From the NCBI GenBank assembly GCA_949710005.1, contig OX453272.1, positions 2,993,633 through 3,057,632 of the forward strand: a DNA stretch of 64,000 nt, given 5' to 3'. Numbering within the stretch: position 1 is the stretch's first letter; each line of letters starts with the position of its first letter. The DNA comes from Ricordea florida (taxonomy: Eukaryota; Cnidaria; Anthozoa; Corallimorpharia; Ricordeidae). The position numbers were made by a program, and so were the translations under genes. Shown in pieces: positions 1-64,000 of this stretch. The notes below the pieces were generated by a model, which did no database searches, had not been told where the DNA came from, and saw only the letters and a program-made list of their open reading frames with translations.

Positions 1-794
1 GTCACTGAACAGTAGTGTCGAAACGTCAGGTCAGTGAAGTGTATTTTTTTAAATTAACTCATTATTGCAAACCAGCGTAGCATCAAGCTATGTCCAATTT
101 CATGTTTCATGTCATTTCAATAATCTGTTCTATGACAAAGCTCAATAAGAAATTTCCATATTTTTTGACATCATCACAACCAGGAAAGAATCTAATTTTG
201 AGATCGGCCATGCCGAGAAAGAAATCTTCACTTTTTTCTTAAAATGACGGAACTTGTTTTAGAGTCTGTCCATTGTTTTATGTTGCCTCGATTCCACGCA
301 GCCTCGTCTACATGTTACCTTAACCTGCACAAAATAAATTATATATACCTTACTGCTTCTGCTGAAAACTGAAGTGGTTTTTCACCAGGAAACGGTTTAA
401 CATATGGCACAAAAAAGCTTTCTTTAAGTAGCGATGCTAATAGCAGGAGCCCATTACCAATAGTCATTTGGATTGTCATTTTGATACCTTGAGGATATAG
501 AAAGAGGTTCATTTCATCCGTAATTTAGAGATTCAGCACCGGCTAGACATAACATCACTATTTAAAAGCAGCTTAAAGACTACTTATTTTTTCCTAGGTT
601 GGGGCTGTTCGGGCCTTCCTTATGAAAAGAAAATAGCCCTGAAAAAAGCCTAGATTTCAATTTAAATTTAAAACGTTAACTCGTTATGACTTTGATGGGA
701 ATAGGGGCATTAACGCGTCGTTTTACAGGCAGAAAGCCTTTCATCTCACTGAATTGCGGGGGCAAAAATAAATAGAGGATATTACGTGGCTTCG

Positions 795-905
795 CGGAGA
801 TACGAAATTTCTCTTCAAGTGTTGCAAAATATTTCTCGAGTGAGAGCAACGAAGGAGTAAAATATTTTTCAACGTGAGGAGGGAAATTTTCGTATCTTCA
901 AGCGA
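795..905. repeat. Foldback (hairpin) repeat
   Basis: The two halves are imperfect inverted copies. The left arm reads roughly CGGAGATACGAAATTTCTC and the right arm GGGAAATTTTCGTATCTTC, around a loop rich in AAATATTT. No coding potential is seen. It looks like a non-autonomous hairpin element. Confidence 0.6.
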
Positions 906-1104
906 CCATGTAGTCATCTTTTGTATAAACTTTAGTGGTATAACCGAATATCGAGGGGTAACAAATCGATAAAAACAGTACCAAAACAGTTATATTGCAC
1001 ATGACATTGTGCGGATATCATTTATATTAACACGCATGTGATATCAGGTCTTTTTTTGCTACCACCCGGTATACCACTCAATTTGACATACAAGAGTTTT
1101 GTCC

Positions 1105-1745
1105 GTTTTTTTGTTTCAGTGACTTAAGATGGCGAATTAATTCATAAAATAAAACTTCCCGCTGTTCTTTGCCACTAGCATAATTCACTTTTTTTTCTGA
1201 ATTTATCTGAAAAAGAAAACAACAACAATAAATATGCGATCGGGAACTTTTCACTTTTTGACATTTCTAGAAATTTCACCGTTTTACAGGGGAAAGCTTT
1301 TGATCACACGGAATGCTGGGGACAAAAATTAAGAGATTTTCACCGTCTTTTAGCTCAGCTGAGATCACATGACCCAAGTTAACTCATTCCTAAAATACGA
1401 TTTCCCGCTGTCCATTGCTATTTTAAACATAGTGCACTTTTTTCCTGAATTTATATGAACAAAAAAATTTGCCAAATGTGCGACATCGATCGGGAACTTT
1501 TCACTGACTTTTTACCTTTTCTGAAACTCTGCCAAGTGGAAAGCTTTTTACCTCACCAAATGGCGGGGGCAAAAATTAAAAGGTTTTTCTCCGCCTTTTT
1601 CTTCAACAAGTTAAGATGACGAATTAATTTAAAAAAAATTCTCGCTGTTTCCAGTCCTAGCATAATTTACTTTTTTCCTGAACTTATTTGAAAATAAAAA
1701 AAAATACGCGATTGAATTGATCTTTTCACTTTTTAACATTCTAGA
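1105..1745. repeat. Imperfect tandem triplication, unit about 225-250 bp
   Basis: Three successive copies share the order: AAGATGGCGAATTAATT-like start, CCCGCTGT, CACTTTTTTCCTGAATTTAT, a CGATCGGGAACTTTTCACT-like block, then GGAAAGCTTTT and GGGGGCAAAAATTAAA. The GATCGGGAAC block lies at about 1238 and 1488, with a degraded third copy near 1710. A partial fourth copy (CGTTTTACAGG to GGGGGCAAAAATAAA) lies at about 720-775. The copies are diverged, so the duplication is old. Confidence 0.6.
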
Positions 1746-1797
1746 CATTTTACAAACCAGGAGCTCATTACCCGGAGCGTGCAACTCCCATCCTGGG

Positions 1798-2110
1798 TCT
1801 GTGAAACGACGTTTTCACAAGTAAGGTTATTTTTAGATCGTCTCACCCTCGAATTGGTTTGGGAGAGCCAATCACAAGCTAGTGCATGATTGATATATAG
1901 CATGATAACCGGCTGTAGCGACAGTGAACATAGCCGACATACACGAGTCTTCATCGGAGTGTTCGGACAGCATTTCTGACGATAGTCAAGGTATTTATAC
2001 AGAGAATAGTAGCTCCGATGAGATAACTGAGACAGCGGAAACAACGTTTTTCGCGGAAGAAGCCGCTCTAAAAATAACCTTACTTTTGAAAACGCCGTTG
2101 CATAAACCTA
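1798..2110. repeat. Short inverted-repeat element enclosing an acidic Ser-rich open frame
   Basis: ACGTTTTCACAAGTAAGGTT near 1806 is repeated in inverse orientation near 2072-2100 (AACCTTACTTTTGAAAACGC). Between them an open frame from about 1924 encodes a Ser/Asp/Glu-rich stretch but starts at GTG, so it is not a gene call. This is a candidate non-autonomous transposon. No target duplication was resolved. Confidence 0.35.
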
Positions 2111-3731
2111 TAGCAGTTGCACGCTCAACTGCAAAGTGTTCGTCTGTTGCTTCTTTCAATTCTGAAACAGGTGACTTGTAGAGTTGCGGCGGGAGAATTC
2201 GTTCCCTTTTGACCAATTATTTTGTCTCTAGGGTAGGGTTTTGGACCTGAAAGAATGGTTCGAGTTTAGGTCACCGTCACTGCCTGTCATAAAACCTGTT
2301 AACGACATTGCTGGGCTCAGCGAAGTGGGTACTTTCCCGCCTTGGTGAAGATTTACTAAGCAACTGGAGGATAATTAAACTCCTTCCTGGCTTTAAGATC
2401 ATCAAAGGCGAAGGGTGGTTGAATTAGAACACTCTCTGATTCACTCTGGTCACGCTTTGGAGAGACGATGTGATCGTCATTCGCCTCTTCTTCCAAGTTG
2501 CTTTTCTCGACACAGAAACGTAGTTGTGCAGTGCACTTCCCGTCTTCTCCCGTCCACGTCAAGTTGAGGTAAAACCTAACACGCCAAGCTACAATTCCAT
2601 TTTTAGTTTCATTTTAGTTACTTTCATCTCAGAATTATTCCCATGAAATGATCTGTGAAAACTCATTATAGTTGGCTCAACAACGGCGGTTTTCACCGAG
2701 AAAATTAAACAAGAGGGGAATGTAAGGGTTTGAGGTGATGCGGTTTTAAGTTATGTTAGTTTCGATTCCAAGGTAATTTTTATTTGAAAGTACATACTTT
2801 ATTGTGGTTTAGCGAGGTAAAACGGTTTGTGGTTATACACTTTAGGTCGCCTTCAGGTTTCAATGATTGTGGTGTAGTGTTTACTTCTGTCCGCGCGCAT
2901 TTGCGGAATTTTTGCGGTATTTGAATCCCTAATATATGTCGTCCCTGTCAAATAATTCACTGAAATTTTCCTTCATTGCGGAAGCGTTTTCCTATATCAT
3001 GGATGAGGTGTTAATTTGTTAAATCTGGTAAACATTCAACTATTAAAACCTATGAAAGATCATTTCATGTGACAAGCACTAGTCCCAGCTGATTACCTTC
3101 GCTAGTTCTTACTCATTGCAAAAATTCACGATCCAAAGATAAACGCTTGTTCTCCCTCTATAATTCATTCCAGGTAAGTTATATTAGTTGGAGTTCAGAT
3201 GCACATTTCTTAGTTAATTTTCCAGTTGTAAACTTAGCGATGTTGTTTTGTCTTTTTACACATGTCACACTAAGAATCCTTAAAAGCTGTTAAATAAATT
3301 ACTTCCCTTCTAACAAGAGTTTTGTTACAATAACAAGATGGCATAAATTTAAGAAAATCATTTAATGGTCCGCAGTTCTTTTGACCTGGTTTTGTACTTG
3401 CCTTAATACTAACCATTTTGTCATTCTACATTCATACAGTTATCCGACATACGGAGATTCTGTTAGTCGGAAAGTGAAATTGCGGTGCCAGAGTTAGGCT
3501 TAGTTTGCATTAGCAAGTCAATATTTCATTAGCATCAGTGACTTCTTGTCTTATTGTTTTTCGCGAGTTTGTTTTGCATTTTTACGTATGTTTTTGGTTG
3601 TTAAGTTAACCGGGAAACGCTCTATCGTCAAATCTCTTAATTTTTTCACAAATTAGAAAACCTACCTATTTGTGTATTCAATTTTGTGTTTCTAACATGT
3701 CAGAGTAGAAGGCGATAAGAAATTTGTGTTG

Positions 3732-3807
3732 TTGATCAAGCTTGTTGGGTCAAGATGGTTACATATTGGCCAAGCTCTATTTATCGAGGTCAATAAAAAG
3801 CGAGAAA

Positions 3808-3842
<35 letters not shown>

Positions 3843-3853
3843 ATGCTTGATCA
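3732..3853. repeat. Foldback repeat
   Basis: The left arm starts TTGATCAAGCTTGTTGGGTC and the right arm is its imperfect inverse, ending GACCGAACATGCTTGATCAA. Each arm is about 40 bp, and the short spacer contains the remaining palindromic sequence. This is a MITE-like hairpin with no coding potential. Confidence 0.65.
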
Positions 3854-5316
3854 ATAAAAAATTTATGATTCATGGCCATGTTGTTTTGTGTTGTTTCGTG
3901 AGACTGAGCGGGCAATCCCGTGCAAGCAAGATAAGCCCCTCTTGCAAGGTCGGGTAGCCAATCAGAACCCAGGATTCGTCTTATTTTGCCCGCTCGCAGA
4001 ACCAGCCATATGCTAAGCCAAATTATTGACACCGAACATCCACCGACAACACTTCGTGCAAACAACCCGACATGTTTCGATTTTTCGGACTCCGACCACG
4101 GAAAAGTTCGAACAAAAATGGGTTAATGGTACTGTTTCGGATTTCATGAAGACTCAATAGCTCGGCATTCAAGAGTTTCTTTTAAATTCTACTTACCCTG
4201 CTTATTGTATGTAGCCCGAATTTAATCGTGTCATTTAGTATTCTACTTTCAGTAGTGAAATTTGGACGCCTTTGGAAAGATCTGGAAAAGATTTTTTTAA
4301 AATTTATCTGGTTTCACTCCGGACTTTCTAAACCACTAGAAGATGGTACTGTCGTGAAGAGATTACTAGTGCAAGAGAAGTGAATCAAACGAAAGAAAAA
4401 CTCTAATTCACGATCGAGGCCGAGTCCATAATGCATCTTTACCTCTCTCCCATGCTGCCATGCGGGCAATAACAAAGGAAATTATTCATTTCATGTGATT
4501 TTCAGACCAAGTTACACGACCGAAAGTTGAGCTGGAGTAGGTTTCACTCGTCAACATCATTCACTGCAATAGTTATATCAAGTTGCTAGGAGAGAGAAGC
4601 AGAGCAATTTATTTCCACCGTACAGAGAGCGATCGTGTACACAAACGAAAAAAAGGTACCCATCCCCACGCGTCTCACAGCCATGAAGGTAAAAATGTAC
4701 TCCTGGTTATAAAGATGTGGCACTAAGAATTTACCGTTAGTCTATAAAGTCTGTAAATTAAATCGACAGAATGCTGTCTCTAGAAACGTACCGCGATGGA
4801 TCGCTCACCATCACAAAAGCATGATCCAAGTCCAGCTATGGGCTCAGATCGCGTCGACTAGCAACTTTCAGTTGAGATCCCATTGTTTTACGTATTCCGA
4901 ATCTTTCCGACAAAATCAACTTAAAGTTATATGTGACAGAACAAATTAGATTGTTTTTCGTTTTGATAGTTTTTGTATGCCTTAAGTCGGCTTGAGAAAA
5001 CCCATTTTGAAGGAAATCCCACCGGCAACCATCTTCCGTTATAACTGAAGAAGTGGTTTGAAATAATTCACTATTGAGTAGTGCTACATCAATAATGAAT
5101 GTTTAGCTCGTCAAGTGTAAATCCCCTTAAGTTTGTTATATTACATCACGCCGTGAACGCTACCTGTCTTTTAGGCAACAAGCGTTAATTCCCCAGTAGT
5201 AACGAACCTCAATACTGTGTCAATGTCACATTGCGATTGATTGGCACCAAGCTACAGTGAAATGACTTGCAGTTTAAAAGAAAATGCAATCATTTCTGAA
5301 AATGATTATGTATAAC

Positions 5317-5636
5317 CGAAATCAGGAATTTTTATTTTCTAATCTCCATCTTTTTTGAAAACGCGTTTTAAAAGTCATTCTATACTCTTGTTCAGTGGGA
5401 ATGTAGCATTTCTTTTGTCATCTGTTTTTTTCCAAAGTCCTTTTTTACACGGTTCTTAGCTCCCTCCTCCCCTTTTGATAGTCATTTACTCTCAGACTGA
5501 ACACAAGTTTCTGAGAGTAATTCTTAGCCGAAATAAGAAATTTTGGTTTTCTTATTCCCTATCATTTTTTGAAAACGAGTTTTGAAAGTGATACTATCTT
5601 TTTGTTTGGTGGGAACATAGCATTTGTTGACAGGAT
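5317..5636. repeat. Diverged direct duplication of about 110 bp
   Basis: A block starting CCGAAATCAGGAATTTTTAT at 5317 recurs in the same orientation near 5528 (CCGAAATAAGAAATTTTGGT). The copies share TTTTTTGAAAACG and GTGGGAA(T/C)(G/A)TAGCATTT further in. Confidence 0.45.
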
Positions 5637-6310
5637 GTTTTGGTTTCTGAAACTGTTACAATGAATGCAGACGAAGTTATACAGCACCCGCAGGATGTTA
5701 TTAAACATGATCCAAGACACCATAGTTTCTCGGCGATGTATTTGCTCTGACAGGTTTCTTTTACGTCTTGAATCTTTAAAGTTTCATCCGCGGATAGAAA
5801 CCTATTTATCTTGGAATGTAACCAAATAAAAATCCCGCACCATGATAGTTTAGGTTTTTTGGGTTTTTTCGTTTTATGTGGAAGGGCAAAATATTTTGAC
5901 AGGAGTGATCACATTGAAATGTTAAGCGATATGGGACAGACCCTTAGGGAGCCGTAACTATTCAAAAATCAAACGAACGATTGCTAGTATTTATCAGTAT
6001 AGATATGAAGACCATAGTAGGCACTAACTTATCTTGCCACAAGTCTTAAACTTTTGGCAGCCTACTCACTTGTGGCCATCATCTTAATCGCAAAAACTGA
6101 ATAATATCATTTGCTTTTAAAATTAGTACTGTATATTTATTTATTTTGCCTTCTTGTTTTTTTCCGTAGGTCTATTTTGCATTTTCACGTATTTTTAATT
6201 CATTTTTTTAGTCCTATGAACATTATTGCCAAATGTCTGCCAAATAGACAAATGGCGTACCGCGTTTTTGTGTCTAAAAGTAATATTATCCCGGTGCGCT
6301 AACAACTGAA

Positions 6311-6525
6311 GTGCAAGTTCATTGCCAACACAAATCGGCAAGACTTTGTACAAACTACCAGAATTGTTCCGAATCTAATAATAATAGTTATAGTTATTAT
6401 TATTATTATTATTATTATTCTTATTCTTATTCTTATTCTTATTCTTATTCTTATTGAAATGCAAGTTCATTGCCAACAAAAATCGGCAAGACTTTGTACA
6501 AACTACCCTAATTGTTCCGAGTCTT
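6311..6525. repeat. Direct repeat flanking an ATT/ATTCTT microsatellite
   Basis: A 65-bp sequence beginning GTGCAAGTTCATTGCCAAC (6311) recurs beginning ATGCAAGTTCATTGCCAAC (about 6459). The microsatellite between them (about 6390-6455) changes from (ATT)n to (CTTATT)n. No gene is seen. Confidence 0.6.
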
Positions 6526-7349
6526 CCTCTGCGATCACGAGACAGGCTGAAGGTCCGAAAAATTCCGGTGGGAAATAATCCCGTTCGTTCAACTTACGTT
6601 CGTCATCTGTTTTGTACCAGTACCTGTTCTCCTCATTGTTCAAAAACACTTTAAGAATTGATGTGTTTTTCTGTGCAAGGTTAGACAATCGCTCATTGTG
6701 TCTGACAGTGAACCACGCTCAATCTAAAGATCTCTGAATCCATCCAGACTGAACGTAAAAAATAATCAATTAAACATGATTTCGGGCTCAACGCTTGAAA
6801 TTAAACGGCTGAAATGGTGTGTTGTCTACAGGTAAACCGCAAGTTTTACGTACAGTGGGATCCTAGATCTTAGATTAAGAAAAACAAGTTGAATCGAAAT
6901 CGCTCATAACTCCGTTATTTTATATGCAAATAATAACGCCGAATTGACTAAGACGTGCTTAGAGACGACATTATATCAGTGACTGAACTGGATTCGAGTC
7001 AGTAGACTTTCAGTAGTATATAGATCTTTGCACAATTTTCTGTTTAATTTTACATTGAATTCTTCATTATTGCTGGACACTCGTGGTTCTGTATATATTA
7101 TGACGTAAAATTAAAGCTCTTTTTTCTAAGTGAAGATGCGTTCTCAGCATGAACTATATATCTATCTACTTTGATGTTAGACCATAGAATACGCACTCAA
7201 AAATATCATGGGAAACAAATTACTTCTTAATTTGGGCGCGAAATTCCAGCATTAATTTATAATTTCAGTTGTGAAATTACAAGTGTTGTTATGGCAACTT
7301 CTCCCACGGTGCCAAAATGGCGTGCAGGTTTGATGATATTTTAAAATAG

Positions 7350-7535
7350 GTAATCAAATGGTATACTCGTGAAATTAGGGAACAATTTGTTCCAAAATCT
7401 AATAATTTCCCGAGCCTTTAGAATTTGGACAAAACGCGCGTGAAATTGTTCCCTAATTTCACTCGCTACCATTTCATTACACATTCTTATACTACTACAT
7501 GAGAAATTTCTGTAATTTGATTGGCTAAGAGCAGT

Positions 7536-7568
<33 letters not shown>

Positions 7569-7770
7569 GAAAATTACAAACCTTTTGCGAGTAGTAGTAT
7601 AAACAAATAATAGCATGATTTGTACGTGATATTTCGCATAAATACCACTCGAGATATTTCAAAATTGTCTCAAATTTCACTCGCCTAACGGCTCTTGAAA
7701 TTACGTACAACAATTTTGAAATATCCCTCGTGGTATTTATACCAAATATCACTACAAACCATGCTATTAC
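7350..7770. repeat. Two adjacent foldback repeats
   Basis: The first hairpin (about 7350-7490) has arms GTGAAATTAGGGAACAATTT and its inverse GAAATTGTTCCCTAATTTCAC. The second (about 7605-7770) pairs TAATAGCATGATTTGTACGT with ACAAACCATGCTATTA through arms of about 60 bp. Open frames here are by-products of the palindromes. Confidence 0.6.
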
Positions 7771-7849
7771 CTATACGAATTGCTTCGAGTCATGAGCAAA
7801 ATGTCTGCGCGTATTATATGTTAAACCATCGAATAAGAGTTTTATCATT

Positions 7850-8467
7850 ACTCGGGCTTGCTTACAAAGCAAAGCCCGAGTCTAAAAATGCTAGCGGTTT
7901 GGTCGCCAAATGGGGGGTCATGGTCCCAGGCGTTCCTCGTGGAGAGCGTGGAAACTAGGGATGACTAATCGTGCATGCGACATGCGACTATGCGACGTGT
8001 TTGGTCTTCGGGAGTCGAGTTTGGTATGCAATGCAGCGTTTTCTGAGGAAGATTTTCGAAAGAATCATGAATTTTACGCTCATATCTCATACAGATCCAC
8101 ACACCATTCGTGGTAGGCCCACACCAAAAGAAGTTGAGCGTTTTCGTGAAATACGGCTTTATTTACGATTTAAACAATTTTGTAACGCACAATTACTAAT
8201 GATTCCATAACTTCTATTGAGTAAGATCATATTTTAGTAGTGACTATCAATTTGCTTGTATCGCAGCTTATAAACCAACAGATAAACAGCTTTGGGCTGC
8301 CTGTGGTGCCAACTTCGAGCATTCTGCGGCGTTTTGCGCGCGGCGTGGCGTTCCGTATCTTGAATAAGTACGTCGGTTCACTCCAATTTTGCACTTTCAA
8401 AAACCAAGTTTAGCAGTAAACTAAAAGCACAGAAGCTTCACAATACACGAACCAAGCAAGCCCGAGT
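7850..8467. mobile_element. Candidate small inverted-terminal element
   Basis: ACTCGGGCTTGCTT at 7850 is matched in inverse at the far side by AAGCAAGCCCGAGT ending at 8467. A short internal inverse copy of the left end lies directly inside it. No target duplication was recognised and no transposase is encoded. A phrase inside it (AAAGAAGTTGAGCGTTTTC near 8127) recurs near 61,545, so it may be a dispersed non-autonomous family. Confidence 0.35.
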
Positions 8468-8908
8468 TAACGCTACGTGGAGCGTCTAGTTCCACTACAA
8501 AAACGCTTTAAGTATTTTTAAGTATTCAAAAAAATTACAGACCAGTTAATGCAAAATGGCAGAACCAACTTCTTAAGACTAGTTTCCGTTTCTTCAGTTT
8601 TGATAAATTAAAACATTGAAACTTTTAAAAATTTAAAAATTATGAAATTTTAACAATTTAATTTTAAAAATTGTTTCAGTCCGTAAGAGTTCATATGGCG
8701 CTGTTATATTTGGGCACGTTCTCGTGACCTTATATGGTAAAATGACATACTTTGAATAATAATAACATAGTAACAGAACAAGCTGGCTGAAATCCGCGAT
8801 TTGCTCTGACAATTTCTTTTGGAGTTTGAAGCACTATCCTTGCTGTGTTAATTGACAAATCAATCGATCATTCTTTCCGGCCGACTCTAGGAGGCCTCGA
8901 CGTAGTTC

Positions 8909-8914
8909 TATAAA
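8909..8914 (+). promoter_or_regulatory. Candidate TATA box for the downstream GPCR gene
   Basis: TATAAA lies about 30 bp before an initiator-like CAGTG (about 8934) and 160 bp before a strong splice donor. With the acceptor just before the GPCR ATG it makes a plausible promoter and 5'UTR exon. This is inference from spacing only. Confidence 0.3.
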
Positions 8915-8937
8915 TGGCTCGAAAATTTCAAGGCAGT

Positions 8938-9071
8938 GTTAACGTTGTGCACGAGTGAGTACCCCGGTAAATGTAGTGCGTGGAAAGGTTTTAGAAGCGT
9001 TTTTTCAGTTTAGCTTCAATAGACCTCGAAAAACCTGGTATTTCTTCGATACTTATCGGTAGGAACCAGAG
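8938..9071 (+). other. Candidate 5'UTR exon of the GPCR gene
   Basis: The stretch ends in CCAGAG|GTAAGAG, a close match to the metazoan donor consensus, with GT at 9072. The next good acceptor in the same direction is TATATCTTTCAG, whose AG is at 11,311-11,312, four bases before the GPCR start codon. The implied intron is about 2.24 kb. That interval carries no gene I can support. Transcript reads across 9071/11,313 would settle it. Confidence 0.3.
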
Positions 9072-11315
9072 GTAAGAGTTTAAAATGTTACTCATTTTTT
9101 GTTTTAAATGTCAACCACGATTAATTCTCATTGCATTCTTAACCGGTCTACTCCTCGAAGTGGTAAATAATCAAATATGTATTCAAATCCTCCGAGAAAT
9201 GACAATACATTGGGAAACAGCGGAATAATACATATTGATTGAATCAAGAACTTTTAATCTAATCCCAGTTTAACATTTCAAATTAACTGACTGAATGATA
9301 TGAATTAACAGGGAGGGAACAATGTAGCCCTTGCTAAGGTATATTTTACACCTTTGATTGGGAACAAAAGGAAGCTAAAATATGTGACTACACACCTAAA
9401 AGTGTGCTTTCAATTTTCATCACTGATGTATTTTTTATTCACGCAGTTGTAACATGTAGGAGAAAACGACTACCGACAGATCGGTAGAGGAAAAACAACC
9501 CTGCAGCCGCTTTGAAAGCAATTCACCAGCAGATATCCATTCTTCCTTCGTTTGCAATATATCTTTTAGATTTACTCGACTTTCAAGCTAGCATTGCCAA
9601 GATTAAAGAGCATTAATTGGCTAACAATGATTCGCGAAGTTCTCCAATTCATCTGAAAAAATGTATTCATAGTTTTTATTTCAGTAAAAAAGTTGAGCCT
9701 AGGCAAAACGGAACAAAACTGAGGATAAAAGCCACATGTAAGCCTTTCCTTTAAATAATTGAGTACTTTACCATGCAAATCACCCTTTATTGCTCCTCAG
9801 ACCAGACTAAATTCAATACTTTCCAATCAATCCAAGCCTCGACATTTCCTACCGCTTCTTTGTTCGATCAATGAACAAGTTGGCAAGGACGATGCATTTG
9901 CAAATTGTTTAATCTTTTGCACTGTTTGATTTCTCGTGATTAGAACAACGATTGGCCTTGGAAGAAATAGAACTGAGAATGGATTCACAATCTAACACCT
10001 TATGTCTTCCGAAGTTCTTTTGTTGTTGGATTTGAAAGAAAACATCACGATATTTCCACTTTATCTAAACTATTAAAAAAGGATTTGCTCCCTTCAAGAC
10101 TGATGTACGTCATTGCTTTTGCTATAACCAATAAAAAGGCATCCGTTTTATCTTGTCTCAAATCAGACCAAAACATAGAAGCAATATGGCGCTAAACGGT
10201 ACTCTGTGAAGTAAACACAGCTTAGCATCCTTTAACAAGGAAAAACGGCAGTCATCAGGAATTGATAAACATAGCCATTAAGAATCTTGATATTTCATTT
10301 TCCTTTGCTTAAATTGCATGGTCTTAGGCGACAATGTATAGTAAAATAAATAGTACCACAAAACAGTTTTGTTAGGTAGCTTTCCACACTGCAAGGTACG
10401 TTTGATCCACAGATTGCAAATTTAAAGCCACAGAATTTTGTAAGACATATACACAGAAAGATACGTCGTAGTTTATTTTGGAACTACATGTAGAAGCTTA
10501 TCTTATTTCATTTAATAGCCGGTTCATGGTTCATACGTATACCAAGGATTTTTAAGAAAACAGACTTTGGTAACTGACTCAAACGTTTCAAATCCATTGG
10601 TTCTCAAATGCGATACGTGGGCATTTTTGTAGAAGACGATTTAAATTTCAAGCGATAAGCATTAAAAACCGCACTCAGCATACAGGACAAGAACAGCTGT
10701 TTTCGATCGATTTCGAAACTCATTGAATTTCGAAACTAGTTCAGTTCAGTTCCAAATTCTCTACAGTCACGTGAGTTAATCCTTGCACTCAGCACTGTCC
10801 TCTACATTGTTTTAAAAGCAAAGCCTTCTTAAACTGCCTTCAAAAAAGACGAAAAATACCTAATAGACCAATAAAGATAAAAAGCTTATTTGGAAACCGA
10901 TACCTATCGCAAAGTAAATAATTTTGTCTGAGTCAATATCATACAAAAATAAGACATTGAATGTCACAAATGGGGGGCTTCTTTCATTTTTGTGCTCCAA
11001 TTCGATTCCCAAAAATAATATTGAGTCCATGGAAAGTTTTGACTATTTTCTTAATAGGAGTAAGATAAAATGATTTCAAGACTCAATGTTCAATAATTTG
11101 CAACACAAGCCCAACTTATGGCACAGTGATAATTTAGAATAGTTTTGAAGCCCGGCCGGTAATCGAAGTACACTATTCGTCGATTTTTCTTCCTGTGTAT
11201 TCAGTCATTAATTTTGATTGGTGCGCTATACAAATATATTGTCTTGCTTTCCGAAGTTATCATGTCAGGCTAACCTTGAACCAGATTTCCGTCTTTCCTT
11301 TATATCTTTCAGAGA

Positions 11316-12608
11316 ATGAATTTTACTAACTCAACTCCGACGGAAGGACCTTTGGCAAACGTCTCAGTCAAGAAGTCGCTGACTGCCGCGTGTTATGTAG
11401 AAGACGCTCCGTCTGTGAAAGTAGCTCGAGTTGTCGCTTACAGCGTTTTGATATTAGTTTCTCTCATTGCAAACGCCTTTGTAATAGTCGCGATTTACAA
11501 GTATGGAAGAGCTCGTAAAACTATCAACTACACAATAATGAACATGAGTGTATCAAACCTTCTCATTACAACAGTGTATATGCCAAGGTTGATTCCCATG
11601 TATCTACTCGGCACAGTTTGGTTGGTGAAAGGTGAAGTTGGTTACGTCTTATGTAAGACTGTGCCATTTGTACACGGAGTTGCAGTTATCACGTCTGTTT
11701 TGACGTTACTCTGCACTAGTATAGACACATTCTGCGCTGTGGTGTTCCCGCTGAAAAACCTGTTTACGATTAAGGTAGCGAAAATCACAGTGTTTGCAAC
11801 GTGGGCTACCGCTGTCCTAGTACGCCTACCTTACTTTATATCACTACGAACGAAAACATCGCCGAAAGGAAAGCATTCGTGTGGTTCTAACCTAAGCGCA
11901 ACTTTTAACAACGAGCACGCAAGAGACATATACTATACATTCCTCTTCGTAACCATGTACTCGCTACCCTGGCTCGGCATTGTTGTCTTCTACGTAGTCA
12001 TAGCAGTCCGATTGAAAATGGTTGATGTACCCCAGCAAGAAACAATCACAGCTTTTCCGTTGCACAGGGTTCGCGCTAGAGCAACTCGCAACATTGTTCG
12101 AATGACCGTGATCATAACATTTGTTTTTCTCGTTTGTTGGATTGCATACTTTTTAGCACAGATTGCGTACAGCACGGTTCCTTGCAGCTTCCGTTTTTGG
12201 CGCATGTTTTTGGCGCACAGTAGCTGTGCTATTATTCCGCTGTTATTCACCATTTTTAATTCGACGATTCGACGGGTGATAAAAAACGTTTTTAGAAAGA
12301 TCCAGACTCCAAGAAGGTATATGTATGCATGCGATGCTTTCATTGCAAGCACTTATCAAAAGAAAGCGATGATGACTCGAAAGCAGAAAATCTACATATC
12401 CCCTGTGGAATATAAACAAGGCTCAAATGCTTTCACTCTCTCAGCGGCGCCTACAGTAGAATTAAGCAGAGGTCACAGAAGACAAGTAGTGCGAAGAAAC
12501 CCGTATAATGGTAAAGAAATAGGTGTTATGAGCGTAAGCAAAAAAGAAAATTGTGATTCAGGTAGTCTGCTTTTAAATATGAGGAAACTAGAAAACGTGG
12601 AGAAGTGA
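11316..12608 (+). CDS. Rhodopsin-class (class A) G-protein-coupled receptor, single coding exon
   Basis: This 430-residue receptor is predicted to signal from the plasma membrane; its ligand is unknown. The N-terminus has N-glycosylation sites (NFT, NVS). Seven hydrophobic segments fall at about 36-60, 72-96, 112-140, 155-175, 205-232, 260-284 and 297-314. Kept hallmarks are N53 in helix 1, W163 in helix 4, and C113 at the top of helix 3 with C189 in loop 2 for the usual disulfide. Several hallmarks are altered: N81 where D2.50 is expected, DTF (137-139) for DRY, CWIA (274-277) for CWxP, and IPLLF for NPxxY. The cytoplasmic tail is long (about 110 residues) and basic. The start follows an acceptor (TTTCAG|AGAATG), implying a 5'UTR intron. 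The overall look is peptide/amine-receptor-like, as in lineage-expanded cnidarian GPCRs. The altered motifs could mean biased signalling or a decaying copy, although the frame is intact. Confidence 0.85.
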   Translation: MNFTNSTPTEGPLANVSVKKSLTAACYVEDAPSVKVARVVAYSVLILVSLIANAFVIVAIYKYGRARKTINYTIMNMSVSNLLITTVYMPRLIPMYLLGTVWLVKGEVGYVLCKTVPFVHGVAVITSVLTLLCTSIDTFCAVVFPLKNLFTIKVAKITVFATWATAVLVRLPYFISLRTKTSPKGKHSCGSNLSATFNNEHARDIYYTFLFVTMYSLPWLGIVVFYVVIAVRLKMVDVPQQETITAFPLHRVRARATRNIVRMTVIITFVFLVCWIAYFLAQIAYSTVPCSFRFWRMFLAHSSCAIIPLLFTIFNSTIRRVIKNVFRKIQTPRRYMYACDAFIASTYQKKAMMTRKQKIYISPVEYKQGSNAFTLSAAPTVELSRGHRRQVVRRNPYNGKEIGVMSVSKKENCDSGSLLLNMRKLENVEK

Positions 12609-14759
12609 CATTGGTTTTCATGGATACAATATCAATTTTGCGCGGAAAAGTGTCGACAAAATGCGTTTTCTCTGCCTGCAAATCCTGAGGCTGCCTTCTC
12701 GGAGATCTCAAATACTGAAATCGTATATCGGGCTTTGGTTGTCGTTGGTCCGATTACTGAAGGAGTTAGATTAAAATCTGATAAACAAATAATCTATTTA
12801 CTTGTTCCCTTCTAACTGGTCACATGATTTTTAACGAAATGGCTTCTGTTATTTTAGGTCATATTAAAATATAATTGAAAACCGAATAAGCAACGCGCGA
12901 ATAAATAAAAACCTTGGGTCATTGACTGTTCTCAATTACATGTACTAAGGATTGGATGGATTAAATTTATAAGGCTGCACTCAAAATATAAGTTGTCCTT
13001 TAGTTTTAGGGTAAAATAGATTTAACCTTAACAATTCCCTTGGGAACGTTAACATTAATTCGTCTTTTGTAAGGCTCATTTAATTAAAAACAATTTTTTT
13101 CGCTGCGTACACATATTTTAGTGAAAATATTGCTCAATTGTTTCTAACGAAAAATACAAAGGATGCCGTCACTGCCGTGGAAAACATGTAACTGCTCTGA
13201 CATCAATGCGATGACATCAATAAAATTTCGTTTAGAGTTTCAGTTAACACAGACTGGCCAGACTGGGTTAGCTAATTCCTCCAAATTTAAGCATAGTCTA
13301 AGCATTTACCGCCAATTTCTTGGAGGAAACAACTCCCATGCTTCAATTTGAAGTGAGCGTTATTTTTCTTATACCTGATTAATGATTTGAATAATAAAGT
13401 TTCTCGACAGCTTGGTTGCTGCTCCCCAATGAAAGAATGGCATTTGTTGGTAGTGGAAATGGACTTTCTTTTGAGGATCTCTCGTTATTAAAGGAAAAGT
13501 GCGCATTGCAACCAGGTGGACAATCAGACATGATTTGAAGCTACGCTGGTTTAAAATAATGAATGTAACTGGACATAACCACTGGTCTCAAATTTTGCTT
13601 CAATTTGGTTTATATTTTGTGGAGCAAAGGCGCAGTGTCCATCTACGCAAATACACCTGTGCTTACAGCTAAAATCTGGAAAAAAAAACTGAAAGCATTT
13701 TGATCATTGAATCGGGATGACTTATATAAGTTTTCGTATTATATTATATTGGTGTCTTTGTGTTAGAATTTCTTTTATCCATGAAATAAAACTCAGATGT
13801 TCTAGCTTTATGGTGAAATCCTTGGGGTAGTCATTGGTTGTAAGATACTCTTTTTTGCAACTCACATTTTGAGTGTAAGAAAGGTTTTTGTGATCAGAAA
13901 CTGAATCCAGTGTTTCTGAGTTCCAATAGCTACGGGGTTTAATAACGGAAAAACATATACAATAAAATGATAAAGCTCCACAATGTTGTAAAATATCATT
14001 GCATGTATTGGATTTTAAATTCGTAGTAGCACTCTAATTGGGTTGCTGGTCACAACTTATGCTTGCTTTTTTACATGTACGCTTCCAATGATAAATTTTG
14101 GGATTTAATCGTGTTTAATATTACATTTATTAACAAAGCAATGAATTCTAGATGACATTGGTACATTTTTTTCGATAATATACTTACGAACCACCTTCCG
14201 TAATTTCCTGCGTTTGTGCTTAAGACAGGTCAGTACTTTCACAGGGACTACTTGGTTATCGATCACGTGGAATGACACGAGAGATTTGTCGAACACTCTG
14301 ATAAGTAGTATGAAATTTAGCATAACGAGAAGATAATGCTACAGATAACTAAAGCTTTTTCAAATACATCACAGTCATTTTCTAGAGAATTTATTAGAAC
14401 CTTTGTTGATATTATGAACTCATATAAGCTTACGAGTGCGCACACTAAGAAAGTGGTAAATAAGCTCACTATTTAAAACCTTTCAGTGCACAAAATAATA
14501 CCTTATCTTGGTAGTCATTTAAAAAATGATGGCCGAAACTTGCTTGTGTAAATGCACTCATCTTGGCGCCTGTGTTGTTCAGCAGAATATCATCTATTTG
14601 ATATCTTCACAGTTGTTCTCAAGTAGGTCCCTGCTTGCGAACGTTTGAGTTACATTTGAGTTGATTTGTCTTTTGAGTTCACGAAACGACCCGTTTCGAA
14701 ACTGACGCTCGACATCTTAAAGTGCGGGTCCAACGCGAACGGCGTGTGCGTCTGCATGC
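12609..14759. other. Intergenic, no supported gene
   Basis: AATAAATAAA near 12,899 is a possible poly(A) signal for the GPCR. I see no conserved coding segment or clear repeat up to the transposon boundary. Short open frames at 13,163 and 14,105 (minus) lack any recognisable feature. Confidence 0.4.
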
Positions 14760-14765
14760 ATTTTG

Positions 14766-14895
14766 TACGGTGGCCCAGAAGGGTCACACCTGCAAATTAA
14801 AAATTTTACCTGCAAATTAAAAATAGTACATGCAAATTAAAAACAGCACAAGCAAATTAAAAATTGTGCATGCAAACTAAAAATGTTACCTGCAA
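14766..14895 (+). repeat. Left terminal inverted repeat of the outer element with iterated subterminal units
   Basis: After the 33-bp perfect end come about five units of 19-20 bp with core TGCAAATTAAAAA and variable linkers (TTTACC, TAGTACA, GTGCA, GTTACC). The right end carries the same units in inverse order. Iterated subterminal motifs are typical transposase-binding sites, which is the inferred role. Confidence 0.75.
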
Positions 14896-15168
14896 ACAGG
14901 AGCCCATCAAGGGGAGCCTCTATCTCCATTAATTCCTTGAGTCAACCCTTTCCCGAGTAGATTTATTTTAAGAACGACTTTTCTCCCGCGAAAAGTATCA
15001 TGTTCGCGTCGAGGCTTGTATGTAACCGCGATGAAAGAAATGGCGGACGAAGGGGGAAAACTGTATTCCGTCCTTCCAATGTTTTCCTTTTGCCGTGAAC
15101 CCCGTTTACTAATCTTACAGCCGATGGGATCTGGGTGTCAATAAAAGAACGTTATTGAATAACCTTAC

Positions 15169-15285
15169 CAAACATGAACGGTTGGTATATATTAGGACAC
15201 TGCATTTCTTTCAATGCCGTGAGGAGAAGCAAATTTCGGTTATGTTTATGACTGGCTCGTTGTAGTGATTTATCACCGCCAATTT
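15169..15285 (-). pseudogene. 3' part of an outer-element exon, split by the inner transposon
   Basis: On the minus strand this ends in a good donor (TTTG|GTAAGG, GT at 15,168-15,167). It has an open frame with a Lys/Leu-rich helical-looking segment and a Cys-Pro-Asn-Ile-Tyr run. The other half lies at 26,548-26,618. Across a single CAATTT copy the two halves give one 188-nt open exon (phases 2 to 1). The product is unrecognised. In the present genome it is interrupted by 11.3 kb, so it is unlikely to be expressed normally. Confidence 0.6.
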
Positions 15286-15480
15286 CAGGGGCACCCATCG
15301 GATTTGTTCCGCAAAAAAGGTGTTCCGCAGTACACATTCAGCTGGCTGGGAAATTTTTAATTGCTAGTGGCTTCTGCTGGGAATTACTGACGTTTTCAAG
15401 CATTTCAAGCCGAGCTGGCTGGGAAATACTTACTTTTTTTCTAGCATTTCCAGCCGAACAGAAGGAGCTGGCTAAAGGAA
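15286..15480 (+). repeat. Left terminal and subterminal region of the inner element
   Basis: Three copies of a GCTGGCTGGGAA-type motif (about 15,343, 15,411 and a weaker one near 15,467) follow the CAGGGGCACCC end. The same layout (end, GTTCC.CAG, about 10 bp, GCTGGCTGGGAA) is found at 54,410-54,607 in inverse and at 55,457, which defines the left-type end of this family. Confidence 0.7.
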
Positions 15481-15492
15481 CACTGGAGATTG

Positions 15493-15540
15493 ATGGCGAG
15501 TGAAAATGAACCCCTCCACCACTCCCTCGGTGGTGACAAA
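15493..15540 (+). CDS. Possible first coding exon of the inner element
   Basis: An ATG just inside the subterminal repeats opens a 16-codon frame (MASENEPLHHSLGGDK) that stops at a consensus-like donor, AAA|GTAATG. Its position suggests a 5' exon of the inner element's gene, but I could not find an unambiguous in-phase second exon. Confidence 0.25.
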
Positions 15541-17721
15541 GTAATGACCGCTGGCTAAAGTTATCGCGTTTGCGGAAAAAACCGGTTTTGGTCGGTTTTG
15601 GTCGCTTCTGTCTTCATACACGCGGGATTATGCAAGATCCAACGACATTTTGAGGGAATATATTTTGCATCTTCCTCATTTACATGTAAGATTAATTTTC
15701 CATTGTTTTGTTCTCTGTATGCTGAAGTTCTTGTGATGTTCTTCTACAGTTGAGACGAATTGAATGAGCTAACAACAGTATTTTCATTCACAGATTCTGC
15801 AGATTTGGGGTGCCAGTTCGGCTTCCCGCCCTCAGTTCTAGAGTCGACAGCGTGATTCTTCAAACAGAAGGCAAGTTTTTATCCTCTACTTTTACGGTAA
15901 AAATTTTATTGTTTCAGTTAATTTCTTTCGACAACTCCAGGCTGTAGAGGACAAGCATGTTGTCAATTTCGTGTTTTCATTCCGAATTCAACAGTGGTTC
16001 AACACTGACAGATTTCTGAATTTGGTGGAAGTGGTGGTATATGCCTTAAAGTTGTAGTCAACTGTGCAAGCTTGGAAACAATTTTGTTATCTTGCCAGGC
16101 TAATTGTCAGTTGAGGGGCAATTTTGGCAGGGCACGAAGTTTGTCTGGCCAGACATTATTTTATAGTTGTGTTGTCTTATGGTTTTACGGCTATGCCAGT
16201 CCAGTGACTACAGTCTTACATGTATCATCATTACTTTTACATTATGTCTAATGCTTCAGATTGGCATCATGAGCACTGTTGTAGTGTAGATTTTTATATG
16301 CCCAACTGAGTGAAATTTACTTGTGTGAGATTGGTCCTTATCAATTTATCAGGACAGACCAACATGGACTAAGTAAAGTCCTATGATTGAAATGCAACCG
16401 ATCATCAGCTGTTTTGTGTGGGCTTGGGTAATAAATATTTGCAAATAAATATTTTTTCTGTTGATTAGTGTTTTTGTGTATTGTGTATGTTAGTAATTGT
16501 TATTATGACCAACATTGTACATTTTTTTACTTGGCAGATCTTTTACTACTCCTTTTTGATATCAACAATTTATCATATCATCCTCTTATTATAACAAACA
16601 AGGTTGAGTTAGGCTTGTGACGATGAGCATTCATTGCTTGTTCATTCTTGTGACCCTCTCTCTTCCATCAGGTTGAGTTAGGCTTGTGACGATGAGCATT
16701 CATTGCTTGTTCATTCTTGTGACCCTCTCTCTTCCATCAGGTTGAGTTAGGCTTGTGACGATGAGCATTCATTGCTTGTTCATTCTTGTGACCCTCTCTC
16801 TTCCATCAGGTTGAGTTAGGCTTGTGACGATGAGCATTCATTGCTTGTTCATTCTTGTGACCCTCTCTCTTCCATCAGGTTGAGTTAGGCTTGTGACGAT
16901 GAGCATTCATTGCTTGTTCATTCTTGTGACCCTCTCTCTTCCATCAGGTTGAGTTAGGCTTGTGACGATGAGCATTCATTGCTTGTTCATTCTTGTGACC
17001 CTCTCTCTTCCATCGGAATGAGTTAGGCTTGTGACGATGAGCATTCACTGTTCGTTCATTCTTGTGACCCTCTCTCTTCCATCAGGTTGAGTTAGGCTTG
17101 TGACGATGAGCATTCATTGCTTGTTCATTCTTGTGACCCTCTCTCTTCCATCAAGTTGAGTTAGGCTTGTGACGATGAGCATTCACTGTTTGTTCATTCT
17201 TGTGACCCTCTCTCTTCTATCGGGTGAAGGTATTTTTTTTCTATGCGCCAACTCTTAAATTTGCACTCACTGTATGTGAATGTTTGCATATTCAAGTCAT
17301 TGAGATGAAGATGTTCAACAATCTGTTCAGCCATGGTAACAATTTCATTTTGTAATAAATTAATGGCAATGAGAAGTCTATTTAGTTGGGGCATTTAGCA
17401 GTCAGACATTTCTGGCTGAGTACCTGAAGCCTAGCTTGGTCACATTTTGCACCATGATAAGAAATGGATGTTACTACCTCAGCAGCTTTTTTTGACAAAG
17501 AAGTAATTTTCTGATGACATGTTGCAACTTACGGTAGTCTTTGCACCTGCTCTATATTGAAAATTCAAAGGGTTTGAGTTCAAGGAAAAGCAATCAGTGT
17601 TCTTTTACTTGTTATGAATGATTTTAATATTTTTCATTCAATGAGGCCATAACTAAAATGACAGTGAATCAATCATACTATTTGTCTCTAATTTCTTTTT
17701 TCCTTTTAATTTATTTTGCAG
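15541..17721. other. Inner-element intron or spacer, containing a tandem repeat
   Basis: No supported coding exon is seen. It holds the 69-bp tandem array (listed separately). A short acceptor-like TTTTCATTCACAG lies near 15,781-15,793, with an open frame only in a phase that does not fit the upstream exon. Confidence 0.4.
16602..17222. repeat. Tandem array, 9 copies of a 69-bp unit
   Basis: The unit begins GGTTGAGTTAGGCTTGTGAC and ends CCCTCTCTCTTCCATCA. Unit starts fall every 69 bp from 16,602 to 17,154. Copies 1-6 are essentially identical and copies 7-9 carry a few substitutions, so the array expanded recently. It sits inside the inner transposon. Confidence 0.9.
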
Positions 17722-17928
17722 GTGACCATGGAAAGGACATGCATATGGAACTGGACTGTTGAAAAGGTACAGCATACAAAACAAGTTTCTGATGTCATAC
17801 TTAAAGATGAATTGTTCCAGGCCTTTCAAGCTGAAAATCCAGACATTCCTCGAGATAACTTTTTTTCTTGGTTTGGTCGATTTATGGGAAGTGCCCCATT
17901 TAACTCTGTCACTCCACACAAAATCAAA
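17722..17928 (+). CDS. Winged-helix-like exon of the inner element
   Basis: The exon starts after TTATTTTGCAG and can end at AAA|GTAGGA (GT at 17,929). This gives 69 codons with matching phase-0 borders; without splicing the frame stops at 17,943. The pattern KDELFQAF...RDNFFSWFGRF parallels KEELWGSFF...REKFFSCLGIA in the exon at 57,137-57,601. Both resemble the RFX / poxvirus D5-C-terminal type winged helix (conserved Leu-Tyr/Phe, Arg, Phe, Gly positions). A DNA-binding role is inferred. Confidence 0.45.
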
Positions 17929-17943
17929 GTAGGACTATGGTGA

Positions 17944-19798
17944 ACTCGTGGATATGTTTACAAAACAGAGAAAAAAGAAATAATTTAAAAATTACCAAGG
18001 TGTTTTTTCAGAGTTGTGATTGAATGAACTTGAAGATAATTTTAATAATCTATAATCACAACATAAAAGTGACCAGGGAGCTGAGTAGCTTTTTGAAATA
18101 AACATACAGTGAGTACATGACGCCAATCATTTGACTACTCTAGGCATCAGTTATAAGGCAGGTGGCAAGCATACAGTTGTTAAAAAATTTGATAACTTAA
18201 CTTAAGGGTACAGGATTAAATGGCACCGAAACCAAATGTAGTTCTGGTATCCTGCTGCTCACTGTCTTTCTAACACATGTAACAGGGTCCTTCTGAATAA
18301 GGTCTGAATTTTGTTAGCATGACATTGTCAATTTTATCATCATTATAGTTTTTGTTGTCTACAAGTCTATTCAATGTATTCAACAGAAATATCCACCTTG
18401 ATTCTGCAGCTGATAATGAACAAAACCATGTAGGATAGCCCAGCTGACGAATCATACCAAACAAGTCTTTCTTGCAAATTTTGCAAAGTATGTTAGTGAT
18501 GATCTTAAAATCCTTAAGACTCTCAATCCTTTATCAAGTTGAATTAGTTTATTTACATTACCATCTCATTTTAGGTTATCAGTGGTATATATATTCAGCG
18601 TTGCACTTAAAAAAATCACACTTGCCATCATTAATACAGCAATACATCTTTGTTTTTATCCTTATAACTTCTTGTTTTTACAATGTAAATATGAGTCACA
18701 CAACAGTAAGCAAAACAGGTAAGCCTATTTTTCCAACATGTCTACTTCAACACAATCTAGTTCACTTCAAGGTAAATTCGGAAATCAATACACAGAAAAC
18801 TTTTCATTGTAACGGCTTGTGGTGTATTGTATATAATATAACGCTTAATACATTTTCTACATGACCTACTGTTTTCGAACCCTTTAATGACTTTCTTACA
18901 TTGTAACCTTCGTGGTTCTCCGTCACGGCAGCCGCCTCCATATTTACAAGTAAATGTTGACATACTTCTTGGCCGTCCCAATACTTCTACAACTCCATTC
19001 CTGTTAGTACTAACACTTAAATCAGTAGAAAAGTCCGACATGCGATGTTTCTTATCCAGGTTGGCCACAGAAGTTCTTCGGTTTCACATCATGGATTCGT
19101 CAATTTATTGTTTTCAGTAGTAGTTTCGTTCAATAACGAGTACTCATTTCGCTCATATAAGTTCTCATTCAAGTGCTAATTTCGCTCTATGAGTTCTCAC
19201 CAAAGCTTACTACATTAGCAAGAGATTTTCTCATCTTCAGATCACTTTCGAGCCAACTGAAATTCATATACTGCTTGTAATCTTGGGGGCGGTCGATGTC
19301 GGAAAAGCGAATAGTTATCATCTGTTCACGTTTAGCGCCTGGCCGAGTAAAAGGCTCACGAAATTCAGTCTCCAATTTGGTCATTGTCGTAACTGGAAAC
19401 ATTTAAACTCCTTTTGATTTTAGTAAGACCGCTAATGAGGCCCTGTTAGTGAGGTTCTTTATGTCGCGCGTCTGACTTTCAAACCTTCTCACGTCGCAAT
19501 TTCGGAAGGTCGAAGGTCGCTGTCGTAATTTCCCGTGAGCGGCTCGTCGTTCGTCGCCATTTCAGGTCCTTTATGTCGCCGTTTCAAGGCCATGTTGCTT
19601 GTCGAAATTTAACCCTAACAGGGCCTCGCTAATCGTCCTCTTAAGCTACAAAATCATTACAAACTCTGGCAACGGTACGATACACTTTCAGCGTGAACTT
19701 TCATCAACAGACTTCCGTGACTTCGGTCACGACAATTGTCGTCTTCATATCGGTGCCCCCGAGTTCTATCCGACTAATTACGAAGTGTGTCTACACTG
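17944..19798. other. Inner-element spacer, no firm gene
   Basis: A minus-strand open frame at about 18,757-19,068 has a Cys-rich segment (TFTCKYGGGC and RSCRKC) ending near AAT|GTAAGA. It could be an exon, but it begins at GTG with no clear acceptor. Nothing else is supported. Confidence 0.3.
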
Positions 19799-19868
19799 GA
19801 GTGAGTGAGTGAGTGAGTGAGTGAGTGAGCGAGTGAGTGAGTGAGTGAGTGAGTGAGTGAGTGAGTGA
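19799..19868. repeat. (GTGA)n microsatellite
   Basis: About 17 GTGA/GAGT units with one GAGC interruption. It places stops in all + frames and so marks the 5' limit of the open frame that follows. Confidence 0.95.
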
Positions 19869-21330
19869 CAATTTGCATATCGGAGTCCCCACAAAAACTC
19901 GCAAATACGCTTCGCGTATCCACGAGTTAAAAAGGGGGAAGGCAGTGGGGTATTGTTATTTATCATTTAAAAATAATAAAGCCAGTGAGTCAGTGGCTCA
20001 TAAACAAAATCAATATGTGAGTAATTATGAGGTACTAAATAGGAAAAAAGATAAAGAAATAACTAAATCTAAAACAACTAAGAAAAGAAAATCTTGTCAT
20101 GGTGTTGCTGGTGTGGGTTTTGAAAACAAGCCACAAAACAAAATTTCAAAAATGAGTGACTGTAATTACCAAATGCAGAAGTGTCGTGTTGATGATGGAA
20201 ATTTATCAAAACAAACTGGTGAGGAAAAAGGATCTAAAAGTGAAACCAACATAACTGACACAACAGAATCTTGTCAAAGTGTTGATGTGGCTTCAGAAGA
20301 AGATGAAGTGATTGAGGAAGTTTCAATTGAGCAGCAAATGCAAAAGGCAAAAGAAATTAAATACTATTCTCAACAAGTGAAGTCTAGTAAAGGAAATGTA
20401 AATGGATCAGAGGAGATTGGTGGTAAAAGGTTATCTGAATGTGAAACAAAAACACGTATTGACAATATAGCTTACCAGGATGTTTCCGATGCTAGTTCTG
20501 TGGAAAGTGGTGATTATTCAGACTTTGGCAGTGACTCTCTGGTTTGTGGTTCTGATGTAGAGGAGGATGATGATGGTGGTGATGATATGACTGTTGTGTC
20601 TGAAACTTCCTGGAATGACCCCAGTGATGAGGTGGATGATCAATTACCTGATCATTCAAAGGGGGCATCTTTCCGCAGAAAAGATTGTGAGGGCATGTTT
20701 TTCAAACCATCCATATTTTTTGGTTACTGGAAAAATGTGAAGGCCTTTACATCTGCCAAGCTACCTCATGGTTTTTCAAATCATAAAAGCCATCTTGAGC
20801 AGCAGTTCCCAAGGTCCTCATTTCAGGAGAACATTGCCCTTTTTAATGCAATTGGGTCTGTCAGCAATGTTTGCCTGACACTACTACACAGCTTTTTGGC
20901 AGCATCTTTCTTGCCAATTTCCGTTGGCCCAAGGTCTGCACCTTATGTGGCGCCAATATCAATAGGTTCTCCATTTCCTCAATTTTCTATTGCTACTGCT
21001 ACCAGATCTAAATTTAAGTGTGAGATCTGTATCCCTTATCAAAAATGGGCTCAAGAACATAACAGTGTATGTGCTAGACTAAAGTCAAAGACTGCCACAC
21101 AAGATCAGATTGCTAAAGGCACTGCATACTTAATGTTGTCTGGACTTAGGCAGCTGTATGAGCATGCCATTTCTAAATCCCATAGAGAGGCAGTTGATTT
21201 CTTCCTTGATAAGAGTGATGAAAGTGCTTTACCCAAAAGTACAAATGTACAACAGAAAGAAGGGAAACAACCTAAGAAGCTGCAATCCAACCTTGATTCT
21301 TTCTTTCTTTCATCTCAATCTTTAAACTGA
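19861..21330 (+). CDS. Inner-element ORF1: zinc-finger protein with a C-terminal PIP-box
   Basis: The open frame has up to 489 codons. The true 5' end is unresolved, because the frame begins in the GTGA repeat without ATG and the first in-frame ATG is at 20,152. The N-terminal half is polar: a Lys/Arg cluster near 62-77 (possible nuclear signal) and acidic Ser/Asp-rich stretches near 140-150 and 205-255. The C-terminal half has C387-x2-C390 and H435-x5-H441, a spacing like BED/TTF-type zinc fingers of transposases. Residues 475-482 read QSNLDSFF, an exact match to the PCNA-interacting PIP-box (QxxLxxFF), followed by a short tail. It likely binds element ends and recruits the replication clamp. 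It may be spliced or frame-joined to ORF2. Confidence 0.6.
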   Translation: MSDNLHIGVPTKTRKYASRIHELKRGKAVGYCYLSFKNNKASESVAHKQNQYVSNYEVLNRKKDKEITKSKTTKKRKSCHGVAGVGFENKPQNKISKMSDCNYQMQKCRVDDGNLSKQTGEEKGSKSETNITDTTESCQSVDVASEEDEVIEEVSIEQQMQKAKEIKYYSQQVKSSKGNVNGSEEIGGKRLSECETKTRIDNIAYQDVSDASSVESGDYSDFGSDSLVCGSDVEEDDDGGDDMTVVSETSWNDPSDEVDDQLPDHSKGASFRRKDCEGMFFKPSIFFGYWKNVKAFTSAKLPHGFSNHKSHLEQQFPRSSFQENIALFNAIGSVSNVCLTLLHSFLAASFLPISVGPRSAPYVAPISIGSPFPQFSIATATRSKFKCEICIPYQKWAQEHNSVCARLKSKTATQDQIAKGTAYLMLSGLRQLYEHAISKSHREAVDFFLDKSDESALPKSTNVQQKEGKQPKKLQSNLDSFFLSSQSLN

Positions 21331-21434
21331 GGAGGACCTCTGGATCTAGTGATAAAAAGGTCAGATGTCATTTTTTTTGGGATCCAGAGGTCGTTAAACA
21401 TTTTAAGGATGCAGTTCAGATTCGTAGGTCAAAT

Positions 21435-24080
21435 GTGCGTTCATTGTTTCGTGAAATGTCCAAAATGGGACAAATTAAATGCAGAACTGCAGGGCACAAA
21501 AATTGTATCCAATACCAAGTGTGGAAGAAAAGGCATCCCCTTCAGCACAAAAATCTTGTTGAAAAAGCTGCAAATTCTCCTAGATCTGCATTTATTCCAC
21601 AACTCACAACTCTAAATGTTCATGGGAAACATGTTAAGATTGAGGGTGGTATCATGAGTATTGTGCCACCTTGTTTGGGTGTTGCTGAGGCAGGTGGAGA
21701 TCATCCATACACTTGTACAAACTGTTCAAAGCAGTTGAGAGACCTTAAAGATCACTTGAGGAAGAAGAAGAATGCAGTGTATGGAGAGACTGACAGCAGG
21801 ATTGGAAGAAGAGGTTTTCGTATAAGCTATGCCCGTGTGAATGAGCAAAGAAGGGCTTTTGAGAAGGAGAAAATCGGTAAGAAAAGGGCAGAGAAACTGA
21901 ACAGTGGTCTTCTAAATGTTGTTCGCACACACAAAGAATGGGAAGAGGTGTTGGGGGAATCAGTTGAGAATCAGGATGATGTAAAGTTCATCCTTGACTT
22001 GGTGGGGTTGTTTAAAGGAAATGTAGCTAAAGAGCACCCTATTCAAATGACTGTGATGAAGAATTTGGTTGGAAAGTTAAAAAGCAAGAACAATCACAAG
22101 TACCTTGATATTGTAAAAGATATCAGTACATTGCACAAAAATAGGCTTGGTGAAAGAAATTATAGTATTTTGGCTGACATTTTTGGCTTGTGTGGCAAGA
22201 CAGCGGCTAGTTCACATGGAGGGAGTGAAAAATTGTATCCTGGTTTGAATGAGGCTGCTTTAGAAAAAGCATGTGATGTTTACTCAGGCATGCCAGTAAT
22301 TGAGTGCAGTGATGAAGCGCGAGCTTTGCGTTATTTGGAGGCCCGTAAAAGTATTGATGGAGGTGTTGAACTTGTTGGAAGGTGCTTTGATCCTTCAGTT
22401 GAGAACTGGGATCACAAATCTTTGCAAATACCAAGAAGAGGTGAAAGCAATGCCCCAGATGAGTTTTGTGCTTTGAAACATTTGGTTGAAGACTTAGTGA
22501 GCAATGATTTGTTATCTAAAAGTGTTTCCATACACCATTTTTCATCATTAACATCCGTGTGGAAACCCAATGTTATTCATTGCTTGTGGCCAACGCCAAA
22601 TACAGGCTACAAGTCCATACATCTTCTAAAATACCTTAAACATCTGAGACAATTAGCCATTTTTGAACCTAATGGGTGTTTGAGGAAAAAACCTTTGAAT
22701 CTGATGGGATTTTCAACTGACTCAGCAGGATTTTCTCTTGCAGCTTCATTAATTTCTATGACTCCTTCTGAAAGTCAAGTTGAAGCTGGTGTTCATTTTT
22801 TGAGGCTGGGAATTGATGATGAGAAATTTGCAGCTCCTTACTACTTCAAGTTGCCTTTTATTGCTTACCTAGATTATGAACACGAAAGAAGGTTATTTGC
22901 AAAATGTTTGAAGTATTCAACCCTGGATTTGACTTTCTGGAAATGTTCTAGTATGTGTATTGCAACCATTGACCACCTGAGAGCTCTTAGAGAGAAATGC
23001 AAAGAAGAAGGTGTTGCTTGTGGCTTTACTGTACATGATCTTTTGCTTGCTTCCTTCTTTGACCAAAATCCTGATGCAAGTGACCGCCTTTTTACCATGC
23101 AAACAGCAGACCTTCTTGACAAGTATGTTTCTTCATCCCAAGGTACGAGCCTGTTTATTAAAGCTGTGTACTATTTAACTGAACCTTTCAGAAATGTTAA
23201 TTTTGGCACTCCAGCAGAAGTGCAAACATCATTGTCAACTGGGATAACCATCTTCAGACACTGGAAACGTTTGGTAGAACTCCAAAATCGTAGACTGCGT
23301 GCAAAAGCTGGTGCAAAAACAAATCCAGCAAACAGAGGCCACTTTCTTACTTATGGTTGTGAGCAAACAGCAGAGATATTGTTTGCTGCTGGTACCCTAC
23401 ATAATCTAGCTCTCTTTTTGCATTTCAAAGAACTAGGTCCAAGGTGGTCTTCTCCTTACTGCTCTGGAACAAAGTCAACTGAACGCATTATTGGTGAATT
23501 ACAAGGCAAAACTGTCCAGATGCAGTCCCTAAATAGTCAGCCTACCTTTGGAGAAATGCTTGATAAGGCAGCTTTGGTGCAATTTAATCAGGGCGCAGAG
23601 AAAACGCTGGCTTTATCTGGTATCAAGGTTAAACCTACAACTGCACGCAAAAAGCTCGCCTTTGCCTTCCAAACACCCGAAGATGGGTCAAAGCAAGTGT
23701 ACAAATACCCCGATTCTTTCCGGGAGTATCAGAATGAGCAAAAAATGGCCCACCAGAAAGGAATCTTGCTTGGTTTGTCACAGCTGGAGAAGTACCTTCC
23801 CCTAGCTGCTGTTGATTGTTTGAAGAAGGCAAGTGCATGGGGGATGCCATTCAAATTCAATATGCCCGAAGGAATGAAAGAGATAATAGATTCAATCGAC
23901 CTGTTGATTTTGCTTCCAGTTCAAGATATGGCAGAAAGCGTTTCCACAAAACCAATGTCGACGAGGCAAGCAATCCTCTCTCAGATGTTGAAAAGGTGGA
24001 AGAGGGTAATAGTGTTAAAAGAAAGCCTAAAAAGAAAAGAGTTAAGAATCTCTCAAAACAACAAAACACTAAAACTGTAA
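21435..24080 (+). CDS. Inner-element ORF2: probable DDE transposase
   Basis: The frame is open for 881 codons from the first ATG, and coding-like sequence begins upstream, near 21,345 (DKKVRCHFFWDPE). A Cys cluster at 80-97 (C80, C94, C97) could bind zinc. Candidate catalytic residues are D429 in STDSAG, D480 in AYLDYEHE, and E683 in STERIIGELQGK, an order and spacing (D-51-D-203-E) like transposases with an inserted helical domain before the Glu. W609 and H608 (FRHWKRL) lie in that insert. I do not recognise the superfamily. Frame 3 is coding-like to about 23,960 and the next ORF continues in another frame, so one indel, an intron or a real overlap lies there. Confidence 0.6.
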   Translation: MRSLFREMSKMGQIKCRTAGHKNCIQYQVWKKRHPLQHKNLVEKAANSPRSAFIPQLTTLNVHGKHVKIEGGIMSIVPPCLGVAEAGGDHPYTCTNCSKQLRDLKDHLRKKKNAVYGETDSRIGRRGFRISYARVNEQRRAFEKEKIGKKRAEKLNSGLLNVVRTHKEWEEVLGESVENQDDVKFILDLVGLFKGNVAKEHPIQMTVMKNLVGKLKSKNNHKYLDIVKDISTLHKNRLGERNYSILADIFGLCGKTAASSHGGSEKLYPGLNEAALEKACDVYSGMPVIECSDEARALRYLEARKSIDGGVELVGRCFDPSVENWDHKSLQIPRRGESNAPDEFCALKHLVEDLVSNDLLSKSVSIHHFSSLTSVWKPNVIHCLWPTPNTGYKSIHLLKYLKHLRQLAIFEPNGCLRKKPLNLMGFSTDSAGFSLAASLISMTPSESQVEAGVHFLRLGIDDEKFAAPYYFKLPFIAYLDYEHERRLFAKCLKYSTLDLTFWKCSSMCIATIDHLRALREKCKEEGVACGFTVHDLLLASFFDQNPDASDRLFTMQTADLLDKYVSSSQGTSLFIKAVYYLTEPFRNVNFGTPAEVQTSLSTGITIFRHWKRLVELQNRRLRAKAGAKTNPANRGHFLTYGCEQTAEILFAAGTLHNLALFLHFKELGPRWSSPYCSGTKSTERIIGELQGKTVQMQSLNSQPTFGEMLDKAALVQFNQGAEKTLALSGIKVKPTTARKKLAFAFQTPEDGSKQVYKYPDSFREYQNEQKMAHQKGILLGLSQLEKYLPLAAVDCLKKASAWGMPFKFNMPEGMKEIIDSIDLLILLPVQDMAESVSTKPMSTRQAILSQMLKRWKRVIVLKESLKRKELRISQNNKTLKL

Positions 24081-25369
24081 GAACAACTAAGTTGGAAACT
24101 GAAAGCCACGTGAACTGTGATGTTAATATCACACCCTACATGAAACATGACATAAATATGTCAAAAGCAGATGAAACAAAACATCCTGCAACAATCATTT
24201 CAGATGCTCCCAAAACCTCTGAGCAACAAAATCCTGTGAACCAACTGTCTACTTCTGGTGACATTGATGAAAATGCTGTTCCCTCAGTGAGTATCCCTGA
24301 TGTTTCCCTTTTAAAGGCAGATTTGCTTCAAAGTAGTGGAAGGTTTTCCAGCCCTAGAATGGCAGTTGCTTCCTATCACACACCACCAGTGCGCAGATGC
24401 AGCAAATTCACTCTGTTATCCTTGAATGCGAGTAATGGGAATTTGGCTGACCCTTTTACTGTTGATTGGATACCTCCAGAAAGAGTGCTAAATAATGCAT
24501 CAACAAGTCTGCATAAAAAAGAAAACCCAGGAGCTCATGTTGTTGAATTCAGTGGCTTGGGTGAATTCAATGCTCAATCTCTTAGGGTACTTCAAAATTA
24601 TTTTGCATTCAAGTCTATTACAACAAAGGCTAGATTTGAGGACAAGTGGCTACATGAGGATACACAAGGAGTTTCCACCAACGAAAAGTTGCTGCTCTTA
24701 AACACTGTCCTGTATCTTCCTCCCAGAAATGGTGGTTTGATTGCCAAGCGCAATGACATTGAAATCTTTGTTGATGACTTGACAACTCTTTGCGGAGAAC
24801 GGTACCTCAATGATAAAATTATCGATTTCTTCTTGAATTTGGTTGATGAAAGGGCAAACAGCAATGCGGGTAAGGCCATTTGCTTGTCTCTATCTACCTT
24901 CCTTTCACCAGAGCAAATGGGTGAAGGAGCAATGAAAATGCTTCATAGGGTAACCCTTACCCACGATATTTCTTCTTTGGAAATCATGATGTTACCTTGC
25001 ATCATTGGAAGCAATCACTGGGGTCTAATAGTTTTTGACCTGATATCGCAACAAATTTTCTATGATGATGGTTTCCACATGAAACCTCCTCCAATGTACT
25101 TGAGGAGCTGCAAAAAAGTGTTGCAGGTATTTTTTGAGAACTCTCATTGTGAGAGGTTCAATGTTGGCAAATGGAAGTCTCCCTCCCTTGAGAGTTTCGG
25201 CATGCCTGACCAACCCCACTCTGGCACAGGATCGGCGAGCTGTGGCATTGGTGTTCTCCTTGCAGCAAGAGACTTGTCCAATGGTGTCACGAAGTTTGGA
25301 TGGACATTCAAAGAAGCCCCTCTCCACAGAAAGCGATTTATGCTGGATGTTATTAATGAGATGCAGTGA
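23816..25369 (+). CDS. Inner-element ORF3: Ulp1/adenain-family (C48) cysteine protease
   Basis: The open frame has 517 codons, with the recognisable coding part starting near residue 38. Residues 48-200 are a basic and polar linker (KRKPKKKR at about 68-75). The C-terminal 220 residues are a Ulp1-like protease: YLNDKIIDFFLNL (330-342), catalytic His401 in NHWGL, Asp417/418 in FYDDGF, Gln466 before the nucleophile and Cys476 in SASCGIG, in the order H-D-Q-C expected for SUMO/adenoviral-type proteases. It probably cleaves the transposase polyprotein or removes SUMO/ubiquitin-like tags. It overlaps ORF2 by 265 nt in the -1 frame. A single polyprotein broken by an indel is as likely as two genes. 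Confidence 0.7.
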   Translation: MFEEGKCMGDAIQIQYARRNERDNRFNRPVDFASSSRYGRKRFHKTNVDEASNPLSDVEKVEEGNSVKRKPKKKRVKNLSKQQNTKTVRTTKLETESHVNCDVNITPYMKHDINMSKADETKHPATIISDAPKTSEQQNPVNQLSTSGDIDENAVPSVSIPDVSLLKADLLQSSGRFSSPRMAVASYHTPPVRRCSKFTLLSLNASNGNLADPFTVDWIPPERVLNNASTSLHKKENPGAHVVEFSGLGEFNAQSLRVLQNYFAFKSITTKARFEDKWLHEDTQGVSTNEKLLLLNTVLYLPPRNGGLIAKRNDIEIFVDDLTTLCGERYLNDKIIDFFLNLVDERANSNAGKAICLSLSTFLSPEQMGEGAMKMLHRVTLTHDISSLEIMMLPCIIGSNHWGLIVFDLISQQIFYDDGFHMKPPPMYLRSCKKVLQVFFENSHCERFNVGKWKSPSLESFGMPDQPHSGTGSASCGIGVLLAARDLSNGVTKFGWTFKEAPLHRKRFMLDVINEMQ

Positions 25370-26285
25370 TGGTACGGTTCTTTATTTATAAAATCTGGGC
25401 AGCTATTCTATTCATTATTAATATTTCTTCTAAGTGTTTCATTGCTTTTCTTTTTCAGACTATAGGTATTACTAGCACAGCTCAATTCAGTTAAAATATT
25501 TTCTTATCAAACCAAGGTAGAGGAAAAGTTAGTTTCTACTTTTAAGTTGGACGGAGTTCATAATTATATTGTACAGCAAAACAGTTCATTCCCTGTAACA
25601 AATTCCCTTTACTACTCAAGGAGAGACTTTGTACTAACACAACTTATTTTCTTTTTTCAATGTTTTAGGTTACTGTTATTTTATGGTGAAACCTACATAG
25701 CAGTCTGCCTTTGCTATATCTTCGTTTGCAGGGTCCACTACTTCAAAGGCTTTCTTGCAAAGGACCGAAAGACAAAGGTCTAGTTTATACAAGTTCATGG
25801 CGAGGACCCAGTCAAACATTGAAATTGTTTGCAAAATTGACAGTGTGACTGGAAAAGTCAAGTCAATGTAACAACCAACCATGAAATCTGTGAGAAACGA
25901 GCATACTCCCAAGGATAAAATTTTAGAACATTTTTGGAGATGGAAGAGTAAAGTAAAACCGAATTGTATGTAATCTTTATGTAATCTTATGTAATGTTCA
26001 TGCTAGCTACGAGACATTGTACCTCTTTTTTGCACACTCACTGTTCACTGTATGTCAGAATTACACGAATCAGTTAATAAATGTTTGACAGTGAAAGGTA
26101 ATTGTCTAATTGTCTTACTCATGAAATAATTTATTGTCCATTAGCCTTTTTGCATAACAGCCAAGCAACCATGATTCCCACCATTTGTTTGGAGAAGTTT
26201 TAAAATATTAGCATTAGAATTATTAAGGCATTTTCTCATATGCGGAAGCAAAATAAGGGCAAAACTAAAGGAATACAGGACAAGC
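25370..26285. other. 3' region of the inner element
   Basis: AT-rich with no supported gene. AATAAA near 26,080 (GTTAATAAATG) is a possible poly(A) signal for ORF3. A pyrimidine tract plus AG near 25,457 could be a splice acceptor of a 3'UTR intron. Confidence 0.35.
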
Positions 26286-26541
26286 ATGCGTTTTTCACTA
26301 ATTAATGTCTTTTTCAAATGCTGGCTGGGAAAAAAATCAGCAGACAGTCAGCTGGCTGGGAATTTCCCTGGCAACGTAGCTGTGAAGTGGAACTTTTCTT
26401 ACCATCCTGCTGGGAGTGCGGAACAGATATTTTTTTCCCAGCAACAGAAAAAAGATACTAAAAATGCCTTTAAAGTGTTAACTTATCATTGTGATGGGTT
26501 GAATATTGCATTTTGAGAAAATGTTTCGTTGGGTGCCCCTG
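26286..26541 (+). repeat. Right terminal and subterminal region of the inner element
   Basis: Read inward from the end: CAGGGGCACCCAACGA, then GTTAACACTTT, GCTGGGAAAAAAATA, a GCTC/GCACTCCC block, and two CCCAGCCAGC motifs. Copies at 33,912 and 56,631 share this layout, defining the right-type end. The motif direction is opposite to that at the left end. Confidence 0.7.
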
Positions 26542-26547
26542 CAATTT

Positions 26548-26618
26548 CCCATGTAATTCCTACGAAAAGTATCGATAATGAAACGTTCTTTAGATGTATC
26601 TGCTCGTCCCGATGGCCA
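26548..26618 (-). pseudogene. 5' part of the outer-element exon split by the inner transposon
   Basis: On the minus strand an acceptor (CCGTTTTTACAG) precedes the exon, which starts at 26,618. The frame that fits the downstream half reads GHRDEQIHLKNVSLSILFVG and then TWE up to the target duplication. It continues in frame into 15,285-15,169. Product unknown. Confidence 0.6.
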
Positions 26619-26749
26619 CTGTAAAAACGGTACTTTGACAAATGCAAATCCAAAAACGGTACTTTGACAAATGCAAATTTTGCAATTATTCTACTCTATA
26701 GAGAGGAAAAAAATTTCGCAATAAAGTCACTGGATATAATACTGTATAA

Positions 26750-26880
26750 ACGGAATATTTCGCAGTGAGTGAATTTTCGTTAACGGCGAAGTAGGAATCT
26801 CAATTATAAAATGGAAGGGAATATTTCGCAGTTAGTGAAGTTTCATTAACGGCGAAGTAGGAATCCCCATTATTGCGTTC
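26750..26880. repeat. Two copies of the 66-bp hairpin repeat
   Basis: Each copy carries TTCGCAGT(T/G)AGTGAA followed by a near inverse, TTC(A/G)TTAACGGCGAA, as in the larger array at 28,615-29,340. About 1.7 kb of other repeat DNA separates the two blocks, which suggests an insertion into one array. Confidence 0.7.
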
Positions 26881-27469
26881 GACGAAGGAGAATGCATTCC
26901 TAATGCAGGCGAATTTGAAATATATGTATGTATGGACACGCTTTTCACCCCCCGCGAACTTGAATTGTGTAGGCTTCCTCACTGGCAAAAGAAAACGCTT
27001 TATTTTTCCGCAAAACAACGATGAAACTCCTCAAAACTTTGAGATTCGACAGGAAAAAATTAGAGCAACGTTTCACCTGATCAAAAGTTGATAATAATCT
27101 AGGCTTCAAGACTTTTTTTCGCTTATTTGAAAGTTTGTTTACAAACAGAATTTGCCGTGCGCGCGCTACTTACGCCACCAAAACAGGTTCAAAAGTAAAG
27201 AAACGTTTTGGCCTAAATCCTGGTTATTTCGTGCTTTTTCTCAATTCTGTCATACAAATCATTTGTTGGGTTTGTTTGGTCTCATTCGGCAATTTATGAC
27301 AAAAACAAGCGGTATTTTGAAAACTTTTCTATCAAAACAAATTTTGATCACGCGTAAAATCCTAGTATGCGTCAGATGAACGGGAGAGAGAATCCGTTTT
27401 TTTGATCAGGGTCTAACAACTTCAAATTTGCTTTATTTTCGCTCGAATAGCGGAGGAATCGCGATAAAA
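26881..27469. other. No supported gene
   Basis: Spacer within the outer element. Short open frames at 26,873 and 27,152 have no recognisable feature and no splice context that I trust. Confidence 0.35.
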
Positions 27470-27644
27470 AAACTAATTTTGATTTTGAGACGTCAATACC
27501 TCATTATATTGACGGCGTTGGGAGAAAATATATTATTCGTATTGGGCTCCGTCGCCACTTGACTCCGCCAAATACGGAATATATTTTCTTCCAACTAGCC
27601 GTCAATATCATGCGGTATTGACGCCTCAAGACCAAAATTAGTTT
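27470..27644. repeat. Long foldback with arms of about 75 bp
   Basis: AACTAATTTT...GAGACGTCAATACC on the left pairs with GGTATTGACGCCTC...AAAATTAGTTT on the right. AGAAAATATATT and its inverse AATATATTTTCT lie near the centre. It would form a stable hairpin and is a MITE-like insertion in the outer element. Confidence 0.75.
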
Positions 27645-27894
27645 ATATTAGCGAGCGTCAGGGACGGCGAACGGAAAGTGGTCATACTATTTTGGTGTTA
27701 AAAAGTGTTTTAGGCAGTATTTATGGTGTCTTAAAGAAGCGTGTACGAATTCTTTTGTGACTATGAAGGCAAATTTGGGATCTGTTTTGTCAAGTCGGCC
27801 ACGTTCGAGAAGAAAGAGCTACTGCGTCATGTTGAATACCGAGGATGAATTCCGTCATCGCACTTCGGTTTTACTTCGCAAGGAATGTTACCTA

Positions 27895-28150
27895 CCGAGT
27901 TGTGTAGCTCGGCCGGTCAGGATTTGTGGCCGTAAAACAAAATTACTGAGTTGTGTAGCTCAGGCGGCCATGATTTGTGGCCGTAAAACAAACTTTACGA
28001 GCTGTGTAGCTCGGCCGGCCATGATTTGTGGCCGTAAAACAAAGTTACTGAGTTGTGTAGTTCAGGCGGCCATGATTTGTGGCAGAAAAACAAACTTTAC
28101 GCGCTGTGTAGCTCGGTTGATTTGTGATCGAGAAATAAATTTACGGAGCT
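27895..28150. repeat. 51-bp tandem repeat, about 5 copies
   Basis: The unit carries TGTGTAGCTC, GGC(C/G)GG(C/T)CA and GATTTGTGGCCGTAAAACAA. Units alternate between CTCGGCCGG and CTCAGGCGG versions. The array is part of an open + frame (27,757-28,200) whose 17-residue repeats are a consequence of the 51-bp period. I do not call a gene. Confidence 0.75.
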
Positions 28151-28614
28151 CAAGCTCATTATGGTTTGTAGCATCTGCTCATTGTCTATCTAAGGGCTGA
28201 TTCAGCCAGATCAGAGTCCTTACGTCTCTCGGGGAAATCAGCGAATTAGTTAGCTCAATCGGCAGTAGAGATTCCACTGCTGCAAATTGTAGTAATAAAA
28301 AATGGGGGTCACCAAGCTCGTTTTTGAGTTATTACAGCTTAAAGCTAAATTTAAAGGTGTTTTCGACAGGTCATATTGTTGCTATGGTAACCTGTTATAA
28401 AAACGGATGACCGTAACCTGTTTACCAATGATTAGGCATTTGTATTATACCGTTATTGTATTATCGCTTGTTAAACAGTCTTTGGTAGTATTCATCTTTC
28501 TATGTGACAGCATGACTGTAGAATAATTCGTGAGAATTAATAATTGGTATCAAAATTCAACATCTCTATCAAAGTCGAACGCATTTCCCTGATCACTGAT
28601 TATTGCTAGTAATA

Positions 28615-29340
28615 TAGAAGAGAATATTTCGCAGTCAGTGAATTTTCATTAACGGCGAAGTAGGAGTCCCCATTATAGAATAGAAGGGAATATTTAGCAG
28701 TTAGTGATTTGTCATTAACGGCGAAGTATGAAGTCCCAGCTATAAATTTGAAGGGAATATTTCGCAGTTACTGAATTTTCATTAACGGCGAACTAGGAAT
28801 CTCCATTATAATATAGAAGGGAATATTTCGCAGTTAGTGAAATTTCATTAACGGCGAAGTAGGAATCTCAATTATAATATAGAAGGGAATATTTCGCGTT
28901 AGTGAATTTTCATTAACGGCGAAGTAGGAGTCCCCATTATAGAATAGAAGGGAATATTTCGCAGTTAGTGATTTGTCATTAACGGCGAAGTATGAAGTCC
29001 CAGCTATAAATTTAAAGGGAATATTTCGCAGTTACTGAATTTTCATTAACGGCGAACTAGGCATCTCCATTATAATGTAGAAGGGAATATTTCGCAGTTA
29101 GTGAAATTTCATTAACGGCGAAGTAGGAATCTCAATTATAATATAGAAGGGAATATTTCGCAGTTAGTGAATTTTCATTAACGGCGAAGTAGGAGTCCCC
29201 ATTATAGAATAGAAGGGAATATTTCGCAGTTAGTGATTTGTCATTAACGGCGAAGTATGAAGTCCCAGCTATAAATTTGAAGGGAATATTTCGCAGTTAG
29301 TGAATTTTCATTAACGGCGAAGTAGGAATCTCAAATATAA
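28615..29340. repeat. 66-bp tandem array with hairpin units and a 4-unit higher-order period
   Basis: About 11 units are spaced 64-68 bp apart (near 28,621, 28,687, 28,753, 28,819, 28,887, 28,951, 29,018, 29,083, 29,149, 29,215 and 29,282). Each contains the imperfect palindrome TTCGCAGTTAGTGAA-TT-TTCATTAACGGCGAA (written as its two 15-bp arms). Variants follow the order A-B-C-D-A-B-C-D-A-B, where B has GATTTGTC and AGTCCCAGC and C has GCGAACTAGG. Confidence 0.85.
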
Positions 29341-29344
29341 TATA

Positions 29345-29510
29345 GAACCAAAGTTTGAAGTAAAACTCCTTATCGAATCAGAATTCTTTACATGATTTGG
29401 GAATTCATTAAAAAGATCAGCAGCTGAATAAGAAAATGATCTACTTCCTGATTTAGATGTAATCCTATTCAAATGAATATTACTACGTCCCCAAGTATTA
29501 TAATTATTGC
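29345..29510 (-). mobile_element. LINE (non-LTR) reverse transcriptase, extreme C-terminal fragment
   Basis: The minus-strand frame contains NIHLNR...SGSRSFSYSAADLFNEFP, the characteristic tail of CR1/L2/Jockey-type reverse transcriptase ORFs (SxRSFxYxAAxLWNxLP). It is the continuation of the fragment at 31,320-31,872, separated by a later 1.8-kb insertion. Non-functional. Confidence 0.65.
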
Positions 29511-31319
29511 GGGCCCAAGAGAGGCCCGCAACCCTAATCTTGACAGTGACCAGCGGATTGCGTTTTACGCGTGCGCGCCACGGTAATAACAGGCTAGCAC
29601 AAAGCGGAAGTTTAAAATTTTGTTCTTCCACTAAGAACGATCGGAATGCAAATCATCACGACAGTTTGTCGTAACACCGGAAGAGAAAAATCCGTTCTCC
29701 AAGAACGATAAGAATGCGAAAAATGAGTCAATCTCACAATGCGAAAAATGAGTCGATCTCAACAGTTTGTCACATAAAATCGAGGCATGGAAGATTGCAA
29801 ACGTTATGTTTTGGAGAAGTTGTTTTATACGTGTTGCTTTTGAGACGATTTGCTGTGATTGTGAAGATTTTCACGATCTATTTAAATTCATATTGCCGTG
29901 AAGATTAGGTGAGTTGCGTTATATTTTGTACTGTTCAGTTTTTGGACGGTTAATTTTTCTGGTAACCCACTTTCCCTTTTTGAAGGAGCTGTTTGACATG
30001 TTTCGATTTACGGAGCTGATCTTCTACAACTCAATGAAAACTTCCCAAAAAACGTCCACACGAATGTACATTTTGTAATCTAAAAGTATACACTCTCGTT
30101 CCAGTACCTTCCCTATTGATGCTATTGATGAAAGCTGAACAAATTGAAAACATATCTTCAAAATCGATAAATGAACAAATCCTCTATCGTGTTTGTGCTA
30201 TTATTTTCTTACCTTGTCTATTTCACAGCTCGTTTTCGTTATTAAAAAAATCATGTCTCACTTACACGGGTATTGAACTTGAAAATAAATGAATTTAAAC
30301 GTGAAAAAGCAGGCTTCAAAAGCACACAAAAAGTGATGCCGACATGTTCATTTCATGGCTTCGCATAATTAAAGGCGCGACAAGGAAAGGTGATTGTCGG
30401 CACACGTGTAAACAAACATTCGCAGCACAAAATTTTACAATACCGGAATATTCGACGCATCAGTGAAATATTCTTAGCTAGCACTGCCTTGAGTTAAAGA
30501 GTATATTCCCGTTTCAAGCGATTTCTTAGACTCAGTAGGTCCTGAGATATCGATTTTTTTGAGGACAGATTTTTACAAGCGCCATTATTCTCAATGAAAT
30601 ATCGAAAACAATGGTTGTGAAAACTTACTAATTGCACGCAAAAGGATACCATGTCAACAAAGAAAATGGATAAAGTTTTTACTAGATTCAAAACGTTATA
30701 GAAAGGTAACTGACAACAATTTACAATCTCCAATCATTTACGATAAGTGTAACCACGTGCAGTTTTGAGTCAATACGCCCGGTGTAAAACGAGCACGTCA
30801 AAGTTTCAAGATGATTTTGAAAGTCGCTTTTCGCTAGATTATTTTAAAATTACAGTTGTTTTGGGGTGCGGGTTATCTGCCAGTGCGGGTAATCTGTTGA
30901 AATTTTTTTCTCGCTATTGGAAAAATCGACTGATGCGGGTAATCTGCCGCGCGGGTAAACGGCCGGAAATTACGGTAAGTGCACCTAGGCCCGCACTTTC
31001 TAACCTGTGGTTACCACTAGTTTATTATATAGACACGAGTGTTTTACTGGAAAATATACCACTCGTAAAATTCATAAAAACTACATCCGGGACCCGAGTG
31101 GTTTATTTTCCATAATCTCACACGTGAGTTTATCGATGACGTAATTTGTTAATAATTTCTTTTTGTCTATATAATAAAAAGAACATTACACGGCGACTTG
31201 AAGATATGAATTTTATTTTCTCGTGGCAAAAACAATATTTTACTCACTCGCTGCGCTCGTTCGTAAAATATTGTTTTGCCACGAGAAAATAAAATTCATA
31301 TCTTCGCGCCACCGTGTAA
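29511..31319. mobile_element. Unidentified 1.8-kb insertion splitting the LINE
   Basis: LINE coding sequence stops on either side of this interval at matching positions (around the Tyr-Asn/Tyr-Thr residues). Inside are a small GCGGGCC/GGCCCGC hairpin at the left border, a large foldback at 31,199-31,305 and no gene that I can support. Borders are approximate and no target duplication was resolved. Confidence 0.4.
31199..31305. repeat. Foldback with 43-bp arms
   Basis: GAAGATATGAATTTTATTTT and its exact inverse flank a short loop, ACTCACTCGCTGCGCTCGTTC. The arms extend through CTCGTGGCAAAA(A)CAATATTTTAC with a single-base difference. A similar palindromic stretch starts at 31,018. Confidence 0.8.
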
Positions 31320-31872
31320 TATCCTCTATGTACATCCGAATTACGAGAAAACAGATTCAATAAGTAGCCGGATGGACAAAAACCATTTATGCAGCGGAAA
31401 ACTTGAAGACATTTGTGAAAAGTCCATCTTTCAGTTAGTGGTAACCAACCTAACTCCTTAAAGAGCTGTTCAGAGCTTACTTCCCTAATTTTACGCTTAA
31501 GAATAATACGAGCACCTTGTTTTTGTAATCTTAACAGCCTATCCAAATATGAATTGGCCCATACAATATCGCAATACTTGAATTATGCAATTGCTGACAT
31601 ACATCAATGCTAATGTATTTTCTAATTCTACTCAAGAGTCCAAGTCTACGAGAAACTTTAGAAGCTATATATATAGCATCAATGTGTCCATGCCTGTTCA
31701 AATTCGAATCAAAGATGACTCCAAAGTATTTAGAAAAGCCTTTTACCGGAAGAAATGATTCTGACATCTTTAGGGTAGGCATACTACCTTTAGCCAGATG
31801 CTGACTGGTGCTAAGCACCATGACATTTGTCTTGGAGCAGTTAACTATCAGACCATTTTCACAGAACGGCAC
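31320..31872 (-). mobile_element. 5'-truncated LINE reverse transcriptase fragment inserted in an outer-element exon
   Basis: The minus-strand frames contain ENGLIVNCSKTNVMV and KYFGVIFD (31,531-31,872), then DRLLRLQKQGARII...ELGWLPLTERW (31,320-31,546). These are motifs of the thumb and C-terminal region of non-LTR reverse transcriptases. A frameshift near 31,546 separates them. The 5' truncation point abuts the zinc-ribbon exon, as expected for a LINE insertion that failed to extend. Confidence 0.75.
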
Positions 31873-32266
31873 GGGTGGAATTTGAGAAGAAACAACCGTC
31901 CTTCATCGTTACAATTCCTACTTGGACTTTAACTTCCTTTCCAACCTTTTTCGGTTCCTTTTTCAGCATTTTTGCTACAGATGGCTTGAAATACTTTAAA
32001 CGATCGCCTTCCTTCCTCGATCGGAACGCTGCGAAGGTTAAGAGTGGCTTTGATGCTGTCGCCAACGTCTTCTGTACGCTACTCGGAGAACCATTCTCCT
32101 TATCCACACTCAAGCTTATCATTTTTCCACATTTATAGCAAAAGATTGCAACAGTCCCACATTTTTCGCGACAAAATGAGCAGGACATCATTGCAAAAAG
32201 CTGAACCAGCATGTCTTCCTTTCCCGCCAAATATGGATGGCCGAAGGCTGTAAGGCCAGGTCGCAC
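31873..32266 (-). pseudogene. Outer-element N-terminal exon: zinc-ribbon-like protein, truncated by a LINE
   Basis: The open frame lies just inside the right terminal repeat and reads inward. Candidate starts are at 32,266, 32,212 and 32,188. It has CSFCREKC and FCYKCG (two Cys pairs like a zinc ribbon), then a polar region, DRLKYFKPS, and KEVKVQVGIVTMKDG. The frame runs into LINE sequence after about residue 130. From unverified memory this zinc-ribbon plus (E/K)VxVxxGIMxxKxG layout recurs in uncharacterised multi-copy cnidarian proteins. It is probably the N-terminus of the outer element's main protein. Confidence 0.5.
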
Positions 32267-32308
32267 GGCTCAAACCAGGTCCCATCAGTCATACTGCGCG
32301 CGCAGGAC

Positions 32309-32444
32309 TTTTCATTTTTAATTTCCAGGTAACATTTTTGGTTTGCATGCACGATTTTTAATTTGAATGTACTATTTTTAATTTGCAACAACATTTTTAA
32401 TTTGCAGGTAAAATTTGCAGGTGTGACCCTTCTGGGCCACCGTA
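32309..32444 (-). repeat. Right terminal inverted repeat of the outer element
   Basis: Inverse of the left end: 33 bp perfect, then 19-20-bp iterated units with core TGCAAATTAAAAAT in the same order, but with one unit shortened next to the end. It ends CCGTA at 32,444, followed by ATTTTG. Confidence 0.75.
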
Positions 32445-32450
32445 ATTTTG

Positions 32451-33911
32451 AGAGTCTCACAAGGAAAGGAAGTCGGAAAATATCACTTCGAATCGAACTC
32501 AGAACGCTGCTTCAACTACGATTCAACTCGTGTTGATGACTCTTCCCAGTCCCTGCTCGGCTGCACATTTGCGACGTCCATAGATAGATAGGCACTTTAG
32601 GCAGCCCAAACCTAGACTCATGCGCGCCTTATGCGTGCACGAGTAAAAAACCAAAAGTGCTGTGTTTTCGAGATTTTCATGTAAGGGGCGTTGCGAAAGT
32701 ATGTTTGACATGACAGCTTGTCAAGCTCTTGTTCAATCGCAGTTGAAATAAAACAATTTTAACCAATCAACGTACGTGCAGTGTTTGCGTCAGTCGCAAT
32801 CCCAGTCAGACCACTTATTTTTCTTTTTCTTCAACACGGAGGATTGTAAAATAAATAAACCCCTTCCTGGCTTACTGGTATATGGGAGGATAATGCCCTT
32901 GCCTGAGAGATTGTCCTCAAAATTTCACATATGCCCTCGAATCTTCGCTTCTCAGCCAAACGTTTATTTTTTTGGGCAATCTCTCAGCCGCCGCCATTAT
33001 CCTACGATTTTCCAGCCGCCGGAAGTGGTTTATTTACAATCCTAAAAACCCCATCAGTACGGAAAACGGCCATCATGGACGAAGTATTTCTTGAATTAGA
33101 CGGGGAGAAATTCAAGTCTTGCTTGATAAGAATATACCAAAAAATACTACCGAAGCAAATAAATATGGGATGAAATTATTATGTGGTAAGTGAGCAAATT
33201 ATATAGCGATATTGATATGATTTTAACTGTTCATTATAAACTAAAGTGAAACGTGAGACTCAAACAGCCGATGTTGACGAGTCCGGTTCGTTCCGTAAAC
33301 ATCTCTTTAATGTATTTGTTAATGTTTTTCGAGTTAGCCACTCAATCTGAGAGTTAAAAGTGGAGAAAGTAAGTAGTAAATAAAAGCAGTAAGTGAAAAA
33401 AAAAGACCAACCTCGTTCCCAGGGCTTTTCCCTAGAAAGAAAAATGGCGGACGGGATTTTTCTTTCTAGGGAAAAGCCGTGGAACGAGGTTGAAAAAAAA
33501 AAAAGACGCTTGAGGAACGTTCACTCGGGCCGGACTTCGTATGAAGCGTTTTACTTTGCACTTACCACGCGTAAAATGTATACGAAACTACATGCGGGAT
33601 CCGTCATGGGACTTTTCGTTATCAGTCACTCCAGTCCCACATTTTAACGGTTATTTGTGCCAACAGTCAGTTTAATTACTCGTGTGAAAAAAAATTATTG
33701 GCGTGTGTACAGCCGCTTACACAAATCACGAGTACAGTCATAAAATAAATACTTTGCATAACGAGATCTGAACTGTTGTACTTTTATTGACACTGTAACA
33801 TTAAGCTCACGTACATTAGTCATATTGACAACTTTTTCTTGTTGCTCACAGTCATCAAGAGTATTCATCATGTTTTTCTTCTATCAAGCACATGCAACTC
33901 CGTGCAAAGAG
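32451..33911. other. Intergenic repeat-rich stretch
   Basis: No gene is supported. Contains a foldback at 32,840-33,043 (AGGATTGTAAA and its inverse, with CTGAGAGATTG inside) and a compact hairpin at 33,408-33,492 (CAACCTCGTTCCCAGGGC with its inverse), both listed here only. Confidence 0.55.
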
Positions 33912-34210
33912 CAGGAGTGCCCAACGACCAATTTTTCGAAAAAGGTTTATTTCTTCTTCGAACATCACACTGACATCTCTTAAGCATTATATGATTAATA
34001 ATTAACTTTCGTGGGAAAAAAATAGCCGCTCCTCAGAGCCAGCAAGTTTAGGTCAGAAGGATCCCTTTTCCCAGCCAGCAGATACTTTGAGGACCATAAT
34101 CCCAGCCAGAAAAAACATTCAGTCAATGCCTTCTGCCAGTAACGTGGGATGTAAATTTTTTTTTCCAGCCAGCAAATTGAGAAACAAGAATAGACTATTT
34201 CCCAGCAAAG
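33912..34210 (-). mobile_element. Right-type end of an inner-family transposon, inverse orientation
   Basis: It begins CAGGAGTGCCCAACGACC and continues with TTAACTTT, GTGGGAAAAAAATA, CCGCTCCTCAG and three or more CCCAGCCAGC or GCCAGCAA motifs, matching the right end of the inner element read inward. No confirmed partner end is seen. The left-type end at 54,607 shares its CAGGAGTGC subfamily signature but the flanks differ. Confidence 0.6.
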
Positions 34211-34878
34211 CGTTATTTGTCCGCGTTTTAACTAAATTTAAGAAGTTTATTCAAGTTTTACCATTTTTAATTTCTACTTTTTTCTTTAAAAAAGTCGTTA
34301 ATTCATTATCTTTATAAGAGTATATAATGATTGGTATTTCGTAAAATAAAAAATGTAAAAATTATAACGCTATGATATTGACAGTGCTTTAACTGAATCA
34401 TCAGTGATGATGAACCTAAGGTCACTAACCTGAGTGAATGGAAGCCATAAGTACAGTGTCTTTTCGTCTGCCTTTTACCTTTACAAATAGACAGCAACAA
34501 TGCAAAAACGTAAGTATAGTTAAACTTTTCATGCAGAACAATGTTTATCTAATTTTCTTTACCTTACACCCAGTATACTGCCCTAAATACCAATGACAGG
34601 TTTATTGCAACTTGATTCAAAGATAAACCTGTAATGAAGTAAAAAAGATTACCATCAGAAAAGGAAACTTTTCATGCATCACTTTCCATCTATTTATTTT
34701 ATATCAGCTGCAACGGAAGAAATGTTTCATTATTTTATCTTACCTTAGATCCAATATACTGCCCTCGATACCAATAGCTCTAGCTTCGCGTTCCCTGGTT
34801 AATTGAAGATTGATTCAAAGTTAAACCTATAATAAAGTAAACAAAAACGTGTTATCAGAAGAGGCACCTATGCCCCCA
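34211..34878. repeat. Two degenerate copies of an exon-like 85-bp unit before the Polinton
   Basis: Minus-strand units at about 34,562-34,642 and 34,742-34,826 have acceptor-like (ATTA(C/T)AG) and donor-like (AAG|GTAA) borders and GGGCAGTATA(T/C)TGG. Both contain stops. A third copy, open, is on the other side of the Polinton at 50,208-50,291. Nothing else is supported here. The CCCCA target duplication is at 34,874-34,878. Confidence 0.45.
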
Positions 34879-35279
34879 TGATGTGTGTTTATGGGGACGC
34901 TGGCACATCTTATATTACAATTATAAAAAAAAAATTATATCAGATTTTGCCAAAAGGATTCATAGAGAATTTCATAAAGATTTTAGCAAAAGGACCCCGC
35001 ATAGCACTACATAAAGCCTTTACCAAACCGATGTGAATATGATACGCGGATCTGGCAAATTTCATTAAACTTTCCAGGTGTGTTGCGCGCCAAGCCTTCA
35101 CCAAGCCCTCATAAAACCTTCATCAAACATTCCAGGTGTGTTGCGCGCCAAGCCTATATCAAACCCTTGTCAAACCATGGCTAATCTGGTGCAAAACTGA
35201 TGTGAATATGATACGCGGGCCTGGCACATTTAATAAAAATTTAAAAATAAAAATGATTTAAAAGAAAAAAATAATAATT
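34879..35279 (+). repeat. Polinton left terminal inverted repeat (401 bp)
   Basis: Contains two internal direct repeats: TCCAGGTGTGTTGCGCGCC at 35,073 and 35,131, and ATGTGAATATGATACGCGG at about 35,033 and 35,201. It carries a GATTTAAAAG box at 35,255-35,264. The first 13 bases read TGATGTGTGTTTA. Confidence 0.93.
35255..35264 (+). promoter_or_regulatory. GATTTAAA-type box upstream of polymerase B
   Basis: GATTTAAAAG lies in the terminal repeat, 43 bp before the polymerase ATG. Because it is in the repeat, the mirrored copy serves the gene at the other end. Confidence 0.45.
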
Positions 35280-35306
35280 TAATAAGAAGAAGAATTATTA
35301 TACAAA

Positions 35307-38300
35307 ATGGATCAACAATTACGAAGATTAAATGTTGTGCAACTGAAACATTTGGCTAGATGGTATAATATACCCGGTCGTTCTTATTTTAATAAAAGGG
35401 AATTTGTTGAAGCATTGAGTAATATCCCCGAAATAACTAATAATATTCAACAAATTATTACTAATATTGCTGGAATTGTTAATGAACTACGTAATACGCC
35501 ATTTAGGCCAATAGATCAGCCGAATTTACCTCTTCCAATTCCAGAAATTGAACCACAACAAATAAGAACAGCAAATCGACCAAATTTACCACCTTTAACT
35601 ATTCCTCAACCAATGCCTGGTTCACCAGATCGAATTAATCCAGATAGTCCCCCGCCTGGCCCGCCACCTAATCGTCGACCGGGAACTCCACCAGGCCCAC
35701 CCCCGAAAAATACAAAAACAAAACAAACTCCTGTTTTAGGAAATGTATTAAACAAGTTTTGGAATTTTGTAAAACCATATATTCCTAAAAAAGTAAAAAA
35801 TAAAGCAGAAGAATTAGCTAAAAAATTTATTGAAAGATATAAAAAAGTAAATAAGCCCAAAGAAATAAAACCACCGCCTAAAAGAGATTATAATAAGGAG
35901 GGCGCGAAACCAAAAATAAAAAGAAAAGAGGAAAAAGAAGATTTTACGCCAAGACAATTTGAATCAGCTATTAATGGTAATTATTTAAGTTATAGGATTG
36001 AAGGAAATGAAAAGAATGATGAAAAGACATTCTTACATAAAATCAAACCAAAAGTTATAGATTTACTTAAACAAAGAGTTAAATTAAAAAAATCATTAAA
36101 AACTAAATTCATATTCACATGTATGTTCAGAAGAAAAACACCTAATAAAATTGATGAATATGAATATGTTATTACACCATTTCCTTCTGAAAAATCAGAA
36201 ATTGTTCTTGAGGCAACGGATTTATCAGAATTATTTGATAGATTAACAAATCAACAACTTATATTATTTGAAAATTTTATAAATAATGGATCCGGTTGGG
36301 AATTTGTAAGAGTAGTAATGTTTGACATTTTCATAGATCGTTTTGTTCCTCTTTTAGAAGGTTCTTATATTCCACTACCAAAAGAATTGTTAAACAGGAA
36401 TGCGATTATTAATCCACAGAATTATAATGATGATGAATGTTTTAAGTGGTGTGTAACACGAGCTGTATATCCAACTGATAAAAATCCACAAAGAATAACT
36501 AAAGAATTGAAAGAACAATCAAAAAATTTTAATTGGGATGGAATTAATTTCCCGAGCACAATACAAGATGTTGTTAATTTTGAAAACCAAAATGATTATG
36601 ATATCGCTATATATGGATATGATGAGAAAATAGGAGTATATCCTATAAAAAGAAGTAGTAAACGTGGATTTAAATTGATTAGATTACTTTTATTAACAGA
36701 AGAAACAAATGAAGAAAATAAAGATGAAGAGTCAAATAAACACTTTGTTTTAATAAAGAATATTAGTGCGCTTATACGAAGGCAAGTTACTAAACGTAAA
36801 TGTAAGTTGTACTTTTGTGATAATTGTTTGCATCATTTTCACTTAAAAAGTTCATTAGAAAAACATGAAGGATATTGTTATTTATACAATGAAGCAAGGA
36901 TTGATATGCTAAAAAATAAAGATGGTAGTCCATGTTTTCTTTCTTTTAAAAATTTTGTTAAAAAAATGAGAATACCTTTTGTTGCGTATGCTGATTTTGA
37001 GTGTGTTTTGAAACAAATAAAAAATAATGAGCCCTTAGATAAAAGCAAAAGTTTTACAAATAAATATCAAACCCACAAACCAGTTGCATTTGGCTGTTAT
37101 ATTAAGAGTTTTAATGAAAAAATATGTAAATCAAGATTTTATAAATATACAGCCGAATCAGAAGAAGATGATGTGGCGCAGAAATTTGTTGAATATCTAG
37201 AGAAAGAATTTAAGGAAATTTATAAAAAATGTATTAGTTATAATGTAAAAAGATTCAAAAAGTTTAATAAGAAGAATATGACTGAAGATGAAAAAATAAA
37301 CTATGAAAACGCAACTCATTGTCATATCTGTGAGAAAGAATTGGGTGAAGATAGGGTAATAGATCACTGTCATCTTACAGGAAAGTATAGAGGTGCAGCA
37401 CATAATGAATGCAATTTAAATTATAAGATTCCAAAATTCTTTCCTGTTATAATTCACAATTTATCAGGATATGATGCCCATCTATTTATTAATAATCTTG
37501 CTAAAACTGAAGGTAAAATAAAACTTATACCTAATAATGAGGAAAAGTATATTTCTTTCTCAAAAGAGATTGTGTTTGATACCTACAAAGATAAAGAAAG
37601 TGATAAGATGATAGATGTTAAGAGAGATATAAAGTTTATAGATTCATTAAAATTTATGTCATCAAGTCTTGATAGTTTGTCTAGTAATCTTACTAAATGC
37701 GGAAAGTGTGATGTTTGTAAAGGTATAATAAAAGGAAGTAGGTGTCTTAATCCAACAGATAAAAAACTACATGAAATTACAAAGTATTTTGTAGGCGAAG
37801 AATTAAAGTTATTATTGAGAAAGGGAGTATTCCCATATGATTGGCTTGATGATTTTGATAAATTAAACGAAACCCAACTTCCACCAAAGGAATCTTTTTA
37901 CTCAAAACTTAGAGGTGAAGATATTTCAGATGAAGATTATGAACATGCTAAAAAGGTATGGAAAACATTTAATATGAAAACAATGCGAGATTACCTTGAT
38001 CTATATCTACAGTCTGATGTGTTATTATTAGCAGATGTTTTTGAAAACTTTAGAGATGTTTGCCAAACACATTATGGTTTGGACCCTGCTTGGTATTATA
38101 CTGCGCCAGGACTTGCTTGGGATGCAATGTTAAAGTTAACCAAAATTGAATTGGAGATGATAATCGACATTGATATGTTAATTATGATTGAGAAAGGTGT
38201 TAGAGGCGGCATAGCTCAAATATCAAACAGATATGCTAAAGCAAATAACCCATACATAAAAGAATATGATCCTAAAATGGTTACAAATTATATACAATAT

Positions 38301-39515
38301 CTAGATGCAAATAATTTATATGGAGGAGCAATGAGTGAACCACTGCCCACTCATGGTTTAAGATGGATGACTAAAGAAGAGCTAAAAAATTGGAGAAATA
38401 CTCCATGTATATTAGAGGTTGATTTAAAATACCCACAACATCTTCACGATTTACATAGTGATTATCCGCTTGCCCCAGAAAGAATTAAGGTTAATAAGGT
38501 TGAGAAATTGATACCAAACCTAAATGATAAGAAAAAATATGTGGTTCACCACAAAACTCTAAAAAAATATGAAAGTCTAGGATTAGAAATAACAGATATT
38601 CATAGAGGAATTACATTTAAAGAGTCTGAATGGTTAAAACCTTACATAGATTTGAATACAAAATTGAGAGCACAAGCGAAAAACGACTTTGAAAAAGATT
38701 TCTTCAAACTTATGAATAACTCTGTATTTGGTAAAACAATGGAAAATCTTAGAAAAAGGGTAGATGTAAGATTGGTTACTAATGAGAAAGAAGCAAGAAA
38801 ATTAATATCAAAAGCTAACTATAATCGTCGCACTATTTTTTCTGAAAATCTTATGGCGGTACATATGAATATAACACATATAAAATACAATAAACCTATT
38901 TACTTAGGAATGTGTATTTTAGATATAAGTAAAGCAATGATGTATGACTTTCATTATAATTATATTAAACCAAAATATGGTGAAAAAGCTAAATTACTTA
39001 TGACGGATACAGATAGTCTTGTATATGATATAGAAACTGAGGATTTTTATAAGGATATAAGCCCTGATGTTAGAGAAATGTTTGACACCAGCAATTACCC
39101 AAAAAATCATCCATCAGGTATTGAGACGGGCGTAAATAAAAAAGTAATTGGTAAGTTTAAAGATGAAGCTGGTGGTAGAATAATAACCGAATTTGTTGGT
39201 CTACGAGCTAAGCTATATGCTTTCAGGATGGATGATGGTGAAGAGATAAAAAAGGATAAAGGAATGAAGAAATCAGTTGTAGAAAATAGTATAAAATTTG
39301 ATGATTATAAGGAATGTTTGGATAGCAAAGTAAAGCAGATGAGAGAAATGCCAGTAATAAGAAGTTATAAGCATTTTGTTTATACTGAAACTGTTAATAA
39401 AGTTGCACTATCTGCTGATGATGATAAGAGAATCATTCAAGAAGATGGAATACGTACTCTGCCATATGGTCATTATCTAACTAAAACAGAATTAGGAGGT
39501 AACTGCGCATCATAA
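35307..39515 (+). CDS. POLB: Polinton protein-primed family B DNA polymerase
   Basis: The 1402-residue enzyme replicates the element by protein priming at the terminal repeats. Residues 1-36 look like a SAP-type DNA-binding motif (LKHLARWYNIPGRSYFNK). Residues 65-135 are Pro-rich. A C2H2-like finger is at 504-524. The 3'-5' exonuclease motifs are D563-x-E565 (YADFEC), HNLSGYDAHLF (717-727) and YLQSDVLLLAD (900-910). A Cys/His cluster (C672, C675, H687, H689, H699, C702) resembles an HNH/endonuclease VII zinc site. Polymerase motifs are A YLDANNLYG (D1000), B KLMNNSVFGK (1134-1143) and C TDTDS (D1234, D1236). All are intact. The stop lies 43 bp inside the tail of the convergent integrase gene. 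The ATG follows an AT-rich leader with a GATTTAAA box. Confidence 0.95.
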   Translation: MDQQLRRLNVVQLKHLARWYNIPGRSYFNKREFVEALSNIPEITNNIQQIITNIAGIVNELRNTPFRPIDQPNLPLPIPEIEPQQIRTANRPNLPPLTIPQPMPGSPDRINPDSPPPGPPPNRRPGTPPGPPPKNTKTKQTPVLGNVLNKFWNFVKPYIPKKVKNKAEELAKKFIERYKKVNKPKEIKPPPKRDYNKEGAKPKIKRKEEKEDFTPRQFESAINGNYLSYRIEGNEKNDEKTFLHKIKPKVIDLLKQRVKLKKSLKTKFIFTCMFRRKTPNKIDEYEYVITPFPSEKSEIVLEATDLSELFDRLTNQQLILFENFINNGSGWEFVRVVMFDIFIDRFVPLLEGSYIPLPKELLNRNAIINPQNYNDDECFKWCVTRAVYPTDKNPQRITKELKEQSKNFNWDGINFPSTIQDVVNFENQNDYDIAIYGYDEKIGVYPIKRSSKRGFKLIRLLLLTEETNEENKDEESNKHFVLIKNISALIRRQVTKRKCKLYFCDNCLHHFHLKSSLEKHEGYCYLYNEARIDMLKNKDGSPCFLSFKNFVKKMRIPFVAYADFECVLKQIKNNEPLDKSKSFTNKYQTHKPVAFGCYIKSFNEKICKSRFYKYTAESEEDDVAQKFVEYLEKEFKEIYKKCISYNVKRFKKFNKKNMTEDEKINYENATHCHICEKELGEDRVIDHCHLTGKYRGAAHNECNLNYKIPKFFPVIIHNLSGYDAHLFINNLAKTEGKIKLIPNNEEKYISFSKEIVFDTYKDKESDKMIDVKRDIKFIDSLKFMSSSLDSLSSNLTKCGKCDVCKGIIKGSRCLNPTDKKLHEITKYFVGEELKLLLRKGVFPYDWLDDFDKLNETQLPPKESFYSKLRGEDISDEDYEHAKKVWKTFNMKTMRDYLDLYLQSDVLLLADVFENFRDVCQTHYGLDPAWYYTAPGLAWDAMLKLTKIELEMIIDIDMLIMIEKGVRGGIAQISNRYAKANNPYIKEYDPKMVTNYIQYLDANNLYGGAMSEPLPTHGLRWMTKEELKNWRNTPCILEVDLKYPQHLHDLHSDYPLAPERIKVNKVEKLIPNLNDKKKYVVHHKTLKKYESLGLEITDIHRGITFKESEWLKPYIDLNTKLRAQAKNDFEKDFFKLMNNSVFGKTMENLRKRVDVRLVTNEKEARKLISKANYNRRTIFSENLMAVHMNITHIKYNKPIYLGMCILDISKAMMYDFHYNYIKPKYGEKAKLLMTDTDSLVYDIETEDFYKDISPDVREMFDTSNYPKNHPSGIETGVNKKVIGKFKDEAGGRIITEFVGLRAKLYAFRMDDGEEIKKDKGMKKSVVENSIKFDDYKECLDSKVKQMREMPVIRSYKHFVYTETVNKVALSADDDKRIIQEDGIRTLPYGHYLTKTELGGNCAS

Positions 39516-40477
39516 GGTATAACTTGTAATTCTTCCCTTACAAATCCACGCCTCGGCCCATCAGTTAAATAATATAAAACTGGTTGATTAGGTGTAATAA
39601 TACTTTTAGAAATATCATAAACTTTGATACTCCAAATAGGATCAGTTGCTCTCCTTTTTTCACCGCCTTCAAGTTCGCCAGGAAATAATAAATATCTAAC
39701 GTAAACATAAGGCGACAATCTAACCTCGTCAAGACCAACAACTCGATTATACTTTTTAGGTTCAATATCAACCTCCTTCTGTTTTATAGATTTAACAGGC
39801 TCTTTACCAGTTATTCTCGTTGGTGTATTATTCAAAGTTTTCAAAATATCTGGTAATCTTTTCGCCCATACTCTAGATCTGGCATCACTTACCATTTCTT
39901 GCGCATATTGATGACTAAATAATCTTTCTCCTAATATTCTGTTTGCGTTTTCAACAAATGCTTGAGCTCTATGATTTCCTGCTTCACTTCTCTGTATTTT
40001 CACATTATGATAATTCATAAGTTTTGTAACCTCGCCCATAAATTCTTTTCCAGGATCAACCATTAATGTTTTAGGGTATTTCAATCTTCTAGAATATATT
40101 TTTTCAAAAGCATTTGAAATTTCTCGACTTTCTTTTGAAGTTAATGCTTCCGCATCTTTATATCTTGAAGCAACATCAACGACAACTAATGCATATTTAT
40201 ATGTTTTTCTTCCAACTCTATCATGCGGTAAAAATAATAAATCTGCTTGGTGTATCTGATTAGGTGTATCCACGGTCCAGTGTGGTCTAGGTATATATTT
40301 TGGCGGAGGTAGATATATTTGCCATATTGCTTGTTTCTCTAACCATTGTTTTGCTTCATCTTCACTTGATTTGCTTTTTTGTGCTAATTTAGAGATGGCG
40401 GAATATCCTTTCCAATACCCTTCAGTTGAATAATATATTCGTTCGAATTTTTTTGATAATATTCTTTGGTTACTCAT
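39473..40477 (-). CDS. INT: Polinton retroviral-type integrase
   Basis: The 334-residue integrase joins the element's ends to host DNA. The rve core has D79 (HQADLLFL), D141 (LMVDPGKEF) and E176 (FVENANRILGERL), a D-D-35-E arrangement. The N-terminus lacks an obvious HHCC zinc-binding set. The C-terminal part (about 268-325) ends in WSIKVYDIS...YYLTDGPRRGFVREELQVI, a chromo- or SH3-like beta barrel typical of Maverick integrases. It converges on polymerase B with a 43-bp overlap of coding ends and diverges from the capsid gene across only 33 bp. A TTTAAAGAT box overlaps its start codon on the other strand. Confidence 0.93.
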   Translation of the reverse strand: MSNQRILSKKFERIYYSTEGYWKGYSAISKLAQKSKSSEDEAKQWLEKQAIWQIYLPPPKYIPRPHWTVDTPNQIHQADLLFLPHDRVGRKTYKYALVVVDVASRYKDAEALTSKESREISNAFEKIYSRRLKYPKTLMVDPGKEFMGEVTKLMNYHNVKIQRSEAGNHRAQAFVENANRILGERLFSHQYAQEMVSDARSRVWAKRLPDILKTLNNTPTRITGKEPVKSIKQKEVDIEPKKYNRVVGLDEVRLSPYVYVRYLLFPGELEGGEKRRATDPIWSIKVYDISKSIITPNQPVLYYLTDGPRRGFVREELQVIPYDAQLPPNSVLVR

Positions 40478-40485
40478 TTAAAGAT
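40477..40485 (+). promoter_or_regulatory. TTTAAAGAT box upstream of the capsid gene
   Basis: Lies 26 bp before the capsid ATG in the 33-bp divergent spacer and touches the integrase start codon. Confidence 0.45.
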
Positions 40486-40510
40486 TAGCCAAAGTATCTT
40501 ATAAATTACA

Positions 40511-41749
40511 ATGACGTCTGAAAAAATTAATCCAAATAGAATTCCACGAGAACCATTTGGTTTGAAAGCAGAATCAACAATGAACCGAATTACTCTCAAT
40601 CCATCATCTGCTAGCCCTGGAGAAACATTATATATAAATATTCCAAAACTTTCTGAGAATTTAGTGATTGTACCAGGAAGCGTATCTCTGTTATTTGATT
40701 TAGATGTAGATGGACATGCTAATAACACACTCGTGAATAATGTAGGTAGTAATCTTGTATCTAGACTTAGAGTTCTTTTTGGCGGCGAAACATTACAGGA
40801 TACTCAAAGATATGATCTTTTTCAAACCTATCATGACTTATTCTTAACAGATGAAGAACGCGAAGATAGATTAAAACAAGATATTTCTTCTGAAAACATG
40901 AGAAAGCTTAGGACAAATGCAGGTGATAAGAAAACACAAGATGTTAAGGCAGTTACCCTTGCATCAGTACATAACACCAAGTATCGTATACCACTAAACC
41001 ATCCTATTCTAAACGATCATGGAGTTTTTTACCCAAAAGCTCTAGATCATCATCTAATATTTGAGATTACACTTGCTCCAATTAATGATATTGTTGTTTA
41101 TTCTGACACTACTAAGACTCCATCTTATTCAATCAAAAACCTTGAGTTAGAATATTCTTCCATTTCAAGCGAATACTTGGCTCGCGAGGCACAAGCAGCT
41201 TATCAGGTTGGTAAAGGATTTTTCTATGAAAATGTTACTCTCCACAAAACTTTTACCTTTTCCATAGGCGGTGATGGTGTTATCAATCAGCATATTAATT
41301 TACCTAGAAGATCAATGACAGGGATATTATGTTTGTTTACATTACCATTCGCAGCAGGAGCACGTAACTCTGAGAATTTTTACAATCCAGGTATAACCTC
41401 GATTAATATAGATGTTGATGGTGTACCAAATCGTTTATACTCTAAGGGGATGATACCATCAGATCTATGGGAGTCAGTAAAGAAACGTTTTGGACTGACC
41501 GAAGGGAGGCAGTCGGTAAAGGAAAAGGATTTTTATGCTGATAAGTTTGCTCTTTGGGTTGATATGAGAACTCACCCAGATAATGGTATTCATGGAGGTG
41601 GTCTAGCATTAAACAATACACAAGATGGTGTAAAACTAGAAATTAAAAGAAAACAAAGTGGATCTGGCACTATAACCTGTCATATGTTTGTTGTAGCTGA
41701 TGCAATGATGGAGATTATGAATTCAGGTTTGAGATCAATAAAGTACTAA
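40511..41749 (+). CDS. MCP: Polinton major capsid protein (double jelly-roll type, inferred)
   Basis: The 412-residue protein is predominantly beta in pattern, with long alternating hydrophobic strands, few Cys and no transmembrane segment. Features seen are SPGETLYINIPKL (near 35-47), NVGSNLVSRLRVLFGGETL, LNHPILNDHGVFYPKALDHHLIFEITLAP, YSIKNLELEYSSISSEYLAREA and LPRRSMTGILCLF. I know this protein type from cnidarian Polintons, where a double jelly-roll capsid protein is encoded next to the packaging ATPase, as here (26 bp apart). It would form hexon-like trimers. The assignment rests on context and remembered family resemblance; structure prediction would be decisive. Confidence 0.75.
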   Translation: MTSEKINPNRIPREPFGLKAESTMNRITLNPSSASPGETLYINIPKLSENLVIVPGSVSLLFDLDVDGHANNTLVNNVGSNLVSRLRVLFGGETLQDTQRYDLFQTYHDLFLTDEEREDRLKQDISSENMRKLRTNAGDKKTQDVKAVTLASVHNTKYRIPLNHPILNDHGVFYPKALDHHLIFEITLAPINDIVVYSDTTKTPSYSIKNLELEYSSISSEYLAREAQAAYQVGKGFFYENVTLHKTFTFSIGGDGVINQHINLPRRSMTGILCLFTLPFAAGARNSENFYNPGITSINIDVDGVPNRLYSKGMIPSDLWESVKKRFGLTEGRQSVKEKDFYADKFALWVDMRTHPDNGIHGGGLALNNTQDGVKLEIKRKQSGSGTITCHMFVVADAMMEIMNSGLRSIKY

Positions 41750-41756
41750 CTGAATA

Positions 41757-41766
41757 GATTTAAAAA
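41757..41766 (+). promoter_or_regulatory. GATTTAAA box upstream of the packaging ATPase
   Basis: GATTTAAAAA ends 9 bp before the ATG at 41,776, within the 26-bp gap after the capsid stop. Confidence 0.45.
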
Positions 41767-41775
41767 CCTTTAGTT

Positions 41776-42417
41776 ATGATACAAAAAATCATGGAAGAAC
41801 TACGAGAAAAAATACCATTCCATTGTATCATAACCGGCCCAACAAATTGTGGAAAAACAAAGTACCTCATTAATCAGCTAAGAGGGCCATTCCGAAAAAT
41901 TTTTGATTACATTGTTTTAATATGCCCAACTTATTCTAAGAATAAAACTTATCATAATTTTGCTCGAGGAGATAAACGTTTCTTTGTATTGTCACCTGAT
42001 GCAAGTAACATTGATGAGATTAATGAATTGTTAACTGATTGTCAAACTTTATTTTCTGGAACAAATACACTAATAATTTTAGATGATTGTGCTGTATCTA
42101 ACGATCTGAAGAAGCGATCAAACAAGTTTATAGATTTGGCATTCTCCGGAAGGCATCATGGTTTATCAGTTTGGGTTCTCACTCAGCAATTAACATCAAT
42201 TGCAAAACCTTTCCGAGAAAATGTGGCTTGTGTGGTCTCATTTCATAACCCATCACAAAAAGGTATGAAGATGTTTTTTGAAGATTATGGAGGTGATTTG
42301 GATTATGAATCATGTAAAAAATTTATGCAATTATTAAAAACTGAAAAATATTCTAGACTATGTTTATCTTTACGCCACCCATTTAATTGCTATTTGGAAG
42401 TTCCAAACGGGGCATAG
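41776..42417 (+). CDS. ATP: Polinton DNA-packaging ATPase (FtsK/HerA, A32-like)
   Basis: The 213-residue ATPase is predicted to pump the genome into capsids. Walker A is GPTNCGKT (21-28). Walker B is TLIILDDC (98-105, acidic pair D103-D104), followed by a sensor-like SGRHHGLSVWVLTQQLTSI segment. The length and the small single-domain form match Maverick and virophage ATPases. It lies directly after the capsid gene, the usual order of this morphogenetic pair. An in-frame second ATG at codon 6 is an alternative start. Confidence 0.92.
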   Translation: MIQKIMEELREKIPFHCIITGPTNCGKTKYLINQLRGPFRKIFDYIVLICPTYSKNKTYHNFARGDKRFFVLSPDASNIDEINELLTDCQTLFSGTNTLIILDDCAVSNDLKKRSNKFIDLAFSGRHHGLSVWVLTQQLTSIAKPFRENVACVVSFHNPSQKGMKMFFEDYGGDLDYESCKKFMQLLKTEKYSRLCLSLRHPFNCYLEVPNGA

Positions 42418-42423
42418 CGAAGT

Positions 42424-42433
42424 GATTTAAAAA
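42424..42433 (+). promoter_or_regulatory. GATTTAAA box
   Basis: GATTTAAAAA, 23 bp before the ATG at 42,457. Confidence 0.45.
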
Positions 42434-42456
42434 TAGTAAATGTATCACCATAAAAG

Positions 42457-43017
42457 ATGACAAACGTTGAAGATTACATTGAAGAAGAAAAGACTGTAGG
42501 AAAAACAGACCGACCGCAGGGAGGATCGGGAAAAGATAATGAACTTGAAATAAAACAAGAATCACTAGCAATTCTAGCAGCTCTTGGAACCACAAAGGAA
42601 TATTTAGGAGTTGAAATGAGTTTGGGTGATATAAAAAAATTATCAGAAAAAGATGTAGAAAAATATTTTAATCGATATCAAGCGGTAATGGGTAAAAAAA
42701 TTAACGGTGGATTGGTTGATTCATCCCTTCAATTAGTTTCCAAACTTATTTCATATTTAGTTCCGGTTGATGATATAGAAGCTCTTTGTATGGATTTGAA
42801 GAATGATGATTTGGTTAATCGTGAACTGGCAAACATTGTAGGTCTCTTAGCATTGAAAGCAGGAAGACTGGCAGCACTTGCTAGCGGGCTGTTCCAGGTT
42901 GTTAAACACATAAAATTCAACAAAAATCAACAAGTTACAAGGACAATTATAGATAATGCTAACACAACTGAGCAGGATACTAAGCAAGATGCTAGCGGTG
43001 CTGATACTGTTTACTAA
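42457..43017 (+). CDS. Polinton conserved protein of unknown function
   Basis: 186 residues. A charged N-terminus (1-35) is followed by a helical middle with LSEKDVEKYFNRYQAVMG (about 65-82) and two hydrophobic segments, LVDSSLQLVSKLISYLVP and NIVGLLALKAGRLAALASGLFQVV. The EKYFNRY motif recurs in cnidarian Polinton proteins as I remember them. The position in the late gene cluster suggests a virion or assembly role, and the hydrophobic helices may be membrane-active. No enzymatic motif is seen. Confidence 0.75.
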   Translation: MTNVEDYIEEEKTVGKTDRPQGGSGKDNELEIKQESLAILAALGTTKEYLGVEMSLGDIKKLSEKDVEKYFNRYQAVMGKKINGGLVDSSLQLVSKLISYLVPVDDIEALCMDLKNDDLVNRELANIVGLLALKAGRLAALASGLFQVVKHIKFNKNQQVTRTIIDNANTTEQDTKQDASGADTVY

Positions 43018-43030
43018 GCATTATGCGATT

Positions 43031-43047
43031 GATTTAAAGATTTCTTA
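43031..43047 (+). promoter_or_regulatory. GATTTAAAGATTTCTTA box
   Basis: The fullest form of the shared box, 5 bp before ATG 43,053 and 14 bp before ATG 43,062. The second ATG fits the spacing at the other genes better. Confidence 0.5.
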
Positions 43048-43052
43048 ATGAT

Positions 43053-43526
43053 ATGAAAATAATGTCTGAAGAAGTTATTGATCGGGGTGAAGCCTCTCCC
43101 CGCTATGCGGAGCAAATTACAAGAGATCCTCCAAAAGAAGAGGAAAAAACTACAGGAAAAAAGGCAAAAAATCCTAAAAAGGTTGCGGCTGGTAAGAAAT
43201 TAGCCGAATATAATAAAAAAGCAAAAGAAGCATTAGCCAGGGAAATGAAACGTGAAGAAGAGACACTACGGACGGCGGAGCAAAATGAAAATATAGAAAA
43301 GACAAATAACGAATCGAAAGCTTGGCTACCGGAACTATCTTTTACAACCGTATTATCCATTGTTGGAATAGGTTTTACAGCATTTGATATGTTTATGAGA
43401 TACCGACAAAAGGAGGATAATAAAAACAGAATACCTGATTTATCTCAAGTTCCTCAAATACCGCCGCCATCAAATATTCCCTCTCAACCACAAACGCTAG
43501 ATCGACCAAAAATTGGGATGATGTAA
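43053..43526 (+). CDS. Polinton single-pass membrane protein with charged coiled-coil region
   Basis: 157 residues, or 154 from the ATG at 43,062 (MSEEVIDRG), which I prefer because it lies at the usual distance from the box. A Lys/Glu-rich helix (about 30-95, with NPKKVAAGKKLAEYNKKAKE) is followed by one transmembrane segment (TTVLSIVGIGFTAFDMFM, about 99-116) and a Pro-rich tail. The protein type recurs in Polintons by memory. Function unknown, probably virion-associated. Confidence 0.75.
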   Translation: MKIMSEEVIDRGEASPRYAEQITRDPPKEEEKTTGKKAKNPKKVAAGKKLAEYNKKAKEALAREMKREEETLRTAEQNENIEKTNNESKAWLPELSFTTVLSIVGIGFTAFDMFMRYRQKEDNKNRIPDLSQVPQIPPPSNIPSQPQTLDRPKIGMM

Positions 43527-43554
43527 TTATAAATTATTTTTTACTACATAAAGC

Positions 43555-43571
43555 CATTTAAAAGTTTCTTA
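43555..43571 (+). promoter_or_regulatory. ATTTAAAAGTTTCTTA box
   Basis: Followed by ACTGATGTAGTAAAAAATC directly before the ATG at 43,590. Nearly the same leader precedes the gene at 44,283. Confidence 0.5.
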
Positions 43572-43589
43572 CTGATGTAGTAAAAAATC

Positions 43590-43808
43590 ATGTCAAGCGA
43601 AAATAAACTTGTGAAAACTGTTACTGATTCTGCAGTCCTTATTGGATTAGCAGCTGGAGTTGGATATGTGGCTAAAAAGGCTATGAAAGAATCATTTATG
43701 AACGATCCATCCTCAAGTATTACAAATTATGCAAAATGGGTCGCTGTATTATCGGGTAGTATGTACCTAAAAACATATTTAGAGGATCAAAAGATTTTAC
43801 CAAATTAA
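43590..43808 (+). CDS. Polinton small two-helix membrane protein
   Basis: 72 residues with two hydrophobic helices, VLIGLAAGVGYVAKKA (about 16-31, Gly/Ala-rich) and YAKWVAVLSGSMYLKTYL (about 48-65). The ATG is preceded by the shared box and leader. No family name is known to me. Small size and gene context suggest a capsid-internal or lipid-associated protein. Confidence 0.7.
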   Translation: MSSENKLVKTVTDSAVLIGLAAGVGYVAKKAMKESFMNDPSSSITNYAKWVAVLSGSMYLKTYLEDQKILPN

Positions 43809-43839
43809 GGATTTATAGACCTGAGCGAAGCGAAGAAAC

Positions 43840-44232
43840 ATGGCAACAATAGCAATGATGATTGGAGGAGCAGTATTAAATGCAACCGCCTTTGTTGGTG
43901 GGTCATATCTCGCAAAATATTTATCAGGAAATAAAACTGATACAGAAAAAATAAGACACGATAAAGCAATGGAAAAATATCAAAGAGATTATGCAGAATA
44001 TCAGGAAAAAAGACAAAAACTAATGGATTGGAAAATGAAGAAAAAAGATGAAAAATATCAAGCATCAAAAAATATTTCAAAAACAAATGAACAATTTGCA
44101 TTATATAACCAAATGCAAGAACCTAAATTTTCAGATTATTATAGACCTAGTAACAATCAAAAGATGGGTGAAATGGCATATGTGGGTGGTGGTATGTTAG
44201 CCTTAGGTTATGCGGTTAGTAAATTCTTTTAG
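43840..44232 (+). CDS. Polinton membrane protein with a central coiled coil
   Basis: 130 residues. An N-terminal Gly/Ala-rich hydrophobic helix (5-27), a strongly charged central coiled coil (about 33-85) and a C-terminal hydrophobic helix (MAYVGGGMLALGYAVSKFF, 112-130). The upstream box is weak (GGATTTATAG). The layout with hydrophobic ends suggests a virion-membrane or minor structural protein. Function unknown. Confidence 0.75.
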   Translation: MATIAMMIGGAVLNATAFVGGSYLAKYLSGNKTDTEKIRHDKAMEKYQRDYAEYQEKRQKLMDWKMKKKDEKYQASKNISKTNEQFALYNQMQEPKFSDYYRPSNNQKMGEMAYVGGGMLALGYAVSKFF

Positions 44233-44249
44233 ATTATCGTATATGATTA

Positions 44250-44265
44250 GTTTAAAGATTTCTTA
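44250..44265 (+). promoter_or_regulatory. GTTTAAAGATTTCTTA box
   Basis: Followed by CTGATGAGTAAAAAATC and the ATG at 44,283, a near copy of the leader at 43,555. Confidence 0.5.
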
Positions 44266-44282
44266 CTGATGAGTAAAAAATC

Positions 44283-45263
44283 ATGGCAGAAGCAGGAGAT
44301 TTAGATCCAACTGAACTAAATGACCCAAAAGATAATGATGATGATGGTGAAAATATGGAAATGGATCCAATATCATCCACCACTAGGGTAATTAACCCTT
44401 ATGATGAAGAAAAAGAAATATTGTTTGGCGGTAGGGATTATGAGAAGGAGGGAGCAAGACCTAAAACCAAATCAGGATATACAAAATTAGCAGGAGAAGA
44501 TATAGATGAGATTGAAAGAAACAAAGATGAAGCCTGGTTTTATATTTTAAAAATATTTCCAGATGCAAAACCTAATTTTCTTTTCAAATTCAATGAATGG
44601 GATAAAATTGAGGTTGCAATCCCTAGAAAAAATCCAAAAAATATAAAATGGCATTATTTATTTGATGATTATGGTTATGTAAACAAAAAATTACCAAAAT
44701 CAATAAAAGATGCTTTAGGTTCTACAGCAGAAGAGAAGATTAAAGCATTTGATAATGAATTAGAAAAAAGAAAAGAAGCACATAGTGAAAATATTGAGAG
44801 GGAAAAATATCTAGAAAACAAAAATAATAGAAGCGCACAAGAAGAAATCGAACTTGAAAATCTTAGTATAGAAAATACTGAAGAAATAAATGAGATAACC
44901 AACCTAGAGAATGAGAGAGAAAGAGTTTGGAAAAGAATGGGATTAAGAGATAAAATAAAATACATATTCAAAAAGTATGGTTTTACAGTCTTTTCTGTTA
45001 TTAGTGCTGTAGGTTTGGTTATTGGGGTTATAGTTTCTAATCTTTCAAAAGGATTATCTACTTTAGGAAAAGGTGTTGGAAATGGATTGAAAGCTCTCGG
45101 TAAGAAACTCGGTGAAATATTGCCTGGAATGGTTGGAGCTATCGTGAGCTTTCTATTTAAAACAGCTGGGCAGGTTATTGGATTTTTAGGTGAAAATGCT
45201 TGGCTTTTGATAATGGCTGTGGTTTTGTATTTTGTTGAAAGTATAAAAAAGAGGAGAAAGTAA
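44283..45263 (+). CDS. Polinton protein with acidic N-terminus and membrane-active C-terminus
   Basis: 326 residues. The N-terminal third is acidic. A Glu/Lys coiled coil spans about 155-215 and includes ENKNNRSAQEEIELENLSIE. The C-terminal 95 residues are one hydrophobic helix (FTVFSVISAVGLVIGVIVSNL), a Gly/Lys amphipathic stretch (GLSTLGKGVGNGLKALGKKL), then VGAIVSFLFKTAGQVIGFL and WLLIMAVVLYFVESI with a KKRRK end. A similar C-terminus recurs in cnidarian Polintons as I recall. The Gly/Lys amphipathic helix resembles membrane-lytic peptides (compare adenovirus protein VI by analogy only). Confidence 0.75.
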   Translation: MAEAGDLDPTELNDPKDNDDDGENMEMDPISSTTRVINPYDEEKEILFGGRDYEKEGARPKTKSGYTKLAGEDIDEIERNKDEAWFYILKIFPDAKPNFLFKFNEWDKIEVAIPRKNPKNIKWHYLFDDYGYVNKKLPKSIKDALGSTAEEKIKAFDNELEKRKEAHSENIEREKYLENKNNRSAQEEIELENLSIENTEEINEITNLENERERVWKRMGLRDKIKYIFKKYGFTVFSVISAVGLVIGVIVSNLSKGLSTLGKGVGNGLKALGKKLGEILPGMVGAIVSFLFKTAGQVIGFLGENAWLLIMAVVLYFVESIKKRRK

Positions 45264-45264
45264 C

Positions 45265-45280
45265 AAATTTAAAGATATCA
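45265..45280 (+). promoter_or_regulatory. AAATTTAAAGATATCA box
   Basis: 22 bp before the ATG at 45,303. The leader TGTTGAGTAGTAAAAATAC resembles the two upstream leaders. Confidence 0.5.
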
Positions 45281-45302
45281 TGTTGAGTAGTAAAAATACA
45301 AT

Positions 45303-45899
45303 ATGGGTGACTACAATAGAATTTATCCTGGATTACCTAATAATTCAGATCCGGTCAATTTCAGACTACAAAAATCAAGTGAAGTATTACAAAATCTTGA
45401 GAAAGAAATTAAACATTACGAAGAAGTAAGGAAAAAATACAATAGAGCAAGAGGAATATTTACAAAAATCAGTGTTTGTAGTGGTGTGCTTTCAGTTATT
45501 CTATCTGCAAGTGGGCTTGGAACCTCTCTTACTGGTTTTGGAGCTATTATTGGTGTTCCGTTGGGTGTTGTAGGTGGAATTTGCGGTGGAGTATCTGTTG
45601 GATTTGGTGCGGCATCAAAAAGACTTTCAAATAAAGTTAGCAAACATGAACAGACTGTTTCCATAGCAAAGTCAAAATTAAACACTATTAACGACTTGGT
45701 TTCAAAGGCATTGAAAGATAATGTTATATCTGATCAAGAATTTTCCATAATTTTAGCGGAGTTGGAAAAGTTTCAAAAACTAAAACTAGAAGTCCGCCAA
45801 AAATTTAGGAGAGATACAGAAAAAAACTTAAACATGTCGCAGATAAGAAGAGAAGTTCGAGCAGATCTATTAAAAGAGTTAACCACTCCCACTCATTAA
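45303..45899 (+). CDS. Polinton coiled-coil membrane protein
   Basis: 198 residues. The N-terminal half forms a helix-rich coiled coil (about 20-50), then a long Gly-rich hydrophobic hairpin (VCSGVLSVILSASGLGTSLTGFGAIIGVPLGVVGGICGG, about 58-97; cited as a region, key feature repeated Gly/Ser). A second helical part contains SKALKDNVISDQEFSIILAE (about 137-156). This combination is a frequent uncharacterised Polinton protein in cnidarians by memory. The hydrophobic hairpin suggests membrane insertion. No enzymatic residues are recognised. Confidence 0.75.
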   Translation: MGDYNRIYPGLPNNSDPVNFRLQKSSEVLQNLEKEIKHYEEVRKKYNRARGIFTKISVCSGVLSVILSASGLGTSLTGFGAIIGVPLGVVGGICGGVSVGFGAASKRLSNKVSKHEQTVSIAKSKLNTINDLVSKALKDNVISDQEFSIILAELEKFQKLKLEVRQKFRRDTEKNLNMSQIRREVRADLLKELTTPTH

Positions 45900-45989
45900 A
45901 AATTTCATATGAGAGAACTGATGTGGGTTGTAATTGTTTTGCAGGCATTAGAAGAGAAATTAATTGATAATAATTTACATCTTATTCTT

Positions 45990-46001
45990 AATCTAAAGAC
46001 C
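45990..46001 (+). promoter_or_regulatory. AATCTAAAGACC box
   Basis: Variant of the shared box, 26 bp before the ATG at 46,028. The same variant (GATCTAAAGACC) precedes the penton-like gene. Confidence 0.4.
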
Positions 46002-46027
46002 AGATTATCTGAAACACAAAGAATAAG

Positions 46028-47590
46028 ATGTTATTCGAGAATTTCAAAAAAAGATACCCAAAAGCTAGTCTTGATAAATTTACATTTGTGAATGATTCAT
46101 TTGGAGGATATATTAAGTGGAAATATAATGAGATGACCGTCATGTCTAATGATGATCCTACTGGAAAAACATGGACTGATAGTCTTTCTAATAATTTGAA
46201 AACATTATTATGGCAAGATTTAGGGTTGGATGATTCTGAATTGAGTTCATTCCCAAAAAGTTTAACTATGACTAACCAAAGTTATCCTATACCAGCTATT
46301 AACTTTGGCGACTTTACAAGTGACATAACAAAAATGCTAACCTCACTAGATATATATGTTTCAAATACAAAGAAATTCACAGCTCCAATGAGAAACATAT
46401 TTACAAATCAAATTGTAACTTTCAAATCTGGAAAACAAAGCAAGAAATGGTTGAACTCACAAGATTTCAATTACTGGCCGCAACAACTTAACTTTGCAGT
46501 TTGGTGTGCAACATCTGGTTGTGGGATTAGTCCTTTTGAAAGTCTAAATTATCCCAAAGTAGTGAATAGCTTCATTAAGTTTCATATATATTTCACAATA
46601 AGGCGGATATTATATGAATTAAGCCTTCCTCTACCCGATGAGCAGCCATTTGTAATAAACAATAATCCATATAGTAAAGCAGCATATCAACGTTTGTGTG
46701 CAGAATTTGGGATTAGTAATACAGAAGATTTTAGGTTTAAAATTGGAACAAACAATGGATTGGGAGATATATTTTATAAATACGATGAAAGTTCACCCAA
46801 AGAAAGTCAATATCCTGGTGGTGATAATAAATTTTCAGATGACCTAACTGAGAGAGAAAAAACTGTTGCTAAAGGATTACAAAAATTTTTTAAAAAGGAC
46901 GCAGACTATAATCACGTTAAATTAATTTCATTTATTCGTAATGATGTCTTTGGTGATTACAGATATGCATGGTTTATTCCAACAAGTGGACATGGACTCA
47001 CTAAAGCTGGACTCGGTAGATTGAATCGATCCGCTGAAGCTTTTGTTTACTGCATATTGGGAGCGCAAGTTAACACAAGAAACTCTATTTATGGTAACGG
47101 TGGAGGAGCAATCGAGACACAACAAGAATTCTTAGCTTTATTTGAAAGTAGTGTGATTGAGAATGACATTTCTAGCTCTATCCAAAGATATCAATTATCT
47201 GTACAAGAAGCGAAATTACGGCTTGATTTGGCTATTGCTCCAGGTTTGTGGTTGATGCCAAGTAATATGATTATAAATACAGAGGGCGTGGTTGGATATA
47301 ATAACAAACTTATGAAAGCAACTGGTGATATGAAATTTGGTGTGAATAATTCCCTAAACACTGAAGCAAAACCTGTTGGAATAAGCCATAACATGGGATC
47401 TTCAAAGGTAAAGTTACCTCATATAGTTGAGACAAATCCAAAACCAAAAATCTCTCCAACGCAAAATGAAAAGCCTGCCAAAGGCTCAGACTCGCTACGC
47501 GTAAAGCCGGACGTGACCACGCAACATGAAGATAATATATTAGCATTTATAATTGTCTCTAGTGTATTTGCGTGGTATCTATTTCGGTAG
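46028..47590 (+). CDS. Polinton large conserved protein with a C-terminal membrane anchor
   Basis: 520 residues. Recognisable blocks are KKWLNSQDFNYWPQQLNFA followed by VWCATSGCGIS (about 137-168), KFHIYFTIRRILYELSLPLP, AAYQRLCAEFGI, NRSAEAFVYCILGAQVNTR (about 336-354) and SIQRYQLSVQEAKLRLDLAI. A Pro/Lys tail (460-500) precedes a terminal hydrophobic segment (NILAFIIVSSVFAWYLFR). I know this as a recurrent uncharacterised cnidarian Polinton protein. It is not the capsid jelly roll, and the middle looks mainly helical. A minor capsid or tape-like role is possible but not shown. Translation begins at the ATG of MLFENFKKRYP; a short overlapping frame at 45,909 is ignored. Confidence 0.75.
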   Translation: MLFENFKKRYPKASLDKFTFVNDSFGGYIKWKYNEMTVMSNDDPTGKTWTDSLSNNLKTLLWQDLGLDDSELSSFPKSLTMTNQSYPIPAINFGDFTSDITKMLTSLDIYVSNTKKFTAPMRNIFTNQIVTFKSGKQSKKWLNSQDFNYWPQQLNFAVWCATSGCGISPFESLNYPKVVNSFIKFHIYFTIRRILYELSLPLPDEQPFVINNNPYSKAAYQRLCAEFGISNTEDFRFKIGTNNGLGDIFYKYDESSPKESQYPGGDNKFSDDLTEREKTVAKGLQKFFKKDADYNHVKLISFIRNDVFGDYRYAWFIPTSGHGLTKAGLGRLNRSAEAFVYCILGAQVNTRNSIYGNGGGAIETQQEFLALFESSVIENDISSSIQRYQLSVQEAKLRLDLAIAPGLWLMPSNMIINTEGVVGYNNKLMKATGDMKFGVNNSLNTEAKPVGISHNMGSSKVKLPHIVETNPKPKISPTQNEKPAKGSDSLRVKPDVTTQHEDNILAFIIVSSVFAWYLFR

Positions 47591-47838
47591 TTCATGACCA
47601 TTTCACGTGATTATCATTGTTTATGAATTAGCTTTCACGTGTAGAACAATAGATTGCATACTTTTACGACATAGCAACAAGCAAAATGTAAAGTAGATTT
47701 GAAATCGAAAAGTAGATTTTATGTTTACTTCAAAAAGGTCGGTTTCTAACGTCGCTCAGGAATGTGATTACGTCAATGCAAATTTAAAGATGAATATGAT
47801 GTAATCAGATCTAAAGACCAGCTTCGCTGAAAACAAAA
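47591..47838 (+). promoter_or_regulatory. Intergenic spacer with two boxes before the penton-like gene
   Basis: This is the longest gap inside the Polinton. It has AATTTAAAGATG at 47,781-47,792 and GATCTAAAGACC at 47,808-47,819, the second 19 bp before the ATG. Two TTTCACGTG motifs lie at about 47,600 and 47,632. Confidence 0.4.
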
Positions 47839-48474
47839 ATGTTAAGCATTACCATGTATGAGTCTGAAACAAGGATTTATTTAGATCCACCGCTGAAAAA
47901 TCTTCGGGAGATACAACTCTTAGATTGTAATATACAAACCAAAAGATTGATTAATTTCAAGGAACAACAGATATTGTTCAATGATAAGAATCAAGCTCAC
48001 ATAATAATTCAACCCGGCACATATTCGTTGCGTGATATTCAATCGATCTTTCTTTATGATACTGATGGGGCAAAGATAGCAATAATTGAGACTGATACTG
48101 TTGACTATCTATATTCAAATAAGAACTTTAACATTAAACTTACGAGAGGGTTAGCGATTGGTTTAGGCATACCCGAAGTCATAAATCCAGGTGTATTATA
48201 CCCCATAAATATACAGATTAAGGAACCACTGAGACTTATGTGTAGTATAGTGGATAATAAGTCTTCATATATGAATAAAACCAAATATGGAGAACTTGTG
48301 AAACTCACGCCATCAAACCTACTTGCAAACATACCCTCAAAGGATTATCCAACAATTCCAGTTCGAAAATATGATAGCGTTATAAACCATTTTGATTTAA
48401 CCATCTTAGATGTTGAATGGAAAAAACTTGACCTGAAGGGTTCTCCCATAACTTTTAGTTTAAGATTTAGATAA
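47839..48474 (+). CDS. Polinton penton-like minor capsid protein (inferred)
   Basis: 211 residues, beta-rich, no membrane segment. The ending NHFDLTILDVEWKKLDLKGS followed by PITFSLRFR resembles the final strands of jelly-roll minor capsid proteins of Polintons and related viruses (pattern: LxIxDxxGxxLDLxGxPIxFxLxI). IREIQLLDC-like and IIIQPGTYSLRDI segments add further strands. It would occupy the vertices as a single jelly-roll penton. The call rests on remembered pattern and gene context; structure prediction would test it. Confidence 0.6.
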   Translation: MLSITMYESETRIYLDPPLKNLREIQLLDCNIQTKRLINFKEQQILFNDKNQAHIIIQPGTYSLRDIQSIFLYDTDGAKIAIIETDTVDYLYSNKNFNIKLTRGLAIGLGIPEVINPGVLYPINIQIKEPLRLMCSIVDNKSSYMNKTKYGELVKLTPSNLLANIPSKDYPTIPVRKYDSVINHFDLTILDVEWKKLDLKGSPITFSLRFR

Positions 48475-48534
48475 TTTTTGTTATGTAACCATTTTGGGTT
48501 ATATAACATAATTAGTAGTAATAGAAATATAAGA

Positions 48535-49065
48535 TTATTCGTCTGGTAAAGAATTAAAAATTTCTTGCTCCTCAATATCATAACACCAATCCACAACTCT
48601 TTTGGGATGCCATGCTATAGGCATTAGTTCATCACGCAAGACCTTATAAAATTTCTCTTTATGTAAAAACTTATAATGATTTGAACCAAAATTAATATTA
48701 AATATATTAATAAAAAAATTATCATACTTTAACTTTTCATAACCAACATCAACAATACCAAAAAATCCAAATTTCATACTTTCTAACCATTTAATAAATT
48801 CTTTATTAAATATATTTATTATATCTTTAAAAAAATTATCATTCAATATTTCATTAATCTCAAAATCCATATCAACAGGATGACTAAAACAATATTTGCC
48901 GTTATTATATTCATTACGATATACAACAATAAAATTAATAGATTTTTTTATAAACCCGCGATATTTTTTTATATTTTTTAACAAATCTTCTTTAATTTCC
49001 TCCATGAAATCATAAAAACTAAGTTTTTCTTTATTAAAATAATCAAATTCAATAAGTTTTATCAT
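48535..49065 (-). CDS. Uncharacterised protein with C-terminal AWHPKRVVDWC motif
   Basis: 176 residues, rich in Lys, Ile, Asn and Phe, no signal peptide. The C-terminus reads MPIAWHPKRVVDWCYDIEEQ. Similar W-H-P-x-R-xxx-W-C-xD endings are, from memory, common in giant-virus and polinton-like-virus proteins. The rest is not recognised. Convergent with the penton-like gene (60-bp gap) and preceded on its own strand by GATTTAAAGATA. Even lower GC than its neighbours suggests a different origin. Confidence 0.65.
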   Translation of the reverse strand: MIKLIEFDYFNKEKLSFYDFMEEIKEDLLKNIKKYRGFIKKSINFIVVYRNEYNNGKYCFSHPVDMDFEINEILNDNFFKDIINIFNKEFIKWLESMKFGFFGIVDVGYEKLKYDNFFINIFNINFGSNHYKFLHKEKFYKVLRDELMPIAWHPKRVVDWCYDIEEQEIFNSLPDE

Positions 49066-49088
49066 CTTTTTTTTTTTATTTTATTTTA

Positions 49089-49100
49089 TATCTTTAAATC
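49089..49100 (-). promoter_or_regulatory. GATTTAAAGATA box (minus strand)
   Basis: 23 bp before the ATG at 49,065. It overlaps the last codons of the upstream minus-strand gene. Confidence 0.5.
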
Positions 49101-49614
49101 ATAATTCATTTTTTTTTAATTTTATTCTACATTCCTTACAAGAAGCTTTTTGTTTACCGTGTTCACATATTTGCGAACCTACGCAATCTTTACATTGTTG
49201 TTTTTGTCTATTGTGTTCACATATTTGAGAGCCTTTACATTCTTTACAGCGATATTTAACTTTTCCATGTATACATATTTGTGATCCACCGCATTCTTTA
49301 CAAATATATTTAACTTTTCCATGTACACATATTTGTGCTCCTTTACAACTTTTGCAAAAATATTTAACATTATCATGAATGCATATTTGAGGCCCTCTAC
49401 ATTCTTTGCAAAAATATTTATGTTTTTCATGTATGCAAATATAAGGACAAGTAGTGGTGACTTTTTCAATTAAATTTATAATTTTTTCTTCTTCAAACTT
49501 TTTAAACTCATTAATAAAATCTTCTCTTAAATATAGTTTTGATCTTCCTTTAATTTTTAAATAACTCGCAATTCTTTTCAAATTTGTTTTACTCAAAGTT
49601 TCTAATTTTTCCAT
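49099..49614 (-). CDS. CxHx6Cx2C tandem zinc-binding repeat protein with a SAP-like N-terminus
   Basis: 171 residues. Residues 1-38 (LSKTNLKRIASYLKIKGRSK and following) resemble a SAP-type DNA-binding motif and the N-terminus of this element's own polymerase. From residue 58 there are six 18-residue repeats of the form ICxHxxxKxxCKxCxGxQ, each with C-x-H-x6-C-x2-C, enough to bind one zinc per repeat. Repeats of this kind are known to me from giant viruses and algae. The DNA repeats (54 bp) have diverged at silent sites, so the protein pattern is under selection. It starts 5 bp inside the right terminal repeat border, so its promoter lies in the repeat. Role unknown; nucleic-acid binding is likely. 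Confidence 0.8.
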   Translation of the reverse strand: MEKLETLSKTNLKRIASYLKIKGRSKLYLREDFINEFKKFEEEKIINLIEKVTTTCPYICIHEKHKYFCKECRGPQICIHDNVKYFCKSCKGAQICVHGKVKYICKECGGSQICIHGKVKYRCKECKGSQICEHNRQKQQCKDCVGSQICEHGKQKASCKECRIKLKKNEL

Positions 49615-49618
49615 CTTT

Positions 49619-50019
49619 AATTATTATTTTTTTCTTTTAAATCATTTTTATTTTTAAATTTTTATTAAATGTGCCAGGCCCGCGTATCATATTCACATCA
49701 GTTTTGCACCAGATTAGCCATGGTTTGACAAGGGTTTGATATAGGCTTGGCGCGCAACACACCTGGAATGTTTGATGAAGGTTTTATGAGGGCTTGGTGA
49801 AGGCTTGGCGCGCAACACACCTGGAAAGTTTAATGAAATTTGCCAGATCCGCGTATCATATTCACATCGGTTTGGTAAAGGCTTTATGTAGTGCTATGCG
49901 GGGTCCTTTTGCTAAAATCTTTATGAAATTCTCTATGAATCCTTTTGGCAAAATCTGATATAATTTTTTTTTTATAATTGTAATATAAGATGTGCCAGCG
50001 TCCCCATAAACACACATCA
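49619..50019 (-). repeat. Polinton right terminal inverted repeat (401 bp)
   Basis: Exact inverse of 34,879-35,279 as far as I could compare by eye. It is followed by CCCCA. A 51-codon open frame inside the repeat (both ends) is not called. Confidence 0.93.
49634..49643 (-). promoter_or_regulatory. GATTTAAA box in the right terminal repeat
   Basis: Mirror copy of 35,255-35,264, 19 bp before the ATG at 49,614. The terminal repeats therefore supply promoters to both outermost genes. Confidence 0.45.
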
Positions 50020-50207
50020 CCCCATTACTTTCCAATTTTTTAAAACCAGTTTCCATCTGAAAGGGGACCTACGCGCGTATTACTTTCTATTTTTATGGGC
50101 TACAATGCAAAGAGCAGTTATGAAATGATCCTCACAGTGTGAAAGCAATTTAAGCTGACCTGACCAAAAAAAAAAACATCAAAGAGCAGTTGATTAATTT
50201 TTCTTAC

Positions 50208-50291
50208 CTTACATCCAATATACTGCCCTTAATACCAACAACTCTAGTTTCGCATTCGAAGTAAATTGCAGGTTGATTCAAGTGATAAAAC
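50208..50291 (-). other. Exon-like unit, open copy
   Basis: On the minus strand TTTTATTACAG precedes and GATGTAAG|GTAAGA follows. The 84 nt are open in one phase (FYHLNQPAIYFECETRVV then GIKGSILDV). Two degenerate copies lie left of the Polinton at about 34,562 and 34,742. It may be an exon of the host element into which the Polinton jumped. No family is recognised. Confidence 0.3.
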
Positions 50292-50404
50292 CTGTAATAA
50301 AATAAACAACAAATTACTATTACTTTATATTAATCTTCAGAATTCGACTACACTGGCATAACCACAAACAACCTCCGAACGGTTTTCACGTTTTGCAATG
50401 TCTT

Positions 50405-51395
50405 AACGTAAGTCACAAAGACGTCACCGATGTTTTGCAAGATCTTAACAGAAGTCACAAAGACATCACCGATGTTTTGCAAGATCTTAAAAGAAGTCAC
50501 AAAGACATCACCGATGTTTTGCAAGATCTTAACAGAAGTCACAAAGACATCACCGATGTTTTGCAAGATCTTAAAAGAAGTCACAAAGACATCACCGATG
50601 TTTTGCAAGATCTTAACAGAAGTCACAAAGACATCACCGATGTTTTGCAAGATCTTAAAAGAAGTCACAAAGACATCATCGACGTTTTGCAAGATCTTAA
50701 CAAAAGAAGTCACAAAGACATCATCGATGTTTTGCAAGATCTTAAAAGAAGTCACAAAGACATGACCGATGTTTTGCAAGATCTTAACAGAAGTCACAAA
50801 GACATCACCGATGTTTTGCAAGATCTTAACAGAAGTCACAAAGACATCACCGATGTTTTGCAGGATCTTAAAAGAAGTCACAAAGACATCACCGATGTTT
50901 TGCAAGATCTTAAAAGAAGTCACAAAGACATCATCGACGTTTTGCAAGATCTTAAAAGAAGTCACAAAGACATCATCGATGTTTTGCAAGATCTTAAAAG
51001 AAGTCACAAAGACATCACCGATGTTTTGCAAGATCTTAACAGAAGTCACAAAGACATGACCGATGTTTTGCAAGATCTTAACAGAAGTCACAAAGACATC
51101 ACCGATGTTTTGCAAGATCTTAACAGAAGTCACAAAGACATCACCGATGTTTTGCAAGATCTTAACAGAAGTCACCAAGATATCATCTTTGTTTTGCACG
51201 ATCTCTTAAAAAGTCGCAAAGACATCCTCGTTGTTTTGCACGATTTTAGCAGAAGTCACAAAGACATCACCGATGTTTTGCAAGATCTTAAAAGAAGTCA
51301 CAAAGACATCACCGATGTTTTGCAAGATCTTAACAGACGTCACAAATACATCATAGATGTTTTGCAAGATCTTAACAGAAGTCACAAAGACACTA
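50405..51395. repeat. 42-bp minisatellite, about 23 copies, open in three frames
   Basis: The unit begins GATGTTTTGCAAGATCTTAA and ends AGAAGTCACAAAGACATCACC. Because 42 is a multiple of 3 and the unit lacks stops in them, two + frames and one - frame stay open: 14-residue repeats SHKDITDVLQDLNR (+, 371 codons from 50,393), MFCKILTEVTKTSP (+) and VFVTSVKILQNIGD (-). Units alternate AACAGAAG and AAAAGAAG. One unit (about 50,700) has a 3-bp insertion that keeps frame. No start context, splice sites or conserved flank support translation, so this is a repeat, not a gene call. Confidence 0.9.
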
Positions 51396-51399
51396 TCAT

Positions 51400-54300
51400 T
51401 GTTTCCATTCGTGGCGCTGCCTTTGGCAATAAGCAACCTTCTCCTGCAAGAATGACCTCTCTAGTTGGTTCTTCTCAGAGCCTCCTCTATTGGAAAGTAA
51501 AGAAGTAATGTTCAAAGGTAAAGATTATTTACTAAATGGTCCTGTTTCTTTAATACTGACCCACATACATATTTCTAAAACTTCTCCAGAGATAGCAGCA
51601 ACATATTTGTCACTTTCTACTCTCTTTTTTGTGCCATTGACCTGCATCAAAGTTATCCGACCTCTCTCTTCCTTAAAGTGCTACTAAAACAAAATTTTCG
51701 TATTCTTTGTTATTTGTTCAATTCATGGTTTCGAACCTGCTTAAAATCATGGTGACCTTTATTTTTGAAAATACACAACGGAAAGTGCTCGTTTTGGTGG
51801 TAAAAATCGGCTTTTTTGGAGCCAAACCATGTCCGGGACCTGGAGCCGAGTTTAGCAACCTTGTAACGTCACTGGTTGTGTACATGTCGGGAGCGCGGAA
51901 GATTCTCTCTCGTTTTCATTAGAACTAATGCGTGTATTTTCCTGTTCCTCAAACTTTTAAACTCCTAATTTTTGTCCATCACAAACGGAAAATGCACAAT
52001 ATAGAAGTCTGAGAGTGCGTTAAGTTCTTTTCTACTTTAAATGAGTGCAACAGATACACGGTCACGGTCTGCAAGGCTTGAGTTGAATACTCGGAAGGCA
52101 TATCAAAGGACAGAAAAGTGGACTTGTCGCTGTGTTCGCCCAAGAGGACTAAAAATATTGTAATGTCCTCGATCGAGGGTCGTCTTTATGCTAGTCGAGT
52201 GTTACGGAAACCAGCGGGAATCACGCACTACTCTTTCACTATGAAGTTATCGATATACTTGCGCATAACTTACAGTTGGTGGTAAACTTTAAGTGGTTTT
52301 AATATCTGTTTTGTTTTAAAATCGTCTTTAATAGATTTGAAAACGTTTTATATCAGTTACAAAACAAGCAATGCATGAGAACATAAAAAGGTTGCATTGC
52401 GCAGCAGGAAATAAACAAAGAAATTAGAATTAACTTGCATATCAGTCAGAATGTCATACCTCAACAATGTCACGCTTTCTATCTTGGAAATAATAGACAA
52501 AAATCTTTGTTATGTTAGACAGAAGACTTGTTTCCTTCGAAAAATGTTTATGATAATTACCGCTGTTCTGATAGACCGCAATCTTGAGCTTCGATTCAAA
52601 CAAGAGCGCTACTTGTGTTTTAGAGCAGCGTTCTGTCGCCTGTCGATTGGGAAATAAGCATCCGAAAAGTAAGATCTTTGAAATAAAAAATAGGGTCATA
52701 TCCTCGAAAGCTTAACCAATAATGAACAAGTGAAGCCAGAATTCGACTTGATCATGTAATGCTTGGAAGGTTACGAATATGTGTTTCGCGGTCAAAACCT
52801 TCAAGGTCAAATGACCTAATATCTTGTACACTGACTGTATAGAAGCAAATCTCATCAGGAATAGCATTGTTTCCGGAGAGCTGTTGTCCGAGTAAGCTAC
52901 GCTTTCTTAAGTCACTTCTCGAAGTTTTATTTTTATCGTATTCAAATGCATTTTTCTTTCAACAAGGCGAAGTTTTACAGGCTGTACATGAACAATTACC
53001 GCGCCGGCGTTTTTCACGCGTCTTGGTAAACCATAGTTAGTAGAGGAGACTAACTATGGGTAAACCGAGCCAACTACAAACAGTGTTTTGACAGTTTTAC
53101 CACACCTTTCACTGTGCTTTGCTGAACAAATTTCTCTGGGTGTACGTTTACAGACCGAACGTGACATCAGTGTTTTCAATCAGAAATTTAACTAAGAAGA
53201 TTCAAATTACAATGCGCCCAACCTTCAAAAATGACGGGAGTCGATGACCTTTCTTACATTGCCGTTCTCGCCAAATTTTTAAAGATGCAGTTAATGTCTC
53301 TGAGAAGAGGATGATGCGACGGAATGCTGTAATCCCTTGATTCAACAGAAAGCAACATTCCTCGCGGGCAGCGTTGCGTGACGAGACAGGTTTGTTTCAG
53401 TTTCGAGATGAAAGGTTGCTGACGGATAAACACATATATGGAATTCTAGAGAAAGGCAACCGGTTTTCGTTTTCGTGGCTCGCACGATTGGTCCGGCGGT
53501 TCCTATACAGATTCGAACAACAATTTACCAGGCAAAAAAAAAATGTAAATCCCCCTGAAGCCATTAACCCAAGCCTACTTAGCTGGCTGTGTTTTTGGGG
53601 GAGCACGCAAGCTATAACGCGGCGAAGACGAGCGACGAATCTCCACGCGCTCCCTCATGTTCTCGACTCGCGCGCGCTCCCCAACAAAAACGCCAGCTAC
53701 ACAAGCTACATCAAGCCAAACTATTTGACATAAATTTTTCTTACCCTGAGACGTTCCGGTTCTTTTCCCACTCACTGATTTCAATCAGTGTAGGTCCAAA
53801 AGATCTAGGAAAATTCGGAAGAGATATATTTTAGTTAACAAGCACTAAGGGATTTTCCAAAATACAGTGATTCGGAAGGCAGTTTAAGTCTGACAACGCT
53901 CAGCCGGACCGCTCTTGAAAATTTGATGACTAGTTAACTTGCTGTACTATGCTGTATCACATACACTATTAATTTAGACTTTTCACAGATTTCAGAGAGA
54001 AAACCTTAGCAACTACCACGGCGGTTAAATTGCTTGATCTTGTGCGTTTGAAAAAGAAATACAGTATTGCTGCTATGCTATTCCATTAGCGGAAAGAAAG
54101 TAGTTGCTTACCGCAAAACGTAGATTCTGCTCCCGTTACTCCAAGAAAACAGCAAATCTGGAGCCAAAAACTTCCAAGGTCTACGTAAAAGCCCAAAATT
54201 TGGATATGATCGATTCCTGCCGCTCTCTCTGGACACACCGGTGAAAGCGGGTGGTAGGATATTAAATAAAGGGGCGTAGTGCGTCAATTTAACAAAACAA

Positions 54301-54409
54301 ATGCCATGCGCATGAATCCCTGTATTTTAAGCGCGCCATGGCTGACGTTAACAATAGACAGGTAAAAATTGTCATTTTCCCAACAAATTGCGAAAAATTT
54401 CAAAGGGGC
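51400..54409. other. Intergenic, no supported gene
   Basis: Open frames are short or start at GTG (for example 53,374-53,733) and show no domain. A small hairpin, CCATAGTTAGT...ACTAACTATGG, lies at about 53,033-53,058. Nothing else was recognised. Confidence 0.4.
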
Positions 54410-54607
54410 TGCGAGCCAGGAAGTGGGCGTGTAGTGTCATCTTCCATGATCCAGCCAACAGAAGTTTCGGTAGAAAAAATAGCCAGCAAGCAATCATTCG
54501 TACCTAATTCCCAGCCATTTATTCTTCTTAGATACAATACTTCCCAGCCAGCATAGTGATGCCTGAGGAACGGGTATTTTGCATATCGGCTCCACTGAGC
54601 ACTCCTG
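54410..54607 (-). mobile_element. Left-type end of an inner-family transposon, inverse orientation
   Basis: Read from 54,607 inward: CAGGAGTGCTCAGTGGAGCC, then AATACCCGTTCCTCAGG and GCTGGCTGGGAA. This aligns position by position with the left end of the inner element (15,286: end, GTTCCGCAG, then GCTGGCTGGGAA). Further CCAGCC motifs extend to about 54,410. Fragment or remote end; see findings for the possible partner at 33,912. Confidence 0.6.
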
Positions 54608-55456
54608 AGGAGATATAATGCAACTGGGAAAATTGTTTATTATCAGGAGGGGGGTGGGATCGAAAAACTTGCCTCACTGAGAGAAATATCGCACAATACA
54701 AATTAGCTCTAGCCCCCCTCCAAATTTCCCAACAGTTATGACGAATCCCCCCTCCCCCCAACCACCACCTACAGATATAAGTCTTGTCATATTCTTACTA
54801 AATCAGTCCGGAAAGTAATAAGTATAACTTAGTGAAATATCTTTGGTAATTGAATCTTAACTCATTTCCATACGCCCAAAAATGAAGCAAATTGACAGAC
54901 ATTTCATTTTTATTTAATATCTCCGCAGATATTTACAGCAGTGATCAAAGATATACCTCATTTTGTAGGGTACAAAATAGGCTTTCCATTTTGCCAAATT
55001 TACAGAACGTATGCATACAATTTGCATATAAATCCCCATAAACAAAGACGCCAGCCAATTGCTGAAAAAAGTTAAACGAAAAAAGTTTTTCTTTTTTATC
55101 TGGTATCATTTCTTTCAAATCTGCCTGAAAAATAGTAAATACAGAATTTAATACAATTTAATTTCTAAACAAAAAATCGATATAAGTTTGTTTTTCAAAA
55201 TTTCCGGGGAGCTATATCCATATGGGAATGTCCATCAGAAAATGATGTCAAATGATAGGGAAAACCCTCCTCCTTAACCCTTCCTCGTGCTCTAAAATCA
55301 GAATTTAAAAATTCGTCACGAATCTGTCACTAAAGCATACAAGCTAAAATTCATCAGGTAACTGGGTGCGTTCATTTAGGTCCTGTCTGCCAAATTGGGA
55401 AGTAATAGGAAGTAACGTAATATTTTGGTGAGTTTTCTAAATCATGAGTCATATAT

Positions 55457-55560
55457 CAAGAGTACCTAGCGGAGCCGCTCCTCCAAATACCCGCTCCGCA
55501 GACCGTACTGAGCTGGCTGGGGAATTTCCGTTTGAGCCAGAACCTTGCTAGCTTTTTTCT
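55457..55560 (+). mobile_element. Left-type end of an inner-family transposon, solo
   Basis: CAAGAGTACCTAGCGGAGCC, AAATACCCGCTCCGCAG and GAGCTGGCTGGGGAA follow in the order of the other left-type ends. The first bases are decayed (CAAG for CAGG). No right-type end in matching orientation follows. Confidence 0.55.
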
Positions 55561-55933
55561 GAAATACCGATAAACTTGCTCGCATATTGAATTAAAACAT
55601 AAAAACTTGCTGTGAAAAGAATGGCATGCTTTATTTCTAGCTGACCTGCAGCCTTTTGCAGTTAGCCTACGTGTAGCCGCACCCTCCCCCTGAAGGAAAA
55701 AACGGGAGGAGGGAACGTCTACGAAAACCTGACACAAATCGTGTTATGTGACGTCACCCTTTAGCAAGAAAATTTGTAGTACTTTTTCATTGGTGAGCCA
55801 TTTTCTCAATACTTACATGAACTCTGATTGGCTTAAGTCTGTTATAGTCTCGTGAGAACCATAAAAGAAAATGCCGAGCTAACCGTGTCCTCGCACAACA
55901 ACGAGCTATATCGCGGCTTTGACTTTTTCTTGA

Positions 55934-56087
55934 GCGGCTCTCGGAATAGAGAAATTTCATGGAGAACAGGAGAAAGCCATCGATTTGTTTCTTGAAAGGA
56001 AGGATATCTTCGTTTCTCTACCAACCGATTCCGGGAAGTCGATAATATTTCAAGTGATACCGTTGATGGCCTCTGCTCTTTGGTTTA
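55934..56087 (+). pseudogene. RecQ-like helicase fragment (N-terminal Walker A region)
   Basis: An open + frame without start codon encodes GIEKFHGEQEKAIDLFLERK, then DIFVSLPTDSGKSIIFQVIPL. This matches the RecQ-family start: Q-motif-like FxGxQExAIxxFLxxKD and Walker A PT(G)SGKS, here PTDSGKS with Gly to Asp. The match ends where the Penelope-like fragment begins (about 56,088), so the helicase was cut by that insertion. The surrounding element may have carried the helicase. Confidence 0.55.
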
Positions 56088-56610
56088 AAAAAGTTGACAG
56101 GCCTACACGACTCCCGCTGTTCGCAAGTGTAGGGTTTCTTTGCCTTTAGAGTTTGGGTCTCACGAGTATGTCCTTGAGCGATTTTCCTCTTTTGTACGAG
56201 ATGATGGGAGGCTCTTTGTATATCTGACTTAGTAAAGGTTGATCTTGTATTAAATGCCATTTTTTCAATAAGATTCTTTTTAAATAGGCACCGTTAGGTG
56301 GTATTGTGTGACAAAAGGAAGAATTATCTTGTGGGTTCGTTTATTTTGTTGAAGAGCCGACTTTCTCTCTTCGAATTTCACTTCTGAGAGGACTTTATTC
56401 ACCAGAATATCAGGATAACCTCTCGTGTAAAGGCATGATCTGAATGCTACAATATTCACTTCAAAAGTATTTTTTGAAGAGTTAGTTCGAAGCAGCCTAA
56501 GTGCTTCGCCTTTGATGAAGCCTTTACTGACCCCTGGTGGGTGGCAGGAAGCGAAATGTGTGTACTGAAATGTTTCTGTCGGCTTGTAGTGAACGTGAGT
56601 TCGCAAGTCC
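56088..56610 (-). mobile_element. Penelope-like reverse transcriptase C-terminal fragment, frameshifted
   Basis: Minus-strand frames read, in order, THVHYKPTETFQYTHFASCH with ALRLLR and TRGYP (56,280-56,606), then LKRILLKKWHLIQDQPLL with PPIISYKRGKSLKDILV (another frame, about 56,165-56,280), then KKPYTCEQRESCRPVNFF (third frame, about 56,088-56,145). This is the known order of the C-terminal part of Penelope-like RTs, up to the Cys-rich link before the GIY-YIG nuclease. Two or more frameshifts and no RT core: a dead fragment. Confidence 0.7.
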
Positions 56611-56630
56611 AGGATAGATCTTTGTCTAAA

Positions 56631-56925
56631 CAGGAGTACCCAACGACCGTTTCAGGGAAAATTAATCCTGCTATGTTCTAAACTTCAGCTGAGTGTCGCC
56701 ACGTCAATCTTAGTTAATATTTAACTTTACTGGGAAAAAAATACCCGCTCTTCACTGCCAGCGAGCAAGCCTTTTAAGAAACAAAAATCCCAGCCAGCTA
56801 TAAGTGTGACCTTTATCAACGAGCCAGGAAAGTTAAAAATTGCAAAGTCAGCCAGTGTGAAGAAAATTTTCCCATCTTGCCAGCCAGCAGTCGCGTGTGC
56901 AGGCTCTAAGCCAGCCAGCCTATTT
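56631..56925 (-). mobile_element. Right-type end of an inner-family transposon, inverse orientation
   Basis: CAGGAGTACCCAACGACC opens the copy; TTAACTTTACTGGGAAAAAA, CCGCTCTTCA, and four CCAGCCAGC-type motifs follow as in the right end of the inner element. The winged-helix exon at 57,137-57,601, on the minus strand 0.2 kb further in, is oriented as a last gene of such an element would be. Confidence 0.6.
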
Positions 56926-57136
56926 TTGAAATAAATTTTGCAAAAAAAAAAAACAGACTTGGGATGTTTCCCCAATACTTGTACGAAAATTAAATGTTTT
57001 TTTTTAGCTACATTCTTTATTGTTGAGGAAGTTCGTAGGTTTTATTGATAAAATCAATCATTTATATATAAAAAATGTTAATAACTTGGTAGGTACTGTG
57101 CATATTTGCCCATAGTGTTTGAGATCGAAGAAAATT

Positions 57137-57601
57137 TCATTTTTTTATTGCATGAAATAACATTGTCAATTTAGGAATTTTAAAATCTTGAAAAACTAAA
57201 TATTGTTCGTCAAGTTCTTCTTTGGCGATGAAGTCCTTTTCCCCTCCCTCGCAATAGAACGCCTCAGTCCATTGCTGAACTGTTTTGGCGTCAAGGGTGC
57301 TCTTTGCTTTCTTCGTATGTGACACATCAGAAGACGTAACTGATTTTAATGAATTGTTATCGGCCTTGAAACCTAAACCCCTGTATGCTGAACGACGCCC
57401 CTTCTTGAGTACTGGTTTAACCGTTTTGTAACCTACGTTTGTCAGTGCAATACCAAGGCAAGAAAAAAACTTTTCTCTGCTCACCAGACCACCATTCATG
57501 TAAGTGAAGAAGCTTCCCCACAGCTCCTCTTTTGGGATCGTGTTGCAGTCAACTTCCACTTTGGTCAAACAGTCCATCATCCAACGCTCTACGTCCGCAA
57601 C
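57137..57601 (-). CDS. Terminal exon encoding an RFX/D5-C-like winged helix
   Basis: Minus strand. The exon starts after TTGTTAG (AG at 57,603-57,602) in frame, giving VADVERWMMDCLTKVEV before the first ATG used by simple ORF finders. It encodes about 154 residues and stops at 57,137. The W-x(3)-C-L pattern, KEELWGSFFTYM, REKFFSCLGIAL and RRSAYRGLGFK match the RFX-type or poxvirus D5 C-terminal winged helix (helix, Arg-Phe, wing ending in Y-x-G-hydrophobic-x-hydrophobic-K). The C-terminal 60 residues are unrecognised. Upstream exons were not found. Adjacent to a right-type transposon end, so probably transposon-encoded rather than a host RFX gene. Confidence 0.55.
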   Translation of the reverse strand, partial: VADVERWMMDCLTKVEVDCNTIPKEELWGSFFTYMNGGLVSREKFFSCLGIALTNVGYKTVKPVLKKGRRSAYRGLGFKADNNSLKSVTSSDVSHTKKAKSTLDAKTVQQWTEAFYCEGGEKDFIAKEELDEQYLVFQDFKIPKLTMLFHAIKK

Positions 57602-58189
57602 CTAACAACGATTCTACAATACATATTAATTGTTTTAACTTTGTTCACTTGTCGCTTCGTAACCTCACGTGAGATCGTACACGAAATACTATCCCGCGCC
57701 AAAGGTACCCACACCAAATTTTCGTGTTACCATGGTAACACGAGACAAAAAAAGCGACATCATTATTTATTGTCTGCACGAATTTACTTCCAAGCCATTT
57801 TTGGTTATTTAAGTGGCAGATATATTTTTCATTTTTGGTTTATGAATCAAGTGTGTTGCAAAATTTTTGTTTGATTTTACTTTTCTTCAGGATGGTCACC
57901 ATTGCAATAATTTTTATTAATTAATTAATTTATTTTTTATTTGTTTATTACAACACATGGCTTGGTAGATCATGTGAGCTACCCGAAACCTTTACAGGGG
58001 GTTCAACTGCATTGTGCTTATACCTTCCCTGCAAGTCCCAGGCCCTCTCCGAATAAATCAATACGCAAGCAGAGAAAGGGCATAAAAATCATATTTACAA
58101 AGAAATATTTTATTTCCTTATTGTAGCGCAGGACCTCTGCAACTCCTTTATCCTATTTACAATTAATATTCGATTATTATTATTATTAT

Positions 58190-58221
<32 letters not shown>

Positions 58222-58260
58222 TAATTATTATTATTATTAGTAGTAGTAGTATCCTGTATA

Positions 58261-58292
<32 letters not shown>

Positions 58293-58846
58293 AATCGTGT
58301 CATGCTGTCAAATTGGTTTCATAGTGTATCAAACATCTTAAGAGTACAGCAATGGTTATACAAAATTAAAATTGCAAATTACCTTAAATCTGCCAGAGCA
58401 GGTCATTTCTGGTTTCAAGGAGTCTTTCAATTCCCTTTCCTGCCAAAACCAAAACAAACTAAAGATTAGTTTCGATAAAGTAGTCGAAAACCCAGCTTCA
58501 TCCGAACTTTCGTGAATATCTTTTGATGATTTTTTTTTATTACGATTTATACACGTTAATTCTTACAAGTTTTCACTTAAACGTCTCCGACTAATTGTCC
58601 GGTAAAGTCACCTTACGTTTACGTTTATCTATAAGATGTTAAAGGCACTCCAACCTACTGCTGTACAGTACTCTCACTACGCCTTTTTTGGCCAGTGTCC
58701 TCCATGGTTGTTCTCCTTAGCCTAGGAGCCCAAAAAATAAATCTACGAAAAACGAAAGGATTTCAATTCAGTACAATGTAAAAAAAGGTACTGACTCAAG
58801 CTGAGCAAACATTGTAATTGCCGCAGAACTCTGAACAGAACTTGCA
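57602..58846. other. No supported gene; microsatellites
   Basis: Contains ATT/AGT trinucleotide microsatellites at about 58,172-58,290. A TTTCCCTGCAAG-type pyrimidine stretch near 58,028 is not backed by an exon. Nothing else is seen. Confidence 0.4.
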
Positions 58847-58847
58847 A

Positions 58848-60455
58848 AAATCACCGTAAAAGTTTCACAACAGAAGCTGCAAAGATTTAACAGCAAAAGC
58901 CTTGTCGTATGTTGTCATGCAATCACCGTAAAAGTTTCACAACAGAAGCTGCAAAGTTTCACAGCAAAAGCCTTGTCCTATGTTGTAATGCAATCACCGT
59001 AAAAGTTTCACAACAGAAGCTGCAAAGTTTCACAGCAAAAGCCTTGTCGTATGTTGTAATGCAATCACCGTAAAAGTTTCACAACAGAAGCTGCAAAGTT
59101 TCACAGCAAAAGCTATTGTCGTATGTTGTCATGCAATCACCGTAAAAGTTTCACAACCGAAGCTGCAAAGTTTCACAGCAAAAGCTATTGTCGTATGTTG
59201 TATTGCAATAAACGTAAAAGTTTCACAACAGAAGCTCAAAGAAGCTCAAAGTTTCACAGCAAAGCCATTGTCGTTTGTTGGAAGTCGTATGTTGTAATGC
59301 AATCACCGTAAAAGTTTCACAACAGAAGCTGCAAAGTTTCACAGCAAAAGCCTTGTCGTATGTTGTCATGCAATCACCGTAAAAGTTTCACAACAGAAGC
59401 TGCAAAGTTTCACAGAAAAAGCCTTGTAGTATGTTGTAATGCAATCACCGTAAAAGTTTCACAACAGAAGCTGCAAAGTTTCACAGCAAAAGCCTTGTAG
59501 TACGTTGTCATGCAATCACCGTAAAAGTTTCACAACAGAAGCTGCAAAGTTTCACAGCAAAGGCTATTGTCGTATGTTGTATTGCAATAAACGTAAAAGT
59601 TTCACAACAGAAGATCAAAGAAGCTCAAAGTTTCACAGCAAAGCCATTGTCGTTTGTTGGAAGTCGTATGTTGTAATGCAATCACCGTAAAAGTTTCACA
59701 ACAGAAGCTGCAAAGTTTCACAGCAAAAGCTTTGTCCTATGTTGTCATGCAATCACCGTAAAAGTTTCACAACAGAAGCTGCAAAGTTTCACAGCAAAAG
59801 CCTTGTAGTATGTTGTAATGCAATCACCGTAAAAGTTTCACAACAGAAGCTGCAAAGTTTCACAGCAAAAGCCTTGTCGTATGTTGTCATGCAATCACCG
59901 TAAAAGTTTCACAACAGAAGCTGCAAAGTTTCACAGCAAAGGCTATTGTCGTATGTTGTATTGCAATAAACGTAAAAGTTTCACAACAGAAGCTCAAAGA
60001 AGCTCAAAGTTTCACAGCAAAGCCATTGTCGTTTGTTGGAAGTCGTATGTTGTAATGCAATCACCGTAAAAGTTTCACAACAGAAGCTGCAAAGTTTCAC
60101 AGCAAAAGCTTTGTCGTATGTTGTCATGCAATCACCGTAAAAGTTTCACAACAGAAGCTGCAAAGTTTCACAGCAAAAGCCTTGTAGTATGTTGTAATGC
60201 AATCACCGTAAAAGTTTCACAACAGAAGCTGCAAAGTTTCACAGCAAAAGCCTTGTCGTATGTTGTAATGCAATCACCGTAAAAGTTTCACAACAGAAGC
60301 TGCAAAGTTTCACAGCAAAAGTCCTGTCCTATGTTGTCATGCAATCACCGTAAAAGTTTCACAACAGAAGCTGCAAAGTTTCACAGCAAAAGCCTTGTCC
60401 TATGTCGTAATGCAATCACTGTAAAAGTGTCACAACAGAAGGCTCAAAGTTTCAC
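58848..60455. repeat. 71-bp satellite array with a higher-order period near 380 bp
   Basis: The unit starts AATGCAATCACCGTAAAAGT, contains CACAACAGAAGCTGC and ends CTTGTCGTATGTTGT. It is itself a half-repeat: AAAGTTTCACAACAGAAGC and AAAGTTTCACAGCAAAAGC. A variant unit with GCAATAAACG, GAAGCTCAAAGAAGCTCAAAG and GTTTGTTGGAAG occurs at about 59,206, 59,586 and 59,962, marking blocks of about 380 and 376 bp. Short repeated open frames are by-products. Confidence 0.9.
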
Positions 60456-62806
60456 AGCAAAAGCCTTGTTAGATCATGTTAGTATGAACAGTTTCAAAAC
60501 AGAAAAACCAAGTTTGAGTGCAGAAGCTATTCTTTAACTCTATCGATTTTCCATAGCACTTAATAAAAATGACTCGATTAAATAACTCATTATCTTTTAC
60601 ACCAATCGGCAAAAGAGGTCCACGAGCTTAGAATTCCGGGTGTATTCGTCTGTACGAACTTCATTCGAGAGTCTTGTTGTAAGGTATGGCTGCGTAATTG
60701 TTGACACCGACCAAGCCATTTGAAACCTGTAAAGTAAACCATTTAAACAAAGTGAGATATAATTTTTAGCTGGCATTGATTTTGAGAAGAATCTAGCCGC
60801 CCTTCGTATATCGATCCTAGTCCAACTCGTCGAATATGATATTCTGGTAACCATCAGGAAACGTAATATTGAATGAGCTGTTTTAACTCTACGAGACGCG
60901 CTTTTAAAACAAGTATAGCTTACGGGAAGAGTTACTTACAGAAATTCGATAGTCTAAGCGGGATCATTGTGGTGCACGTACTTGGTGGAATTTTGCGCGC
61001 AAGTGCTTTGTTTCGGTGGCTGAACTTCTAAAGAGAGAGAGCGAGGAGAATGGGGATAGTGGAAACTTTCCTCGTGGCCGAAATAAAGAACTCGCAAACA
61101 ACCCAGTGGACTACGCAAGCCACCTCCCAAATGTAGCTTAAGGTACCCACCCAAGCAAATTTGGTGCATTTCCACACATAGTAACTGTTATCTGGTGAAT
61201 GAGTTGCTAACATTTTCTTGACATATTGACAAGTCGATATTTCAATAACAATCTTTAATATTAACAGCGAAATTTTATCATTATTAAGTTTTTCTTGCAG
61301 CCATTTTGTTGTTACCAAGGCAGTGGCAGTGCCTGGGTTGAAATTTCGGCTACGTTTGGTTTTTTTTTCGCTCAGTAAACGGGATTGCCACGTCAAATCC
61401 CAGTCAGACCTGCGCATGCGTAGAGTAGAGCAGTTGAGCACAGTAAGCATTTACAGAAGCTGTTGTCGCCGTGTTGAAAGCACGGATTCCATTTCTAGGG
61501 CGATGAAATCACATACAAACGAAGACGCCGTTAGACCAACACTTAAAGAAGTTGAGCGTTTTCAGAACGGGTCGCTCCACAAGCCTTACGAGAGATCAGT
61601 TTACCTTGTCTTGGTAGTGTTTTATGTATAGCAGATAAATGAGAGTCACGACAAGGCGTTGTTTAGAATAAGAACACGCGAGTGGTAACTATAAATGATA
61701 AGTTGATATCGATTATCTTGTATCATTACACAAAGCCAACAACAGAGTTTTGTTTAGGCTGCCTGCATCCAGACACGCAAACCGGGATCAAGCATATGAG
61801 GCAAAGAAATGAAGAAATGAAATTATTCTTGCTTAACGTAATTGTTATTGTAGTTCCAGAGGCAAAGTAATGTTTATCCCACGCTCAACAGGAGCAATGT
61901 CTGCTTATGTAAATGTCTTTCGTGACTTAACCACGACTCTTGACAGCTGTTAAACATTTTCTTGAGAACTTTGCTGTGACATTTTAGTTCTTTTAGATAT
62001 CGGCATATAACATTGTTCATATGCAATAAAATATTTGGCCAATGCTTTACTCGATGAAGAGACAAAGAAATTATAATTCTCGCGAGAGGTGTAAAAAAAT
62101 TAAAACGAACGGAGCGAGGCGTGAAGAGCAAAAATCAATCGAAATTCTCCAAATTTTTCCTGGAGTAAAAAGGTATCATCATGTGCGCGAGAATCTTTTG
62201 TTGTGAAATCAGTGAGCTCAGGAAGTGCTGGGCGCCGTGTAGGAGCTGGTGAAATTGAAACATTTTGCTTTCAAGATGTCAAACGTTCCGCAACTGTTGA
62301 GACTTCGTCAGTCATCAACTGTAAATTGTATACTTTTTAGCAGAGGCAGAGATAACTTATCGTCCTTATCGTTTCGAGGCACGTTTACTTCATCCCGCTA
62401 AAGACCCCACGGGAGAAAGTTATCGATATTTTAATTGAAACTCGACACCAGCTTTTTGTACAAGGTGTTTATAAGCGACCAAGTTAAAGGCGGATTCTTT
62501 CACTGAGTTTAAACAATAACAAAATGAAATCGTTGGAACAACTTTCCACTGAAAAGACTCCAGCATATAATTCCCTTGCGTCCAAATCCGCTAGGACACC
62601 GGTTTTAGTGTCATTAGGTGTTACGCAATTTTCGATAATTTTGAACAGAGGTCAACAAAGGACACCTTTATTCGTGACTCGTACCACGTGGCTGCCCCTT
62701 GACATTGTTCAATTACCATACCGTTCCACGCGAATTAATTAACCTTTTCGGTGGTTCAATTTGCTTGTGTCAGTTTGTGAACCGAAGAAAGAAAAAAGTT
62801 TTGGAA
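60456..62806. other. Intergenic, no firm gene
   Basis: TGCGCATGCG at about 61,410-61,419 matches the NRF-1 core and may mark a promoter, but no adjacent exon is convincing. The + frame 62,524-62,742 shows no domain. A phrase near 61,545 (AAAGAAGTTGAGCGTTTTC) is shared with the element at 7850-8467. Confidence 0.35.
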
Positions 62807-63103
62807 ATGTCTGTTTTAGAGGTAACCATTACGGAAAAAGAAAATGCGACACCTGAAGAACGCGTGCGAGCGGTAGGAATGTGTTACTACGGCCGAGGTA
62901 GGGACGTGACCACAGATCAAACATACAGACTTGTACGCAATCCAAAGAATCCCAAAGATGAGATGTGTATTGAGGTAAAAGAGCACTTCCAAGTTAAGGC
63001 AACGCTGAACGCAAGAATATCCCAGTTACTGGCACCTTTGATTGACAATGGCACCATTTGGGAGACAACATGGTACAGTAATATAATTCTTCGCATTGAA
63101 TGA
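62807..63103 (+). CDS. Small HIRAN-domain protein
   Basis: 98 residues from the ATG MSVLEVTITEKEN. The same frame extends upstream to 62,699, but that part looks non-conserved. The body fits HIRAN: VGMCYYGRGRDV, YRLVRNPKNPKDEMCIEV (the LVREPxNPxDxxAIxV signature, with Met-Cys for Asn-Ala), QVKATLNARISQLLAPLID (the lxxxxAxxLAPLLD helix). HIRAN modules (HLTF/Rad5 type) bind 3' ends of single-stranded DNA. Stand-alone HIRAN proteins occur in cnidarians, often near transposons by memory. It could also be the last exon of a larger gene. AATAAA at 63,105-63,110 begins 1 bp after the stop. Confidence 0.65.
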   Translation: MSVLEVTITEKENATPEERVRAVGMCYYGRGRDVTTDQTYRLVRNPKNPKDEMCIEVKEHFQVKATLNARISQLLAPLIDNGTIWETTWYSNIILRIE

Positions 63104-63104
63104 A

Positions 63105-63110
63105 AATAAA
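63105..63110 (+). terminator. Poly(A) signal of the HIRAN gene
   Basis: AATAAA directly after the TGA, implying an extremely short 3'UTR. Confidence 0.5.
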
Positions 63111-64000
63111 AGCTTTCGATTTGAAATACTGACAGTCGCTAGTTTCAGTAGTTTTTTGTAAACCGGCGTTGATGCTAATGCCGTTGTTGCCGTTTTTCTC
63201 CATATATCGCTGAACATTTGACACTTACAAATAGTTTAGGTCACTTATTCACTTTTATTTTAATCATCATTACTGTCTTTACTAGCCTTGTGATGGAAGA
63301 CGCTAGCTGGAATAGAGGAGATTCAAGAAGACCAGCAAGGGCCCACAAAGTTCTCCTTAAATTTTGGATAAGGTCTACAAACCTCGAACTTGTGCAAGAC
63401 ACTTTCAAGCTTTATAATGTTAACTGCTTGCACTAATTGCATTATTTTTTTAAATGCATTTGATATGAAATAAACTATAATGTCACTCTCTGACTGACAA
63501 GCGATTGGTGACTTCAAGTTGACTACGAAGACGTGTGCCCTTTTTGTGGCCTTTTTTTTATCTACGTCCAGCAATGTAGACCGCGAAACCGCGGAACGTT
63601 GCTAATCTGTGGGTGTTGATTGTGTTGAAACCGCAAAAAAACAGGATCCAAAATAGAAATTTTCAAATTACGGAAGAATAAAAAACTTTGACTTTCATAA
63701 TTTGTATTAGTTTGCGAAGGTTCGTTTAATGAATGAAAGGCCATTTCAACGCAGTTCGGGATACGATGTCTTTTAATTTTTCTGGAAATAAAACTCATTC
63801 GTAAAAGAAAACATCACACAACAAACAACACTTTGGGTCGCAACTGCCGCTTTGTCACGTTCTTCTTTTGATGTCGAGAGACAAAAGGCTGTGAAATTGG
63901 AAAGAAAGTGCAACAGTTCTGCAATATTTCTTTTCGGTGCATGTCAGTGCCATTTACCAGGAAAATACGAGTAATGGCGAACTTTCAATGTTTCACGGAG
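63111..64000. other. No supported gene
   Basis: An open + frame at 63,218-63,436 starts with a hydrophobic run but lacks context. AAATAAAC near 63,470 could be a poly(A) signal. Otherwise featureless. Confidence 0.35.

Follow-up and report, generated by a model that had tools for sequence, protein, structure and literature searches.

A nested DNA transposon of Ricordea florida, a decayed member of a mobile family with a predicted −1 frameshift signal between its two reading frames

The window (the whole stretch of 64,000 nucleotides of Ricordea florida DNA analysed here) contains a large DNA transposon, the inner element, inserted within a second, outer one. The features of the locus are as follows, in positions of the window.

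14760-14765 and 32445-32450: target-site duplication (TSD) of the outer element, ATTTTG
14766..32444, no strand assigned: outer element, spanning 17679 bp, or 6417 bp once the inner element is removed
14766-14798 and 32412-32444: perfect 33-bp terminal inverted repeats (TIRs) of the outer element, ends TACGG..CCGTA
15280..15285, no strand assigned: left TSD of the inner element, CAATTT
15286..26541, plus strand: inner DNA transposon, 11256 bp, with TIRs and TSD, its ends matched in genome copies
15286..15297, plus strand: left TIR CAGGGGCACCCA, the same 12 bases in 19/19 other paired copies
15343..15424, plus strand: left subterminal repeats TGGCTGGGA (at 15343 and 15416), with right-side counterparts at 26322 and 26353
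16601..17225, plus strand: 69-bp minisatellite of 9.1 repeats, with a longer array in copy c3a
17728..17923, plus strand: 5' part of ORF1 (MERTCIW...), cut by a nested insert and continuous past the insert site in c3a
17924..19928, no strand assigned: third-level nested insert of 2005 bp, splitting ORF1, absent from copies c3a and c6
19929..21330, plus strand: 3' part of ORF1, with an acidic region, a Cys/His motif, a PIP-like QSNLDSFF (21283-21306) and the stop TGA at 21328-21330
21321..21327, plus strand: slippery heptamer T_TTA_AAC (U_UUA_AAC) in the ORF1 frame, found in 12/15 junctions read
21321..23885, plus strand: ORF2 up to a deletion, in the −1 frame, with zinc-binding patterns and a putative DDE core
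21335..21346, plus strand: 5' arm of the predicted frameshift hairpin, separated from the heptamer by 7 nt
21381..21392, plus strand: 3' arm of the hairpin (fold −28.4 kcal/mol, z −3.81)
23885..23891, no strand assigned: internal-deletion junction, with about 0.93 kb missing relative to c3a and c6
23891..25369, plus strand: remainder of ORF2 (earlier taken as ORF3), with a Ulp1/SENP domain at about 24755-25360
26530..26541, plus strand: right TIR TGGGTGCCCCTG, the same in 19/19 other paired copies
26542..26547, no strand assigned: right TSD of the inner element, CAATTT

By its ends and the length of its duplication, the outer element looks IS3EU-like. The rule, which is that given for fungal IS3EU elements in the relevant section of PMC12730594, is ends of TAYGG..CCRTA, a TIR of more than 30 bp and a 6-bp TSD, and the outer element agrees with it in all three; no long transposase frame was seen within it. 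Across the window, pairs of a 12-bp TIR with a 6-bp TSD numbered 11, the inner element's included, as against 0 in 20 single-base shuffles.

The TIRs of the inner element match each other perfectly (12/12) and are flanked by perfect CAATTT duplications. The earlier note had placed the ends at exactly these bases, 15,286 and 26,541, and base-level reading together with genome copies bears this out. A left-end query that started with the target-site duplication gave at least 40 genome matches, the focal one included, at 97-100% identity; in the best 40 of 75 candidates, 16 begin exactly with CAGGGG, 24 extend 1-6 bases into the duplication and none begins inside the element. The right end likewise gave at least 40 matches (96-100% identity), and in the best 40 of 75 candidates 19 stop at the last base of the element, 21 run 1-6 bases past it and none ends before it. 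Alignment of more copies, which had been proposed for fixing the ends, gives the same answer: 19 further copies, whose left and right ends were paired and read base by base, all carry CAGGGGCACCCA/TGGGTGCCCCTG, in 19 different flanks, and their duplications are perfect, 6 bp long in 16 copies and 7 bp long in three. Both ends of copy c6, which has a 6-bp duplication, and the left end of c3a align at the same bases as the focal element; searches for a left end in the c1a/c1b lineage and for a right end in c3a found neither. Constant ends and duplications of 6 or 7 bp fit a DNA transposon of the cut-and-paste, TIR type. Over 9306 bp, copies c1a and c1b share 99.8% identity; this intact pair, together with the many ends that are 96-98% identical to the focal ones, suggests recent, perhaps current, activity.

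The two flanks of the inner element, joined as a genome query, gave 39 matches, 26 of which cross the junction uninterrupted. The target sequence thus exists without the insertion at 26 places elsewhere, and the order of events claimed in the earlier note, inner element into outer, therefore holds, as does the nesting itself. Twelve such copies were fetched and 11 counted (L093, with a 4-bp insertion as in L092, was left out); the 6-mer is never present twice in the 11 and is exact in nine, being altered in L094 and L101. The same note had read the merged flanks as a 188-nt exon that fixes the coding strand of the outer element. In the focal copy they are indeed open over 188 nt, with acceptor- and donor-like ends, and three of the 11 uninterrupted copies stay open, but the other eight have an in-frame stop or a frame-breaking indel, and substitutions fall 38/64/62 at codon positions 1/2/3, with no codon bias and no third-position excess. 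The acceptor-like site has lost its AG in L098 and reads ATAG in L101. We consider it very unlikely that the outer element has a true exon here, and its coding strand is not confirmed by this stretch.

In intact relatives of the inner element, ORF1 is 619-643 aa long, counted stop to stop, and ORF2 is a single frame of 1734-1782 aa in which zinc fingers, a putative DDE core, a chromodomain and a SUMO-type protease follow one another, all continuous. Three of the ten fetched copies (c1a, c1b and c3d) have ORF1 and ORF2 intact through to the protease. The three ORFs previously assigned to the element are real, as is their zinc-binding, PIP-like, transposase-like and Ulp1 set (QSNLDSFF being what we take, from the PIP-box rule, to be PIP-like), but the native gene set is ORF1 plus one long ORF2; the description was incomplete, as neither the deletion with its loss of the chromodomain nor the nested insert of 2 kb had been noticed. 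Comparison with the relatives indicates that the division between ORF2 and ORF3 is an artefact of the deletion in the focal copy, and rules the two out as separate genes: the missing ~0.93 kb took out the chromodomain region and broke the frame between the "transposase" and "Ulp1" parts. Judged from its reading frames the inner copy is dead, ORF1 being split by the insert and ORF2 broken by the deletion, and because of these two lesions it cannot make a fusion of the two. The insert itself has AACTCGTGGATA near one end and inverted at the other, with a hairpin at the end; by eye we presume it to be Helentron-like, as a candidate class.

Homology of ORF2 to chromodomain and SENP/Ulp1 proteins is seen at the sequence level. 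In the protease domain the catalytic positions are occupied by His, Asp, Gln and Cys, and the domain matches SENP2 at 6e-12 with the catalytic residues aligned; with the Pfam Ulp1 model, the focal copy scores below the cut-off and L030 gives no match. Pfam Chromo scores 26.6 bits in L030 (gathering score 25.1) and matches three of the six alignment members, the remaining three lacking that region, while a profile compared with PDB chromodomains gave 2.2e-6. The putative DDE residues, D475 (at 22719), D526xxH529 (at 22872) and E729 (at 23481), are invariant in the six aligned members, and it is this invariance of D, D and E that points to a DDE core. No transposase match for the core was found in Pfam, PDB or hhalign comparisons, and a single-sequence structure model of it (pLDDT 37) was set aside. 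A PDB search with ORF2 and one ORF1 gave best E values of 0.44 and 1.1. Pfam, NCBIfam and PHROGs returned for the three focal ORFs a sub-threshold Ulp1 match and matches taken as chance, and no relative was found in the viral_contigs and genome_contigs collections. A TPR_30 match in one ORF1 (0.0019) is below cut-off and was also taken as chance.

ORF2 lies in the −1 frame relative to ORF1, which ends at or soon after the heptamer. TTTAAAC stands in register with the ORF2 frame in 10/10 junctions (the focal copy and nine of the ten fetched copies, c6 being left out) and in two of five further junctions; the three of 15 without it are near-identical members of a lineage at 36-37% identity. The hairpin that follows has up to 12 bp and is 97.2% paired. 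Covariation was assessed by five measures, two of them weak. Six cells are changed on both sides of the stem, a number reached in 1/500 shuffles, and the covariation score was equalled in 0/500; the weak measures are the pairs with changes on both sides (three, equalled in 52/500) and the further pair types (equalled in 182/500). Since the 12 positive junctions reduce to six different sequences from four related lineages, these p-values are not independent. No pseudoknot common to the lineages was found at the junction, and an Rfam scan of it gave one chance-level match, on the opposite strand. The first Met of ORF2 is 46-81 residues downstream of the slip site, past conserved residues. With an X_XXY_YYZ heptamer read in the zero frame where ORF1 ends and a covarying structure 7 nt downstream, the junction is, by its sequence, a textbook −1 frameshift signal, and frameshifting would be expected in vivo. 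The earlier description of the element, sound as to nesting, ends and duplication, had overlooked this conserved heptamer and hairpin.

It is also conceivable that an intron joins ORF1 to ORF2, and that the heptamer and the hairpin arose as a by-product of protein conservation. Animal DNA transposons often carry introns, Dada being an example, the hairpin arms do encode conserved residues, and the 36-37%-identity lineage has TTTTCCAG|G, a possible acceptor, near the same place. Around the main-clade junction, however, there is no AG at one conserved place, and in all five ORF1 tails that were translated (focal, c1a, c3b, c3d and c4) no stop precedes the heptamer. Compensatory changes at wobble positions of the hairpin (T-A, C-G, A-T) also speak against a by-product, as do codon-preserving shuffles, which were as stable as the hairpin in 31, 8, 4 and 2 per 1000 in the four lineages. 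We regard such an intron as distinctly improbable.

Taken as a whole, the inner element is probably a decayed member of a mobile TIR family that expresses an ORF1-ORF2 fusion by −1 frameshifting. The family would be a large, recently mobile one of cut-and-paste DNA transposons, with 12-bp TIRs CAGGGGCACCCA and 6-bp, sometimes 7-bp, target duplications in this subfamily. Its autonomous relatives would encode two products, ORF1 and the fusion: a minority of ribosomes would step back one base at U_UUA_AAC, aided by the hairpin 7 nt downstream, and continue into ORF2, giving a protein of ~2,350 aa with zinc fingers, a putative DDE/RNase-H core, the chromodomain and a C-terminal SUMO-type protease. 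In bacterial IS elements the rare frameshift fusion is the transposase and the abundant ORF1 its partner or regulator. Here, too, the rare fusion may be the transposase, presumably with DDE catalysis, and the abundant ORF1 its DNA-binding partner or regulator, while elements like the focal copy would depend on enzyme from intact copies. That a single protein carries both a chromodomain and a SUMO protease suggests that it may be targeted according to chromatin state and may interfere with silencing that depends on SUMO. Should the frameshift operate, this animal DNA transposon would regulate at the level of translation how much enzyme it makes, in the manner of bacterial IS elements and retroviruses, which would be a simple account of how such an element limits its transposase. 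A full-text literature search yielded, among the matches listed, no such case. That the family constitutes a superfamily of animal DNA transposons not described before, with a ~2,350-aa transposase made only by −1 frameshifting, a first for eukaryotic DNA transposons, is a tentative proposal with somewhat less than even chances; if true, it would be a parallel to bacterial insertion sequences.

As to a known superfamily, the earlier view that none could be named holds by the tests available. A short TIR beginning CAGGGG is typical of hAT, and a strongly diverged hAT of the hAT6 type would have this in common with the inner element, as well as a D..[C/D]xxH..E-type pattern (here D..DxxH..E) and 6-bp duplications. 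The hAT TSD is 8 bp, with 5, 6 or 7 in subgroups, so the 6-7 bp seen here fit only hAT6 and hAT7; a hAT6 group with 6-bp TSDs is listed in the part of PMC12730594 dealing with it. What is absent is a match in sequence: no hAT Pfam model (PF05699-type transposase homology, a low-power test) was found at E<=1 in 6/6 members, an hhalign comparison with the genome's own hAT proteins gave 0.2% probability (a weak test, the hAT-hAT control reaching only 17%), and no locus of the focal family was among the best 150 of 435 hAT candidates. The chromodomain, Ulp1 domain and two-ORF frameshift layout also set the inner element apart, and a hAT origin is unlikely. We judge equally unlikely its membership of another DxxH superfamily (P, Kolobok, MuDR or Dada) or of KDZ (Kyakuja, Dileera, Zisupton). 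The invariant D526xxH529 and E729 would suit these, and Kyakuja has 7-bp TSDs and CA..TG termini in the account of PMC12730594. Against them, a 6-7-bp TSD is neither the TTAA of Kolobok nor the 8 bp given for Zisupton in the same account, Kyakuja and Dada are described as without TIRs in the relevant sections of PMC12730594 and PMC3706591, and no Pfam match to P, Kolobok, MuDR, Dada or KDZ was obtained (for KDZ, 6/6 members at E<=1).

The family proposed here, a TIR family with a frameshift fusion, shares individual traits with several known systems. Dada elements are likewise large, with a 6-7-bp TSD, zinc fingers and a DDE core with DxxH (putative in the inner element); as described in the section of PMC3706591 devoted to them, they have no TIRs, mostly have introns and insert in snRNA/tRNA genes, and the 12-bp TIR led us to reject this assignment. 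Ginger1 and the Ulp1-bearing Mutator elements carry a C-terminal Ulp1 on the transposase, as does the inner family, whereas Ginger has TGTNR termini, a GPY/F integrase-type core and shorter duplications, according to the pertinent parts of PMC2836005. IS3EU has the 6-bp TSD in common with the inner element and was rejected on the ends, CAGGGG..CCCCTG with a 12-bp TIR as against TAYGG..CCRTA with a TIR of more than 30 bp. The −1 signals of retroviruses, LTR elements and bacterial IS elements have the same X_XXY_YYZ heptamer, short spacer and hairpin, and there, as proposed here, the rare fusion carries the enzyme; the inner family differs from them in being a eukaryotic TIR DNA transposon, with a plain long hairpin and no shared pseudoknot found.

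The inner element lies inside an outer one with IS3EU-like ends, and further features of the window are listed with them.

11280-12608, plus strand: 442-aa ORF that by eye resembles a seven-helix receptor
14766-32444: outer element; ends TACGGTGGCC..GGCCACCGTA, perfect 33-bp terminal inverted repeats, 6-bp duplication ATTTTG
15286-26541: inner element (focal copy), 11256 bp; perfect 12-bp terminal inverted repeats, perfect CAATTT duplication
17924-19928: third nesting level, an insert not in copies c3a or c6; AACTCGTGGATA near one end and inverted at the other, terminal hairpin; Helentron-like by eye
29314-31902, minus strand: inside the outer element, pieces that by eye resemble a non-LTR retrotransposon
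34879-50019: Maverick/adinto-like element; 413-bp inverted repeats, 99% complementary; long ORFs that by eye resemble B-family polymerase, integrase and capsid genes
50390-51392: tandem array of a 42-bp unit, 23.8 copies; both strands have long open frames

The earlier note's proposal of an insertion with exact ends and a 6-bp duplication is borne out, in the focal copy and in further copies of the assembly (538 Mb, 48 contigs). A 221-base query comprising the duplication and the left end was run against the genome. Among the best 40 of 75 candidates (97–100% identity, focal copy included), the match starts at the first CAGGGG base in 16 and 1–6 bases farther outward in 24; none begins inside the element. 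At the right end, the best 40 of 75 candidates match at 96–100% identity, 19 ending at the last element base and 21 running 1–6 bases past it, with none falling short. Left and right ends in the same orientation, 2.5–9.2 kb apart, gave 19 pairs, for which 32 bases were read per end. All 19 carry CAGGGGCACCCA and TGGGTGCCCCTG; the duplication is a perfect 6 bp in 16 and a perfect 7 bp in three, and no other length within 4–10 bp occurs in any pair. The fifth base 5′ of the element is A in 15/19, and c6, one of ten genome copies fetched for comparison with the focal one, has TGCTTT flanking both ends. Sixteen pairs are only 2.5–3.6 kb long and are therefore non-autonomous derivatives by size; a transposase more than 90% identical to the focal one is found at only three loci in the genome, including the focal locus.

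Four more ends in the window resemble those of the inner element. Those at 54607 and 55457 outscore the shuffled maximum, that at 33912 merely equals it, and that at 56631, spotted by eye, is the same as the right end in the lineage of c3d, another fetched copy. The CAAGAGTACC end (55457-55662) is that of a separate young high-copy family, the best 40 of 101 candidates matching at 98–100% identity, mostly over 206 bp. A broken relative lies at 57137-57601, where a minus-strand ORF is almost identical to the N-terminus of c3d-lineage ORF1.

Uninterrupted copies of the split stretch, sought as a check, were found: 26 of 39 genome matches to the joined-flank query run through the junction, and two others are the focal halves. 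Across eleven aligned uninterrupted copies the 6-mer is never doubled; it is exact in nine and changed in L094 and L101. Insertion of the inner element into pre-existing repeat sequence is thereby confirmed. The suggestion that the merged flanks (188 nt, minus strand) are a coding exon did not survive the same comparison, the proposed frame being broken in 8 of the 11, by stops (L095, L097, L098, L099, L102) or frame-breaking indels (L092, L100, L101), those of L098 and L101 as judged from the alignment; the frame is open only in L091, L094 and L096. Substitutions relative to the focal copy number 38/64/62 at codon positions 1/2/3, and the acceptor-like site has lost its AG in L098 and reads ATAG in L101.

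The three proteins described earlier (zinc finger/PIP, transposase, Ulp1-like protease) are present in kind, the transposase as a candidate, but their division into three ORFs does not stand, since ORF2 and ORF3 form a single frame in relatives. This continuous ORF2 measures 1734 aa in c1a and c1b, 1782 in c3d and c14, and 1668 in c3a; it reaches the protease together with a long ORF1 (619–643 aa, stop to stop) in three of the ten copies (c1a, c1b, c3d). In the focal copy ORF1 is interrupted by 2005 bp (17924-19928) that c3a and c6 do not have, and approximately 0.93 kb present in those two is missing near 23885. The region absent from the focal copy encodes a chromodomain (PF00385, 5.7e-6, above cut-off in the related member L030), matched in three of six members, the remaining three not spanning it; the family profile matches PDB chromodomains at 2.2e-6. 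ORF2 ends in a SENP/Ulp1 protease (SENP2, 6e-12) whose His, Asp, Gln and Cys align with the catalytic places, although the Pfam Ulp1 model does not reach its cut-off in the focal copy and is unmatched in L030. Mid-ORF2 has no recognised relative. Among the residues invariant in six ORF2 members are C24, C62, H67, C70, C126, H136, C140 and C143, which by their pattern would bind zinc, and D475, D526xxH529 and E729, of which D475/D526/E729 form a plausible putative DDE set. By eye, ORF1 starts with a repeated module close to its N-terminus; it also has an acidic region and a Cys/His motif, and its tail, xxx[L/I]xx[F/Y]F, makes a full PIP-box in the focal lineage only. The c3d ORF1 frame begins without Met, and an exon upstream of ORF1 is therefore possible.

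The ORF1/ORF2 junction was compared in the focal copy and nine fetched copies (all but c6), around these features.

21321-21327: slippery heptamer T_TTA_AAC
21335-21346 and 21381-21392: hairpin arms

TTTAAAC is in register with the ORF2 frame in all of them, and the frame positions place ORF2 at −1 relative to ORF1. The ORF1 tail of the focal copy, c1a and c3b reads TTA AAC and then stops immediately, c3a and c1b having identical bases there; in the c3d lineage ORF1 extends 16 codons further. The hairpin, of up to 12 bp, starts seven nt 3′ of the heptamer and is 97.2% paired across 6 distinct sequences; shifting partners by 1–3 columns lowers pairing to 21–60%. Two-sided changes fall in 6 hairpin cells, as many being reached in 1/500 shuffles, and the covariation score is reached in 0/500; the 3 pairs with two-sided changes are equalled in 52/500, and the further pair types in 182/500. 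RNAalifold independently recovers the helix (11/12 pairs). In the clearest compensatory case a serine-codon wobble base is T, C or A and pairs with a second wobble base that is A, G or T, respectively. At constant protein sequence, hairpin stability is above expectation in four lineages: of 1000 codon-preserving shuffles, 31, 8, 4 and 2 reach it.

Most likely, one message would yield the ORF1 protein and, through −1 frameshifting, a minority ORF1-ORF2 fusion. Independent initiation of ORF2 is unlikely, since in four lineages the first 46–81 residues after the slip site lack Met, yet include conserved residues. Joining by splicing finds no conserved acceptor AG at the junction in the alignment of the focal and nine fetched copies. 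Five further junctions were picked from more distant matches: L103 and L107, identical across the junction, show both heptamer and hairpin; the near-identical L104-L106, from a lineage at 36–37% identity, have neither, which counts against the frameshift reading. L104-L106 carry TTTTCCAG|G near the heptamer's place, a natural contrast for ORF1-ORF2 joining, and their lineage may splice or use another device. The frameshift fusion would presumably cut and insert the element, and the many short copies with common ends would be mobilised along with it; we infer roles for the chromodomain and protease as well.

The earlier view that no named superfamily can be assigned agrees with our comparison, in which the inner element shows the full hallmarks of none of hAT, IS3EU, Dada, KDZ and Ginger. 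Among the named candidates hAT6 fits best, on the strength of the 6-bp duplication and of the CAGGGG-type end typical of hAT, although low-power tests found no sequence link. The family may be undescribed. The outer element measures 6417 bp after subtraction of the inner one, and no long transposase frame was seen in it; its ends and duplication length fit the IS3EU rule (6-bp TSD, TIR over 30 bp, TAYGG..CCRTA), which is given for fungal elements (PMC12730594). Among the papers listed in a full-text survey, none showed programmed frameshifting in a DNA transposon of a eukaryote; the passages on frameshifting deal with a non-LTR element of Paramecium, LTR elements, a mammalian example (reference-list entries) and speculation on CSB-PGBD3 mutations.
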